Shown here: piece by piece, positions 1 through 64,000 of the stretch
How positions within the stretch are numbered: the first letter of the stretch is position 1
Layout of the letters: each line of letters begins with the position of its first letter
The notes under the pieces: model-generated
The model's input: the letters and a program-made list of their open reading frames with translations, nothing else
The model's database searches: none
What the model was told of the DNA's origin: nothing
From: Trichopria drosophilae
Taxonomy: Eukaryota; Arthropoda; Insecta; Hymenoptera; Diapriidae
NCBI GenBank assembly: GCA_030407085.1
Contig: CM059584.1
Span: 138,746,001 to 138,810,000, forward strand
DNA: 64,000 nucleotides
Direction: 5' to 3'
Made by a program: the position numbers and the translations under genes

Positions 1-3000
1 GTAAAAACGAATAACTCTTATAACTGAGTTTTAATGAATTTTAATTCTTGTAATGCTAGATTTCATTTTGGTTATGAGGATTCCCTTTTTTTATTCATTA
101 GAAGAGTCCAATCTATAAAATAGATTTTGAAGAGTGAATTTGTTCCCTAAGAATTGTTTGAATGTTTGGAATTAAAAATTAATAGTTGAGAATATTGAAG
201 AATATTTGCAACTTTCCTCCTCTCTACATTTGTCTTACTATTTTTCAAATCACAGCATATCACTTACTTATACTTCTTGACATTTCAGCATAAATAATCT
301 GTAATCGATCAGCTGTCATCAGTTTTTAAAAAATATAACTTCTTTCCAGACTGGTGCAAATGTCAAACACTTCATTTTTGAAACAATGCTACTCCCTTTT
401 AAAAAAACAATGAGTTCTGCACAATTTGTTATGAAATTTATAATAAATATTGTATTAAATCATTTGATATTATTTTTTCGAATCCTACGGAAACGGAACA
501 ATCAATATAAATCTCCATTGCTTGCTCCAGTGAAATGTGAAATTATTAACATATTAACAGATCTACTAGCTTTTAAAAACCTTTTTCGAAGTTCATGAAT
601 CCAGATTATCAATGTTTTGCATTATCTAAAGTGAATATACGGTAAATATATTCTTGTTCAATTGTTGACTTTAAAAGTGCCACTTTCTGCCGTTACACAA
701 GTATTTACTAGCTCATACTTTACTTAATAACTTATCTTGCGAGCACTTTCTTATATGACATCCAGATTTACTCCTTTTTGGAACAAGAATATGCACGGTG
801 AGCCTAAACCACTTTTAATTGCGAGTGTTGTGCATATGGAATTTTCTAGCTAGAATTGATAATATGCAATCATCCGAATGCAAAATGACTTAAATTAAAA
901 TATTTTAACGGGCCCTTTTCAAAAAAATCGAGATAAAGTATCAAAAAACGCAGAATTTTTAAGTGCTTTTTATTTCCGACGAAAGTTGACCTGCAATCGA
1001 AACATATTTTATGGACAAATTGTAGATATTAAAAAGATCTACAACTTTTGTATTCATCATTTTTCACATAACCTCCAAATTTTTGAGATAAATAAATAAA
1101 ATTGTTTTTTCGTTTTTAATTTTTTTCTCGCGCGCAAAAAAAATGTTTTTTCACCAAATTTGGAGGAAACTTGCCTTTTCATATCCCAAATAAGACGTAT
1201 TTTTTTCAAATAAAAATATTCATTTGTACATGTTATATTGAATTAAAAACGAAAAATTATCCCTAACTTCAACCGAACATTCGAACGTTAAACTTTTAGA
1301 TTTTTAAAAGTTTACGTATTAGATTTTGTTCGTTGAAATGTACATTTTCAGATGGTCATAAACAAAATGGACACATCTTGCATTTAAAACCCAGCATTAA
1401 TTAGATACGTCATTGAATTGTACAAAAAAATTGTTGTTTCTTTATCATAAAAGAAATCATTACTTTTTACGGAAAATATTTCGTGCAAAACGGAAAAGTG
1501 TTTGAAACATTTTATTGCATAACCGTACAATTAGTTTTTCAAACATGCATAATTAACTAGTAATTTGTAGTAGTGTGCATTCTTTTTAAATTATGGATTA
1601 TATTCCTACCACTAATAACCACCCTAATTTAATTGATTAATTGAAAATGCATCTAGATCAAATTAGTACGTCTATACGTCATCCATTTGGAATTAATATA
1701 TAAAAAATAGAAAAGTTATTATAAAAATTTTATTTTTATATAAAATTTATACGACTGATCACTTAAATTGTCCTATCAATGGGGAGGAGGTGTATTACTG
1801 GTATAATTGAACCTAGTACATATGGATTAGGAAAACTGTGCAATGAGTTTTACCACTTTGAAGTCGTGAAACTTTTTGTAAATTGATGAAGAACGAATAG
1901 ATTTGACTCATTTCGAAGTTTTAAATAGATTACATAAATATACCCCTGCATCTATGGCAGGCAAAAAAATGACATTTTGACAAAAACTCGTTCAACCGTT
2001 GACATGTCACTGCTGTGGGACCACCCGGCCTGTTCCTTAATGACGTTCTATAATTTCTCATAATAATCGTTTTCCAAATTCTCTATGCTATTTCAGATGA
2101 CGTGTCTCATAAACGCAACAAATATAAACGTGAAAAGTTTGTATTAAGTATACTGTGCAGACTTTATATATTCATTTAATCATTTATTTATTTAATACCA
2201 TTTTTAAATTGAAGAATGTCAAACCTTTACTTTCTTTACAAAATGTTGTTAGCTTCAGTACTTAAAAAGTCGATATCAAATGTTTTTTAAATCAGAACAC
2301 AATATTAAACCTGATATTAATATTCCTCAGGGATGTGTTTCTTTCATAATCTCTATGCAATTACAAGGCAAGTATTCTTCATTAATTGTATGAACGTCTT
2401 TCATACCCAATGATCAGTAGAACCCGTGGATATAACCACAGACGTGACATTTTGCACAATAAGGAAAAAAAGTTTGGTCTCCAGAAAAACCAGGTTTATC
2501 AACAACTTGTTAACGCAACCCTGGTTTATGCTAAACACAAACTTGGTTTGTGCTTTACCCAAACTACTCTTTTTCGTTTATAAGTGGATGTAGAAATTTC
2601 AAAACCTGAGTAATAAAAATTGAATGCGAATATATCGAGAGGCAATTATTACCAATAATTGTTAAAATTGAAATGAGACTACGAAACCATATTTTCAATT
2701 TAGTGACAACTCGACCATACTTACAAAAAGTGCTTAGTTCAAAATGTCGTGCCCTAACGAAACAATTTTGAACAGTACGTCAAAAATTGATGCAACTTTA
2801 AAACATTTTAAGAAAAGGAATACACATTTATTTTAAATGGTCTCGTGAAAGTAGGCTTATCTATGTCAAATACATATTGTTATATTTATTACCGCACCCT
2901 TTTGTTATTGGTTAATTTTCACCATTTACTTAACAACGCTTGCGCACGCGCACTCATTCACATAGAAGTGGTTACATAGATTATGCATTCTATTTCGCCA

Positions 3001-5490
3001 TTATCTAACGATTATATCAGCATACAAACTGTAAACACTGTCCATGATCGGTGTACAGAGATGAATGGTGAGTTTCTAAAACGACGTATGTACAATAACG
3101 CGAACTAATTCGAAAACGACTTTATCTCAATTATCATTCCCTTCATTGAATCTTAACATCCCGAGCAGAAATCTGTTCATGTTACCTTAAAACTGATCAG
3201 GCTGCATTCAGTCGCACCTGATATAGTGGTCCTTATCAATTCCGGATCAGGATCTGACCAGACAGTAATCAGGCGTACCGGATACAGTGTGTCTTAACAA
3301 TGACTGATTACGACCTGATCAGGCAGTACTCAAGCCGCCTGTTAACCCTTATAATCATGGTGGTATAACCCACGTTACCACCTCGATTTCTTTGATTTTT
3401 GCTCATGTAAATTGCAGTTAACGCATTTAGATCGGTGTTTTTGCTATTTTATGTTACTATAGTGATACAAGAATGTATAAAAACAGTTATTACGATATAA
3501 TTATTTATTGTTTATGATTTATAAATAAACAAACATTAAAAAATCGCAATTTTTTCGAAAAAATTCATTATTGACGCTGTTTTTTAAGATAATTCTTTGA
3601 AATTTAGTGTAATAGAGTTTTTAAGGTCGCTGATTACGAATTTGACCACAGATTTTAAAAATTCGAAATGGCCGTTCCAAGATGGCCGACCAAGATTAAA
3701 AAGTTTCTTCATCGGGTTGAAAGTGAGTACGCGGGGGTTTTCGCGGTCGCTCATGACGAATCTGACTACAGAATTTGGAAATTTGAATATGGCGGATCCA
3801 AAATGGTGGACCAGAATGTTAAAATTTCATAATTCGCGACTGAAAAATTTACAGATATTCATCATTCAGTTCTAGATTGTTGGTCGAAAATAAATAAAGT
3901 TATTGTTGGTTTGCCATCTAATACCAGATTCGTAATCAGCGACCCCGAAAACCCCAGGAGTGCCCAGTTTCATATCAATCTAGTAACTTTTCAACATAAC
4001 GGCCCGCCATTTTGGATCGGCCATATTAAATTTTAAAAATCTGAGTTCAGATTCGTAATCAGCAACCTCGCAACCCCACGAGTAACAATTTTCAGCCATT
4101 TTCCGTGTAAAGAAAAAATGCTTCAAAGGGTTAAGGTATATCTTACTACTGCCAGACCAGTCTCTCATCAAGGGATTACAACCTGCACTTAACTAGGCAA
4201 ACGTAGTAGTTGCCTGATCATGTTCTGGTCAGCGGATTACAAGGCAAACTTTATCAGATAAGCGTGGATGTAGCCGCATTTAAGAATTGGTTACATTTAA
4301 ATAGAATAAATGACAAGAGTAGCCAGTAATTTCATGTAGAATTTACTCCATAACATCGATTGTCGCAATCAGATTTCGTCTGAAACCACATTTGACGAAA
4401 TCGTTTATAAAATATTAATATAAATAATTATTTTTGATTAACGTAAAACAAACTTCTACGATTTCTAACCTGGGATGTTTCCAAACAGAAAATACTTGAT
4501 ACAGTTGCCGTTTTCACTTTAACAAATAATTGAAAATTAATAACACCGCGAATATTAATTTACATTATAAATATCATATGATCAAATGCAAAACCGGGCT
4601 AAAAAAATTAATCTTTTGCACACAAATGTAAACGTCGAGCGGTTGAATGAATCCAGAATAAGAATCGTAAAGCATTTGATGTCTTAATTAACTGCGTGAA
4701 TATCGTCGAACTTTATTTCAGTTCGTCCACCCCCCAGTCTAAACAAAAAATTCGTTGATAGCTGCATTGTATATAAAGTTTAAAATAAACCAAAATTAAA
4801 AACCCAAAAACTCGAAAAAAAAGTTTTTATCACCTACACCACGTTAGTTATATCTATTTTCGGCAACTTATTAGTTTTGATATACGTAAGTTTTATCGCA
4901 TTCATTAATCAATTATATATAATTCATTAAATTAAAAAGGATGTTCTAAGGAATCGCCAAAAGGATACCCTAAATTTATGTAATAACTAATTTGCGACAT
5001 ATGATTTTATTATAATAACCTCCTAAACTATGTTTGCATTGTGTGCATATATGTAAGAGACGTCTTCTGATGAATTCACGATTATGTTTAGTAAATCTTA
5101 TTCAGGTCTAATTGTAAGTAGGATATCATGACCTTATATCAGTATTACATTATATTTTTTGATGTTCTAGTAATATGTACCATTTGAATTGAACGAAAGT
5201 TACTCTTATTTACTTTTCGTTAGGAATAGATTTTAATGATGTTTAATAATCGCAGGTATCTGGACATATATACATTTTTTTTTAAAAAGAACAAAATGAC
5301 CCACGGAATGTTTGATTGTCATCGTATTGTTTTCTGTTGCATTTTTTTAAGTAGCTCAAAGTATCATTGATATATCAGTCTAGTAATAGTTATAATGAAT
5401 ATAACACAAGTAATCAGCACTTAATTTCATAGCGAAATTATTTCATATCAATGGAATGTACCCAGTAATTGTTGTATGATATTTTTTCAG
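1..5490. other. Upstream non-coding region, no supported gene
   Basis: AT-rich sequence without a convincing exon, apart from the inverted dispersed repeat around 3.1-4.3 kb annotated separately. It probably contains the calpain promoter and first exon(s), but none could be placed. Simple A/T-rich tracts and a block at about 900-1260 resembling common insect intronic repeats are seen. Confidence 0.5.
3160..4290. repeat. Palindromic dispersed repeat (MITE-like)
   Basis: Two direct copies of a roughly 110-bp unit begin at about 3625 and 3745 (GGTCGCTGATTACGAAT then GGTCGCTCATGACGAAT, each followed by a GATCCAAAATGG-like motif). Two inverted copies follow at about 3924-3943 and 4045-4067 (ATTCGTAATCAGC). 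The outer parts carry repeated CTGATCAGGC-type motifs on both sides. Related pieces occur at about 35266-35290 and 55775-55985, so it is an interspersed family. No ORF. Confidence 0.6.
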
Positions 5491-5620
5491 AAATCCAAAT
5501 CTTTTAGAGACACCGAATGCGTGGAAGCCATCGGGACGATATAAATTGCTTTCGCGAATACTTCGAGGTGGTCTCTCAGGTTCGGGCGACATTCATCACC
5601 CTGCCAACGTCGTTTTCAAG
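5491..5620 (+). CDS. Calpain exon, N-terminal region
   Basis: The acceptor is a T-rich tract ending in AG at 5489-5490, and the donor is AAG|GTTGGT. It encodes a basic/Gly-rich stretch ([17 protein letters not shown]) ending in NVVFK, which joins in phase 0 to LGEKGSG of the next exon; VFKLGEKGSG-like sequence is typical of insect calpains. The exon starts one base before a full codon, so another coding exon precedes it. Confidence 0.75.
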
Positions 5621-8600
5621 GTTGGTAGAATTAATTCAGGAAAAATGTCTTTGCTGTTATTATTTCGTACATTTATTCTGTAGTGTAAGTCGCCAAATAA
5701 AAGTAATCATGAATTAAAAATCACCGATTAATTCTGAAAGCTCCAGTTCAATACAAAAAATCGAAGACGATTTGTTCAAATGAAAATGAAAGAAAATACC
5801 GAAAAATGTATACATTGTTTGTTACTTAATTAAAAGGCACATTTTAAGAAAACTATGAAATGACTACATTTTTCTTTAATGCAGGCAAATATTTTTTTAG
5901 TAGTTACAAAGACGTAGACTAAGAACTAGTTGTAATTTTTACGAGTATATTTATAATTATTTTTATCAGTACATCATCATTTTTTCATTTCGAGTATATT
6001 ATTGTATATTTAGAAAAAAACATTAAATTTTAAGTTAAAGCCATTTTCTACTCGATATCTTTAATAATTTCGTTATGATCCTGTAGGAATCATCAAAACT
6101 CGACAGACAGCAGTAATTGTATATAATAGTGTTAAAATATCACTGTCTTATTTTCATTACACTCGAAAATGTTATTTTGGCATTTTGATAGCTCCTAAGC
6201 AGTTGGGTAGTCTATTTTGAAGTCAAGAAACCACATAACCCAGCATGTGTCTCTGAAAACATTACGAAGTTCATTAAGTAAGGCCTGAAATAACGGCACG
6301 ATTGAGGTACTGTCAACACCCATGACAAACAAGATTCTTCAACCTTTGATTACAGTTTAAAGTCCAACTTTACTTATAGCAAGTAATTTGTATTTGTTCG
6401 GGACTAAAATATAGAAATATGATTATAAAAACGTGTTTTTTTAATATAACAGCAAAAAACAAATAATGCTAAATAATAAGGGAATTAAGCACGCCGTTTA
6501 TGAGAACCATATTTTTGCAGTTATGACGAAAATAATATTATGTAACCATTAGCGTACCAGAAACCTACCGCTTTAGTTAACTGTCTGTGAAGAAACTACA
6601 TTGATTCCTTGAACTAAAAAATTTTATTAAACATTTGGTGAAGTGCTTATTTTTAAAATAGACAATGGTAACTGGTTGTAAATCCAGTAAGAATGAAAAA
6701 TATGACGGAAAACCGCAACAAAGAGAAAATCAAAATTTATTTCCTTTAAACGGCTTCAACGAGAAAATGAACAACAATTTCTTTGACGAATTGATTTTCC
6801 GCTAAGTAGCACTTTGAAATACATTTTTTTTATTAAATGATTTTTCTGGCATAAACAACATAATCAACGAAATTGCTATGAAAGTGAGAAAGTGTTCCTA
6901 TAAATTGGAATGGCAGCCATTTTTTCAAAAACACTAATAATTTATTTTGATTAAAAACGAAATCAAATCATAAACTATAATTATCTTTTTGAAACAATTG
7001 ACACTGATTTATAATACTTGAAATACGGTATTAATGTTAATTTAATATTATTATGCTCACTACTACGACGTAAATTTATTCCGATATCACGTACACACCG
7101 AACAAAATGTTCAGAACGGAATTCCTTACAACCTAATTATGTACTCAACGCAAACCGAGTTTATGCTCAACACTAGCTTAGTGTGTACCTAACTAAAATC
7201 CTGGGCACAGCACAAACTAATTTTGGGTTGAGCACAACACAGAATTGTGTTGAGCACAAACTTTTTTTGTGTGGAATCTTAACATCACCATTACAGAATC
7301 TGTTGATGACGGAGGCATGTCTATTGGTCCACCATGTGCAATTTTTTAAAATGTTTTGGGCATCAGAACTAAATTGTTCTGAAATGGCTTAATGTTTGTT
7401 TAACCAGAACAATTATTCCGTGAGCATCGTACAGAAGCTAGTCAATGACATCGATACTGATTCTGACTTGCTGAAGTGTCATAACTGGTGACGAATATAG
7501 GGAATATAGTTATGAAATCAATTTCAAAGCTAAAACACCCCTATGGAAGAGCCCAAAAGAATAGCGAGCGAAAAACATGCCAAATTTTATCGGATGTTAT
7601 TGGTGTATCGCTTAAGGTTTCATCGTAAGTTCATACAATCAATAAGGAGCAATTGAAGTTTTACATGCCAAAAACAATAAAAACAACAGGAATTAAGGAA
7701 AAATAATTAATTGTGTTTGTATCACAATAATCTACCTATTTTTACTTGTGAATAATTTTTGGATTAATATTTAATTTGGACCATAATTAAATTTCAGTAA
7801 TCATATTTATGGGATTGGTTTTCTTGCCGTATTGCAAAGATTCACTGATAACTGTAAGAAACAGCTTCTGTACACAGTTTTTAGTGATTTTGCTGTTCCT
7901 CTTCTCTCACTAATAATATCTCGCAGATAAAATATATATGCATTTATTATAAAGCAAATTTTTTTGTTGGCTTCTAAAAAAAATCATCTAAAAATATACA
8001 TACTTATTCTTTGCAGACAATAAATTGAAATCTTATTTCTTAAAAATAAAAAAAAAAATGCGTGGCAGCGCATTTAATGGACGCACAATTAATTACATAC
8101 AGGAAAGTAGTAAGCATACATTTTTTGTAAAAACTCAACTGGATCCAAGCCAATATTCTAACGTTACTCGGGATGGATCGCAGCTTATATGCTTTGTGCC
8201 AGATGTGAGAGAATAATATTTTTAGTTCTTCACCTATTTCGCTACTTTTTTAGGGGCTAGTTCTCGTTGTTTTCATGTGAAGCGTAACTCTACTTTCTTA
8301 CGGCCGATTAAGATGCCAAAGATTTATTAGAAGTGCCTAATAGTCGGTATAACGTTCCCGTTTCATATCAGCTGCGTTGAAGGTGTGTTTGTCGTATACG
8401 TATCGTAAATTTGCCAACTATATGACGTAAATCAACGTCGAATTATGTCAAGATATGTTCTTTATTACTTAAATTTCAACGAGAGCCAGAACGTTGGCGA
8501 TTAAAATCGTAAGAGTAAAAATAGTTCATTTATCCATGTCTCATAGATCACTAAAGGGTTTTCGAAGGATAAGTAGTTGATTATCGTCACTTGACAATGA

Positions 8601-11600
8601 GAAATATTTTGTTAAAACATGATTGTTTAAGAGGTGATATATCATATTAATGCTTAATAATATTAAGGTATTATCATATCAAGGTAATTGTAAACAATAA
8701 AATATAAGGTTTATTTTTTTCTTATTACAAAGATAATATCATATTCTGCATGATTATGAATATATTCAAACATTTATAACTTTGACTGAAACTAGTACAT
8801 CAATAGACTTTACTAAATATCATAGATACACTGGAACATCGCTGTAGTACCAAATTTATTAAGACACAATTTATCATCAATTATCACAAACGGTAAAGAC
8901 AACTTAACTAAGATCAATGGATTCAAACAATATTGAAATCATTGTTACATCTATGATGGAAAATAAGAAAATGTCTAAAAAGAAAAATGAATCATAAATC
9001 AGCAGATCTCGTTACTCCAGAACACAAATTAGATATGCATCATGATTTTCAGTTGCAAAATGTACAGATTTTTTATACCGAAAGTAACTTTTCTTATAAG
9101 GCATATGGTATCCCACTTAAAATTGAGGAGTATCCTCCCCTCCCTTCTGTTGTGGGGAAGGGGGTGATTTTTTTCGAGATAGGTTTTCGAAAATATCAAC
9201 TTTTGATTTAAAACATTTTTACATTCGTCACATATTCCTTCGGACAATTAAATGTCTACAGATTAAAAAACTCAATCTTTATAACTAATATGCTACACAG
9301 AAAAAAATAACTAGTTGACTTAACTTATCTAGTTCACTGTTTACAAAGTAAAATAAAATTAAATAAACACGATGGTGTCTTCTCATATACTCTACTTAGT
9401 CCTTCCAACTATTTCTTTTTTCCGTGTAGATACCCATTTAACCTTTTTAACGTCCAAATGTACAAAGTTTTTTCATGAATTTTGGCACTATATATTTGTT
9501 TTATATTGATTATTTGTTTCTGTTTTCAGCTAGGAGAAAAAGGATCCGGTATTCGAAGTGAAGGAGTTGTTCAAGATTTCAACACAATTCGACAAGAATG
9601 TCTATCTTATGGGCGTCTTTTCGAAGATCCAGATTTTCCCGCAGCAGATTCGTCTCTTTTCTATTCACGAAAACCCGACCGACCTATAGTATGGAAAAGG
9701 CCTATGGTAATTATACTATACATCTAAACATTATAACATATTAATAAATATTAAATAACAAATCATTATGTTCACTGAACAAACATTTTGTAAGTTCAAT
9801 CGAATATTTGATAGTTTTTCTTTATACTGCAGTGACAATTTTTTGTTGTGTATAAAAAGTATTTACGCCTTGATACTTGATTATGGCACGTAATGAGTCC
9901 ATTTTGAAAATTTTACTTTTCTGGATATTACAAGTGGCTATAAGGTTATTTTTACTATTTTTGGAATGCCTATAAAACATTAAAAAATTGACAGTACTCA
10001 TTAAAGTGAATAATTGTAAATTTTCCCGCAACGAAAATCCATTAGCAGATTTCTATCCAAAATAGTAAAATGTCATAAGTGATTACACGTACTTCCGTTC
10101 TTCTATACATTTATCTTATTCACGCGATTGCTATTTATACATTCGGATTCTTTGGACTGTTCTAACAAGATCTATTAATTTGACGTCAGTTCCGAGTTAT
10201 AAACGATTCTGTTCAAGTGCATTTAAGTGGGTCAAGGGATGATTTTCAACTGTGTTCTGAAAAACGTAATTTTCTGATATAAAATTGTATTCAATATAGT
10301 AGAACATGTAATAAGGAATGGCTATGATTTGTAGATATATAGAAGACAATAGTGATTTCAATATTCATACACTTTGTATTTTCAGGAACTAACGAAAAAT
10401 CCCAAATTGTTCGTCGAGGGTTATTCCCGGTTCGACGTGGAACAGGGTGAACTAGGGGACTGTTGGCTCCTAGCAGCAATCGCCAATTTAACAATGCATA
10501 GGCACCTCTTTTTTCAAGTTGTGCCTGAGGACCAAAGTTTTGATACCAACTATGCAGGCATTTTTCATTTCAGGTAAGTGTGAATTATGTAATATACATA
10601 TAAAATGCTTGTGGTACCAGTAGAGCAAAAAAAAATCATTGCAAGAGTTTGCTTCAAATTTTGTTCAACCCTTTGACGACCAAACGTTCGTTAAATAAAC
10701 ACATAACTAACTAGTTTCGAGGTTGTGTTTTCGAATAGCGCTGGAAAATAAAAAAAAATTACGTTTAACACCTGTTTTTAAGTAGGTACTAGAAAAAAAT
10801 CCCGATTTTTGAAGTACAATAGATTTACAATATTATTTTTTCTGTGATACTGGTTTCTGACCATCTTTTATCTTATCACCCGTTATAGAAACATATTCCC
10901 GATTCTTTTACTTTAAAAATGTACATTCACATATTTTGATTTTTATGGATTTCGATTTTCAAATAGCTCCGGAGCACCGATTTTGTTCGAAAAAGGGAAA
11001 TTTGTTATCCGCTTATAACAAAATATTCACATGTCCCATTCTCCACATTGGATCCACTATTTTGGAAGAGCTGACTTTGTAGGTAATATTCAGGAATGTT
11101 TAAAAATAAATAAAATTGTAATTTATAGATTACAATTTCTTCTTATTCTGTAATAAAACACGAAATTGAAAGCACATTTACTTGTGAATATAGTGAATAT
11201 AATCCATAATTTTGAAAATATGTAACAACACCTAATGTAGTTATCAGAAACGTCAGAAACCTATCATTAATATTAAACGAATTATTGTATATATTGTATG
11301 TGTATGAACTACATATAAATTAATAAAACTGCAAAATTTCCCATTTACGAAAATATTTGAAGCATCCGAGCCATTTAAAAATCCACATCGATAAAAATCA
11401 AAATATGTGAATGTTTATTTTTGAAGTAAAATAATCGGAATACGTTTCTGGGAGGGTAGAAGGTGATCAGGAACCGATATAACAGTAAAAATTAGAGCTG
11501 GTATAGCTCAAGGTTTTATAAGATACGATATGAAGAAGCTCAGAAAGATACTCATGGATTTGAAAAAAAGGAACGGTCCGCGCGAGGGTTACTATGCAGA

Positions 11601-14600
11601 TGATGAATAATTACATGAATAATGATAAATTTGTTGACAAAAACAGAAAGTCCTCTTTCTTTTTCAACGCTCCTAATCAACGAAAATGGATTGTCAACTA
11701 ATTTTGTTTTTGTTTAAATCAATTTATACAATCTGTTCATTTGAATTCCAACATACTAGGTGAATTCAGGCTTAGGTACTGATGTACAGAACTTGATCTC
11801 CAATACTTAAGCGTGATTACAATTAGTACAATCTTAATGTGCAAACATTTGAGATATAATCACGGCATGGCAAGCTCCAATCCCAATTAGCTAGACTAAT
11901 AATAATAATCAATGTCTAGTTGATAAAACCAAACGACTTATTATTCATTGACTACGCATTTATTATATTATATTATATTATTTATTTTGTGTAAATAACT
12001 ATTTTGTAGATTCTGGCAATACGGTAGGTGGATAGATGTAGTAATCGATGATCGACTGCCAACTAGAAATGGAAAATTACTCTACATGAGATCACCGGAA
12101 GAAAATGAGTTTTGGGGTCCATTGTTAGAGAAGGCCTACGCGAAACTTCATGGTTCGTACGAATCCCTTAGAGGTGGCACGGCGAGTGAAGCAATGGAAG
12201 ATTTTACTGGGGGACTAACAGAATTATACGAATTGGCATCGGCCCCACCAAATTTATTCAACATTCTTCTCAAAGCGTTTGAAAGAAATTCTCTTCTTGG
12301 CTGCGCTTTGGAGGTATTTAGAGATTTAAATAATTTTTTGTTTTAGATTAAATTAATTTATATCTCATAATATGCTCAAAAAATGTATTCAACAAATTTT
12401 TGGATTCAATACTGATATGGTTAAAGTGGCTAAAGTGAAAATAAAATTATTTTTAATTGTTTTTTTGTTTTTGAAATTTAATCATAGGCAGTTTTTATAT
12501 TTCTTTAATGAGTTTCTTATCAACGTGTCTTTTACTACACAGGGTGATCCACTCTAAGTTGCGTTACAGTGAAATAACTCGACGCATTGTTATTAAATAA
12601 AAAAAGTTTGTATACCAAAATGGTCCGATTTGGAGGGGTTAATTAAATTATGATATTGACAATGAGCTTGTCCTTCGATTTTAAGGTTATTTGAAGGTTT
12701 TCATTTAATTTTAAAATGATAAACTTTATGTCATATGTCGAAGTAAATCGTCCAGCCACTTTTTTGAAAATCCTCATATGACCTTGAAATGATCCTGAAA
12801 ATTCGGGTTCTAGAACATTATCAATGGTATAATTTGTTCTTCCCTTGACAACCAATAATTTACCCCAAAGTACATTATCCTACAAATATCTAATTTAGGC
12901 TTTGAAATGACCTCAACCTTGATGACATCAACTTTATCCAATAATATGACAATTCATCTGCAGGTATAATTTTGAACTGTTTCAAAATCCGGGATCATAA
13001 ATGTGAGTTTTAACAGAAAATCACCTTCGAGTAACATTGAATATAAAGGTCAAGGCCATTGTCAAGGTCCTATTTAAATCAATGAGTACACTCACATTTT
13101 GATTTTCAAAATAAATTATGCTATATTTTAGTAGTCAAAATAGTTTATGCTATATGACTATATAAAACTGCGTACATATGACTTACAACATTGTTATGAA
13201 TATTTAGCCAGATCCAAACGTATTTGAAGCTAGAACTCCTCAAGGACTAATTAAAGGACACGCGTACAGCATAACAAAAATAAAATATGTCGAACTTTCA
13301 ACTCCATATAAAAAAGGAAAAATTCCTTTATTAAGGATAAGAAATCCATGGGGAAATGAAGCAGAATGGAATGGATCGTGGAGCGATAAGTAAGTATCGA
13401 GGCCGTAAAATCATAATATATTTATTTTAATTTTAATCTTGGACAGAACAAAAAAATTTGCATTATAAAAATTGCATGTTTTGTTTCGCAAAATTAAAAC
13501 AAGGCTTTAGCGATTCACTATGCTTCACGGTAAAAATATATCAACAAAAAATAAATATTCTATTAAATGTTTTGCTTATAAGGTTTTTGGTCATATCCGT
13601 TTTACTTAACTATTTTTATATACAGATGGTTTCAGTTAATTTTGTATAAATTGTTCCTTCAAATGAAATATTTTGAATTTATATCACGAGTTCATTTGTT
13701 TCTTTAAGGTATTGTTGTTATTAGTGGAATAGGAACTTACCTTGTTATGTTTATTTAAAAATTATTGTTGAAATAAATACAGAATAATTTAATTACAAAA
13801 ATTTTGCAGTGCTGGAGTTAGACTTTATTTTCCTATTATTATTTAATTGTTTGGCAGATTCGACTGCAGATTCTTTTCAGTATACTCACCATAAACAGTT
13901 TCCTATGAAATATATAACTAATTAGTTGGTAATTGCTAATTATGACATTTACAGAAACTGCAAATTGATTAGAAATTGCAATTGAAATAAAAACAGTGTT
14001 ACGTATCAGTCCTGAAAAGGACTTGTAGTAACAATAAGGAGATACACTGTAGTTAACGTTTGAACTATTTATTCATATATAAACTATGTTACGCGGGTCG
14101 TACATAAGAATACATTCGAGTCGATGGTGGTAGGTTGCGCGGAACCGTTTTAGTCGCGGTCTTAGTCCGAGATTTTAGTGGACTTTGTCACGGATGGAAA
14201 TTGACTGACTGCCCTATGGATTTCATCGACCAGGTAACCTCGGGAAAACAATAAGCTTTCCCGAAGGTACGTGGCTGTAGCTCGTGATGGGCCGCTGGAC
14301 TCGAAGGGAGCCTGATAAGACTTTCGTAAGAAGTCTGATAAAGTTCTCGTGTTTCGAGACCGGATGTGTATTCAGATATCGTCTATACGTTTGATGCGTC
14401 GCTGTCGAAAGATAGCGGTGCATCGAACTAGATCGATTAAATATTTAATTAGGCGTTTATCGCCGAAAATATATACACGTGATGTTCCGAGTGTCGTAAG
14501 CGGAAATCCTCCAACAGCCCATCTCGGTATCTAAGGCTGAAGTTTACGGAGATCGTTGTTTGTCCGGAACAACTATGAGTACATTAGAATATATTAATCT

Positions 14601-17600
14601 ACGTGCGCGGTGCCATAAGATATTAGAAGATGGCGCAGCCGCGTACGTAACACGCCCGGGGCCTAAAAAATCGACGTACCACCGTCGATCAACATAAAAA
14701 TGAATCTATATAATACAAATCTTTGATTGAAACTTAAAAGAAATGACCCAACGCAACGCGTGTTAGTAATATGTATGTATACAAATATGTTACGGTCATC
14801 TTATACAATTGAAAGATCTTAATCCTAGGGTTAGTATTTTACAATATTGTGAGTACGCGTAGTATATGTATATGTATCATGTACATCAAATAGCAGTAGT
14901 GGATATATATGTGTGTGTCGCGGGTGTAGTGTATTTATATATGCTAATTTCGTGTCTTGAAAGTCCTGCATACTTTTGGGCTAGGTATCCCACATCTGCT
15001 GGGCATGCCCTGGTTTATTGCAGGAGTGTCGCCGCATAGCAGACACGAGTCGATTGAGACTGGGTTCCGACATCCTGCATGACTATCAGTGGGACCATTT
15101 CGTTTTCGGACTTCGAGTCTGAGCCTGGCTTTGTCCGAGTGCAACAAACGCGACGCTGCCGAGGTGTTGGAACCTGAAAGTCTGAAACAATACTCTTTCC
15201 ACAAATTAGTAGATGGAGAGACCCCCAAGGGAGGAATCTCCAGATTACAAAGGCTTTTACAATAAACAAAATTGAACCTGGTGTATATAGTGATTATCAT
15301 AGTGGATAGTGTTAATAACGCGTTAAAAAAAATTGTATTCCAGATATTCCGATTAGTATGGGAACCACGCGAGGTAAAACGAACGATCCGCCCGTTCGAT
15401 TCACTTTCTTCAAATACGCGGCCGATTGCCGTCGTAACCCCACGTATGCGCGAGGATGTAAAGGGTGAAATTCCCGAACCTAGGGATTCTTCACCAGAAG
15501 AACCAATCCCTGCCGCACTATCGCGGATTATGGAGACTCTCCGGTCGCGTCAGTCGAATCCAAATGAGTGAGTAGTGCTTATTTCTGTTACCCATTTTTG
15601 TCATTTTTTCCCTATTGTATTGACTTGACACTTCTTTCCGATTTTCCAGTAGGCGTCAGGTGTTCTATCGCCTACGAGATCGTCTAAGGGAACGAACCTC
15701 TCATCCTCTCGACTCCGGACCGTAAAAATTAATTATCCAGTATCGTGTCGACAGATTTCAAATATTTTATATATATAAAAATGTAGATTGACACTAATAA
15801 TAATAAAATAATAATTTTAAAATGTTCGTTTTTCCGTAACATGTGTTTGTATGTGTGAGAGAGAGAAGAAAAATAAAATGAATGAACAAATGCAAATCAC
15901 CGTTTGGCATCCTTTGAATTTTTAAAAGACACGATTTCTCTCTTCAAATTTTTGTCATTATCAGAACGTCTACTCGGTAACGTTGATTTTTCGGATGCAC
16001 GACCCCAAAGCCTATTGACGCTTCTTCGGCGTCATCCAGTTCGAGCCCGAATGTTTTCTCGCCGTGGATACTTGAATGCCATCCGTGATAAGCTCGACGT
16101 TCCATTCAACGTAATGGTTCAAAAATGAACAGATAGAATCCCCATAATGACTGGATGTAATTGAGAGCAGTAATTTGTGTTTGTTCAACTGATATTATAT
16201 ATTATTAAATTCATAGAAATTTGTACGAGTTAAATTTGTGTATTGATAAAAAAAAAGTAAAATAATGCGAGATTGTGCCATCTTTTGTATAATTAAGTGT
16301 TGTGTAATTTCTCTTTACTCATCTCATTGTCTGTATCGTCCCAAGAATCTGAATCAGCTTGGTCCGGGTTGAAAAGTGGATCGAAGGCTTTTCTTAGTTT
16401 ATCGACGTGGACTATCTTGCTACGTGTATTAATTTTGATTTTTATGTTTCGAGGTCCGAGGATTTCTAAGATTTCATACGGTCCCATATATTCGTCGTCA
16501 AATTTCCCTTTAGTCGGTTCCTTGATAACCCACACCATTTCGCCTATATGGAAATGTTTGACGTTTAGCTTCCGATCATAGTATCGTTTCGAACGATGTT
16601 TTGCTTGGCTTAAATTCATCGCCGCAAGCGTTTGAATTTCCTGTAGATTTTGTGTAAGATTCGCCAAGTAATCGTCGTAAGTGACCAGTTTTTCGCGCGA
16701 TGGGAAACTCGTTGGAGTCCTTGCTTTCCTGCCGAAAATTAGTTCGAAAGGCGTGAATTTTGTACCTTCATGTTCACTTACGTTGTAAGAGAACATTGCA
16801 TGTGGTAACCATTCGTCCCAATTCCGTCGATCAGTAACGATGGTTTTAAGGTATTCTTTCAGGACATGATGGCTGCGCTCGAGACTACCGTTGCTCTGTG
16901 GGTGATACGCGGTAGTTTTCGACTGCTTAATTCGGAAGAGTTTGGCGAACTCTTTCAGTACTTTGCCAATAAAATTCTTTCCTTGATCAGTTAGAATTTG
17001 AATTGGCGAACCATAAATGCAAATAAAATGGTCTGTGAAAGCCTTAGCGATTATGGGAGCGGTAATCTCGGGTAGCGGAATCGCGAGGGAGTACTTTGTT
17101 AACTGATCCTGCACTGTTAATACGTACCGATTCCCTCTTTCCGTCAAGTCTGTCGGTCCCCAAATATCAAGAGATACTTTGTCGAAAGAATATTTCGGTG
17201 TATCCGTTATAACCATGGGCAATCGCGTTTTCACTCTTTTTAGTTTTTTACCTTGGCAAATTTGACATCTTCTGATGTACTCCTGAATATCAGATCTCAT
17301 GTTTCGCCAATACCACTCTTTGCAAATACGACGATAAGTTTTTCTAACGCCCTTATGCCCTCCTATCGTTGCGCCATGAAATTCGCGGATAATTTCCATG
17401 CGGTCTGTTGTAGGCGGAATTCGTATGTTATTTTCGCAAAAGACGATTTTCAATTTCTGGTTAGAAAATACGGAACGAAATTGTTCGTGAATATCGTTCC
17501 ATCGTATTTTCGTGATGATGTCTTCGTCATGGCCGACCCTCAATTTTACGACTTTATCTTTCGTAATTTGAGTTTTTAAGTTTTTTAAGCATTGTATGAT

Positions 17601-20600
17601 GGACATTTTCGATGGTACATCATCTGTTGTGCCCGCTATTATTAATCCGTAGATTTGTACATTTCCCCTTTTTGATGTTATTACGTTTCCTATTTTTAAA
17701 TCTGTTTTTTCTATTTTCCCTGTACGTATGTACCGTCGTTCCCGTAAGGTTAAGACGATTTCGCTATTAAATTTCCCATCTGCGGTAGTAAAATACACAA
17801 TATGTCCCGTTTCTTCGAATAAATGTTTTCTTGATATTTCTAATTTTAGTTTATCGCTCTCAAAATCTGTTGTGAAAGGTTCGTCAAGATTTAATTCTGT
17901 GTCAATACCACTTGTTTCGGTCGTTTCGGTCGTATCTGTTTGACCTACTTTTGCGATTTCAGGTGACCCGACGGGGAGATTAGTGTCCTGTTTGGGGTCT
18001 TTAAAATTTCGAACGTGCTGCTCTTCGGTTTGTGATTGTGTGTTTACGTCGACCTGCACCTCTCCAGATGTAAACAAACCAGCTGAAGGGTCGGTGTCCT
18101 CGATCTCCATTTGACTTTCGACAGAGAAATACGGAGTGTAGTGAACATCTTCCAAGTGAAGATGATATATTTTCGAAATGTGAGGTGTTCCTATATGACA
18201 GTATTCCACGGATTTATCTGTATTATATCTATGGACGCAGAAATTTACCTTATAATGGAGCGAAAAAATTTTAAGGATGTTGTCATCACCATATTCGCAC
18301 TCCCTATCGAGTATGATGTATGCGCGGATGGGCTCTGCGCAATTCTGGGCCTGATCGCTATTCTGCAGAATTCTTTTCAGGTCATAAAATGACATATCCA
18401 AGTTATGCAACTTGATCAACGAGTGGAAGAGGCAGTTTCCATCATTGACAATATTCACATCTCTTTCAAATTCCGTATATGGTTCGGCACATTTGTTTCC
18501 TATTTGATAATTCAACAGTGTGTTAGATATACCGTCGGTACTTGGATTAGTGTGCGTGTAAAGCTGCTCTATGTCCTTTCTTCTTTCTTCTTGGCTTCTC
18601 GGATCTTGCGGTTTCCTTTTTCTAACTGCCACACGCGGGCTTGTTTCGGGTGATGGTAAATGCTTTCGCTTTCTCGGCTTTACTTGGGGTTTTATATTTA
18701 ATCTCGGAGTTGATAGTATTTCAACTGTGTCCATTTCATTCCCATTGATCCTTGTATGGTGTCGTTGATCTTCTATATCCATTTGAATTTCTTCGTCCGT
18801 AGTCACATCGATATTTATGTCCTCCTTTCCTCTTAATGCGTTTTGATTGTGCGGTTCAGTATGGCATGTCGGTATCTGTGGTGTTTTTTCTGATATGTCG
18901 AGATTCCTATTAATTAATACGTCTTCATCGCTCCAAGATTCTGATTCCCAATAGTATTCAGAAAGTGAGTTTCTATTTAATATTTCACTGTCGGTATCAG
19001 ACTCATCGTCAGGTGTAGAATACGCTTTATCAATCGCTATTTCATGGTTGTTATCATATTTTGCGGGAGATAGTGTTGCATCGCCATCGATGCGTTGCTC
19101 TGTCTCTCGTTTTCCCATTGTTGTGTCCTCTTTCTTCTCGTTGAGAGGCACGGACGCTACCTGCTTTTTGGACGAGCCGTTTTCCGAAGGGATCGTACGC
19201 ACTGCAGACGAGCCCTGTGTATCAGTTCTTAATATGTTTTCCTTTCGCTCGTCGTTTTCGTCCTTTTCTTTCGTCACGTCCAGCGTACGATTTTCTTTCT
19301 CGCTCGCTTCGTCTGTGTCAAACCGTTCGTCTTCGTTCGTATCGCCTTCTCCCTCTTCTTTTCTCTCTTTCATTAACTCGATGGTATTTCCACGGGTTTT
19401 GTGTGTATTCGAGTCTTCTTGAGCGATTTTGGGAAAAAATGAGACCGTCGATGATGGCAACAAGCGCGATGACGGGAGTCTTGTTGTAAATTTAAAATCA
19501 ATGGTTGGATAATTCGAACCTAGATAATGTTGAGGGTTTGTTAAGTTAGAATTTCTGTGCGGAAGCGGTCGTAGACGGTAGTCATCAATACGCGTGTTCG
19601 TGTAGCGTCGGTTTCTTGGCCATGAAAATTCCTTATCATCGATCCTACGTCCTTGTTTATATTTTCCTATCCTTTTTTTCTTCTTTCTGCGACGCTCTGA
19701 TGCTTCTCCTCTCCTTTTTTTCTTTACTCCATTTTCTATGCGTTTGCGTATTTGTTTATCCTTACCTATCGCATATCGCTCAATCTTATTGTTCCCCGAT
19801 AGTACATGATTTGCTGGTGCAAATCTAAATGGAGATTTAGGCCGGACCTCCTCGTTCAAAACGGGAGCTATAAATGGAGTTTTAGGATACGGGACATGGA
19901 TCGATGTTGTTTCGGGCATAGGCTTGAACACTTTACCCGATCGCGTTTGTCCTGTTGTCGTCGCGATTTTCAGGTAATCGGGAATCTCCAGTAGTTTCTC
20001 GGCTTCTGAAATGTATTTTTTCCGAGTTATTTTGACATTTCCCGAAGTTTCCTTTTTTGTATGTTGTGTTGCCTGTATTTCCGAGACGTTATCTTCGACA
20101 TCTCCGTTTGTATCCGAATCTTCCGTTCTAGCGGCTATTGTTTTTCTTGCAATAGGCCGTCCGTTGGAAGAACTTATCTCCATATTGGACCCTAAATGTA
20201 TTGGATGATATGGGCGATTTCTCTCCTGCGACTTTTTTGTTTTCTGGAGCGGTCTGCATTTTGCAACCGAATTTTTTGACTCTTGTTTTCCACTCATTTT
20301 CTCAAGCGTAGTTACATTTACTCTTGCCAATGTCCTTGATTGTGAATTTGTTATGTAAATGTCGTTTTTCATTTTCTTTACTATAAGCATTTTAAATTTC
20401 TCGTTTTTCTCCTTAATTTCGATTTCTTTTTCGTTTTCGTCATAATCGACGGGTCGACTCCCATCCGCCGGGTTACGCGACAATGCATCGGCATTAACGT
20501 GCCTTTTTCCTTTTTTGTACATAATAGTATATTCGTAATCTTCGAGCTTCATATAAAACCTATGCAGACGACGTGTCAGGACTTTCATTGATTTAGAATA

Positions 20601-23600
20601 AGTAAGGGGTTCGTGATCTGTAATTAACACGAACTTCCGTCCATATAAGTACGGATGAAATTGCTCCACGGCGTAAACTGCGGCGAGCATTTCTTTCTCT
20701 GAAGTCGTATAACGCTCTTCAGCCCCTTTCAAGCCTCGCGATGCATAAGCTACGGGCCTATCTTCTCCTAATTTGCCTTGAGAAAGTATCGCTCCAAGAG
20801 CGAAACCTGACGCATCGGTCGATACAATAAATGGTTCCTCGAAATTTGGGAGTTGTAGTACCGGGCCTTCGCATAATTTAATTTTTAGCGTTTCAAATGC
20901 CTCGATTTGATCCTCCCCCCAAATAAACGGCTGCGAACTATGAAGCAGTACAACTAGAGGATGTGCAATTTTCGAAAAATTTTCTATAAAGCGTCGGTAA
21001 TATCCCGCTAGACCGAGAAACTGCTTAATATTTTTTCGATTTTTCGGTACCGCGAAATTCATCACGGCTTCTACCTTCTTAGGATGGGGTTTGACGCAAC
21101 CGTTTCCGACGATATGCCCTAGATAAATGGCTTCCTTACATAAAAATCTGCATTTTTCAGGTTCGAGAGTAAGATTTGCTTTGCTTAAACGCTCCATTAA
21201 CCGCTCGAATTTTATCTTGTGTTCTTTCAAGTTTTTTGCATAGATCACGATGTCATCGAGATATACAAGTAATTCAATTCCTTGGAGTCCCGATAACACG
21301 AGATCCATTAAGCGTTGGAAGTCACTGGGCCCATTTTTAATACCCATGGGCATTCGAACATATTCATAATGCCCGTGTGGAGTCGAAAAGGCAGTTTTAT
21401 GGGCGTCTCGATCATCCATTGGGATTTGATGAAATCCTGATTTTAGATCGAGAGTCGTGAAATACTCCGATTGACCCAATTGATCGAGTATTTCCGTGAC
21501 GTTGGGAATAGGATAAACATCGCCTATTGTCTTTTCGTTAAGATCACGAAAATCGATAACCAACCTCCATTTTTTAATCCCATCTGGTCCGGGTTTCTTT
21601 GGAACGATCCATGCTGGTGAATCGTATGGAGAGGTCGAGTGTCGGATTATCCCAGCTTTTAGTTGCTCAGCTACTTGTTTTTGCAGTTCTTCCTTAATTG
21701 CTGGAGGTTGCCGATACCGTTTTGCTCGGGTGGGTACGTCGTCCTTCGTATGAATTCGGTGCGAGAATACCGTGGTGCACCCCAACCACTCTCCTGGCAA
21801 GTGAAATCTTTCGGGACTTTCTGATATCAATTTCACAACGTGATCGCGCTCTTCGTTGTTTAGATGTTGTAAATCTATTAATTTTAAGACTTTTTGAGCT
21901 CTCTCATTCTTCTTCGCGGTGTATGGCCTCACGTTCTTTGCATTATCATCGTAGGTATTTAAAAATGGCAGTTTCGCGATTTCGTCGTATTCATACGCAT
22001 TCCCAGACGGTATAATATCGCACTCCTCTAATTCGATTTCCGGAATTTTGACGGTAACTTCTTCTTCGTGCGTATTTATTATATAAAGGTGTGTATATCC
22101 ATTATGGTTTTTAACTAACGCATTCCCGAAATATATTCCGTAGCCAAGGTTGATCTTCGGAACATAGCCTATCTTTATACCGGTTTTTATTTTGACGCGA
22201 ATGACCTTTCTGCATCTGGGTGGGAGTGTTAGAGTCTCATCATCCATGAACGGGATGGTAAAACTCCCAAATTGCAAACAACCGTGCCTATAATCGATAT
22301 TAACGGCGTGTGACCGGAAGAACGGATCTCCTAAAATTCCGTCTTCGGAGATCGGAAATTCGTCGCGCACCACTTGCATTTCGACCGGTATATCGTCAAA
22401 GTTAATTTTGACCGAACCCACCGTTCTTGTTACCCCATCGCCTATGCCACTCAAGTCGTATGTGGTTTTTACGTCGACCGTCGCATTTCTTCGTAGGCAA
22501 CTGAGTTTAATCAAATTAATCTCAGCGCCTGAGTCAACCAAAAACTTGTTCGACTTGCTGTAAAAATCCTCACTTTGGATTTCTACTCTCGGGCACCGAA
22601 CGAGCTCACTAACCCCAAGACGGATTGCGGCTGGTCGGCTGACACCTGTCGGACTCGACGACCTTTCTCTTGGGCGCTCGACGATCCTAGGGTACGTCGA
22701 GCGCCTTCTAAGTTTAAATCCTCGTTGCGTGGAAGGCGAGAATATTCCTGTATATTATTTTTACGACTGTCATTGGCGAAAGGTCTATCATTCTGGCGTC
22801 GCTGCATACTTTCGGGTCGCCTATCTGGGTTATTGTTACGCGAATAATTTTCGTGCGACTGTCTCCTAACATCTCTGTAAAAATTTTCGCGACTGTTAGG
22901 GTTCTCGTAACGATGTTCGTGACGGGGATCTCCAAAATTTCTCAAATTTTCATTTCGACGTGGGTTCTCGAATCGCCGCGAATCTTCGTAATGACGCGGA
23001 TCGTCATATCGGCGTGAACCGTCTAATCGAGGCGAATTATCGTACCTTCGCGAATTACCATATCGCGGCGTGATATTCGGTTTGATATCCTGAGCCCGCT
23101 GAAATGAAAAACATCTTTCCCTGGTGTGCCCTATTCTACCGCAGTGATCGCACTTTGTTTCATTGTAGCGTTTTATATTGCATTCTTCTTCTACATGCCC
23201 GTCTTTTTGACAGTAATTACAGCGGGAATCTCTATCAATGTTTGAATTGATTATATGCGCGGATGCATGCCGAATTATATTACTAGACGAGGCGGACTGT
23301 CGTTCCGCGGCCTCGTCTTTCGCACCGAACAAAAAAGTGAATTTTCGCGCCGCGTCTATTCCTTCCTGCAATGTTTTTACAGGCGTATGCATTAGCCGCG
23401 ATTCCATCATTCCTTTAGCCTCGAGAATGAATCGCTGCAATGCGGCCGAATCAGCGTTTTCAATTAAGTACTTTTTTATTTCATTGCCTAGCTCGGAGTC
23501 GCTTTCGACTGTACTTGTCAAACGACTAACCGCCTGAGCGAGGCGACCCCCGAAATTTAGAAATGTTTCGCCTGTCCTCTGAGTCATGCTATTTATTTCT

Positions 23601-26600
23601 CCTAAAATATTCGCGGGATTTTCGGTGCGACCAAATGATTTTCTTAAATCCGCTAAGAAAGCATCGATAGTGTCGTATGATGATGTACGAGGTCCGAAAT
23701 GGCTTGCTTCGCCGGACAGTTTTGTCCGTAGAAGAAGCAAGAAAGGTCGAGCATCTTCGGGGCTCAATATCGCGAACGCATCGCGTACAGCTCTTTCGAA
23801 CGTTCGAAATCGCTCAAATTGGCCGTCGAACGAGGGAATGATGCCTAACGCCTCATTAATAAGGGATGGTCTCACGGTCACTGATAGTGGAAAGTTTGCG
23901 GACGTGCTTTCCGAGTCGATTTTTATATTTTTAGACATTTTCGCGGTTACCGTGCAAAGAAAAATACTATTTAAACACTATATGTGGGTGTACTTTGATT
24001 CAATCCAATGTATTTCTTTGTTATTTTATTTTATTTTCTTTTTATTATTATATGTATATATATATTTTTTTGTTTATGTCAAATATTAAAACAATCGGAA
24101 ATAAAGACACAATATATATAAAAAAAAATATAGCGTTTGATGAAGAAGGTGGAAATTTTAATTATCTATATGTGATTAAAAAAGAGTCACTTACCCTGTG
24201 GTTTGGGTGATGATCGCGATCACTCCCAATATTATTATGGAGAAGTTCATTTCCTCTGGTAAGTACAGGATGTCACTTTTGCTCACTGTTTTTTTTTCAC
24301 TGCACTCGCGTGGATATAAAAATACCCCTCGGTAACGTGAGGGAGTTCGTAAAACAACGCGTAAAGGGAATAGGCACCCCACACGATCACTTCCGTCGAC
24401 AAAGGAAAAAATCGCGCGCGAAGCTTCACCGCTGCCACCAATTTATGTTACGTATCAGTCCTGAAAAGGACTTGTAGTAACAATAAGGAGATACACTGTA
24501 GTTAACGTTTGAACTATTTATTCATATATAAACTATGTTACGCGGGTCGTACATAAGAATACATTCGAGTCGATGGTGGTAGGTTGCGCGGAACCGTTTT
24601 AGTCGCGGTCTTAGTCCGAGATTTTAGTGGACTTTGTCACGGATGGAAATTGACTGACTGCCCTATGGATTTCATCGACCAGGTAACCTCGGGAAAACAA
24701 TAAGCTTTCCCGAAGGTACGTGGCTGTAGCTCGTGATGGGCCGCTGGACTCGAAGGGAGCCTGATAAGACTTTCGTAAGAAGTCTGATAAAGTTCTCGTG
24801 TTTCGAGACCGGATGTGTATTCAGATATCGTCTATACGTTTGATGCGTCGCTGTCGAAAGATAGCGGTGCATCGAACTAGATCGATTAAATATTTAATTA
24901 GGCGTTTATCGCCGAAAATATATACACGTGATGTTCCGAGTGTCGTAAGCGGAAATCCTCCAACAGCCCATCTCGGTATCTAAGGCTGAAGTTTACGGAG
25001 ATCGTTGTTTGTCCGGAACAACTATGAGTACATTAGAATATATTAATCTACGTGCGCGGTGCCATAAGATATTAGAAGATGGCGCAGCCGCGTACGTAAC
25101 AACAGTACAAAATATTATGGATCCTGTAATTTCTTGCTTTAATTTTACATGTACTTTTAATGAATTTTAATGACTTGATTCCAAAACTGAAAACTTCATT
25201 CATCAAATTTGTACCTTTATGTTACTCGGAAAATTTGATAAAATATTGTAATGAAAAATCTTTTGTTCAAAAACACATTAGTATCCAAAAGTTTTCCAAT
25301 GTAAAAATTTTCATCTTCACATCTTGAATTTGGACACTTTTCTAAGTACTTGCATACAAAATAAATATATTTCAAAGAGCCGTTTTTGAGAAAACCGATT
25401 TTTAGGTTACAATGACTTCGTATTTTATAAGAAATATTGTCTCTTGTATTACGGTGAACAAAATTTGTAATTTCCAATTTGTTTAATCGAAAGTTAAAAA
25501 TTTAAATAAAACCGAAATAACATCTGTCATAGGAGGGAATCCCTACCGACCATCAGAATAAAATGCATTTACTAAGAGAATATAAAAGCGAGACATTTGT
25601 ACTTTGAAATTAAACTATTGTATCGCATTATACCATCTATTATTATTATTGCTATTGAAGTAATTGTCTTAATATCATCTAAAAATGCACTTATTGTTTT
25701 TAGTTGAATGGGCAAAATGTTTGTTGTTAAAAAAATGTAAAAAATTCAATTTCAAAAACAGTTTTGTTAGTATGTTGATGCAATAAGAATACCTGTTGCT
25801 TTATGTAGTTTTTGATTGCAAACACTTTGGACACTTTGAAAAGTGTCCAGATTGAAAATGTAAAGGAATTGTAACAATGTCAGAATTTTTAGGATAAAAT
25901 GCGTTCAGGACCATTCTGATTTTTCGACATATATAAATTATCACATTTTGACGCTTATAACAACATTAATAAATACTTTTAGCAACAAAATTTCTCGGTA
26001 GATCCCCGGAGTGGAGGTTTATACCAGATCACGAAAAAGAAGCTCTTGGTTTAACATTCGATCAGGATGGAGAATTCTGGATGTCATTCAATGATTTCAA
26101 GCGATCTTTTACAACAGTAGACATCTGCAATTTAAATCCTGATTCGTTAACAGAAGATGAAATTACATCCGGCAAGAAAAAGTGGGAAATGAGTATGTTC
26201 GAAGGCGAATGGGTGCGTAACGCTACTGCTGGAGGTTGTCGAAATTATTTAGGTACTAAGAATAAAATATTTTTTATTGCAAAGAATATAATAAATGATG
26301 ATGTTCATACATTTTTTGTTGTTATTTTCAGATACTTTTTGGCATAATCCACAATACATAATTACACTGGAAAGTCCGGATGACGATGATGATAAAGCAA
26401 CCATAATCGTAGCCTTAATGCAGAAAAATAGAAGAGCACAAAGGAAAATGGGTGCTGATCATCTTACAATTGGTTTTGCTATTTACCATGTAATAACTAT
26501 AATTTGAATATCAAATTCTAACTGTGTACCAGTTACTTATACGAATTGCTAAAACAGTGTAATTATTGGTTTTAGCTTCGAAATCCAGAGATGCTGCCAA

Positions 26601-29600
26601 AACCGTTAGACTTAAACTTTTTTAAATACAATGCTTCAGTAGCTAGATCACCTTCTTTTATTAATTTGCGAGAAGTTAGTTGTCGATTTAAATTGCCACC
26701 AGGTGTCTATTGCATAGTACCAAGCACATTCGATCCAAACGAAGAGGGGGAGTTTTTACTAAGAGTTTTCTCTGAACAGAAAAATAGCATGGAGTAAGTA
26801 TGGATCTTTCAACAGTTACTGAAGGTTAATGATGTAATAAATACATTAGCTTGTATAGCTTCATTTAATGCTGTCCACAATTTCCAAAACGAATAGAGAA
26901 GTCACGTACTTAAATGCAGATTTTGAGAGTTTTTTATACTCTCAAGTTAAGAGCTTTTTTAAAGACAAAACTTGGAAGAACAAATATATTTTATTAAAGT
27001 TCGCAAGTGATAAAAAACATGTTTTCTGTCTAAAATATTTGTAAAAGGGCAATTATTTTCAATTCCTAGGTTCTTTTAAATGTAAATATTTCTTTGGAGC
27101 TGGAATGAGTTCAATTTCTTACTAAAAAAAAGAATGAAGTTAAGAGTATGTAATGAAACATCATTATTCATTCATTTATATTTTGTTATTTTTACAGAGA
27201 AAACGATGAAGAAGTTGGCTACGGAAAAGTGGACCCTCGGGTATGTGTTCATACAAATTCATTAGATTATGTCTGAAATAGAAAAATGAATCATAAAATC
27301 AAATTTATAATAATTTCTGAAATGGTAATTTCAGATTTAAATTACAGAATTTACTAGTTTCTGAATATAACATGTCACAGTTTGAAACATTTAGCAAACC
27401 CGAATTTAATAACAGAATTTGCTAGTTCTAATATGGTATATTTTCTTATAAAATAAAAATGTTTTATTAATATTAATATATAATTAATATTTTCGTTAGA
27501 ATTTTTGATATTTTAACATTTTTTACTACTATATTTTATAGATATTTAACTTATTTTACGGTATTTTTATACGCGGTTGTATTACGATAGCACTTTATTT
27601 ATTTATAATAACAATAACTTTTTATTTTGCTATAATTAACAATTGTACAATTACAATCTTAAGCATATTATGGATGTTCCCGTTCACATAATTGCGACTT
27701 AACCTACCAAAATCATGTTTGTAACTACTTAGATTTTTACATATAGTAATATTAAATCTTAATATTCGATACTTTAGTAATTTATCGAGAAAAAAAACGC
27801 TGTACAAAAAAACTCGATTAAACGCTTATACCTAATAGGCTATTCTATCACTACTTATACATTACATGTTTAATTCTTTTGTGTTTTGTTTCACCTCTAT
27901 CATAATTGACATCACATAAGATTTCATTTCGTGTAACATCGATATTGTTATAAAAAGCGCATGTAAGTTTAAAAATATAACTCTGAATATTTTCTATTTT
28001 TAATTCATCGTGTATTTCTTTAATATATGTATACTTTCTGTAATTTCCAATAAGCCTTAAAAATTTGTTTTGGATTATTTGTAGTGTATCATAGTTAGTT
28101 TTACTAGTGTAGCTCCATATTGGACATGCGTAAGTAATAGCAGGTCTTATAATTATTTTATAAAGTAAAAGTTTATTATGTTTACTTAATTGAGATTTTC
28201 GACTTATTAAAGGAAATAATTTAATAAGTATTCCAGTAGTTTTTTGTTTAATATTGTTTACGTGATGTGTAAACGTTAGTTTCCGATCTAGTAGTACTCC
28301 AAGATATTTGACTTTCTGACTCCAGTTTATGATCGTATTACAAAGTGTAACATTTCTTGTTATTGATGGCCTTCTTTTTGTAAACAATATTGTTTCGGTT
28401 TTCGCTGGGTTTACTTTAATTTTCCATTTGTTAAAATATTCGGTGACTTTATTTATTTATTTACTACTGTGTTGAACTAGAATACATAACGTTTTATATT
28501 ACGCACTCTTTTCTGTACAAGAAATGTCATTTTTACATACCCTAGTACAAAAAATACGTATTTACTATTCCTGGAAATAGAACAACATAATTTACTAGTG
28601 GCAAAATGTCTATTTAACACAGATATTGTTTTATTAATTACAGGCCATTAAAGATCTCGATCCTAAGTCTCCTGGAATTGGGGACAGAGTAAGTATTTCT
28701 TATTGTAATTTTATAACATGACATTTATTAGGTGCCCTTATGTGGTAAATAGTAATAAATATGCATAAACAATTAATACTTGACAGATTTTTCCATCAGA
28801 TGAATGTTACTAATACCAGATTGTGCAACTAGGGAGCAAAATAGGTGTTTGTCAACGAGTGTGAGTTTGACGCCCAAGCGAAGCGAGGATGACATTTAAT
28901 GACATTACAAACACCTTTTCTCCCTTCTTGACCATATTATTTTCTCATATGCTAGGTGCTATTTTGCGCCAGGATATATTTATTTTGCTCCCTAGGGAGA
29001 GAATCTGCTATTTTGCTCCTGCAAAAATATTAACCAAGTTGCTCGCATTCTGAGCGCAAAATACAATTTTTCTCCCTATATAGCACGCTTTATTAGAAAA
29101 TCTATTTTGGTCCCTAGTTGCACAATCTACTATTAATTTCTATTGCTAATTTAATTACATTAATTTCGTGAAAGTTTGATATCTTTATTAAAAAAATTAT
29201 CTTTGCAGATAAACCCTGAACAGAATGATCAAAACCAAGAAAATGTTAAACAATTATTCCGAAAACTGTCTGGAGGTGACATGGAAGTGGATTGGATGGA
29301 GTTGCAAGAGGTTTTGAAATTTGCAACAAATATAGGTAAATAAACATACATATATTACATATATACCTTCGACTGATGAGGTTATGAAAATGACATAATA
29401 AATTGCAAACAGAAACTTAATAATTGTTAATAAATGTCCATAAATTATATCGATACAAAGAAGTATAAACATGATCCAAGTTTATGTATTACAATAATAA
29501 ATAACTTTTTATTTTATTTTAAAAATAAATCTACGTAAATCTTTTATATGAATGATGGAATAATAAGATTTTGAATGAATGTCCAATAATTTTTTTTTTG

Positions 29601-32600
29601 TTTTACAGCATTCAGTAAGGATATTTGTAGAAGTATGGTCGCCATGCTCGACGTAGATCACTCTGGCAAACTTGGATTTGTGGAATTCAAAACGTTGTGG
29701 AGCGACGTTAAAAAGTGGATGGTAAATACAAAATTTTCGTTTCAATCCATATTATTTTGATAATACTTCATTTTACTGCATAGAAATAAAGTGAACCACA
29801 CTGAATTTTACTTTTTTGTTGGTGGATCGTTATACAAAAGTCGGACTTTTCTGTGGACCTTCATATTTTCTTAGTGTAATAGCATTATAAGTAATTTGTA
29901 CTTGATCAACAGAATAGCTTAATCACTAATACTTTTATTTAAAAAATTACAAGAAAACTTTTTCCAATAGGATTTTTTTAAGAATAACTATTTTAATAAT
30001 ATATTTTCAGACCTTTGCTCACTTTAGTTCAAGAATTGTTGGACTAAATTATAAGTCTGTATTATACATAATACTGTATTATAAATAAGTACTAAAAATG
30101 CCACGAATTATGGTTTTTTTTAAACTTTTTACGATTTTCTTTACTGAGACATTTTGTAATCAATCAAATACGTACATAAAAAGTTATCTCAATTGTCGAA
30201 TAAAAATAATATCCTAGGTAAAAATAATTTGTATACAGTTATGTCGAAAATTTATGCAATTCTACAGAATTTATATACCCTTTTCCTAATAATTTTGTTC
30301 AATCTTATTTTGCCCGTTTACTTTTCCATCTAAGTTTTCATTAAATAAGAAAAAAGATAAACAAATTGATCAGGTTATTTTTTCTTTATATGTTAGTCCG
30401 CATGTTTATGCGGCTCGGCTGTGGAAAGATTTTTTAAATGTAGAAACATCAGTTTGAAACTAAAATTGAATGAAAAATAAAAATTTCCAAAATAGTCGGA
30501 GCAAAAATGGGGAATAAAATCTCGTTTACTAATAGCAAAATGCAGTAACCCGCAAAATACGATTTTGCACGGAAAATCATGAGTAGAATTTGCCAAACTT
30601 AGTTATGTAAAATTTACCGAGTCTCATTTAAAAGCAAAATTTATTGAAAAATATAAATAAATGGTACTCTAGCATTTAAGTAATATGTTTTTAAATGACG
30701 TTTAATCATAGATTAACGAAAAACTTGTCTAGATATTCTATAACAGCACTATGCCCGAAAATTGTCACCTGTTAAATTAAATATAAAAATTATCTGAATT
30801 TGTTTACTTGGAAAAGATTTTAATACATCATTGGCGTCTATCAAGCATATTAATGAGAAATTCCAGATAAGCTGCAGAAAATTAGGATTGTGCTTTTAAC
30901 TATTTGTATTCACAATGGTTACTCAAGTTTTTCGGTAAATTTCACTTAAGTTCTGGGTAGAATCTACTAATTATTTTTTTCTATGAGCACCTCGATTTTT
31001 TGATGCGATATGAGATTTTAGTGGTACTTATTAACGTTGTTAAAGTTGAAAAAGTTGTTCTCATTACAAAATGTCATTTTGCGCCCTCGGGTCGTGAAAT
31101 AGAATTTTTACTGTCAAAATTATTTTAGTAATATCTTTGTAAATAAAATTTGGAAGATTGTTCGTTTACCAACTACTGTTTGATTGTTCGCACACGTTAG
31201 CATTGCTTTAATCCATCGAAAAGATCAATATTATTTATATTTTTATATCATTAATTATTTGTAGTTGAGCCTATTTATTATTTTTTCAAAAGATTAAGCG
31301 AGCAAATATGCGTGTATCAAGAATTTAAAGACAATATCCCAACTAGAATTTATTATTATATATGCTTAACAATGATCTACACTGTAAAATAAAGAATATA
31401 CTGTATGATTTCAATAAAATTTGAATATGAATGGAGTATTAAGTTAATTTATGATTTTCATATGCAGACGGTGTTCAAACTATATGATAAGGACAAATCA
31501 GGATTCCTGAATTCCTTCGAGTTACGGCAGGCTTTGAATAGTGCTGGTTATAGACTGAATAATCAACTCCTGAATATATTGGTTCACCGATACGGAACGA
31601 AAAATGGACAGATCACTTTCGATGATTACATCATGTGTGTAATTCGTTTGAAGTCGATGATTGGTATGTTTTTTTTTATAATTTAGCACGCCCTAGTTTT
31701 TAATGAGAAACGGTATGTGAGTCATTGGTTCTATTAGTTCAAAATGAAACTTCCATACTAGAAAATTTGTTCAACCAAATAATTTTATTAATATTTAGAA
31801 GAATGTTAATGTAAAAGGTAACTATGCTGGAAAGAAATTTTCTTGCACTTATATTGGCTGCAATTGATCTTGTTCTAAGAAAAGCGTTAAACATTCGGAA
31901 AATTATAATATAAAATATAATATAATAAAAGTACAGACACAGTGTGTCTTAACGCACTTTAACTCAAAAGTTCTCCCACTGTAAATATTCTTGTGGATAT
32001 TGAATCTGGACATTATTAGAAGTATTTTCACAAAAAAATCAAAATCTTTCATCGAGCCGTTTTCGAGCAAATCGACTTTTTAGGTTAAAAAAATAGAATT
32101 TTTAGATTTATATTTAAAATATGTGCTGTAGCGGCATTTAACCTTTTGTACATTAAATCTAGGTAGATTTTTTGAAAAATATATGATGTTTCATATAGCC
32201 AATTTTTAAAAAATCGATTTTTTATGTCAAAATTTGGAATTTTTTGCAGAATTACAATAAAGGAACAATAGTAATTATAAAAACGGATCATTATTTTAAT
32301 AAATTATATGTACTAAATTTTAAATAATAATAATAATTTCTAACATAATTAAAAACTTTATTTGACACCTATTTAAATGTTAAAACAATACATAACAAGT
32401 TTTAGAAACGTGTGTTAATCACACATGGGTACTGATAACACAAGTTTTTATATGCAGATATCAATTTTTTATCTAAAAATTTGGAGGCTGTACATCATGA
32501 CTTCAAAACTATCTGGGAAAAAAATAATATTTCACATAATCATCCGGATTATTCCCAGAAGCTGTTACGAGCTGTCTGTGAATATAACAGTATTCACATA

Positions 32601-33682
32601 TGAAAAACATGTGTATGCAGTACCCACGTGTGATAAGTACACGTTTGTAAAATTTGTTATGTATTGTTTTAACATTTAAATAGGTATCAAATAAAGTTTT
32701 GAATTGTGTTAGAAATTATTATTATTATTTAAAATTTAGTACATATAATTTATTAAAATAATGATCCGTTTTTATAATTACTATTGCTCCTTTCTTGCGA
32801 TTTGGCAAAAAATTCCAAATTTTTACATAAAAAATCGATTTTTTAAAAACTGGTTTTATGAAACATCATATATTTTTCAAAAAAACTCTCTAGATTTAAT
32901 GTACAGCAGGTTAAATACAGTTAGAGCACATATTTTAAATATAAATCTAAAAATTCTATTTTTTTTAACCTAAAAAGTCGATTTTCTCGAAAACGGCTCG
33001 ATGAAAGATTTTGATTTTTTTGTTAAAATACTTCTAATAATGTCCAGATTCAATATTCACAAGAATATTTACAGTGGGAGAACTTTTGAGTTAAAGTGCG
33101 TTAAGACACACCGTGCAGAATATTCGTAAAAATGAAGAACTATCATTTCAATTTAAAAAAATGTCGTTTACAATAATAAATATTATATCTCGCAAACCAT
33201 CGTTTTTCATGTGCAAGTACAACAATTTATATCATACATTTTAAAATATAAGAATTTATGGATATTTTGTAGAAATTTATTTTTTGAAAATACGATCTGT
33301 CGTCAATTGATTTTAATGTACTTATTGCTCATATCTGCTGTTCTTTTATGTATTGTAACTGAACGTCCTTAATAGTGAGGATCCGCGTATTCAAATTCAA
33401 AATACGTAATTTTTTCCACTATTATTCAATACCGATTTACAGACGCGAGAAGTTAATGCATGAGGTAACATCCGGCATGGAATGCTACCACTAATTCCGA
33501 ATTGAATTTATGATGTCGGCAATTAAATTGATATTTATTATATAAAATTATACTTCTTTAATATGTGTAAATAATATATTTCCTAACTATTTTCAGATAT
33601 CTTCCGGGAGAGAGATCCAAACCACACGGATTCAGCTACTTTTACGTTAGGAGAATGGGTTGAAAAGACCCTTTACTCGTAA
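5491..33682 (+). CDS. Conventional calpain (calpain-A/B-like), 14 exons, 5' end missing
   Basis: Calcium-dependent cytosolic cysteine protease of the calpain family (C2). Exons, all with GT/AG borders and matching phases: 5491-5620, 9530-9706, 10386-10573, 12010-12313, 13208-13389, 26002-26252, 26332-26489, 26576-26793, 27198-27240, 28644-28688, 29209-29335, 29609-29721, 31468-31663, 33597-33682. Joined they read 738 residues without a stop to TAA. The catalytic triad is visible: Cys at about residue 128 (GELGDCWLL), His at about 284 (KGHAYS), Asn at about 312 (RIRNPWG). The calpain beta-sandwich domain follows ([14 protein letters not shown] to FSEQKNSM), then EF-hands ([28 protein letters not shown]) and the family C-terminus ([10 protein letters not shown]). 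The length fits conventional calpains. The first exon begins inside a codon, so the start codon lies in an unrecognised upstream exon. Which insect paralogue (A or B) it is cannot be settled here. Confidence 0.93.
5621..9529 (+). other. Calpain intron
   Basis: No coding exon recognised. At about 7140-7280 there is an array of short palindromic motifs (TTGTGTTGAGCACAA), with a related, less regular array at about 2486-2575. The rest is plain AT-rich sequence. Confidence 0.6.
9530..9706 (+). CDS. Calpain exon, start of protease core
   Basis: Phase 0 at both ends, 59 codons. It encodes [19 protein letters not shown] and [17 protein letters not shown], the conserved entry to the CysPc domain, ending at WKRPM before donor GTAATT. 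Confidence 0.92.
9707..10385 (+). other. Calpain intron
   Basis: AT-rich; nothing recognised. Confidence 0.6.
10386..10573 (+). CDS. Calpain exon with catalytic cysteine
   Basis: Encodes the active-site motif [12 protein letters not shown] and continues to YAGIFHF. It starts in phase 0 after TTTTCAG and ends with two bases of an Arg codon before GTAAGT. Confidence 0.95.
10574..12009 (+). other. Calpain intron
   Basis: AT-rich; nothing recognised except a short TTATA microsatellite just before the acceptor at about 11958-11985. Confidence 0.6.
12010..12313 (+). CDS. Calpain exon, protease subdomain
   Basis: The first base completes the split Arg codon. It encodes [18 protein letters not shown] and [18 protein letters not shown], hallmark CysPc segments, and ends in phase 0 at CALE before GTATTT. 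Confidence 0.95.
12314..13207 (+). other. Calpain intron with possible decayed repeat
   Basis: From about 12539 (ACAGGGTGATCCACTCTAA) to about 13080 the sequence resembles a degraded transposable element, with several AAGGTCA/TGACCTT-type motifs in both orientations. No coding capacity remains. The family was not identified. Confidence 0.35.
13208..13389 (+). CDS. Calpain exon with catalytic His and Asn
   Basis: Encodes GLIKGHAYS (His) and [18 protein letters not shown] (Asn). The donor GTAAGT at 13390 leaves two bases of a Lys codon that are completed 12.6 kb downstream at 26002, across an intron filled by a Gypsy retrotransposon. Confidence 0.95.
13993..13996. repeat. Target-site duplication, left copy (ACAG)
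   Basis: ACAG directly abuts the left LTR and is repeated at 25102-25105 directly after the right LTR. Four bases fit Ty3/Gypsy integration. Confidence 0.85.
13997..14652 (-). repeat. Gypsy LTR, left copy (3' LTR of the element)
   Basis: 656 bp, with 9-bp terminal inverted repeats TGTTACGTA/TACGTAACA. I see no difference from the right copy. On the minus strand it carries a TATA-like TATATATTTT and an AATAAA. Confidence 0.95.
14653..16292. other. Gypsy 3' region between pol and 3' LTR
   Basis: 1.64 kb without an envelope-like frame. Sense-strand ORFs of 53 codons (16105-15944, ATG start) and 118 codons (15300-14944) are open but not recognised. On the opposite strand a spliced ORF is possible (15344-15725). 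A purine-rich tract is not clear next to the 3' LTR, where the sequence reads GGCCCCGGGCG on the minus strand. Confidence 0.5.
15344..15725 (+). other. Possible spliced antisense ORF in the Gypsy element
   Basis: The + strand, opposite to gag-pol, has acceptor TTCCAG at 15343, an open exon to 15568, donor GTGAGT, an 83-nt intron with a pyrimidine tract and TTTTCCAG, and a second exon 15652-15725 ending in TAA. The joined frame is acidic/Pro-rich ([15 protein letters not shown]) then Arg-rich ([18 protein letters not shown]). The first in-frame ATG is internal (MREDVKGE). No homologue recognised; it may be chance. Confidence 0.3.
16293..22541 (-). CDS. pol: Gypsy Pol polyprotein with inserted OTU domain (2082 codons)
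   Basis: The open frame extends upstream of 22541 into the gag overlap. Domains, numbered from 22541: aspartic protease ([10 protein letters not shown], residue 2 on); reverse transcriptase with YLDD at about 427; RNase H (TDHEPLTY near 640, [11 protein letters not shown] near 685). A spacer of about 1000 residues, rich in Lys/Arg/Glu and Ser/Thr, with NLS-like KPRKRK and RKRK clusters, follows. It contains an OTU-like domain at about 1355-1475 (Cys 1370 in [10 protein letters not shown], His 1467 in DVHYTPYF). A region at about 1567-1690 resembles a degenerate macro domain. The integrase has an HHCC zinc finger near 1716-1758, D1792, D1852, E1888 (35 residues between the last two) and a GPY/F motif ([13 protein letters not shown]). 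Typical Gypsy Pol proteins are about half this length. Confidence 0.93.
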   Translation of the reverse strand: MVDSGAEINLIKLSCLRRNATVDVKTTYDLSGIGDGVTRTVGSVKINFDDIPVEMQVVRDEFPISEDGILGDPFFRSHAVNIDYRHGCLQFGSFTIPFMDDETLTLPPRCRKVIRVKIKTGIKIGYVPKINLGYGIYFGNALVKNHNGYTHLYIINTHEEEVTVKIPEIELEECDIIPSGNAYEYDEIAKLPFLNTYDDNAKNVRPYTAKKNERAQKVLKLIDLQHLNNEERDHVVKLISESPERFHLPGEWLGCTTVFSHRIHTKDDVPTRAKRYRQPPAIKEELQKQVAEQLKAGIIRHSTSPYDSPAWIVPKKPGPDGIKKWRLVIDFRDLNEKTIGDVYPIPNVTEILDQLGQSEYFTTLDLKSGFHQIPMDDRDAHKTAFSTPHGHYEYVRMPMGIKNGPSDFQRLMDLVLSGLQGIELLVYLDDIVIYAKNLKEHKIKFERLMERLSKANLTLEPEKCRFLCKEAIYLGHIVGNGCVKPHPKKVEAVMNFAVPKNRKNIKQFLGLAGYYRRFIENFSKIAHPLVVLLHSSQPFIWGEDQIEAFETLKIKLCEGPVLQLPNFEEPFIVSTDASGFALGAILSQGKLGEDRPVAYASRGLKGAEERYTTSEKEMLAAVYAVEQFHPYLYGRKFVLITDHEPLTYSKSMKVLTRRLHRFYMKLEDYEYTIMYKKGKRHVNADALSRNPADGSRPVDYDENEKEIEIKEKNEKFKMLIVKKMKNDIYITNSQSRTLARVNVTTLEKMSGKQESKNSVAKCRPLQKTKKSQERNRPYHPIHLGSNMEISSSNGRPIARKTIAARTEDSDTNGDVEDNVSEIQATQHTKKETSGNVKITRKKYISEAEKLLEIPDYLKIATTTGQTRSGKVFKPMPETTSIHVPYPKTPFIAPVLNEEVRPKSPFRFAPANHVLSGNNKIERYAIGKDKQIRKRIENGVKKKRRGEASERRRKKKKRIGKYKQGRRIDDKEFSWPRNRRYTNTRIDDYRLRPLPHRNSNLTNPQHYLGSNYPTIDFKFTTRLPSSRLLPSSTVSFFPKIAQEDSNTHKTRGNTIELMKERKEEGEGDTNEDERFDTDEASEKENRTLDVTKEKDENDERKENILRTDTQGSSAVRTIPSENGSSKKQVASVPLNEKKEDTTMGKRETEQRIDGDATLSPAKYDNNHEIAIDKAYSTPDDESDTDSEILNRNSLSEYYWESESWSDEDVLINRNLDISEKTPQIPTCHTEPHNQNALRGKEDINIDVTTDEEIQMDIEDQRHHTRINGNEMDTVEILSTPRLNIKPQVKPRKRKHLPSPETSPRVAVRKRKPQDPRSQEERRKDIEQLYTHTNPSTDGISNTLLNYQIGNKCAEPYTEFERDVNIVNDGNCLFHSLIKLHNLDMSFYDLKRILQNSDQAQNCAEPIRAYIILDRECEYGDDNILKIFSLHYKVNFCVHRYNTDKSVEYCHIGTPHISKIYHLHLEDVHYTPYFSVESQMEIEDTDPSAGLFTSGEVQVDVNTQSQTEEQHVRNFKDPKQDTNLPVGSPEIAKVGQTDTTETTETSGIDTELNLDEPFTTDFESDKLKLEISRKHLFEETGHIVYFTTADGKFNSEIVLTLRERRYIRTGKIEKTDLKIGNVITSKRGNVQIYGLIIAGTTDDVPSKMSIIQCLKNLKTQITKDKVVKLRVGHDEDIITKIRWNDIHEQFRSVFSNQKLKIVFCENNIRIPPTTDRMEIIREFHGATIGGHKGVRKTYRRICKEWYWRNMRSDIQEYIRRCQICQGKKLKRVKTRLPMVITDTPKYSFDKVSLDIWGPTDLTERGNRYVLTVQDQLTKYSLAIPLPEITAPIIAKAFTDHFICIYGSPIQILTDQGKNFIGKVLKEFAKLFRIKQSKTTAYHPQSNGSLERSHHVLKEYLKTIVTDRRNWDEWLPHAMFSYNVSEHEGTKFTPFELIFGRKARTPTSFPSREKLVTYDDYLANLTQNLQEIQTLAAMNLSQAKHRSKRYYDRKLNVKHFHIGEMVWVIKEPTKGKFDDEYMGPYEILEILGPRNIKIKINTRSKIVHVDKLRKAFDPLFNPDQADSDSWDDTDNEMSKEKLHNT
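18120..18480 (-). other. OTU-type cysteine protease domain inside Gypsy Pol
   Basis: The block D-G-N-C-L-F-H-S (Cys codon 18432-18434) and, 97 residues later, V-H-Y-T-P (His codon 18141-18143) match the two catalytic motifs of OTU cysteine proteases at the usual spacing. Family members remove ubiquitin or ubiquitin-like proteins. Function within this element is inferred only. Confidence 0.8.
22583..23938 (-). CDS. gag: Gypsy Gag (capsid/nucleocapsid)
   Basis: A 451-residue ORF starting at ATG after the element leader. The N-terminal two thirds is the capsid-like region (RLAQAVSRL and [15 protein letters not shown] helices). Two CCHC zinc knuckles follow at about residues 240-253 ([14 protein letters not shown]) and 262-275 ([14 protein letters not shown]), which should bind element RNA. 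The tail, from about residue 295, is a run of short imperfect R/Y/D-rich repeats ([24 protein letters not shown]). The stop at 22583 lies inside the start of the pol frame, which is in the -1 frame, so pol is presumably made by -1 frameshifting; I could not point to a clear slippery heptamer. Confidence 0.9.
   Translation of the reverse strand: MSKNIKIDSESTSANFPLSVTVRPSLINEALGIIPSFDGQFERFRTFERAVRDAFAILSPEDARPFLLLLRTKLSGEASHFGPRTSSYDTIDAFLADLRKSFGRTENPANILGEINSMTQRTGETFLNFGGRLAQAVSRLTSTVESDSELGNEIKKYLIENADSAALQRFILEAKGMMESRLMHTPVKTLQEGIDAARKFTFLFGAKDEAAERQSASSSNIIRHASAHIINSNIDRDSRCNYCQKDGHVEEECNIKRYNETKCDHCGRIGHTRERCFSFQRAQDIKPNITPRYGNSRRYDNSPRLDGSRRYDDPRHYEDSRRFENPRRNENLRNFGDPRHEHRYENPNSRENFYRDVRRQSHENYSRNNNPDRRPESMQRRQNDRPFANDSRKNNIQEYSRLPRNEDLNLEGARRTLGSSSAQEKGRRVRQVSADQPQSVLGLVSSFGARE
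23939..24445 (-). other. Gypsy 5' leader
   Basis: Untranslated leader between the 5' LTR and the gag ATG, AT-rich near gag. It contains only short random ORFs. Confidence 0.7.
24424..24441 (-). other. Putative Gypsy primer-binding site
   Basis: Reading leftward from the 5' LTR, after a 5-nt TAAAT spacer, comes TGGTGGCAGCGGTGAAG. A TGG start (pairing with tRNA 3' CCA) is usual for a primer-binding site. The tRNA was not assigned. Confidence 0.5.
24446..25101 (-). repeat. Gypsy LTR, right copy (5' LTR of the element)
   Basis: 656 bp, seemingly identical to the left copy. Leftward transcription would use a TATA-like TATATATTTT (plus-strand 24916-24926). A poly(A) signal AATAAA sits at 24517-24522 on the minus strand. 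Confidence 0.95.
25102..25105. repeat. Target-site duplication, right copy (ACAG)
   Basis: Second copy of the 4-bp duplication, directly after the right LTR. Confidence 0.85.
25106..26001 (+). other. Calpain intron, right of the Gypsy element
   Basis: AT-rich. The part at about 25218-25410 (GAGCCGTTTTTGAGAAAACC, TTTTTAGGTTA) is a diverged relative of the arms of the foldback element at 31938-33115. No exon seen. Confidence 0.5.
26002..26252 (+). CDS. Calpain exon, end of core and start of beta-sandwich
   Basis: Acceptor CTCGGTAG gives [17 protein letters not shown] in frame; an earlier AG at about 25982 would meet a stop codon. It continues with [20 protein letters not shown] and [17 protein letters not shown], ending with one base of an Asp codon. 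Confidence 0.93.
26332..26489 (+). CDS. Calpain exon, beta-sandwich domain
   Basis: Completes Asp and encodes [20 protein letters not shown] and [19 protein letters not shown]. The acidic DDDDD loop is typical of the calpain C2-like domain. It ends in phase 0 before GTAATA. Confidence 0.93.
26576..26793 (+). CDS. Calpain exon, beta-sandwich domain
   Basis: Encodes [20 protein letters not shown] and [19 protein letters not shown], the conserved end of the beta-sandwich domain. The donor is GTAAGT after two bases of a Glu codon. Confidence 0.94.
27198..27240 (+). CDS. Calpain linker micro-exon (43 nt)
   Basis: TTTTTACAG precedes one base completing Glu and then [13 protein letters not shown], ending in phase 0 at GTATGT. 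It lies in the linker between the beta-sandwich and EF-hand domains. Confidence 0.8.
27606..28445 (-). mobile_element. 5'-truncated Jockey-like non-LTR retrotransposon
   Basis: The minus-strand open frame from about 28445 to a stop at 27851 encodes the C-terminal part of a non-LTR reverse transcriptase: [50 protein letters not shown] and [18 protein letters not shown], the usual thumb/post-RT motifs of the Jockey group. A 3' UTR of about 245 bp follows. The copy is bounded by the 14-bp direct repeat ACTTTATTTATTTA (27592-27605 and 28446-28459), a target duplication. RT catalytic and endonuclease domains are missing, so it is dead on arrival. It lies in a calpain intron, antisense to the gene. 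Confidence 0.85.
28644..28688 (+). CDS. Calpain linker micro-exon (45 nt, phase 0-0)
   Basis: Fifteen codons, [15 protein letters not shown], between ATTACAG and GTAAGT. Symmetric phase means it can be skipped without shifting the frame. Confidence 0.75.
28818..29128. mobile_element. Small TIR element (MITE-like), 311 bp
   Basis: Ends are near-perfect inverted repeats: AGATTGTGCAACTAGGGAGC on the left matches the right end read on the other strand (GCTCCCTAGTTGC changed to GGTCCCTAGTTGCACAATCT). Inside, GGGAGCAAAATAG-like motifs recur in both orientations. No ORF. It lies in the calpain intron before exon 29209. Confidence 0.7.
29209..29335 (+). CDS. Calpain exon, first EF-hand
   Basis: Encodes [20 protein letters not shown] and [12 protein letters not shown], the first, non-canonical loop of the penta-EF-hand domain. 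It ends with one base of an Ala codon before GTAAAT. Confidence 0.92.
29609..29721 (+). CDS. Calpain exon, second EF-hand
   Basis: Encodes [20 protein letters not shown] and [16 protein letters not shown]. The loop [12 protein letters not shown] is a canonical calcium-binding EF-hand. Confidence 0.94.
29722..31467 (+). other. Calpain intron
   Basis: AT-rich; nothing recognised. Confidence 0.6.
31468..31663 (+). CDS. Calpain exon, third and fourth EF-hands
   Basis: Encodes [20 protein letters not shown] and [17 protein letters not shown]. The third loop ([12 protein letters not shown]) is canonical. It ends with one base of an Asp codon before GTATGT. Confidence 0.94.
31938..33115. mobile_element. 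Foldback element, 1178 bp, long inverted arms
   Basis: The left arm begins CACAGTGTGTCTTAACGCAC and the right end reads CACGGTGTGTCTTAACGCAC on the minus strand. The similarity continues almost to the centre (ACACATGGGTACTG near 32421-32435 against CAGTACCCACGTGTG near 32617-32632), giving arms of about 490 bp. A 4-bp CAGA flanks both ends (31934-31937 and 33116-33119). No transposase. It lies in the last calpain intron and would fold into a long hairpin in the pre-mRNA. Confidence 0.85.
33597..33682 (+). CDS. Calpain terminal exon
   Basis: Encodes [20 protein letters not shown] and WVEKTLYS followed by TAA, the usual end of insect calpains (fifth EF-hand, dimerisation helix). Confidence 0.94.
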
Positions 33683-33974
33683 TGACATTTTGTGATATGT
33701 TTAATTTAAATAATAAAATTGTATTAAAAGAGACGAAATCTACATCGGTTTACGTAATATACGCATTTCATTAAATTTCATTGTGGTTAAGAGAAAAAGT
33801 TATTTCTATGTTTTTAAAAAGATAAGTTATTGAAAATGAATTTGACGCTTATACGTCCGTTCGAAAATGGTCTATTTTCGCTTATGCATTTTAAAATAAT
33901 GTCCAAATTCAGTATACAAATCAATAATATTAATGCTTACTTTAGGTGATAGTCGATTACTTAAATTTGGATTT
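33683..33974. other. Intergenic, downstream of calpain
   Basis: Holds the calpain poly(A) signal; nothing else recognised. Confidence 0.6.
33712..33717 (+). promoter_or_regulatory. Probable calpain poly(A) signal
   Basis: AATAAA lies 30 bases after the calpain stop codon, which would give a very short 3' UTR. A later signal cannot be excluded. Confidence 0.5.
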
Positions 33975-35062
33975 TATATCGACGCTCGAGACGAAGACTA
34001 GGATTTCTCAAATCTGAGACGAAGACTAGGATAATCCACTTCCTCTACTGGAAAACTAGGACATTTCATTTTCCCGGCGCGAAAACTAGGAGATTTCGAT
34101 TTTTTCCTGAAAGAACAGGATTTCCACTTTTCTCAGCGCGAAAACCAGAATAATTCGTTATTTTGACACGAAGGATAGGATATTTCATTATTTTGACACG
34201 AAAACTAGCATTTTTCGAGTTTTCTAAGCGACGATTACATTATTATTTTATTGTAAAGCGTAGCATGTCTGATTTGTATAATTATTTTTCATTTAACCAT
34301 GTATATTGTTAACAATTTTTATTTTTCTATATATTTATTAATAAATATTTGGTATATTCTTTATTCCTGAAAAATAATACTTATAACATATTTTTCTTCA
34401 CACAAAAAACATGCAGTCTGAGGCATTCTTTTTTACATCCCGAGGGAAGTAGGCGATTTTTCTTCATGATCTGGAGGATAAGCGGCACCTTTCCTCCCGC
34501 TTGCTAAAATGTAAAAAAGAATGCCTCCCTTGTTGAGTAATGTACTATATATATTATGTTTTTGAGAATAAAATATTTTTACACTTACTATAAGTAATAT
34601 AGGTGATATGTAATGGGTTCTACTATAATTTTAACACAATTATAATTATAAATCTACAATGGGGTTGAAGTTTATTTCTTAAATAATGTCACAAACAAAA
34701 GTTTTTATTTTTTGCGATGATATTTATGAAATAATAACTTCAATTTCGTATTTCTCATAAGAAAATTTTTTGGTCATATGGTTTTGTTGTTTCCCCAGTA
34801 TCCGTTATTATGTTTTCAGGATAGGTCCCGAAGTTAGAAAACCGAAAATGCTCTACGAAACATCCTATTTTTCGCGCAGAAGAAATGGAAGAACCTAGTC
34901 TTCGCACGGAAATTGAAATGACCTAGTCTTGGTGTCAAATAATGAAAAATCCTAGTATTTGTTGCAAATATTGACTTCTCCTAGTTTTCGTCCCTTAACG
35001 CCGAATCCTAGTCTTCGTCTCAGATTTGAGAAATCCTAGTCTTCATCTCGAACGTCGATATA
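33975..35062. mobile_element. TIR element with repeated subterminal motif
   Basis: Inverted ends of about 60 bp (left TATCGACGCTCGAGACGAAG; right CTTCATCTCGAACGTCGATA), possibly with a TA duplication. Both halves carry many copies of a degenerate motif, GCGAAAACTAGGATATTTC or its complement, spaced about 35-40 bp. No ORF. A non-autonomous DNA transposon is the simplest reading. Confidence 0.75.
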
Positions 35063-35849
35063 GTATGAATTTCAAGATTTAATTCTACAGTAATTCCAAT
35101 GTATAGTATGCCAATATTTGATATTATAATATTTTCGTAAAATTAAGTAATCTTTTATTCTCCCTCAGCAACCAAGTTTAATCAGTATATCCGCATGTAA
35201 CAAAAAGAACTGCAGGAAACTTTTATTTGAACTAGGATCTATCAATTGGAATTTTTATAATTTAAGTTCAGATTCTTAATCAGTGAATCTGAAAAGTCCG
35301 AGTAATAAAATTAATTTAAATACATGTAAAGAAAAATCTGACGTTTATTTGTTTTACTGTTTTGTATTTACAAAAATAAGTTTATCAAAAAAAAAGAAGT
35401 GGCATCACTTCTTTTGGACTCTACATGGGACCACAGAAAAGTAATGGTAAAGCTCTGAAGAAAGGTAATGGTATGATGTGCCATTTAAGAATACATATTT
35501 TAGAGTAAATTGTATAGTTTTTGTGGAGTCGAATTTTAAATGTATCATATATAATACTGTAAATAACCAAATTTTTATTTCCATATTAAATACCGGCTTC
35601 ATTTTTACTAATCTCCAGTATTATAAAGTTACAAAGCATTACAATTTTCCCACGTTTCAGATTATGAATTTTAACAATGTATAAATTACAATTTTGAATT
35701 AGGAAATTATATTAAACACTAATCATGGGGATAAAACAAGTTGATAGATAAGAACATCGCAATCATACCCGGTTGCGAAACACCCAATTATATCAGAAAG
35801 AAGTATCACCGATTTATTAATCTGTGGTAATATATAATCTTAGTTTTAA
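35063..35849. other. Intergenic, nothing recognised
   Basis: AT-rich; a 25-bp relic of the dispersed repeat seen at 3.6-4.1 kb lies at about 35266-35290. Confidence 0.5.
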
Positions 35850-36490
35850 ATTGTGTTACAACTTATTAATTGCAAGGAACATTGCCACGTCCAGCACCAA
35901 CAAATCTACTTTCTACACCATCTGGCATTAGTAAGCTTCTGTCTAAACCTACTTGACTGTGGTAAATACGGGCGTCGTTGTGAGAATTGCTCCTCTTACT
36001 TTGGAATCATTGTGGCAAAAAAATTGAATCGAAATTCTCTAAATGACAGATTAAACAATATAAAATATCAAGTTAATGAGCTCAGGAATATTTCTTCTCA
36101 AATGGCTGGGTTGGACAGGCGTCTAACTGCAATTCAAGAGCCCTAAACATCTAGTGCTTCACACAGTTCCATCATATCGAATGAGGTCGAAACTAGAATC
36201 AGTAAATTAAGAAAATGTTCTATAATGTTTCTAAGGACCAGGATCAAGATGAGTAGCATCAACATGATGATGTTCAAACAGTCTTTGGTATGCTGGAGGA
36301 CTTCAACTAGGTTAAATTTAGCAATCTATCTTATTAGAAGAGATGTTATTCACGGTTAGACTCGACCCTTGGTAGCGAGATTTAACGATAAAGATCTAAA
36401 TTCTTGGCAAGCGAAAACAACTACTAGAAAGTATGCAAGTAATCCTCTAATACGACACCTCTTCAACAGAAACAATTGATCGAACGACAG
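35850..36490 (+). pseudogene. Decayed retroelement ORF1-like fragment
   Basis: An open stretch to 36145 has a Cys-rich part (CGKYGRRCENC) and a coiled-coil-like part (NDRLNNIKYQVNELRNISSQ, MAGLDRRLTAIQE). Further downstream, in shifted frames and with stops, come DDVQTVFGMLEDFN and LNSWQAKTTTRKYASNPLI, which resemble parts of insect retroelement ORF1 proteins. Resemblance is from memory only. Confidence 0.35.
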
Positions 36491-38017
36491 GACAGGTGAA
36501 TGATATAAATTCTATATATCCCGATAAACCGAGGACTACATTAAAATATTTTAATGGAACTCCGCTGTAATTGGGCCAAAGTAAAAAAACTAAAAAGCTT
36601 TTGTTCTACACGGAACATATGTTGAGGGATTTTCTGTGCTAATAGGGAAAGCATAGCCGTCAATCATAGTCACACATCGAAGCTTCGATGTTGACGCCTG
36701 AGAGTAGAAAAAAAAGTATGGACATGTAATTTATTAATTACAATAAAATTATAACTGAGGAAGTAACGAAAAAGATGTGTTCACGGTACGTCAACTGTCC
36801 CTAAATTCCTGATGACGGTATTGGAAACTCCACGTAACGCCAGTAGTTGGCGCAATCGTCGTACTTTTTACATGTGTACGTGTATACATGCGTTGTACTT
36901 GCCAGCTGATGTTATCTGCTTTTTGAAGAAAACTTATTCCTACAACGCTAACCAGTTCCCGGGATTTTAAGAATTTCTCCTCCAAACGCACCGTCAATAT
37001 TATTTTCTTTACGGACTTCATCGACAAAACGCTAGTTTTTTAAAAATATGTTAAAGATGTGTTTACGTACTTACCTTATTGGTAAAAAACCAATTTCAAC
37101 ATGTATCAATGCGACGTGACAAAAATATGCCCACTGACAAGATGCTTATTGTATTAAGCAACTGAGAAAAAAGATCTTCAATGTTATATACATATATATG
37201 TATCCATATTTCTAATTTTCTAAATAAATTGTAAAATTGTAACCTTATATAGCGTTTCGGATTTAACTTATTGTAAATATGCTTTACAAATGGGCGACTC
37301 GCTATATTCCTGTTAAAGGAAATAGAAGAACAAGAATATTATAACGTATTATATTTTTCATATATTTTCTTAAAATCACACCATAATAAAAAAAATTTTA
37401 AATTCATCATTAGTAATTCTTTGAGCAGATTTTGGCAGAAAAAACTGCAAAAGTCGTTTATACGAATGAAATTCAATTCATAGATAAGGGATATGTAAAT
37501 AACAATGTATTCAACCTATATCTACAGCATGTATAGGCTATTAATCGGTAGTGACACGAACCGATTCGTGATGGCGCTGCGATCGAAACAAATTTAGTAG
37601 CGTCTCTTCATTTTGACGTTGAGTCATCTATCTATTTATATTTCATCTATGGATGTGTTATAACATTTGAAATCTGTGCATACTCTTTTTGCTAAAAGTC
37701 TAAGAATTACGAAGTGGACGCGAAGCAGTTCAATATTGACCTCGTAACCAGTATATATTCTGATGCGACAAGTTGGTAGACGATGATGATAATAAGGTCA
37801 ACGACAGTATGATTTAATTCGTGAATTAAGATGATGTAGTGTATAATGCGCGTAAGTTCTTATTTTATAGTTGTCAGAATCGAGATAAATTTAGAAATCT
37901 CCTGCATCGTTTCTTCATGAAAAGATCTAAAGTTCGAAAGCAGGATAAGATCAGAAACTGGACCCGATTTGCTGGATCTCCAACAATTCAGATTTACAAA
38001 TCAGAAAGTAATCGCTA
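36491..38017. other. Intergenic, nothing recognised
   Basis: No supported gene. Slightly higher GC at 36780-37030 and 37540-37630, without a convincing ORF. Confidence 0.5.
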
Positions 38018-39612
38018 CCCGCTAAACATGTAACATAAATGAAACGTTACATGTTATCTCATTTATGGCAAAAAAGTAACGTTTCGTAACAACGTCTTGA
38101 CACCGTTTACACCACGTTCCACGATATCTAAATACGTACAGGTAATGCGTAACATTACCAGAATGTCAATTTATAACAGTTTCAAAAACGTTTTATGGAA
38201 TCGTTTCTGCAACGTCACAAAATCACCAGGGAAATTTAAAACGGCACATTCAGGTTACTAACTTAACATTCATGTAATGTTACGAATGCGACGTTTCATA
38301 GACATGAGTTATTGCATATCTTCTATCGTTTCGGCCGGTTCCATCTCAGACTTCGCCATCAAGATTCGGAAGCTTTCGAATGCAGCATTTATTTTCGTAT
38401 ATTAGCATGATTTACATGCAATCTTTTTCTTCTTATAATTATTCTTTTTTCTGGTGCATAATATTATTTGCTATTATTAATTTTGTTCTTTTTATTTCTT
38501 ATACGTGTGTAACTTAAATACATTGATGTCCATTAAATTCAATATTTTTTTTTGTAATATTACTACAAAAATTAATTTAAAATATAGAGTAATTTGAGGC
38601 TGAGACTGCAATGAAGTGAAATTTAACTATTGTTATACTTCACATTTGAAATTGAAACGGGTTTTGTAATATTTAGAGAATATGCATTTTATATATACAG
38701 TGTATTTATTTTAAAAAACTCGTTCGCTTTTAATATATTTATGTACAAAATTTGTAAATTTCCGTCACTTGTCCAGAAAAATAACTCGCACCTTATTATT
38801 TTTAATGTAAATTGTATTAAATTTAATTCATAATTTAAAAATTCGTTCACTTGTGTTAATTTTAGTATCCGCGTAATTTCATAACTTATTTCCAAGTAGT
38901 GCATTTGTAAAATATACGTGTGTCAATTAACTTTACATTTTTTTAAACATTGTCTATTAATCCATTTCGTTTAAAAAAAAATATTATACGGATATCTTAA
39001 AAATATTTATTTAAATTACAATAAATTACTACAAAATAGTCAAATAATATTAAAATATTATTATTCCCAATATAGAAATGACAAAATTAATTAAACATAT
39101 CTTGTTTAAACTAAACCCGCATTTATCAAGAAGCCATCTACGATTGAGTATAAGAGCTCTCGTTCGCATGGTAATACGTATGCGAGCGTAGCGTAGTGGT
39201 TAAGACGTCAGCGTTGTAACCGGTAGACCCGGGTTCGATTCTCGGTCGGGATAGATTTTTCTTAGATTCATAGATTTATTTGCGAGTAAAATTATAAAAC
39301 TACATTCTTTCATAACATATCTAATGATACATAAATAATAATAAAATTCGAATTGAATAAAATAATTCGTCGAATTTCTTATAATTTTTATTTATGACCG
39401 TTTAATGTAACGTTTTTACAACGTTGGATGTATAGTTTTCAAACGTCGCAGGTACGTTACGAATGAAACGTTATTTAAAAACCGTAAATGTGGCAGGACA
39501 TTTCTGGTTCCAAGGACGTCCCAAAAATGTTTTTGCAATGAAACAAGTTTGGTCGCATGGCTATAATGCGACGTTTCAAAGATGTTGCTGTAACGGAATA
39601 TTGTTTAGCGGG
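38018..39612. mobile_element. TIR DNA-transposon-like element, about 1.6 kb, non-autonomous
   Basis: Ends are inverted: TACCCGCTAAACA at 38016-38028 and TGTTTAGCGGGTA at 39602-39614. The outer TA may be the target duplication. Subterminal regions on both sides carry many GTAACGTTTC/GAAACGTTAC motifs (38040-38300 and 39400-39600). The interior is AT-rich with no transposase and contains a tRNA-like sequence at 39181-39252. Confidence 0.65.
39181..39252 (+). repeat. tRNA-derived (SINE-like) sequence
   Basis: It has an A-box-like TAGCGTAGTGG (39189-39199) and a B box GGTTCGATTCT (39232-39242). The T-arm can form a full 5-bp stem around TTCGATT. The acceptor stem does not pair, so it is more likely a SINE head or a tRNA pseudogene than a working tRNA gene. 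Confidence 0.55.
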
Positions 39613-39950
39613 TATTGGGAGATCCAGAGGTAAATGCCATGAATGACTTCGATACTTACCCTCTATGATGTTCAAACACCATTGCAGTTTTCTTCATGTC
39701 GAATTCCCTTCCAGACTCCCATAATTTTGACTATAATAAGTAAAGAACTCTTGTACGAGAAAAAGAAATGAACTTGAAAAAGAAATATCAACTTTAAAAA
39801 AATTATCGAAAACAAGAGGTTGCCATAGACGAGTAATAAATAAAAAAAGTATTTTCTAGACAACTTTATTACAGGATATCAGAATACAGGATGCAGCTTG
39901 CAGCATATGGTAGTTTATTAATATATCTTTAAACATATGTAACATTTTAG

Positions 39951-40140
39951 GGATTGGTACGTGGAAGGACCGCAAAAAATGACGGAAAACGAATGTCGAA
40001 GTGTGGCAACGACGCGCGGAAAACACGCTCGTTCACTGAAATTCGCAGCGACACAGAGAAAAGACCGACTCGTTTCGACTACAAGACCCCTCGCCGAAAT
40101 AAGACGACCGCGGCGTCGAACATAACAACGGGCGTGTAAA
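39951..40140 (+). other. GC-richer block with two open frames, gene status unclear
   Basis: After an acceptor-like ACATTTTAG, two overlapping + frames are open for about 60 codons each, one ending in ITTGV at TAA (40137-40139) and one ending in RRPRRRT at TAA. Either could be a terminal exon of an unseen + gene, or the block may be dystrophin 3' UTR read from the wrong side. No homologue recognised. Confidence 0.25.
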
Positions 40141-40916
40141 TTACGTTCTACTGCCTACAGAGTATGCGAGTTGACACAATTGCTTTGCATGCATTGTTAA
40201 TATTACTTTTTTTGTTCGTTTAATATAATATATATTTATAATCATTTGAATCCCATTGCGTAACATTTTCTCCTCCCCTCATCGTCCAGCTTCACGTCGA
40301 GTTTCGGTTAGCAAGCGCTATAACAATGTCTCCGTTTCGCGATTCTAAAGATCCTCTGATATGACCGATCGAATATGTTTTAAATGAAGAGCGACGTTCT
40401 TCTCGTGCGTTTTCACATTTTATTTAGTTCGTCGTATCTCCGTAGCACGGCGCTGCCAGGAAAGCGACTCGCACGTCGCTCGGCGATATGAGTCGACTAT
40501 ACAGCGATATATATATATCTATCTATATATATCAAAAACTTATAAAATACCCGAAACCGTCGTGGCCGCGTGGCCCCGCTTGACCCTGCATATGCGCGAT
40601 ACATTAACGACATTATACCATGTACTCATCACTTGATATGCGTTAGAACCAGACTTGTTCTTGGTCATCGAAAACCGATTGTGATTATGTTGTACAGCGA
40701 ACGTATGATTCGTTTTCTTCGGTGAAAAGCGCGTATGACTTATTTTTTGGAAGTTTTTTTTTCTCTTTGTTTTATTTGTATGTGGGAGGAAAATGGGGGC
40801 GACGACCGCCAAGGTCGTTCCTTCTCTTATGTATGATGTCCTCGAAACGTCCACACGGATGTCCATGTTGACGCGAATGTATGAAAATTTTCAATCAAAA
40901 ATCTTGTTTACGCTCG
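40141..40916 (-). other. Probable dystrophin 3' UTR
   Basis: GC-elevated sequence downstream of the dystrophin stop. Candidate minus-strand AATAAA signals lie at 40771-40776 and 40418-40423. An AT/CTAT microsatellite sits at about 40506-40533. The 108-codon minus ORF at 40540-40866 has no recognisable features. Confidence 0.45.
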
Positions 40917-41014
40917 TTACTTGAATGCAGGCGGTGGCGCCCTCTGGCCGTTCGTCTCCGGTTTCTCGTCAGTCATGACGGTTACCAATTCGCCGACCGC
41001 TTTGCCTAAATCGT
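40917..41014 (-). CDS. Dys: Dystrophin terminal exon
   Basis: Encodes [20 protein letters not shown] and [12 protein letters not shown] then TAA. The DDLG...VMTDE motif is the conserved end of dystrophins. It is separated from the previous exon by a 10.3-kb intron holding a Copia element. Confidence 0.95.
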
Positions 41015-44000
41015 CTGAAAATATAACAGAATATTTTATTTTTTGACATTTTTCGTTGACATGCGTTTTCAGTAATAGCAAATAACGTATGCATTTTAAA
41101 TAGTTGAGAAAATGATGCAATTAATAACGTGCTTTTAATGAATATTTTTAAAAATGATGTGACATATTTAATTGACAATCCATTCGACATGATAACTTCG
41201 AATCATAAATAAGTATTTGTGATTGGATGCGTGACGGTCTTAAAGATGTGAACGATAAGGGGCCTTTCTTTTAGCGATTATTGATTTTTTTATGAGAACG
41301 TCGTCTGCATGTAAACAAGCCGGAAAAATCTGTCATTTTTTATTTAATTAACAGATATTAAAAAAAATGAAAAGTGTGCATTCTTATTATTTTATAAGTT
41401 TCTGAATTACCGTATGTATCCCAATCATGTTCGTTTAAAATAACATAAGTTTTTATTTTTAGGTTATGTAGACTTAGTTGCGTTCGAAATATAAATGTAT
41501 GGAATGAATTTAACAATATAAAGAGTGTAAAATAAACATTTTTTCAATTCTGTTCCATAAATCTTTAAGAAAAATCGAAATTCCAAACCGTATTTTCCGG
41601 TATATTTTTTTGGTAATTCAAAACAATTTAAATTACAAAGATTAAGGTATTACGAATTCAGAATTTTTATTGACTTACTGACAATCCCCTTATTTGTTTG
41701 TTGATTAAATTCAAACTGTACAAGTCAAGAAAACGTAAAATTATTATTAAAGCAGTATGAACATTTGGATTTTTTATTCTCTTTCCTTATTTAATACTAT
41801 CAAAATATATGAAATAAATAAATAATAAGATGAGTATAAATTGATTATTTCAATATCACGAAGATTAATCAATGTTTTTTGATGTAGACAAATAGATACA
41901 ACTTGTTTCATATAAATTATGTTTACGAGTTAATTTTCGATATCTTATAAGAAAAAACAAATGATGCTAATGAGGAAATGAAAATATGTGGAGATAAAAC
42001 AAACTGTTTACAGTACCGAATAATATACATTCATGTAAACATACCCTAAAGCAGGGGGAGGAAATTAGGTTATTATGAAATTTTTATTTTTTTTTCTACC
42101 AGCACGAATGTTTGAACAAATGTATGATTATCTTCGCCCATTAACGTCAAGAAGATCGCAAAATGTACCACAACTTTATGGCTGTTATTTAGTATAAAAG
42201 AAAAATTCGTTCGAGATCATTTTTGAAGTAAAAATAACCCTTCTTTCAAATTCTAAAATTTGGTTATTGTTAACTCAAATAATGTTACGAGACTTTTTAT
42301 GCTAAAAATACGATTTCTTAAGGAAACAAATTTTTAATCAAGTGAATTCAAGGTCGTGAACAACAAAATGGCTTCCAATTGTTAAACAAGAATGTCTAAG
42401 GCGGTTAAACATTAAAACACTATTATAACTTCAATATTTTTTAGGATGCTGAATGGGAATGTGATATTAGTTTTTGAAAATTAAAAATGGACGCTATTTT
42501 CATGTCCAGCATCTTGAATTTCACAATATGTAACCGACGGTTTTGATAATTTAACATTATTATTTTTATACGAGAACGTATTTTAGATTTTCGTGGAAAA
42601 CTTTGTTTCTATATGAAAATAGTCATCACAACAGTTTTTTTTTCATAAAAAATTGTAATTTTTTCCACAAAATAAGCCATGACATTGTTTGAGATAATAA
42701 TAATAATCAAATTTTAACATTAGAATCTGAACGAGGAATAATTTTTATGTCATACACAATTTAAAAAAATTTTTTGAACTTTTTTCTGATTTAAAATGAG
42801 AGCTGAAACGCTATGCTACATTTTGCGTCCTCCTGGTTGTTAGTGAGCTAAATTGCTAAAATATATATTTGAATGTATGTACAGTTTGACATATTCGATA
42901 TCGATGACAATCCTTAAAGTCACATTTTCTTCATAGAAGACAATTATTATTGTACAAGTGTCACCGGTGTTTATATAGATAATATTTATTTATGAACTTC
43001 AAAATGTTAGGTGAACATTTTAGAACTTGCGACTTAATATAACACGAAAATTTTTATTCATATGAAAGATCAAGAGGTTGAAAAATGTTACATTATGATA
43101 AAAATATTTTCTCACAACCGATAATCTGAAATGTCTTAAAATGTATTGCAAAGAATTTATGTAAATTGTCAGTGAATATAATGGCAGATTTAAGTTTGCA
43201 GAATTGCTAAAAAACAAAACAAATGCTTTAATAGTAAAATAAAATAGTTATCATTTAAATATTTGCTCTTCAGAGTATTATGCAAATTTCCTATAATTAA
43301 TTACGTGATTATTCATAATTTTTTTATTTATACAGTTTAGTTTAGTTTTAATGACTTTATAATCACTATAAATTTGTAGTGTTTCTTCTTTTGATTTAAA
43401 GGCAAGTGAAAATAGTTTACATTATGAATATTTAAAAATTAACAATTTACACTACATTAAAAAAAATAAACCAAAGTGTACCAAATCTTCAAACTAGAAT
43501 TCCTGACTACGAATTTGTACTTTCTGTGGAGTTATTTTTTAATAATTCAATATGGAAAAATTACAAATTTCAATTTATGTCCATAAGTAGTAAAGGGCCT
43601 CCGATTGCCATTTTCTTTTTGTTATATGAAAATAACGATTAAAAAATAATTTTTATTTAGAAAGGCTTTTTATAATAATAATTGTTTATATTTTTATATG
43701 ATCATTGCAAGTGACTTTGGATAACAAAATAATAATCCTTTCGGCACAGTAACACACCTTTTCCTTTCTACTTTCTCCATTGTAGTTTAAACGCCCAAAT
43801 ATTTATGACATCTGGTCAATGATAATCATCAGTACAAGTGCATACAAAATGTTTATTGCTAATCACACCTTGGTTATAAATAAATAAAGTCTAAAAAATC
43901 TAAACTATAGTAAAAATCTACATAAAAATATTTCTGGCCAAACTACATCAGAAAACAAAGTTTTTCGGGTTGATAGCTTCGAAAAATTGGATTTTTTTTG

Positions 44001-47000
44001 GGCGTGAATCTAATTGTATGTAATACTCATGCAAGTTTATGTTAGTAACAAAATTATTTTTTTTCCAGATATTATAATTATTTAAATTGTTATAATTATA
44101 AAAACATATATTAATCAAATAAATTTTTACATTTAATATTAATCATAAGCCATTTTCATTTTTTTAAATATATATTTATTAAATAAAAATAAATATATAT
44201 CATTTTTTAATTTTTGTAAAATTCTTAGCACGAGCTTGGTGGAGGTAGGGTTCTAAAAGGAACACAACAAGTGAAATGAAAAGTAGCTTTATTGAACAGA
44301 TTTAGATAAAGATACGCGCCGGGCGAAAAGCCGGGACCAGAATGCGCTATGTTGGCACGCGGCACGTAAGACAGCAAGAAGCGCCTCTGACGGCGGTGGG
44401 CGCAACTCGAGGTTCGCATACACATTGTCGCTCGAGTATTGTCGGTACAACAGTTTCCTAACGATCTCAACACTTCCCCTCAATACGCGAGCTACGTTTA
44501 ACAATATCGAGACCTAAGAGATCAACGCATTTTCGATGTTTGGGTCCTGACAACCCCTTAGTAAAAATATCTGCGACCATATCGTCGGTGGCTTTATGAG
44601 ACAAAACAATCGAACCGCGTTCAAGCGCTCCGCGTACAAAGTGATGTCGCACATCGATATGTTTCGATCGGTTATGAAAGACCGGATTTTCCGCGAGCTT
44701 GATCGCACCGTTGTTGTCGCTAAAGAGTCTTACATTCGCAAGATTATCAAAGCCGAGACCAATGAGAAAGTCGCGAAGATACATGGCTTCTTTCGTCGCT
44801 TCACTTAGCGCCATATATTCGGCCTCAGTTAAAGATAGGGCTGTAGTTCTCTGCTTTCGGGATTCCCAGGAAATAGGTCCTCTAGCCAGAGTGAACACGA
44901 AACCAGTGTAGGACTTCCTGTCCTCCACGCAGTTGGCCCAATCCGCATCGACGTGGCCCGTCAGCTGGTGTGATGTCTTCTCGAAGCAGATTCCGAAGTC
45001 ACAGGTTCCCTTTAGATACCTGAGTACGCGTTTCGCAGCAGCCAAATGAGTGGAGTCGTGGCAATTGTTAAATTGACCTAAATAACTCACAGTATGCGCA
45101 ATATCAGGTCTGGTGCACACGGCCAGATACATGAGCGCTCCTACCAGCTCTCTATAGGGACGCGCTTCACTCTCTGTGGGCTCCTCTTTGCTTCTTATCA
45201 ATTTCGTTGCGAGGTTGATTGGAGTTCCGACGGGGTTGCACTCAGACATTCCGAATCTTGAGAGTAGACCGTCGACGTACCCCCGCTGGCTCAAGAATAT
45301 CTTTCCTTCTTTTTGTGAAAAATCGATTCCGAGGCATGACCTGACGAGACCGAGATCCTTCACCTCGAATTTTCTGGACAGGAACTCATACAATCGCTTG
45401 ACTACATCGCCGTTTCTCTTAGATGCAACGATCATATCGTCAACGTAGACGGCTATGAGAACGAGATCTTCCCCTCTTCGAAGATGAAAAACACATGGAT
45501 CCGAGCTTGATTGGGCGAATCCGAATTCCTCAAGGACTCTCCGTAGCTTTTCATGCCAACACCTCCCAGCTTGGCGTAGGCCGTATAACGCCTTCTTCAG
45601 CAAGAGCACTTTATTTCCAGTCGCCAATTGATTGAACGTGTCGCGTGCCTCTATGCTAATCTTGGAGTTACTCTCGGATTGAGCCAATCCATCTAAGGCT
45701 TCCATGATTCCGGTAGGAGGATCCATATAAATCTCCTCGTTGAGATCACCGTTGAGATAGGCCGTGGTTATGTCCAGCTGATTCAGCACCAATCCGAGTT
45801 GAACGGCAAGTGCGGAAACTAATCGAATTGAGCCAATTCTCGCCACGGGGGCGAATGTTTCCTCAAAATCAATTCCGGGCCGCTGCGAGAATCCCTTCGC
45901 CACGAGTCGAGCCTTCTTTCGCTCGAAAGTTCCGTCGCTGTTAAATTTGTTCCGCAGAACGAATCGACTCCGAATTACCGTCCGATCCTCAGGACGAGGG
46001 ACGGCAATCCAGGTTTTGTTTTTGAGGATCGATTCCACCTCAGATTCTAAGGCATCAATCCGTTGATCTGCGTCTGAGCCTTGCAGCGCCTCTTTGAGCG
46101 GAACTTCAGCCTGATTGGCGAATTCTACGTTTGGATAAGCAGCAGCCGCTTCATGAAAAATCTTCCTGGGCCTTCCTCTAGCACCTGTTCTTAGTATCCT
46201 AGGTCTGCCTGGCCCTCTTCCTAGCGGCGTTGGATCTAGATTGATCACTTCATCTTTCGTGATCACGTCTTCCTCGACAATCTCTGGCTCTTCGAAGATG
46301 GCTTCGTTCCAGTTCGTTCCATCTGCGCCGAATTCAAAATTCAGTTCCATTACGGGGCCGTTCGGTTGCACTGGCTGCTCGTCTTCGGGGATATCGAAGA
46401 ATTCCATGCCTTCCGATTGTGGGATTTGAATTTCAGTACGCTCGATGAATTTCACGTCGCGAGAAACGTCGACTCTCTTCTCCGCAGGTATCCATACTCG
46501 ATATGCTTTTGATTCGTCAGAGTATCCTACTAAAACTCCTTCAATCGATCGGCGATCAAACTTCCCCTTATTCGGCTTTCGGTTCAGGGAGTAAGCTCGG
46601 CTTCCGAATTCTCTGAAATATCTGACGTCGGGTACGGTTCCATTCCATAATTCGAACGGCGTCTTTCCATTCAGAATCTTCGAGGGACATCTGTTTCTGA
46701 TGTGGTTCGCGGTGTTCACGGCTTCTCCCCAGAATGACATCGGCAACCCAGATTGTATCAGCAAGCATCTAGCCATGTCGTTGAGCGTGCGATTCTTTCT
46801 TTCGGCAACGCCGTTTTGTTCCGGTGTATAGGTTACCGTTAGACGACGACTTATTCCATGTTCTGCTAGGAACTTGTCAAATCTTCCGTTCCGATACTCT
46901 TTGCCGTTGTCCGTCTGAAGGGATTTGATTTTTCGACCGGTTTGGTTTTCAGCAAGGGCCTTGTAATCCTTGAACGCTTCGAAGACTTCATCTTTCGTTT

Positions 47001-50000
47001 TTAAGAGACGAATTACGCACCATCTCGATTTGTCGTCGATGAATGTCGCCATATATTTCGCTCCTCCGTTCGATTCCTTGCGCATTGGCCCGCACACGTC
47101 AGAGTGCACAATTTCCAAGAGTTCCGATTTTCGTTGAGAGTTCGATGGAAAGGGCGAACGCGTCATTTTTCCGAGGATACACACTTCGCATTTGAAATCG
47201 TCGTCAATTGTGCTTATATCGATACCGCGTATAATACCGGATCGAACGCATTCTGCGAGATCGCGTGTATTCACGTGGCCCATTCTTCGATGCCAGTTCT
47301 CGAACGAATTTGAATAAAGTTTGTCAACGACATTGTTGCAGTTTGACGCCTTTTCACGAACATAATAAAGATCATTAATGCGATCGGCGACTAGTACTAT
47401 TTCTTTGTTTCGATCAATCACTTTACCCGAATGTTTATCGAAAACAACTGTGTGGCCGTGGTCGGTGATTTTTCCTACCGAGAGCAGGTTCGTTCGTAAT
47501 TCCGGAACGTACAGAGCATCGCGCACGTTTACCGTTTTCAACAACCCGTCTATTTCCGTTGAAATCGAAACTGTTCCTTTAGCTTTTATTTCCGTCGATG
47601 AATCCGTCGCGAGATTCAGCGTTCCTTCGACCTTCGAGATCGATAAATTCGTGAAATCGCGCTTATCGTTGCATAAATGGGAAGAACACCCACTGTCCAA
47701 GCACCAACCATTTCGCGAATTTTCATTTTTTACACCGAATGCCTGACATTTAAGATCGGTTTCCGACGCGTACAGACTTGAAACATTCGATTTGTCGGTA
47801 TTTCCTTTGTCGCGACACTCCGATGCCTTATGTCCAAATTTCCGGCATCGATGGCACTTGAATTTAAACGAGTCACCGGTTTTGTTTACGCGATCGTCGT
47901 TCTTCTTCGGTTTCCACGGTTTCTTATTGTTTATCGATGCTTTTGCCGCCAATGCGTTCGATATGCGCGCGCGTGTCACCTTTCCGCGCATCACTTTCTT
48001 CGAGAATTTTGACCCGTAAAGCTTCCGGTGTCGGTAAATTGTCGCGTGACTCTATCGCGCACCGAAAATTCTCGAATGACGGTGGCAAGCTATATAATAA
48101 CATTATGGCGAGCAAATCTGGATTTACCTTTATTTCCATTTCACTTAGCCTGTCTACCGTGTCGAAGAATTGACGGAGATGCTCTTGGACGCTGTCGCCA
48201 TCTTCCATGCGATGCAGGGTGAGCCGCTTCAGCAAAGTCGCCTTCCGCGCCGGTCCCGTCGATTGATAGATCGACTGAAGTTTCTGCCACACAGCATTCG
48301 ACGTATCACATCCCTTTATCTGCTTCAGTTCGGCGGGGCTGATTGCCAAAATTAAGTCCGATCTTGCGATTCTGTCTGCTTTGTCCCACGCTGCAGCTGC
48401 TGCGCCAGATTCGTCATCTCCAGCAACGACACTAGGTCTCACATTTTCCCCACTTACGTATGTCCAGTTGTCGTTTCTTACGAGCAGCGCTTCCATCTGG
48501 ATCTTCCAGGTGTCGAAATTATCTTTCGTTAACGATTCGACACGAACTGCGTGATGCGACGCCATTTTCGTCGCGATTTTTCGAACGAGTGAAAATACAC
48601 ACGAACTGGTTTCTCTTTACTCACTTATCTCGCACTGTCTTTTCGAATCCGCTAATTTTCGCGAGTCCTGGGCCCATAACCTCTTAGCACGAGCTTGGTG
48701 GAGGTAGGGTTCGAAAAGGAACACAACAAGTGAAATGAAAAGTAGCTTTATTGAACAGATTTAGATAAAGATACGCGCCGGGCGAAAAGCCGGGACCAGA
48801 ATGCGCTATGTTGGCACGCGGCACGTAAGACAGCAAGAAGCGCCTCTGACGGCGGTGGGCGCAACTCGAGGTTCGCATACACATTGTCGCTCGAGTATTG
48901 TCGGTACAACAGTTTCCTAACGATCTCAACAAAAATATTTTAATATCTTTCATAGAATTTACATTTTTCCTGCAGGTACTGTTCCTACTTAATCAATCAC
49001 AGTTACGCACAAATTTTTGTTGTGTCAATTGAATTTATGAATGCAGAATTTGTGTTAGTTATCTTCAAGATTTAATTTCAAATCATCATTACTGAAATTC
49101 TCTTTACTGACAACATCAATATACTATTATAATATCCATTTACTGGTTAATATAGAAATAATACTTCACTATTATGTATTACTGTCTTTTTATTATTATT
49201 ATGAATGTAGTCATTATAACTTTATTTGAATTGTAAATACTCGTTAAAATTGATATTTATTGCTAACAATTTTAAAAGCAGTATATAAAAGGCACCAATG
49301 CCATTAAGCCGACAAATTATATAAAAACATAAAAATTAAATGTCCACCCAGACCTGGAATTCTTAGAAATTTTGAAATAATATTCTGTATCTTCCTTAGA
49401 ATCCTTTATGACTTTAAAGGTAATCAGTTTTTTATAATGACAACTTCTCAATGACAGAATGAGAATGTCTTAATGACATGAATGATTCGACGTCTACATG
49501 AAAACAATCTTCAAAGAGCTACCGGGACGTAAGTTATGGCATTATCGAAATTTTCATTTCACGATATCCTTGACTGATTAATTATCAAATCCTACTTCAA
49601 ACAGTCAAGTAATAAAGATAGAAACGATCAAATTAAATTATTCCATATCGTTGCCAAACCTAAGCACTCTTCCTGTAAAAATGTCACCCGTTCAAAGAAA
49701 ACAATTCAGTTAATTACAAATACGTAGACTCTTAGTTATCATATTACACTTTGTGTTATTATCTAAATCTATTATTATTCTATTTTACCACTATACAAAG
49801 CACTGACTAGTGTCATAACAAAGACAAGCTGGTACTTCCACAATATTAGTTTCTAATTAATTCCGTTATTTGAAATTAAAGAATGCGCGGTTAAACATAT
49901 ATTAGTACTACGAGCAAGCCCCAAAGCTACCAGTTTAGTGAACTGCTTCCGATAATCTCACCTCTTACATCCATCCTGTAGTGTCAGCGGGTAATACGTT

Positions 50001-53000
50001 ATAAGCTTTAATACCATCTTTCACAAATCATGCAATGCAATGAAAACAAGTGGAAAATTATTTTCGAATAATCGATCACATTTTGTACTTTTATATTTCT
50101 CTAAAAGAGTCTTTAAAAGGAGGGAAGACCTGGGCAATTCGTGACAATTCGAAAAATGTGAAACGTGTTGAAGGAAAATTGTGACAAAAAGTGAGTATAT
50201 CAGTCGCATGGACCGGGCCTCGCAAGGAAAATTTCAAAAATTAATTTCTCGAAAATATCAAAAAACGCGTCTCTGAAAATTTCACAGTTTGTAAAGAACA
50301 TTTGGAGCTTCAATTTAAAAATATTTTGAAAACAAAAAATTATGTACTTCGGGTATAAAAAATTATTAAAAATTTAATTTTTAAATAAATTGATTAAAAA
50401 CTTATATTATAACACATATTATTAAATTTCAATCTTTTCTACACAACTTTTGTAGGAAACATTTTTTTTCTAAAATCAATAGATTTCGAGATAAAAATAA
50501 ATGACAAAAAAATGATAAAAAAATTCAATTAACAATATCTTGCAAAATAATTGAAATTCGCAAAAGTACACCAGAAAAACATCAAAATCTGAGACTCAAA
50601 GTTTGCCTTCTGTATGGAATGCCCAATATGTAACATTAGCATCTTTTGAAAATGTACATTCGTTGTACAAACAAAATAACAACGAATTAACGATCACAGC
50701 GACAAAAAGACAAACCAAAAACTAAAAGTCACTGTAACCAACAAAATACACGAATAAAAAATCATGTCAACAAAAGACAACAAATTTTATTGTAAATCTG
50801 AGGAAACTAAAGTTATTTTATTCATCAACAAACCTTGAAAGATTTTCCAAATATTTGTATAGGAACATTTTTTTTTAAGTTAGGTTATCTTATGTTAGAT
50901 ATGAAAATATTTATTTCTTTTTATTCTTTTCTTTTTTGTCGTGTATTTTTTGTTTGTTGGCAACCATTGACTGCAGCAGTGCTTATAGGCCCCAGCGATG
51001 CACAGACAATTATAAATAACTTGAATACATATAAACATGTTTTAACGAAAAGAGCCCCATCGTCTAGTATTGAACAGATCCTAAGGTCTCGACAAAGAGT
51101 TTAAAATAAATTAATGTTATAGAATTTTGAGAAACTAATTGCAGGATGAAAATTCCTTAAACATTTTGTTATCTAGATCTGTATTTCTGGAAAAAATGTC
51201 ACGATTTGGGTCTACACTACTCTTAATTTTGCATTTTGAATGGTTTAAAATTATGCAGGAAAATAGGACAAGATGAGCGATCGATTTTTCAAAAATATTG
51301 TAAAACAATCAGTGAATATGATTGGAAAAATGTGACGAACCTGCCATATGCAACAAATTTCCAACGTTATAGGTAACGCCGTGAGAATGCGGCGGGGGTG
51401 GTGGCGGCCTCTCTAAACTGCTGACTCTGCCCTCTCCCGACCCTCCACCACCTAAGCCCAAGTACCCATTACGCATTTACATTAATTACCGAATTGTGAG
51501 TCCAAGCTCCGAGTGAAATATGCCCTTCCAGTATATTAATATACAATTGTCTAATAAGTTTGTTAGTTTAGACATTATTCCGAAAATTTCAAACCCATAC
51601 CATGAAATTTCCATCATTTTCTTTGTTTAAATCTATTGTTATTAAATATGGCAGATAAAAATACGAATTAAGTATCAGTTTTTAAATAAGTTGTTATTGC
51701 TATTTTATAATTGTATCGATTTCGTTATTTCAAATTACGGTACTTTTAAACATGATACTCTTTTTTTAATAAAGTAAACGTTTTATGGAAATTACCATCG
51801 TATGGAACTTTCTAGATGACATTTAAGCCCCGGTGAATAAAAGAAAGAAAATAGATCGATCACATACCTGGGGATTCGTGGTAATGGCCATTCATCTTCG
51901 CGGGCGAGTCAGTGGCTAACTGAGATGCGGTTACACTCCTTGTTTGCAGCGTACCGGTCTTTGAAGGTGACGAAGCATTCGGCTAAAATGTAAACACATT
52001 TTTTAGTATAAGTTAAGACAATTATTTTTTTATTATAATATATCTGTGGACGAAGAATTGTGAAAGAAAAGAGAAAATCTTAACATTTAAAAGGAGTGTA
52101 CATGTTTCCTCGAATCTATCTTCAACAAATATTAATATTATATTTATTCTGCTTGATTCACATGATTATGTGACTGGTTTGTGGTTATTGATTGGTTTAT
52201 TTCGAGTCACGGGGTTCCTTTGTTCCCCTTTGGTCCCCTTTGTTTCAATCACAAATACAAAAACACCACAACAAATTCCTATTTAAATGTCTATGCCAAC
52301 AGTTCACTGATCCCATTCCGAACCACAATTCGCGCTTCACGAATCAGGTGTTAACATCATGAAACGAAAAGTTATGCAGGAAACAGCTAACACGGTTACT
52401 ACTTGCTTGGTTGAGGCAATTGACCATTTAGTGCCCTTAGAACCAGAAATTGGTTGAGGCAAGTAAGGAAATAATCTCACTAACCAATTGATTCATTGTT
52501 TATACCAATTAATCGGCCAGCAACCAATTTATTTCTTAGCGAAAGCATTTACTTAGGTATACCAACCATTATTGATTACAATGGTTTGGTCTAAATATAA
52601 AAGTACAACTATTTAGAAAGCATTTGCAATAAAATCACGAGAGGTTAATCTGAAAACACGTATTAGTAGCCCGAAGTCATGCAGACTGTTTACAAATCGA
52701 AGAATGTTTCGAAGACGTCTACAACAGGATCATTCTGGAAGGCGACGTCTAGATCTTTTCAACTTTCAAATCGATACAACGATTCAACAAAACGCTAATG
52801 GATCCATTACTTCCATTGCCAAAGATAAGAAAAACTGCATGACTTGTACAAATACAAATAAGAAAATTACCTCATCCAGCAGCTGACGTAATCTTTGTAA
52901 TTGTGCCTCCAGCTGCCGATTATGATCTTCAAGGATCTGCATACGCGCCTCGAGCCTCCCTTTGTGCTGCCTGAGCAGTTTGGCTTCCGCGATCATATCA

Positions 53001-56000
53001 CAGTCAAGTTGCCGTGCCCCATGGATCTCCTCAGGCGTCGATCCAGGAGTTTGCTTCGACTTCAGCCTCTCGTATTCTGCCTGTAGTGAAGCATTCTCCT
53101 CTTCCAGCTCGCGGATCATAGCTTCAAGCTCCTCACGTTGTTCGGCGTCGATCACCTGGAGCGGACTCCTGGGGATGTTCACGTTGTCTCCACCGTTCAG
53201 GCTCTGGCAGTAATGCGAGATCAGTTGGTGTTCATCATCACTATCCGGAGTGGAGTTGCTTCGAGTACGCGAGAGTTCGACCTCGGCGAGCCTCGACGCG
53301 TACATCTCCAACCGGGAGTGCATATCCTGGCTGAGGGAACTGTGCTGGGGTGATGGTGCGGGACTTTCCAGGGGATCACCTTCTAGGACCGTTTGTACTG
53401 GAAGATATCCCACACGCGGATGCTTTTTGAAGTACCTCTTCGATTTGAATTTATTGCGAAGAGCTCGGGTGAAGTCTCGTACATCCTCGCCGGAAGTTGT
53501 CTGCAAATTCAATTAGGTTATCGTTGATAAATTGTTGCTTTTTCATTGTTCGTATGACATTTGTATATACTGAAATGTCCAGGCTAAAGTTAAATACCTG
53601 TCTTTCTAATCGTTTCGTTGAAGACTTACTACTTATTTGTGACGAATAAATTTTAAATTGACTCAAAGTATTTACTCACCGCTGTACAATACTCTTGCAT
53701 GGGATGGGTCAACTTGTGATTTTTGGCCTTTCGCCCAGAGAAGAAGCAATTCTGACACATATCGAAGTTAAAACACTTCAGGCATCGATACCTGAAGCCG
53801 ATTATTGGGTACTCCTTACAGATGTTGCATTTGGCTTGATGCTTTGCGGTTTCGGCAGCGGACAGCCTGTGGAGAACCGGCAACCAGACCATACTCTGCG
53901 GTTCTTGTTGCAACCAACTCAAAAAGTGCACTGCCTCGATGTCGGTCTTGTCTTTGCCGGCTTTCTCGAAGCAGCTCCTTACGCTCGGTTCGATATTCGA
54001 ACCACCGAAAGCTGCTACTTCGCCCAGCTGACGTGGAACTTGAATGCAGTCGTGCAAGAGGAGGCCAAGCTTGCGCTGATCCACCAGTCTGTTTGGATCC
54101 GCAATCAAGCGAAATAGATCTGTGGTTGGAAACATAAATATTAGTAATTAAGTTAAGTACAAAATATGATATGAATTTAAACGTTCATTCAGAATTAAGC
54201 ACGTGTAGATCTAGTTAGAGATTTCTTCATGGAGTCAAATATTTACTTTCAACTAATAATACTGGTGCAATACAAAAGGTGGAACTGGTTTATCACTAAT
54301 TTTCAAATTAATAGTAAGAAAATAGTTTGTTGTACTACCTAAATAGTAGAATCTAATAGGTAGTAAAATTAACTGAAAATGATGCCTGTGTCTTATTCTA
54401 TCTTCTAATTACTAGTTCCAATTATTTCATTTTGTTCGTTTGAATATTTTATTATAAATTGTATGAAATTAAGATACTAATAAATTATGCAGATTAAACA
54501 TTAACATAAGTTAGAACTTACATCGATATTTCTCCTCCAAGTGACCCTTACACAGCAATACAAGTCCAACTTTAAAAGACAAGACTCGAATCTGTCCAGT
54601 TCGTTGGCTGCAAATATAATAATTCCTTGTTATTATTTATTAATCACTTAACTAAACTTAGATACGAATTTTCTCTCATTTTTAAAGATTCCAATAATTG
54701 AAAATACTTGACTATAGTGATCTGCAGTTTGTTATTTGTTCCTGAAAATAATAATATTTATTACCTGTCGTAAACATTGAGAAGCCAATTGACGGCCAAA
54801 TCGATGCAAAGCGGTACCGAAATCTGTGTCGAATTATCAGTCGCGAGATTTTCGTATAAAGATGTAAGAACGGTGACTATATCGGGGATATCGATGAGTT
54901 TGTCATTTTGGGCTCGAAGTCCATGTGCATCAAATTGCTCCAAGGCCGTCGAGAGACTTAACAAATCCACTGAAAAAAGATGAACATAGTTAATTCGTTC
55001 ATAAATTCCGACGCGTAAATGGATGTGTATTATATAAAATATATAAAAGTGGGTGATAATTATAGTGAATAATAAATATAAGTAGATCTATCATATATAA
55101 ATTTAAAAAGGTAGAAGAAACCTACAGGCTAGTCGCTTTTGAACTGTCCTCAATTTCATCGCCGTTCTGTAAGCCGAAAATCGAACTTCGTTCAAATCCG
55201 CTAGCGACGTCATCAGTTCTATCATTTTTGGATGATCCCAATGTGTCGTTTCCAATTGATGGCTGAAAATGTACGAATTCGCATTAAATTTTGAAGTATG
55301 TATTTTGCCAATTATCACGAAATTTAACATCCTACAAGTGGAGATGTTAATAATCATTTATTTTCTGTCATGCAATATATTTTCTTTCAATTTTTAGCGA
55401 CAACACTAATTTTGTTTCAGTGAAGAGAACGCTTACTAAAGTCATTTTTTTTTCAATTTTGTTTAAATTTTCAATCGACTCCCATGTTTATTAACATGAT
55501 CACAGGGAAATATTTATTTTTTAACGAAATAACAGGATTTTATTCAATTTGTTGTATCTCGAGAAAATTACACTAAATACAAAATGTTTATGGAGGAAAA
55601 AGTTTAATTTTTTAGTTACCTATTAACAAAAAGTTTTAAACATTTTTAACAGTAAATCTGTTTACCTCATTTTATTGGCACTGCTTTTTTTAATCAGTTA
55701 TGAAATTTTTAAATACCGTACAAAATGTAAAGATGTACTTGCACGATTACCAACCGGGTATTCAAGAGTGTTTTGAGACGCCGATTGCGAATCTGACCTC
55801 AGATTTTGAAAATTCTAAATAACATATTTAAGACGCCCGTCCGGAATGTAAAAGTATATTTTATCAGGATCAGACTCCTGGATTTATTTGGACAACGAAA
55901 AAATTCGGTCAGACATCTGGGACCCGCCATTTTTAATTTTCAAAATCTCAGTTCAGTTTCGTAATCAGCGTCACCAAAAACACTTGTAAGATTTATATGT

Positions 56001-59000
56001 GTAATATATTGACTCGTATTATTTTGGTGTAATATTTAGACACCAATTTATTTAACCATAAGTTAATATTGAGAAACAGAAATTTGAAACATGTTTCATA
56101 AAAAAAGGCCTTGAATGTTATAGGAATAAGAAATAACAATCGATTACTTGATATAGTAAGGCACTTTGGCAGGCGTGAGAGCTCTTTCCCACGGCGCGTC
56201 TACGCTGCTAGATAGGAAAGCCTGATTGCCCTCTACCGGTGTGCTGCCATCCTTCCCGACTCCGTTTAACATTTGGAAACGTTTGTCAACTGCCACTTGC
56301 AGGAGCTTCCACCTGAAAAAACACCAATAAGTTCCATGTAAGTACATAAGTTTAACGATTTTTTAATTTACCCTTAAAAAAAACTAGTCATTTCAACTAA
56401 ATGGGCAGTTTCAAAGAGGGAACTAAATATTTTTAAATTTTCACAGCTGCATTAATTCGTCTAAGTTACTGTCTAATCAATTTAATATGCATGTGGCTAT
56501 AAAAGTACACTGAGAGAAAAATATTGTATCCGATAACATACTGGTATTACCGGATAACATACTTATGGTACTGGGTACCATCAGTTTGTTTTCCAGTAAC
56601 ATCTATTTCTCTCCTTGTATCTACATCAATAGATAACCAAATGGGTAGTAGCCCACACGCAATTAAATATTCATTAATAAAGGACATCATAAATTTACCT
56701 CATACTAATGAACCTCACACTAGTGAAATTTTTGGACTAGTAAACACTTTTCCCTAGTGTTAACCTCACACTAGTAAACCATCAGATTTCCTCATTTTAT
56801 ATGTTTGTGGATGTAGGTAGACATGCACACAATAAAGTTCTATATGAATTTATGTATTTACGTATTTATGAAATTGTAAAATTTGTCAGTTCACTAGAGT
56901 GAGAGACAAAAATATCCGTAGTCCAGACCGTTTCAATAGTATGAGGTTCTACTGCAGTTCGAAGTAAAGTAAGTAACGATGTAATTAGGCAGATGACACT
57001 TAGTCGTCATATTAGAACCAAGTATTGGTAAAATGATTGTGTCATTTGCACCTTCAATGAACAAATAATTCAGACATGATTGGTAATTATTTTGCTCCTG
57101 TAAATAGGATACTTTTTGAAATCTGCCTTATGCTGAACGAAGATTGCAATACTATTTTTTATAATTTTTCCAAAATTATTACTCCAAACAGTGACATTTG
57201 TAATGTGTGTTTATAAAGTTGCTTAACTGTCTCGATGGTGAATAATGGTAGAAAATACGATTTATTAGATTAATTTTGTTTTTTATTTTTGAATTTTGAG
57301 CTCTTAAAAAATTCGGTGCACCGAGACTTGAATCCGGGACCGTTTGAAAGTGTCATTTATTACTTATATCAATACAGTTCAAAACCTTTATCATATTTTT
57401 TATGCTAATATGGAAGAAAAAAATGTGTTTTCCGTTATTATTATATTTACGATTTTCTAATATACAATCGCATGCCGATTATGCGCATTAAAAGTCAAAG
57501 AATAGGCATAATTATTCGAAAATTTATATTCATTAATGTATTACATTAAGACTTTCGCAATTTCATTTCAGAAACAAAATGTCGACATTAGTATTATTTG
57601 AATGTTTTTTGGATATTTGCGCTGAAGTAGAATTAAAAAATGTCTCACAATCAGTTAAAGGTTTAAGTAGTAAGATGCGGAGTTGTATTATTACCATTTA
57701 GGTGGAAAAACACTAAACTTAAGTAGTAACAATACGTTTCAAAAAAGTTTGATCCATATCTACTACAATAGCCATGTTATTTTTTGATGTCAAGAAAAAT
57801 GAATGTTATGTAGTTCTGGAGTAAAATGTAGTTCTCGAAAAATTATCTTCTTTCACGCATTGTATGACAATAAATAATTGGAAGATAGGAATATTATAAA
57901 TTTATAATAAGTTCTGGTAAAATATAAAAGAATTCTTACTTGAAATATTATAAACACGAGTATATACGAAATATTACGTAAACGATCTACAATTTAATTA
58001 CATAATTAAAATGCTGAAATTTAAAAGCAAGTATATTTTAAATTTTATAATTAAGATGTTTTCTAAAATATACTTTTGCTTTGAATATAAAAATTCACAA
58101 AATCGAAATTTTTAAAATTTAATACACAAAATAAATATAAAAAATAAAAAAGTTTATGACTTATTTTATTAATAAATATTACCTCTCTTTTAATCACTTT
58201 TTTCATTTTTTAAAACTATTTTTTCCCTTTATTACCATCGTAACCCAATGATGCAACCTAATAAAATGTACTGTAATTAATATTAAAAAAATACCAATAT
58301 CAAAATTCAAGTTACTAGAAAAAATATACACAACATTGCTAGCAGGACAATTTATCGTAACTTCCGAAAAATTTGCGTGGATATCTTGAAAAAAATGTCA
58401 AATATAATTGAAGTTTCCATTTCAATTGCCTTTTTAAGGTTCAAGATTAGAAAATTGCTAATTATCTATTTCATATTTACGTTAATTCTACAAAAAATAG
58501 AGTATCACTCTACCTGAAGTACTTAAGAATCGACATGAAAGAAATTACTTAAAATCTTTAATAACCAGGTGACTGTTAAAGGAGAATGTTGTCACTATTG
58601 ATAAAACGAGCAATGAAACACAATTAAGCTTTAAATATTTTGTAAAATACAATACTGTCTGCATTTGATCCTTAAAATTAAAGTAATTTATTTCATATTA
58701 CCCAGATACAACTCAAATTGTAACGATGAAGATTTACAAAATAAAGTAAAGATCTATCCATATTAATAACACGCAGACCAATATTTAACTATTATACCTG
58801 CAGTATTCTTAATGTTTCTATTTATGTACAACGTTTTTGAAAAAATTGTTTAATTTTGTTAACATTAGCAACGCTATTACCAAAATTATAATTAATAAGA
58901 TAAGGATATTTACATTTAACCTGTAAATTGACTGAAATTGAAATTAGTTAGAAAATATTGCTTATGGAAGATTTAAGCCTTTAAAAATGTAACAGGAAAT

Positions 59001-60023
59001 GCAGGAATATCTATAAAACTAGTAAAAATCGCATCAATCGATCGAACTTTTTTCAATGGGGAATGGTTCGTTTGCATTCACAATAGGAACAATCTGACAT
59101 ATTCGTAAGTTTAATTTATTCATGCATTAATTCGACAAATCTGCTGCGGAATTCAATAATCCTATTTGAAATACGATTTAAACCCCGTTAATTAACAAAG
59201 ACGAAAAATGGAAGGTTCCGTAAAACGTATTAAGTCGAAAAGGAGCTTTCTGAATCAACGCATCAAATCGTGATAAGCTAAATTTTAAAATAACCTCAAT
59301 ACAATTTCGCTTTAAATTATTTTGTCGTGCAACTAAAAGCTTAGAAAAATTGAAATGTGTGTTCATTTTAATGTAAAACACATTTTTTCTTCGATAGTTG
59401 ATAGAAATCCGAGTTTGAATCCATTAATCGACTGCAATGCAAATGATTTTATGGAACTTTAAAAATCGCAGTGAAATTTGGATTTTCGGAAGTTGATTCG
59501 GAACGGTTAAAGTTAATTTCCAAAAGTTTCGAATTCTTATATGGTCGCTTAATTTTTTATTACGAAAAAAAAAAACAAAAAAAGTTACAGGCCAGGGATT
59601 CGAACTGACGACCTAAGAAAGTTTAACATGCCAGCCACTATCACGTTCCCGCATCCTTCGAATATGAAAATATTATTCTAAAACCGATATTTTTGAAGTT
59701 CAAGGATGCAGTCGCGTGTCCATGGATTAGTAATTAGATATTAATCAGAAAGAAAATTGTTACCTCGTGTTGAGATCATCAAGTTTTGCCAAAAGGCCAT
59801 GAGAGACAATGACGCTGCTCGAAACAAAGATTCCAGCTTGAGCATTTGCATCTTCGATGTTCCTTTGTATAGGGGCCAGTCTCTCTCCGAATTTTTGCAT
59901 TTGGTCCAGTAAATCCTTAACCTCTGATGGATTGTTAGGATTTTGCCAGCCGCTTTGAAGTGTCTCAGCAGCTGTCATCCGTGAGGATAACTCCTCAAGG
60001 GATTTTTGGAAGACGCTTAATTT
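40917..60023 (-). CDS. Dys: Dystrophin, C-terminal part, 10 exons; 5' part outside window
   Basis: Links the actin cytoskeleton to the dystroglycan complex at the muscle and neuronal membrane. Exons in transcript order: 60023-59764, 56312-56148, 55262-55126, 54969-54765, 54607-54522, 54119-53680, 53500-52871, 51982-51868, 51451-51341, 41014-40917. All borders are GT/AG, phases match, and 748 residues read without a stop to TAA. Domains: last spectrin-like repeat, WW domain region ([24 protein letters not shown]), EF-hand region ([30 protein letters not shown]), ZZ zinc finger ([16 protein letters not shown]), [10 protein letters not shown] and [13 protein letters not shown], a leucine-rich coiled coil for dystrobrevin binding, and a tail ending [17 protein letters not shown]. 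Similarity to vertebrate dystrophin is extensive. Actin-binding and other repeats must lie right of the window, or a short isoform may start nearby. Confidence 0.96.
41015..44222 (-). other. Dys: Dystrophin intron, left of Copia
   Basis: AT-rich; no exon, ORF or repeat family recognised. Confidence 0.6.
44218..44222. repeat. Copia target-site duplication, left (AAAAT)
   Basis: Matches 48932-48936 right after the other LTR. Five bases is the usual Copia length. Confidence 0.8.
44223..44472 (-). repeat. Copia LTR, left copy (3' LTR)
   Basis: 250 bp. On the minus strand it starts TGTTGAGATCG and ends GCTAAGA, with an AATAAA at 44288-44293. The first six bases include the pol stop codon. Confidence 0.93.
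44467..47994 (-). CDS. pol: Copia Pol polyprotein (PR-IN-RT-RNase H)
   Basis: 1175 codons; the true upstream part is Gag in another frame. Domains: CCHC zinc knuckle at residues 47-60 ([14 protein letters not shown]); aspartic protease (LDSGCSSH, Asp 100); integrase HHCC (His 235, His 240, Cys 269, Cys 272) and catalytic D299, D362, E398 with 35 residues between the last two; reverse transcriptase with YVDD near 850; RNase H from about 1012 ([43 protein letters not shown]) to VADIFTKGL. No internal stops. The stop TGA lies within the first bases of the 3' LTR. Confidence 0.94.
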   Translation of the reverse strand: MMRGKVTRARISNALAAKASINNKKPWKPKKNDDRVNKTGDSFKFKCHRCRKFGHKASECRDKGNTDKSNVSSLYASETDLKCQAFGVKNENSRNGWCLDSGCSSHLCNDKRDFTNLSISKVEGTLNLATDSSTEIKAKGTVSISTEIDGLLKTVNVRDALYVPELRTNLLSVGKITDHGHTVVFDKHSGKVIDRNKEIVLVADRINDLYYVREKASNCNNVVDKLYSNSFENWHRRMGHVNTRDLAECVRSGIIRGIDISTIDDDFKCEVCILGKMTRSPFPSNSQRKSELLEIVHSDVCGPMRKESNGGAKYMATFIDDKSRWCVIRLLKTKDEVFEAFKDYKALAENQTGRKIKSLQTDNGKEYRNGRFDKFLAEHGISRRLTVTYTPEQNGVAERKNRTLNDMARCLLIQSGLPMSFWGEAVNTANHIRNRCPSKILNGKTPFELWNGTVPDVRYFREFGSRAYSLNRKPNKGKFDRRSIEGVLVGYSDESKAYRVWIPAEKRVDVSRDVKFIERTEIQIPQSEGMEFFDIPEDEQPVQPNGPVMELNFEFGADGTNWNEAIFEEPEIVEEDVITKDEVINLDPTPLGRGPGRPRILRTGARGRPRKIFHEAAAAYPNVEFANQAEVPLKEALQGSDADQRIDALESEVESILKNKTWIAVPRPEDRTVIRSRFVLRNKFNSDGTFERKKARLVAKGFSQRPGIDFEETFAPVARIGSIRLVSALAVQLGLVLNQLDITTAYLNGDLNEEIYMDPPTGIMEALDGLAQSESNSKISIEARDTFNQLATGNKVLLLKKALYGLRQAGRCWHEKLRRVLEEFGFAQSSSDPCVFHLRRGEDLVLIAVYVDDMIVASKRNGDVVKRLYEFLSRKFEVKDLGLVRSCLGIDFSQKEGKIFLSQRGYVDGLLSRFGMSECNPVGTPINLATKLIRSKEEPTESEARPYRELVGALMYLAVCTRPDIAHTVSYLGQFNNCHDSTHLAAAKRVLRYLKGTCDFGICFEKTSHQLTGHVDADWANCVEDRKSYTGFVFTLARGPISWESRKQRTTALSLTEAEYMALSEATKEAMYLRDFLIGLGFDNLANVRLFSDNNGAIKLAENPVFHNRSKHIDVRHHFVRGALERGSIVLSHKATDDMVADIFTKGLSGPKHRKCVDLLGLDIVKRSSRIEGKC
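44473..44481 (-). other. Copia polypurine tract
   Basis: GAGGGGAAG immediately precedes the 3' LTR on the minus strand. It also encodes the last residues of pol. Confidence 0.7.
47924..48565 (-). CDS. gag: Copia Gag
   Basis: 213 residues from ATG to TAA. It has the Copia-type capsid fold motifs ([56 protein letters not shown]). The frame ends just before the nucleocapsid zinc knuckle, which is encoded at the start of the overlapping pol frame. The two frames overlap by about 71 bp, and the similarity appears to switch between them near a CGCGCGCG tract. Usual Copia elements have gag and pol in one frame, so this is either a one-base mutation or a frameshift site. Confidence 0.9.
   Translation of the reverse strand: MASHHAVRVESLTKDNFDTWKIQMEALLVRNDNWTYVSGENVRPSVVAGDDESGAAAAAWDKADRIARSDLILAISPAELKQIKGCDTSNAVWQKLQSIYQSTGPARKATLLKRLTLHRMEDGDSVQEHLRQFFDTVDRLSEMEIKVNPDLLAIMLLYSLPPSFENFRCAIESRDNLPTPEALRVKILEESDARKGDTRAHIERIGGKSIDKQ
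48668..48681 (-). other. Copia primer-binding site (initiator tRNA-Met half type)
   Basis: GGTTATGGGCCCAG directly follows the 5' LTR, as in Drosophila copia, where an internal fragment of initiator tRNA-Met primes reverse transcription. Confidence 0.8.
48682..48931 (-). repeat. Copia LTR, right copy (5' LTR)
   Basis: 250 bp, one substitution from the left copy as read by eye. Confidence 0.93.
48932..48936. repeat. Copia target-site duplication, right (AAAAT)
   Basis: Matches 44218-44222. Confidence 0.8.
48937..51340 (-). other. Dys: Dystrophin intron, right of Copia
   Basis: AT-rich. The block at about 50220-50600 resembles the one at about 900-1260 in style (ATATCAAAAAACGC). A + ORF at 50835-51104 has a hydrophobic start and no recognised family. 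No exon seen. Confidence 0.5.
51341..51451 (-). CDS. Dys: Dystrophin exon, Gly/Pro-rich tail
   Basis: Encodes [20 protein letters not shown] and [13 protein letters not shown]. It is in phase with its neighbours; the NLLHMA block precedes the final conserved exon. Confidence 0.85.
51452..52870 (-). other. Dys: Dystrophin introns around exon 51868-51982
   Basis: Nothing recognised beyond the exon. A short CCCCTTTGGT-type tandem lies at 52207-52240 and CCAATT-rich repeats at about 52470-52600. Confidence 0.5.
51868..51982 (-). CDS. Dys: Dystrophin exon, C-terminal tail
   Basis: Encodes [20 protein letters not shown] and [17 protein letters not shown]. Acceptor TTTTAG, donor GTATGT, ending with one base of a Gly codon. 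Confidence 0.85.
52871..53500 (-). CDS. Dys: Dystrophin exon, post-ZZ and coiled coil
   Basis: 210 codons, phase 0-0. It encodes [20 protein letters not shown] and [16 protein letters not shown], a Ser/Pro-rich linker, then heptad-repeat helices ([40 protein letters not shown]), the expected dystrobrevin/syntrophin-binding part. Confidence 0.96.
53680..54119 (-). CDS. Dys: Dystrophin exon, EF-hand region 2 and ZZ zinc finger
   Basis: Encodes [20 protein letters not shown], the [20 protein letters not shown] block and [20 protein letters not shown]. The ZZ finger follows (C-x2-C, C-x2-C, C-x2-C pattern then His residues), binding the dystroglycan tail together with WW and EF-hands. Confidence 0.97.
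54120..54521 (-). other. Dys: Dystrophin intron
   Basis: AT-rich; nothing recognised. Confidence 0.6.
54522..54607 (-). CDS. Dys: Dystrophin exon, EF-hand region link
   Basis: 86 nt, too short for many gene finders. It encodes [20 protein letters not shown] and GHLEEKYR, and is joined in phase on both sides. Confidence 0.95.
54765..54969 (-). CDS. Dys: Dystrophin exon, EF-hand region 1
   Basis: Encodes [20 protein letters not shown] and [18 protein letters not shown], matching the first dystrophin EF-hand-like module. Confidence 0.96.
55126..55262 (-). CDS. Dys: Dystrophin exon, WW end and EF-hand start
   Basis: Encodes [20 protein letters not shown] and [20 protein letters not shown], with donor GTAGGT after the first base of a Leu codon. 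Confidence 0.95.
55263..56147 (-). other. Dys: Dystrophin intron with dispersed repeat
   Basis: A copy of the family at 3.6-4.1 kb lies at about 55775-55985: GATTGCGAATCTGACCTCAG at the left and an inverted counterpart (CAGTTTCGTAATCAGCG) at the right, making an inverted pair about 200 bp across. The rest is AT-rich. Confidence 0.55.
56148..56312 (-). CDS. Dys: Dystrophin exon, repeat end and start of WW domain
   Basis: Encodes [15 protein letters not shown] and [20 protein letters not shown]. The WW domain begins at PWERA and continues in the next exon. Confidence 0.95.
56313..59763 (-). other. Dys: Dystrophin intron
   Basis: No exon recognised. It has ACTAGTG-type short repeats at about 56690-56780 and two tRNA-like B-box sequences on the minus strand (57324-57334 and 59595-59605). 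Confidence 0.55.
59587..59656 (-). repeat. tRNA-like B-box sequence with downstream T-run
   Basis: On the minus strand a TAGTGGCTGGC A-box-like motif is followed by a B box GTTCGAATCCC at usual spacing, then T-runs that could end pol III transcription. T-arm pairing is poor, so it is likely a SINE relic rather than a tRNA gene. Confidence 0.35.
59764..60023 (-). CDS. Dys: Dystrophin exon, last spectrin-like repeat
   Basis: Encodes [40 protein letters not shown] and [11 protein letters not shown], a spectrin-repeat helix pattern. Acceptor TTTGCAG; donor GTAACA after two bases of an Arg codon. Confidence 0.92.
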
Positions 60024-63000
60024 CTGCAAATTCAAGAAAAAACAAAAATATTAATGAAATGTCACACAATTAAAAATGTTATTTGTTAATTACAAATAAT
60101 TAACTTAATATATATTTATTATATTTACATGTCATATTATTGATGTCTACACATATTATTTCTGAATCGTTCTGTTCCATCAGTTTTATCGAATTTTGTT
60201 CGATGGCAATTATAAAAATAAATTAAGTTCGACATTCCTTCTACCTATATAAATCACTGGATTTTAATTTCAACCAATTTCCGATCGCCTGAAAGCGCGC
60301 AATGTTTTTCCGTTAGTCTATTCACTTTTCAAGCAATCGGAAAACAGAGCGGGAAAGAAAGGAGACCCGCACGTACGAGATCGACTAATTAGACCGTTTT
60401 TCGATTTAACTCAGAGACGCATTTGTACTTTTGAATATTTCGAACGGAAAGGAAATGCGGGTTCGTTGGCTACGCGCAGTTTTTCCACTTTTTTTCTATA
60501 AAATACTGAGGCATTCACTAAAGGCTTTTCTCCCTTTGTTATCGCAAATGAGAATTACAGAAATGCGCGTGAGAACGGTCCAGCGGCCATTGAATTCGTT
60601 CGAAAAAAGAAAAAGTTACTGGCCGTATTAATGCCATTATTATGATATTTATGGATATGCGATGGAAAATCAGTTTATGTGGCAATAACGCGCTATGAAA
60701 CAGAATTCATCGTTTTCCTATGTTTTGATAATTATTCTTCAGTGGATGGGAGTAAGAAGACTGCAGTAGAATATATGGACTGAAATAATGTAATAGGCTG
60801 TAAAAACCTTATTTATATTTAATTTTTTAAAATTCTGGTTAATTTTTTGACACTGACGTCGAAAGGTAATTCATAAGAATATGTCATTAGAACGTAGTGA
60901 AATTGAAAATGTTTATTAAAAAAAATAAAAAATACATGAAAAAAGAAGCTTGAGTTTATTTTTCGCGTGTCTTTCACACTCATGTAATACTTTGTCGGGA
61001 AATGGTATTGGACGGCGCCAGACAATTAAGTTAATTAGCCGATGCAGCCGGCAATGTAGTGGCACTAATGTCGAAACGGGGTAAGAAATAGCGTAGGTGA
61101 AAGAAAAAAAAGAAAAACAAAAGATTCTGATGCGCGGAATGGAGTTAACATTAATTGCCATGCTTGGTACATAATAAATGACATCGCGCGGACTATGTTA
61201 AGAAAAAATCTCTCTCCTCCTTCCTCTAACGCATGTACAAAAGCACACACAAACACACACTTTTAGTAGCTTTATAAGACACCAGGGCATGACTCTATTA
61301 CCCGTTACATGCATAAGAAAATACGTCGAGAAAATGGAGAAGTTGGGAAAACGTTTGCTATTACGAAAATATGGCTGCTCTTTTATTACCAGGCCTTTTT
61401 CAATTTTTTCCCACAATTCAATTATTACTTTTCATTTTCAATTTACAAACTATAGAAAATTCATGGGTTTACTCAGATTCGTCAGCCGCTTCTTTACATG
61501 TTCTAATGGCTATGATGGAAAGGAAAATTTAATATCTAATGTAGGTATGCGCTTTGCATTTTAAATGCTTACACTTAAAAGACGAGATATTAAAGACATG
61601 AAAGAACGTTTCACCGTCAATTTTGGTCTCCAATTTTATTCCAATGTCTAAAAAAGAATTCGAATTCGAAAAACATTTTTGGATATCCTGAGGGCATGCA
61701 GGACGGATAAAGGATTCTCGGGAAGAATTCAAGACGTCCTCTGCTGTACAAGTATGATCCTCATGCTAATATTAACCCAACCATCAACTATATTGGAATG
61801 GGTACTAATAGAGCCTTATTTAATCTCTGATTAACGATTAAAATGTTAAAAAATTACAGCAGTGATCTTCAACATCCCCAAAACTGAATCTTTAAAGGAA
61901 AAATTATAGGAAATGTGTTTTTCAAAGTATTGGTTGATATTTGTCGAGACTGGAATCTATTTTGTTGTTACAATCAAATCACTTTATCGTGTGAACAGGA
62001 ATTTAGTTGTTGAGTGTATGACACTCTCAAAGAAAAGAATTCTAATTAATCTTTAAATAGTAAAAATGGTAACTTTGTTTTTCAGTTGATTGTAATTTAG
62101 CGAAAACATGCCAACGTCATTAATAGATAAACAGTATGGGCGATTATAAATCGAGATTACATAAACTAGTACAATTATCGTGTACCTTTGTTAACTACAA
62201 GTTCATTTGATATTTTACGTAATAAAATTTTATTTACCAGATCAGATATGGAAAACTTCTATATACGATATATGTATGTACTTTGAAAATAATGGCACAA
62301 GAGTTAATTTACATTAACTAGGATCTTTTTTCAACAAATGCTTGTTGGTAAATACAGTGATGTTGATTGGTATAAGTATAGTATTACTAATACTAAAAAC
62401 ATTAATAATTAATATAGGGTGTAGCATATTTATACAGTCTGCGCGATATGTATAAAATATTAAAACAAATTATATTTGTGATAATTTATTAGTAATTTTT
62501 AGTACATTTTAAAATCGTATAAAAATGTAATTTTCTACAGTCATTTCAAAGTTATTCTATTTTCTATTTTGATTCCTTTTGTATATAATTTTTGAAAATT
62601 TCTGGTAACCCACCGCCTATTGCTACTTGAATAATTTCAATTCGTAAATTAAAATAAAATAGATTTCAATTATTTAACGACGTAAAAGAGATTGTAAAAA
62701 CAGATTTCGGCATAGTCGAAACTTGGAATAGATAATAAACTATAAAATTATTAGAGATTTATGGGCATTTCAGTAATTAATTTCATTATTGTTCAATTTA
62801 TTTTTGTCTCTACAACTTACTTGTCATCCATTCGACATAATGATATTAATAAAATTAAAGTTATTACATCGACCCATTGATTTATAAAACGATAAAATGA
62901 GACATACGATACTTTCGCTTTCCAGATTTACCCACGTGCAATTATGTAACTAAAAACAAAATGACGCAAAAGCGCATACTGAGTATTAAACAATTTCCGG

Positions 63001-64000
63001 TTGAAGTTGTCTAACTATGAGGAGATTCTTGTAAATGTTTCTAAAATTTGATTTTATGTAGCTTTAACGTATGTTAATAATAATCATTATTTAATTGCGG
63101 CGATTAATATTGCTCAACAGACAAGTAAGTGATCAGTCTAGACTGAATGCTTAACTTTTTACTAAAAGAACTAGTAAAATCACAGTATACGTAACTTAGG
63201 AAACAAATTGTACTTTAGTTTTAGTGACTATATAATTCGACAGACAGTAATAATTCTTTAACCGAATTACTACCTACTGTTACTATTTTTTATATTTTCT
63301 TTCATAATCTTTATTTTTTATTATAACACTTCCAAAACGTTACATGAAAGATAGGTATGAAAGGTATTAAAAATGTAGATACATTTTGTTATAAGGTAAG
63401 AAACACTAAATTTAAAAGAAAGAAATTCAACTTTTACTAGTTTTCTTAATGAAGTGGGAATGGTTATATTTATATAGTTACGTTTATATATTTCGCCTTT
63501 TAATCGTTTTAATATTATACACATTATGATAAATTACATATTTAAAGGTACTGAAGGACTCATGTCTTTCTATAAATAAAAATTGTCAAGACTAGAAAAA
63601 CATTAGACAAGATTAGCTAGTCAAAAATAGATAAAATTAGTAGACTTAAATTAGACAAAGGTAGATCTAATTAGAAATTAATATCACAGTAGTACAGAAA
63701 TGTGAAAAAAATTGAAAATTGCACATAACATAAAAAAAATAACGATATATTTCATCCCTCTGTACAGTTTTTTGAAAATAGTAAAAATGATTATTAATGT
63801 AGCTTTCAAACCTAATCAGAAGATGACATGAAACATGTTTAGAGAACTCTTCTTTAGAACCAAGTTGTCCATCATTAATGTAGATTAAAAGGAATGAGTA
63901 ATTAAAACATTGGATTATCAAAACGTACTTTATAACACGGAGTATCAACAATAACATAAATAGTTTCCACTTATTACAAAATTTAATGTGCAATAATGGC
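60024..64000 (-). other. Dys: Dystrophin intron or upstream region
   Basis: No coding exon recognised up to the window edge. The stretch at about 60240-61320 has higher GC and homeobox-like TTAATTAG motifs, and may hold regulatory sequence or an internal promoter for a short isoform. The rest is AT-rich. Confidence 0.5.

What the first reader, a model, noticed from the sequence alone, without database searches (positions are those of the whole stretch)
18120..18480. OTU-type deubiquitinase domain embedded in a Gypsy Pol between RNase H and integrase
The pol frame contains D-G-N-C-L-F-H-S and, 97 residues on, V-H-Y-T-P: the catalytic Cys and His blocks of OTU cysteine proteases at normal spacing, in an open frame. 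A second protease in this position is far outside the standard PR-RT-RH-IN plan. OTU domains are known in viral and some retroelement proteins, but I cannot check how common this placement is in Ty3/Gypsy. It may remove ubiquitin from element proteins, blunt host defence, or help cut the oversized polyprotein; all three are inference.
Basis: partly seen in the sequence, partly recalled or inferred. Interest (0 to 1): 0.8.

Follow-up and report, generated by a model that had tools for sequence, protein, structure and literature searches.

The report
OTU deubiquitinase inside insect Gypsy Pol
A young insect retrotransposon carries, in the middle of its replication polyprotein, a conserved protein domain with the fold and active-site residues of an ubiquitin-removing enzyme, which suggests that the element edits ubiquitin marks to protect its own proteins.

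Summary
A young Ty3/Gypsy element (identical 656-bp LTRs) has a 2082-codon open pol frame; between RNase H and integrase lies a ~143-aa OTU domain (18102-18530, minus; Cys1370, His1467). Pfam misses it in this copy; the proof comes from the same genome: 150 scored matches (46 at 84-100%, 104 at 42-50% identity). In 88 loci read, Cys is kept in 87 and His in 86. A 21-row alignment gives a confident AlphaFold model (pLDDT 88, pTM 0.85); all 50 listed Foldseek PDB rows are OTU proteases. dN/dS is about 0.17 between two families. In copies of six further clusters, RNase H lies upstream in 5 of 6 and integrase downstream in 6 of 6. None of the 120 listed database relatives (of 301) has the Cys box. 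The linker before integrase, found in 118 of 121 proteins, is a diverged TARG1-type macrodomain. Catalysis is untested; His+2, often acidic, is Thr. Likeliest role: removing ubiquitin from element or nearby host proteins. OTU domains are known in Helentrons and Ginger transposons; my capped paper searches listed none in a Gypsy Pol.

The parts
13993..13996 (.). target site duplication ACAG (left)
   Evidence: identical 4 bp on both flanks
13997..14652 (-). 3' LTR of the element (656 bp)
   Evidence: 100% identical to 24446-25101
24446..25101 (-). 5' LTR of the element (656 bp)
   Evidence: ends TGTTACG...CGTAACA
25102..25105 (.). target site duplication ACAG (right)
22583..23938 (-). gag ORF, 451 aa, with two CCHC-like knuckles seen by eye
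   Evidence: open frame; no Pfam match over a cut-off
16293..22541 (-). pol ORF, 2082 aa: PR-RT-RNase H-long linker-OTU-macro-like linker-integrase
   Evidence: open frame, Pfam; PR from the DSGA motif by eye
21108..21602 (-). reverse transcriptase core (residues 314-478)
   Evidence: PF00078, E 5.2e-36
20535..20846 (-). RNase H (residues 566-669)
   Evidence: PF17917, E 3.1e-34
18531..20474 (-). long, charged, poorly conserved stretch between RNase H and OTU
   Evidence: RNase H-to-linker distance 890 aa, the longest of 115 measured, median 146; weak (20-24% in two of six copies) or no alignment between families upstream of residue ~1310 (one short 44% match in L024)
18102..18530 (-). OTU domain (residues 1338-1480)
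18432..18434 (-). predicted catalytic Cys1370 codon
   Evidence: 87 of 88 loci keep it
18141..18143 (-). predicted catalytic His1467 codon
   Evidence: 86 of 88 loci keep it
17382..17825 (-). macrodomain-like linker (residues 1573-1720), diverged relative of TARG1/OARD1
   Evidence: linker profile matches 118 of 121 proteins and OARD1 in the PDB at E 3.5e-19
16389..17414 (-). integrase: H2C2 zinc finger, DDE core, C-terminal SH3-like part
   Evidence: PF17921, E 2.4e-19; PF00665, 2.6e-7 (just under its cut-off); PF22938 and PF24626 weak

Best explanation
It is a real OTU-family cysteine protease domain, acquired by an ancestor of a clade of Ty3/Gypsy elements in this genome and kept by selection between RNase H and a macrodomain-like linker before integrase. 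Shown: presence, fold (predicted), conserved Cys and His, purifying selection, same order in copies of several families. Inferred: it is made as part of Pol, released or left attached to integrase by the aspartic protease, and removes ubiquitin (or a ubiquitin-like tag) from Pol, integrase, Gag or host proteins at the particle or integration complex, so that element proteins escape degradation or a host block.
Against: No Pfam OTU match in the window's own sequence up to E 10. The position two after His, acidic or Asn in many OTUs (recalled), is Thr in 86 of 88 loci. The hhalign match stops before the His. No activity, substrate or expression data. Loci read were chosen among top matches, 40 of them for long open frames, which inflates retention of Cys and His. 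Three young pairs have dN/dS of 0.55-0.80, as expected of copies decaying after insertion. The protein database and two contig collections gave no OTU relative outside this genome.
Confidence: 0.6

Rival explanations
1. OTU fold, but a dead or binding-only domain: it binds ubiquitin or a partner and serves as a scaffold for integrase or particles, without cleavage.
For: Thr at the His+2 position in 86 of 88 loci; the neighbouring macro-like linker has itself lost the TARG1-type lysine in this element, so degenerate enzyme domains do persist here.
Against: Cys, His and the D-G-N block before Cys are among the best-kept columns. A scaffold would not need the catalytic Cys. A Cys-His dyad without the third residue is known for a plant-virus OTU protease (recalled).
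Confidence: 0.2
2. A second polyprotein protease: the domain cuts the oversized Pol, for instance between RNase H and integrase, as some viral OTU proteases cut both polyprotein and ubiquitin (recalled).
For: Embedded in a 2082-aa Pol between two products that are usually separated. No sequence evidence beyond the placement.
Against: An aspartic protease motif is present (DSGA at the start of the pol frame), and relatives without an OTU Cys box exist, so the junction can presumably be cut without it (inference). No conserved cleavage site was sought.
Confidence: 0.12
3. A chance D-G-N-C and H-Y pair in a loosely constrained linker.
For: Pfam silent on the window's copy; the single-sequence model was poor (pLDDT 35.5).
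Against: 0 of 200,000 shuffles.
Confidence: 0.01
4. A recent capture of a host OTU gene or of another transposon's OTU, carried as passenger.
For: The same genome has 39 other OTU matches over the Pfam cut-off, several of them repeated in open frames of similar length.
Against: None of the 46 places coincides with the 150 places listed; the two sets are only remotely related (23% identity over 79 columns). Synonymous sites between the Gypsy families are saturated in 6 of 6 such pairs, so the capture is old, and purifying selection argues against a passenger.
Confidence: 0.07

Closest known systems
Ginger1 DNA transposons (Bao, Kapitonov and Jurka 2010, PMC2836005; abstract and passages seen)
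   Same: Gypsy-type integrase and an OTU domain in one transposon protein
   Different: cut-and-paste DNA transposons with OTU C-terminal to the integrase; here OTU lies N-terminal to integrase, within a retrotransposon Pol
Helentrons (rolling-circle transposons) with OTU-like domains (PMC6431247, one passage; PMC9741609, passages)
   Same: transposon-encoded OTU domain; a role in protecting transposition proteins was suggested for deubiquitinase domains there
   Different: Rep-helicase elements with another way of replication; transposon OTU activity untested according to PMC9741609
Nairovirus OTU proteases (structures 3pse, 6dx2, 7jms, 3prm)
   Different: 14-22% identity in the Foldseek rows; RNA-virus L protein context
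OTUD3 and OTUD2/YOD1 (cellular OTUs)
   Same: OTUD3 is the top profile hit (E 0.0036); same fold
   Different: stand-alone host enzymes; 13-19% identity in the structural alignments
Accessory domains in LTR retrotransposons: chromodomain, DnaQ-like exonuclease, viral helicases in insect elements (PMC6338049, first of four parts and passages), m6A demethylase in orchid Gypsy (PMC9289625, passages)
   Same: extra enzyme captured by retroelements
   Different: the term OTU does not occur in the main text of PMC6338049

Membership tests
Ty3/Gypsy LTR retrotransposon | Pol order PR-RT-RNase H-integrase, LTRs, short target duplication | tested here: met
   the protease by its DSGA motif only
OTU cysteine protease family | OTU fold | tested here: met
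OTU cysteine protease family | sequence membership by curated profile (Pfam PF02338) | tested here: inconclusive
   not in the window's copy at E<=10; in 6 of 21 relatives, best E 0.0063; hhalign with Pfam-recognised OTUs 95.1%
OTU cysteine protease family | catalytic Cys in D-G-N-C block and downstream His before the last strand | tested here: met
   Cys 87/88, His 86/88; Cys at a helix start, His at the start of the last strand of the model
OTU cysteine protease family | third catalytic residue, commonly Asp or Asn at His+2 (recalled) | tested here: inconclusive
   Thr in 86 of 88; some OTUs take the acid from elsewhere or lack it (recalled), and no coordinates were at hand to check geometry
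OTU cysteine protease family | cleavage of ubiquitin or a ubiquitin-like protein | not testable with these tools
   needs enzyme assay
Ginger1 transposons | terminal inverted repeats, integrase-like transposase followed by OTU or Ulp1 (PMC2836005) | tested here: not met
   LTRs and RT present, OTU before integrase
Macrodomain, TARG1/OARD1 type (the linker, not the OTU) | homology over the domain | tested here: met
   OARD1 E 3.5e-19 over profile 6-130; linker model built without P0005 hits P0005's Pfam Macro domain, i-Evalue 1.3e-16 among 1000 sequences, 999 of them shuffles
Macrodomain, TARG1/OARD1 type (the linker, not the OTU) | catalytic lysine (K84 in TARG1, PMC8501950 passages) and the Gly-rich loop | tested here: not met
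   the window's linker lacks both by motif; 32 of 118 linkers keep a K-like and an [LI]D..W motif, 5 of 118 a G.GL[DE] loop (rough regular expressions)

The most novel reading that the evidence does not exclude
The stretch between RNase H and integrase of these arthropod Gypsy elements is a slot for enzymes that erase host protein marks: an ancestral TARG1-type macrodomain (ADP-ribose) in nearly all, an extra full macrodomain in one, and an OTU (ubiquitin) in this clade. The element would bring its own erasers of ubiquitin and ADP-ribose tags to the integration complex, in parallel with the protease-macrodomain pairing of some RNA viruses (recalled).
Probability: 0.25. Interest if true: 0.85.

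Novelty: new variant of a known kind. Interest (0 to 1): 0.72.

Why it matters
Retroelements usually carry a fixed set of enzymes. A deubiquitinase kept by selection inside Pol would mean that ubiquitin is a weapon or a clock in the fight between an insect genome and its retrotransposons, and it gives a compact, testable enzyme for that question. The by-product, that the linker before integrase in this Gypsy lineage is a macrodomain relative, gives that stretch an identity and points to ADP-ribose biology in retrotransposition.

Tried and rejected
Chance motif: rejected. PT-HINT (Pfam, E 5.6e-4 on the linker, below its cut-off): I read it as a spurious resemblance, since a profile of the same stretch matches OARD1 at 3.5e-19. 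NUP120, CadR and other weak family hits: below every cut-off given. Single-sequence AlphaFold model: useless, pLDDT 35.5. Protein searches with the OTU region: none at E<=0.01 for proteins of 1145-3643 aa and none at E<=10 for about 220-700 aa; the tool needs shared 5-residue words, so this is weak evidence of absence. IMG/VR and GTDB contigs: no relatives. OTU boxes in the 120 listed relatives: none with Cys by the pattern (two look-alikes with Ser, P0027 and P0048); a looser pattern also hit SNDCAL in P0057. Origin of the OTU: the best viral model match has 28% identity over 138 columns, the host's other OTUs are remote; left open. Identity of the multi-copy frames that carry the other OTUs: no Pfam match in the two flanking frames tried. 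A macrodomain count in the host genome did not complete. Host species: not determined; all but one of the named relatives among the 120 listed pol hits are Hymenoptera. Families missing from the VIA list are not taken as absent.

Full report
WHAT IS IN THE WINDOW. The finding lies in a Ty3/Gypsy element on the minus strand. Its two LTRs (13997-14652 and 24446-25101) are 656 bp and identical, flanked by the same 4 bp, ACAG, so the insertion is young. Gag is an open frame of 451 aa (22583-23938) and pol one of 2082 aa (16293-22541). Pfam marks reverse transcriptase, RNase H, the H2C2 finger and, just under its cut-off, the core of integrase. Between pol and the 3' LTR the longest frame found is 118 aa, so no env is evident. 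The element sits about 28 kb from open frames that I read, from memory, as dystrophin exons, so the host is an animal; all but one of the named relatives among the 120 listed pol hits are Hymenoptera, the exception a pseudoscorpion.

THE OBSERVATION. Residue 1370 is the Cys of D-G-N-C-L-F-H-S and residue 1467 the His of V-H-Y-T-P, 97 residues on, codons at 18432-18434 and 18141-18143. A strict form of the two-part signature did not occur in 200,000 shuffles of the 870-residue spacer, a loose Cys box alone in 197. The motif was chosen after the fact, so this number is only a guide. By itself the sequence is beyond sequence-profile detection: Pfam gave no OTU match up to E 10, NCBIfam and PHROGs no OTU either. 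A single-sequence comparison with the PDB already leaned to OTU: 9 of 11 rows at E<=10, from two kinds of OTU (EschOTU and the OTU of Crimean-Congo virus L protein), best E 0.18. Database relatives with this domain were not found.

THE SAME GENOME SETTLES IT. A search of the window's own assembly (936 Mb, 509 contigs) with the 157-aa piece scored 150 of 697 first-look candidates: 46 places at 84-100% identity and 104 at 42-50%. Eight places lie in open frames of 2153 aa. I read 88 of the 150 places: eight returned by the search, the window's own among them, and 80 fetched in pieces. The 40 diverged places fetched first were picked for long frames without stops, and the rest were top scores, so the sample leans to well-kept copies. 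At 75% identity they fall into eight clusters of 39, 8, 2, 10, 8, 1, 19 and 1. The predicted catalytic Cys is kept in 87 of 88 and the His in 86 of 88; Asp at Cys-3, Gly and Asn in 86 each, and each letter of a G-D-D-N block in 86 or 87. The median column of the core has its majority residue in 76%.

SELECTION. Fifteen pairs were tested with bootstraps. Two pairs between two families have dN/dS 0.165 and 0.168; four pairs within families 0.16 to 0.23; pN was below pS in 2000, 2000, 1994, 1990, 1990 and 1893 of 2000 bootstraps. One pair at 0.40 (1808 of 2000) and two at 0.48-0.49 (1943 and 1961) are weaker. Six pairs between families have saturated synonymous sites and pN 0.21-0.40, 2000 of 2000 each. 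Three young pairs gave 0.55, 0.72 and 0.80 without bootstraps. The picture is constraint on the lineages that transpose and decay afterwards in single copies.

PLACE IN POL AND HISTORY. One copy from each of six further clusters was given separate upstream and downstream pieces. Upstream, 5 of 6 carry RNase H (three of them with RT and PR, one with PR); the sixth had no match. Downstream, 6 of 6 carry integrase and 5 of 6 the linker. In four of six copies, alignment to the window's pol begins at residues 1329-1343 and, where the frame goes on, runs into linker and integrase; in the other two there are further weak matches upstream (20-24%, one short one at 44%). The distance from RNase H to the linker is 890 aa in the window, the longest of 115 measured, median 146. 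None of 120 listed database relatives (of 301 with E<=0.001) has an OTU Cys box by the pattern; two have a Ser look-alike, and a looser pattern hit one Cys in P0057. In a quick RT-RNase H tree of 121 rows, the four OTU bearers that had that region form one side of a branch, support 100 by SH-aLRT. One acquisition by a common ancestor is the simplest reading; only four OTU rows were in the tree and the others are from other sources, so the timing is open.

THE LINKER IS A MACRODOMAIN RELATIVE. The roughly 150-aa stretch before integrase is found in 118 of 121 proteins, the window's included. A profile of 16 such stretches matches OARD1/TARG1 (C6orf130) at E 3.5e-19. A linker model built without P0005 also matches, at 1.3e-16 among 1000 sequences, the extra domain of P0005 that Pfam itself calls Macro (E 2e-7). 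In the window's copy the TARG1-type lysine and loop are gone; by loose patterns 32 of 118 linkers keep both a lysine-like and an [LI]D..W motif. K84 is the catalytic lysine of TARG1 (PMC8501950, passages).

HOW IT MAY WORK. Shown: domain, predicted fold, active-site residues, constraint, fixed place in Pol. Inferred: the domain is translated with Pol, either released by the element's aspartic protease or kept joined to the linker and integrase, and removes ubiquitin or a like tag. The likeliest benefit is protection of integrase or particle proteins from the proteasome or from a ubiquitin-based block. That idea has been put forward for deubiquitinases of Helentrons (PMC9741609, passages), where transposon OTU domains are said to be untested. 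Scaffold-only and polyprotein-cutting roles remain open; the Thr at His+2 is the main reason for caution.

WHAT IS KNOWN. OTU domains occur in Ginger1 DNA transposons, after a Gypsy-like integrase (PMC2836005, passages and abstract), and in Helentrons (PMC6431247, one passage; PMC9741609). Eight searches of the held library for OTU or ovarian tumor with retrotransposon, Gypsy, Ty3 or LTR terms listed no paper on an OTU in an LTR-retrotransposon Pol by title or the start of the abstract. Four of the lists were cut: 25 of 27, 15 of 520, 15 of 60 and 20 of 101. In PMC2577118, PMC6875170 and PMC11943222 the term had another meaning or context (passages). Two searches for macrodomain with retrotransposon terms (1 paper, 12 of 176 listed) listed none on such a linker. 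The library lacks most subscription journals and holds no Repbase records, as far as I know, so this does not show that it is unpublished.

None of these facts required a change of the odds.

Noticed in passing
17382-17825: The linker before integrase is a diverged TARG1/OARD1 macrodomain, shared by 118 of 121 related Gypsy proteins.
   Followed up: partly
P0005 residues 763-896: A related element of unnamed source carries an extra Pfam Macro domain in the same RNase H-integrase slot.
   Followed up: partly
P0041, P0069, P0105: Related bee proteins list a Monjiviricetes-type viral fusion glycoprotein domain (P0041: E 1.7e-231, after integrase; the other two by precomputed Pfam only), an env-like capture.
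   Followed up: no
L101-L110 (own genome): The genome has 39 further OTU matches over the Pfam cut-off, several repeated, with a Y/F-G-T-D block; the flanking open frame of L112 has no Pfam match and may belong to another transposon type.
   Followed up: partly
44223-48931: A Copia-type element (by reading its frames) with 250-bp terminal repeats 99.6% identical and two open frames of 1175 and 213 aa.
   Followed up: no
31938-33115: Large inverted repeat, arms about 518 bp, 92.7% identical, spaced by about 140 bp.
   Followed up: no
52784-54135: Open frames that read like dystrophin exons (recalled), so the window is probably in or near that host gene.
   Followed up: no
14944-15300: A 118-aa open frame between pol and the 3' LTR, no evidence that it is a gene.
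   Followed up: no
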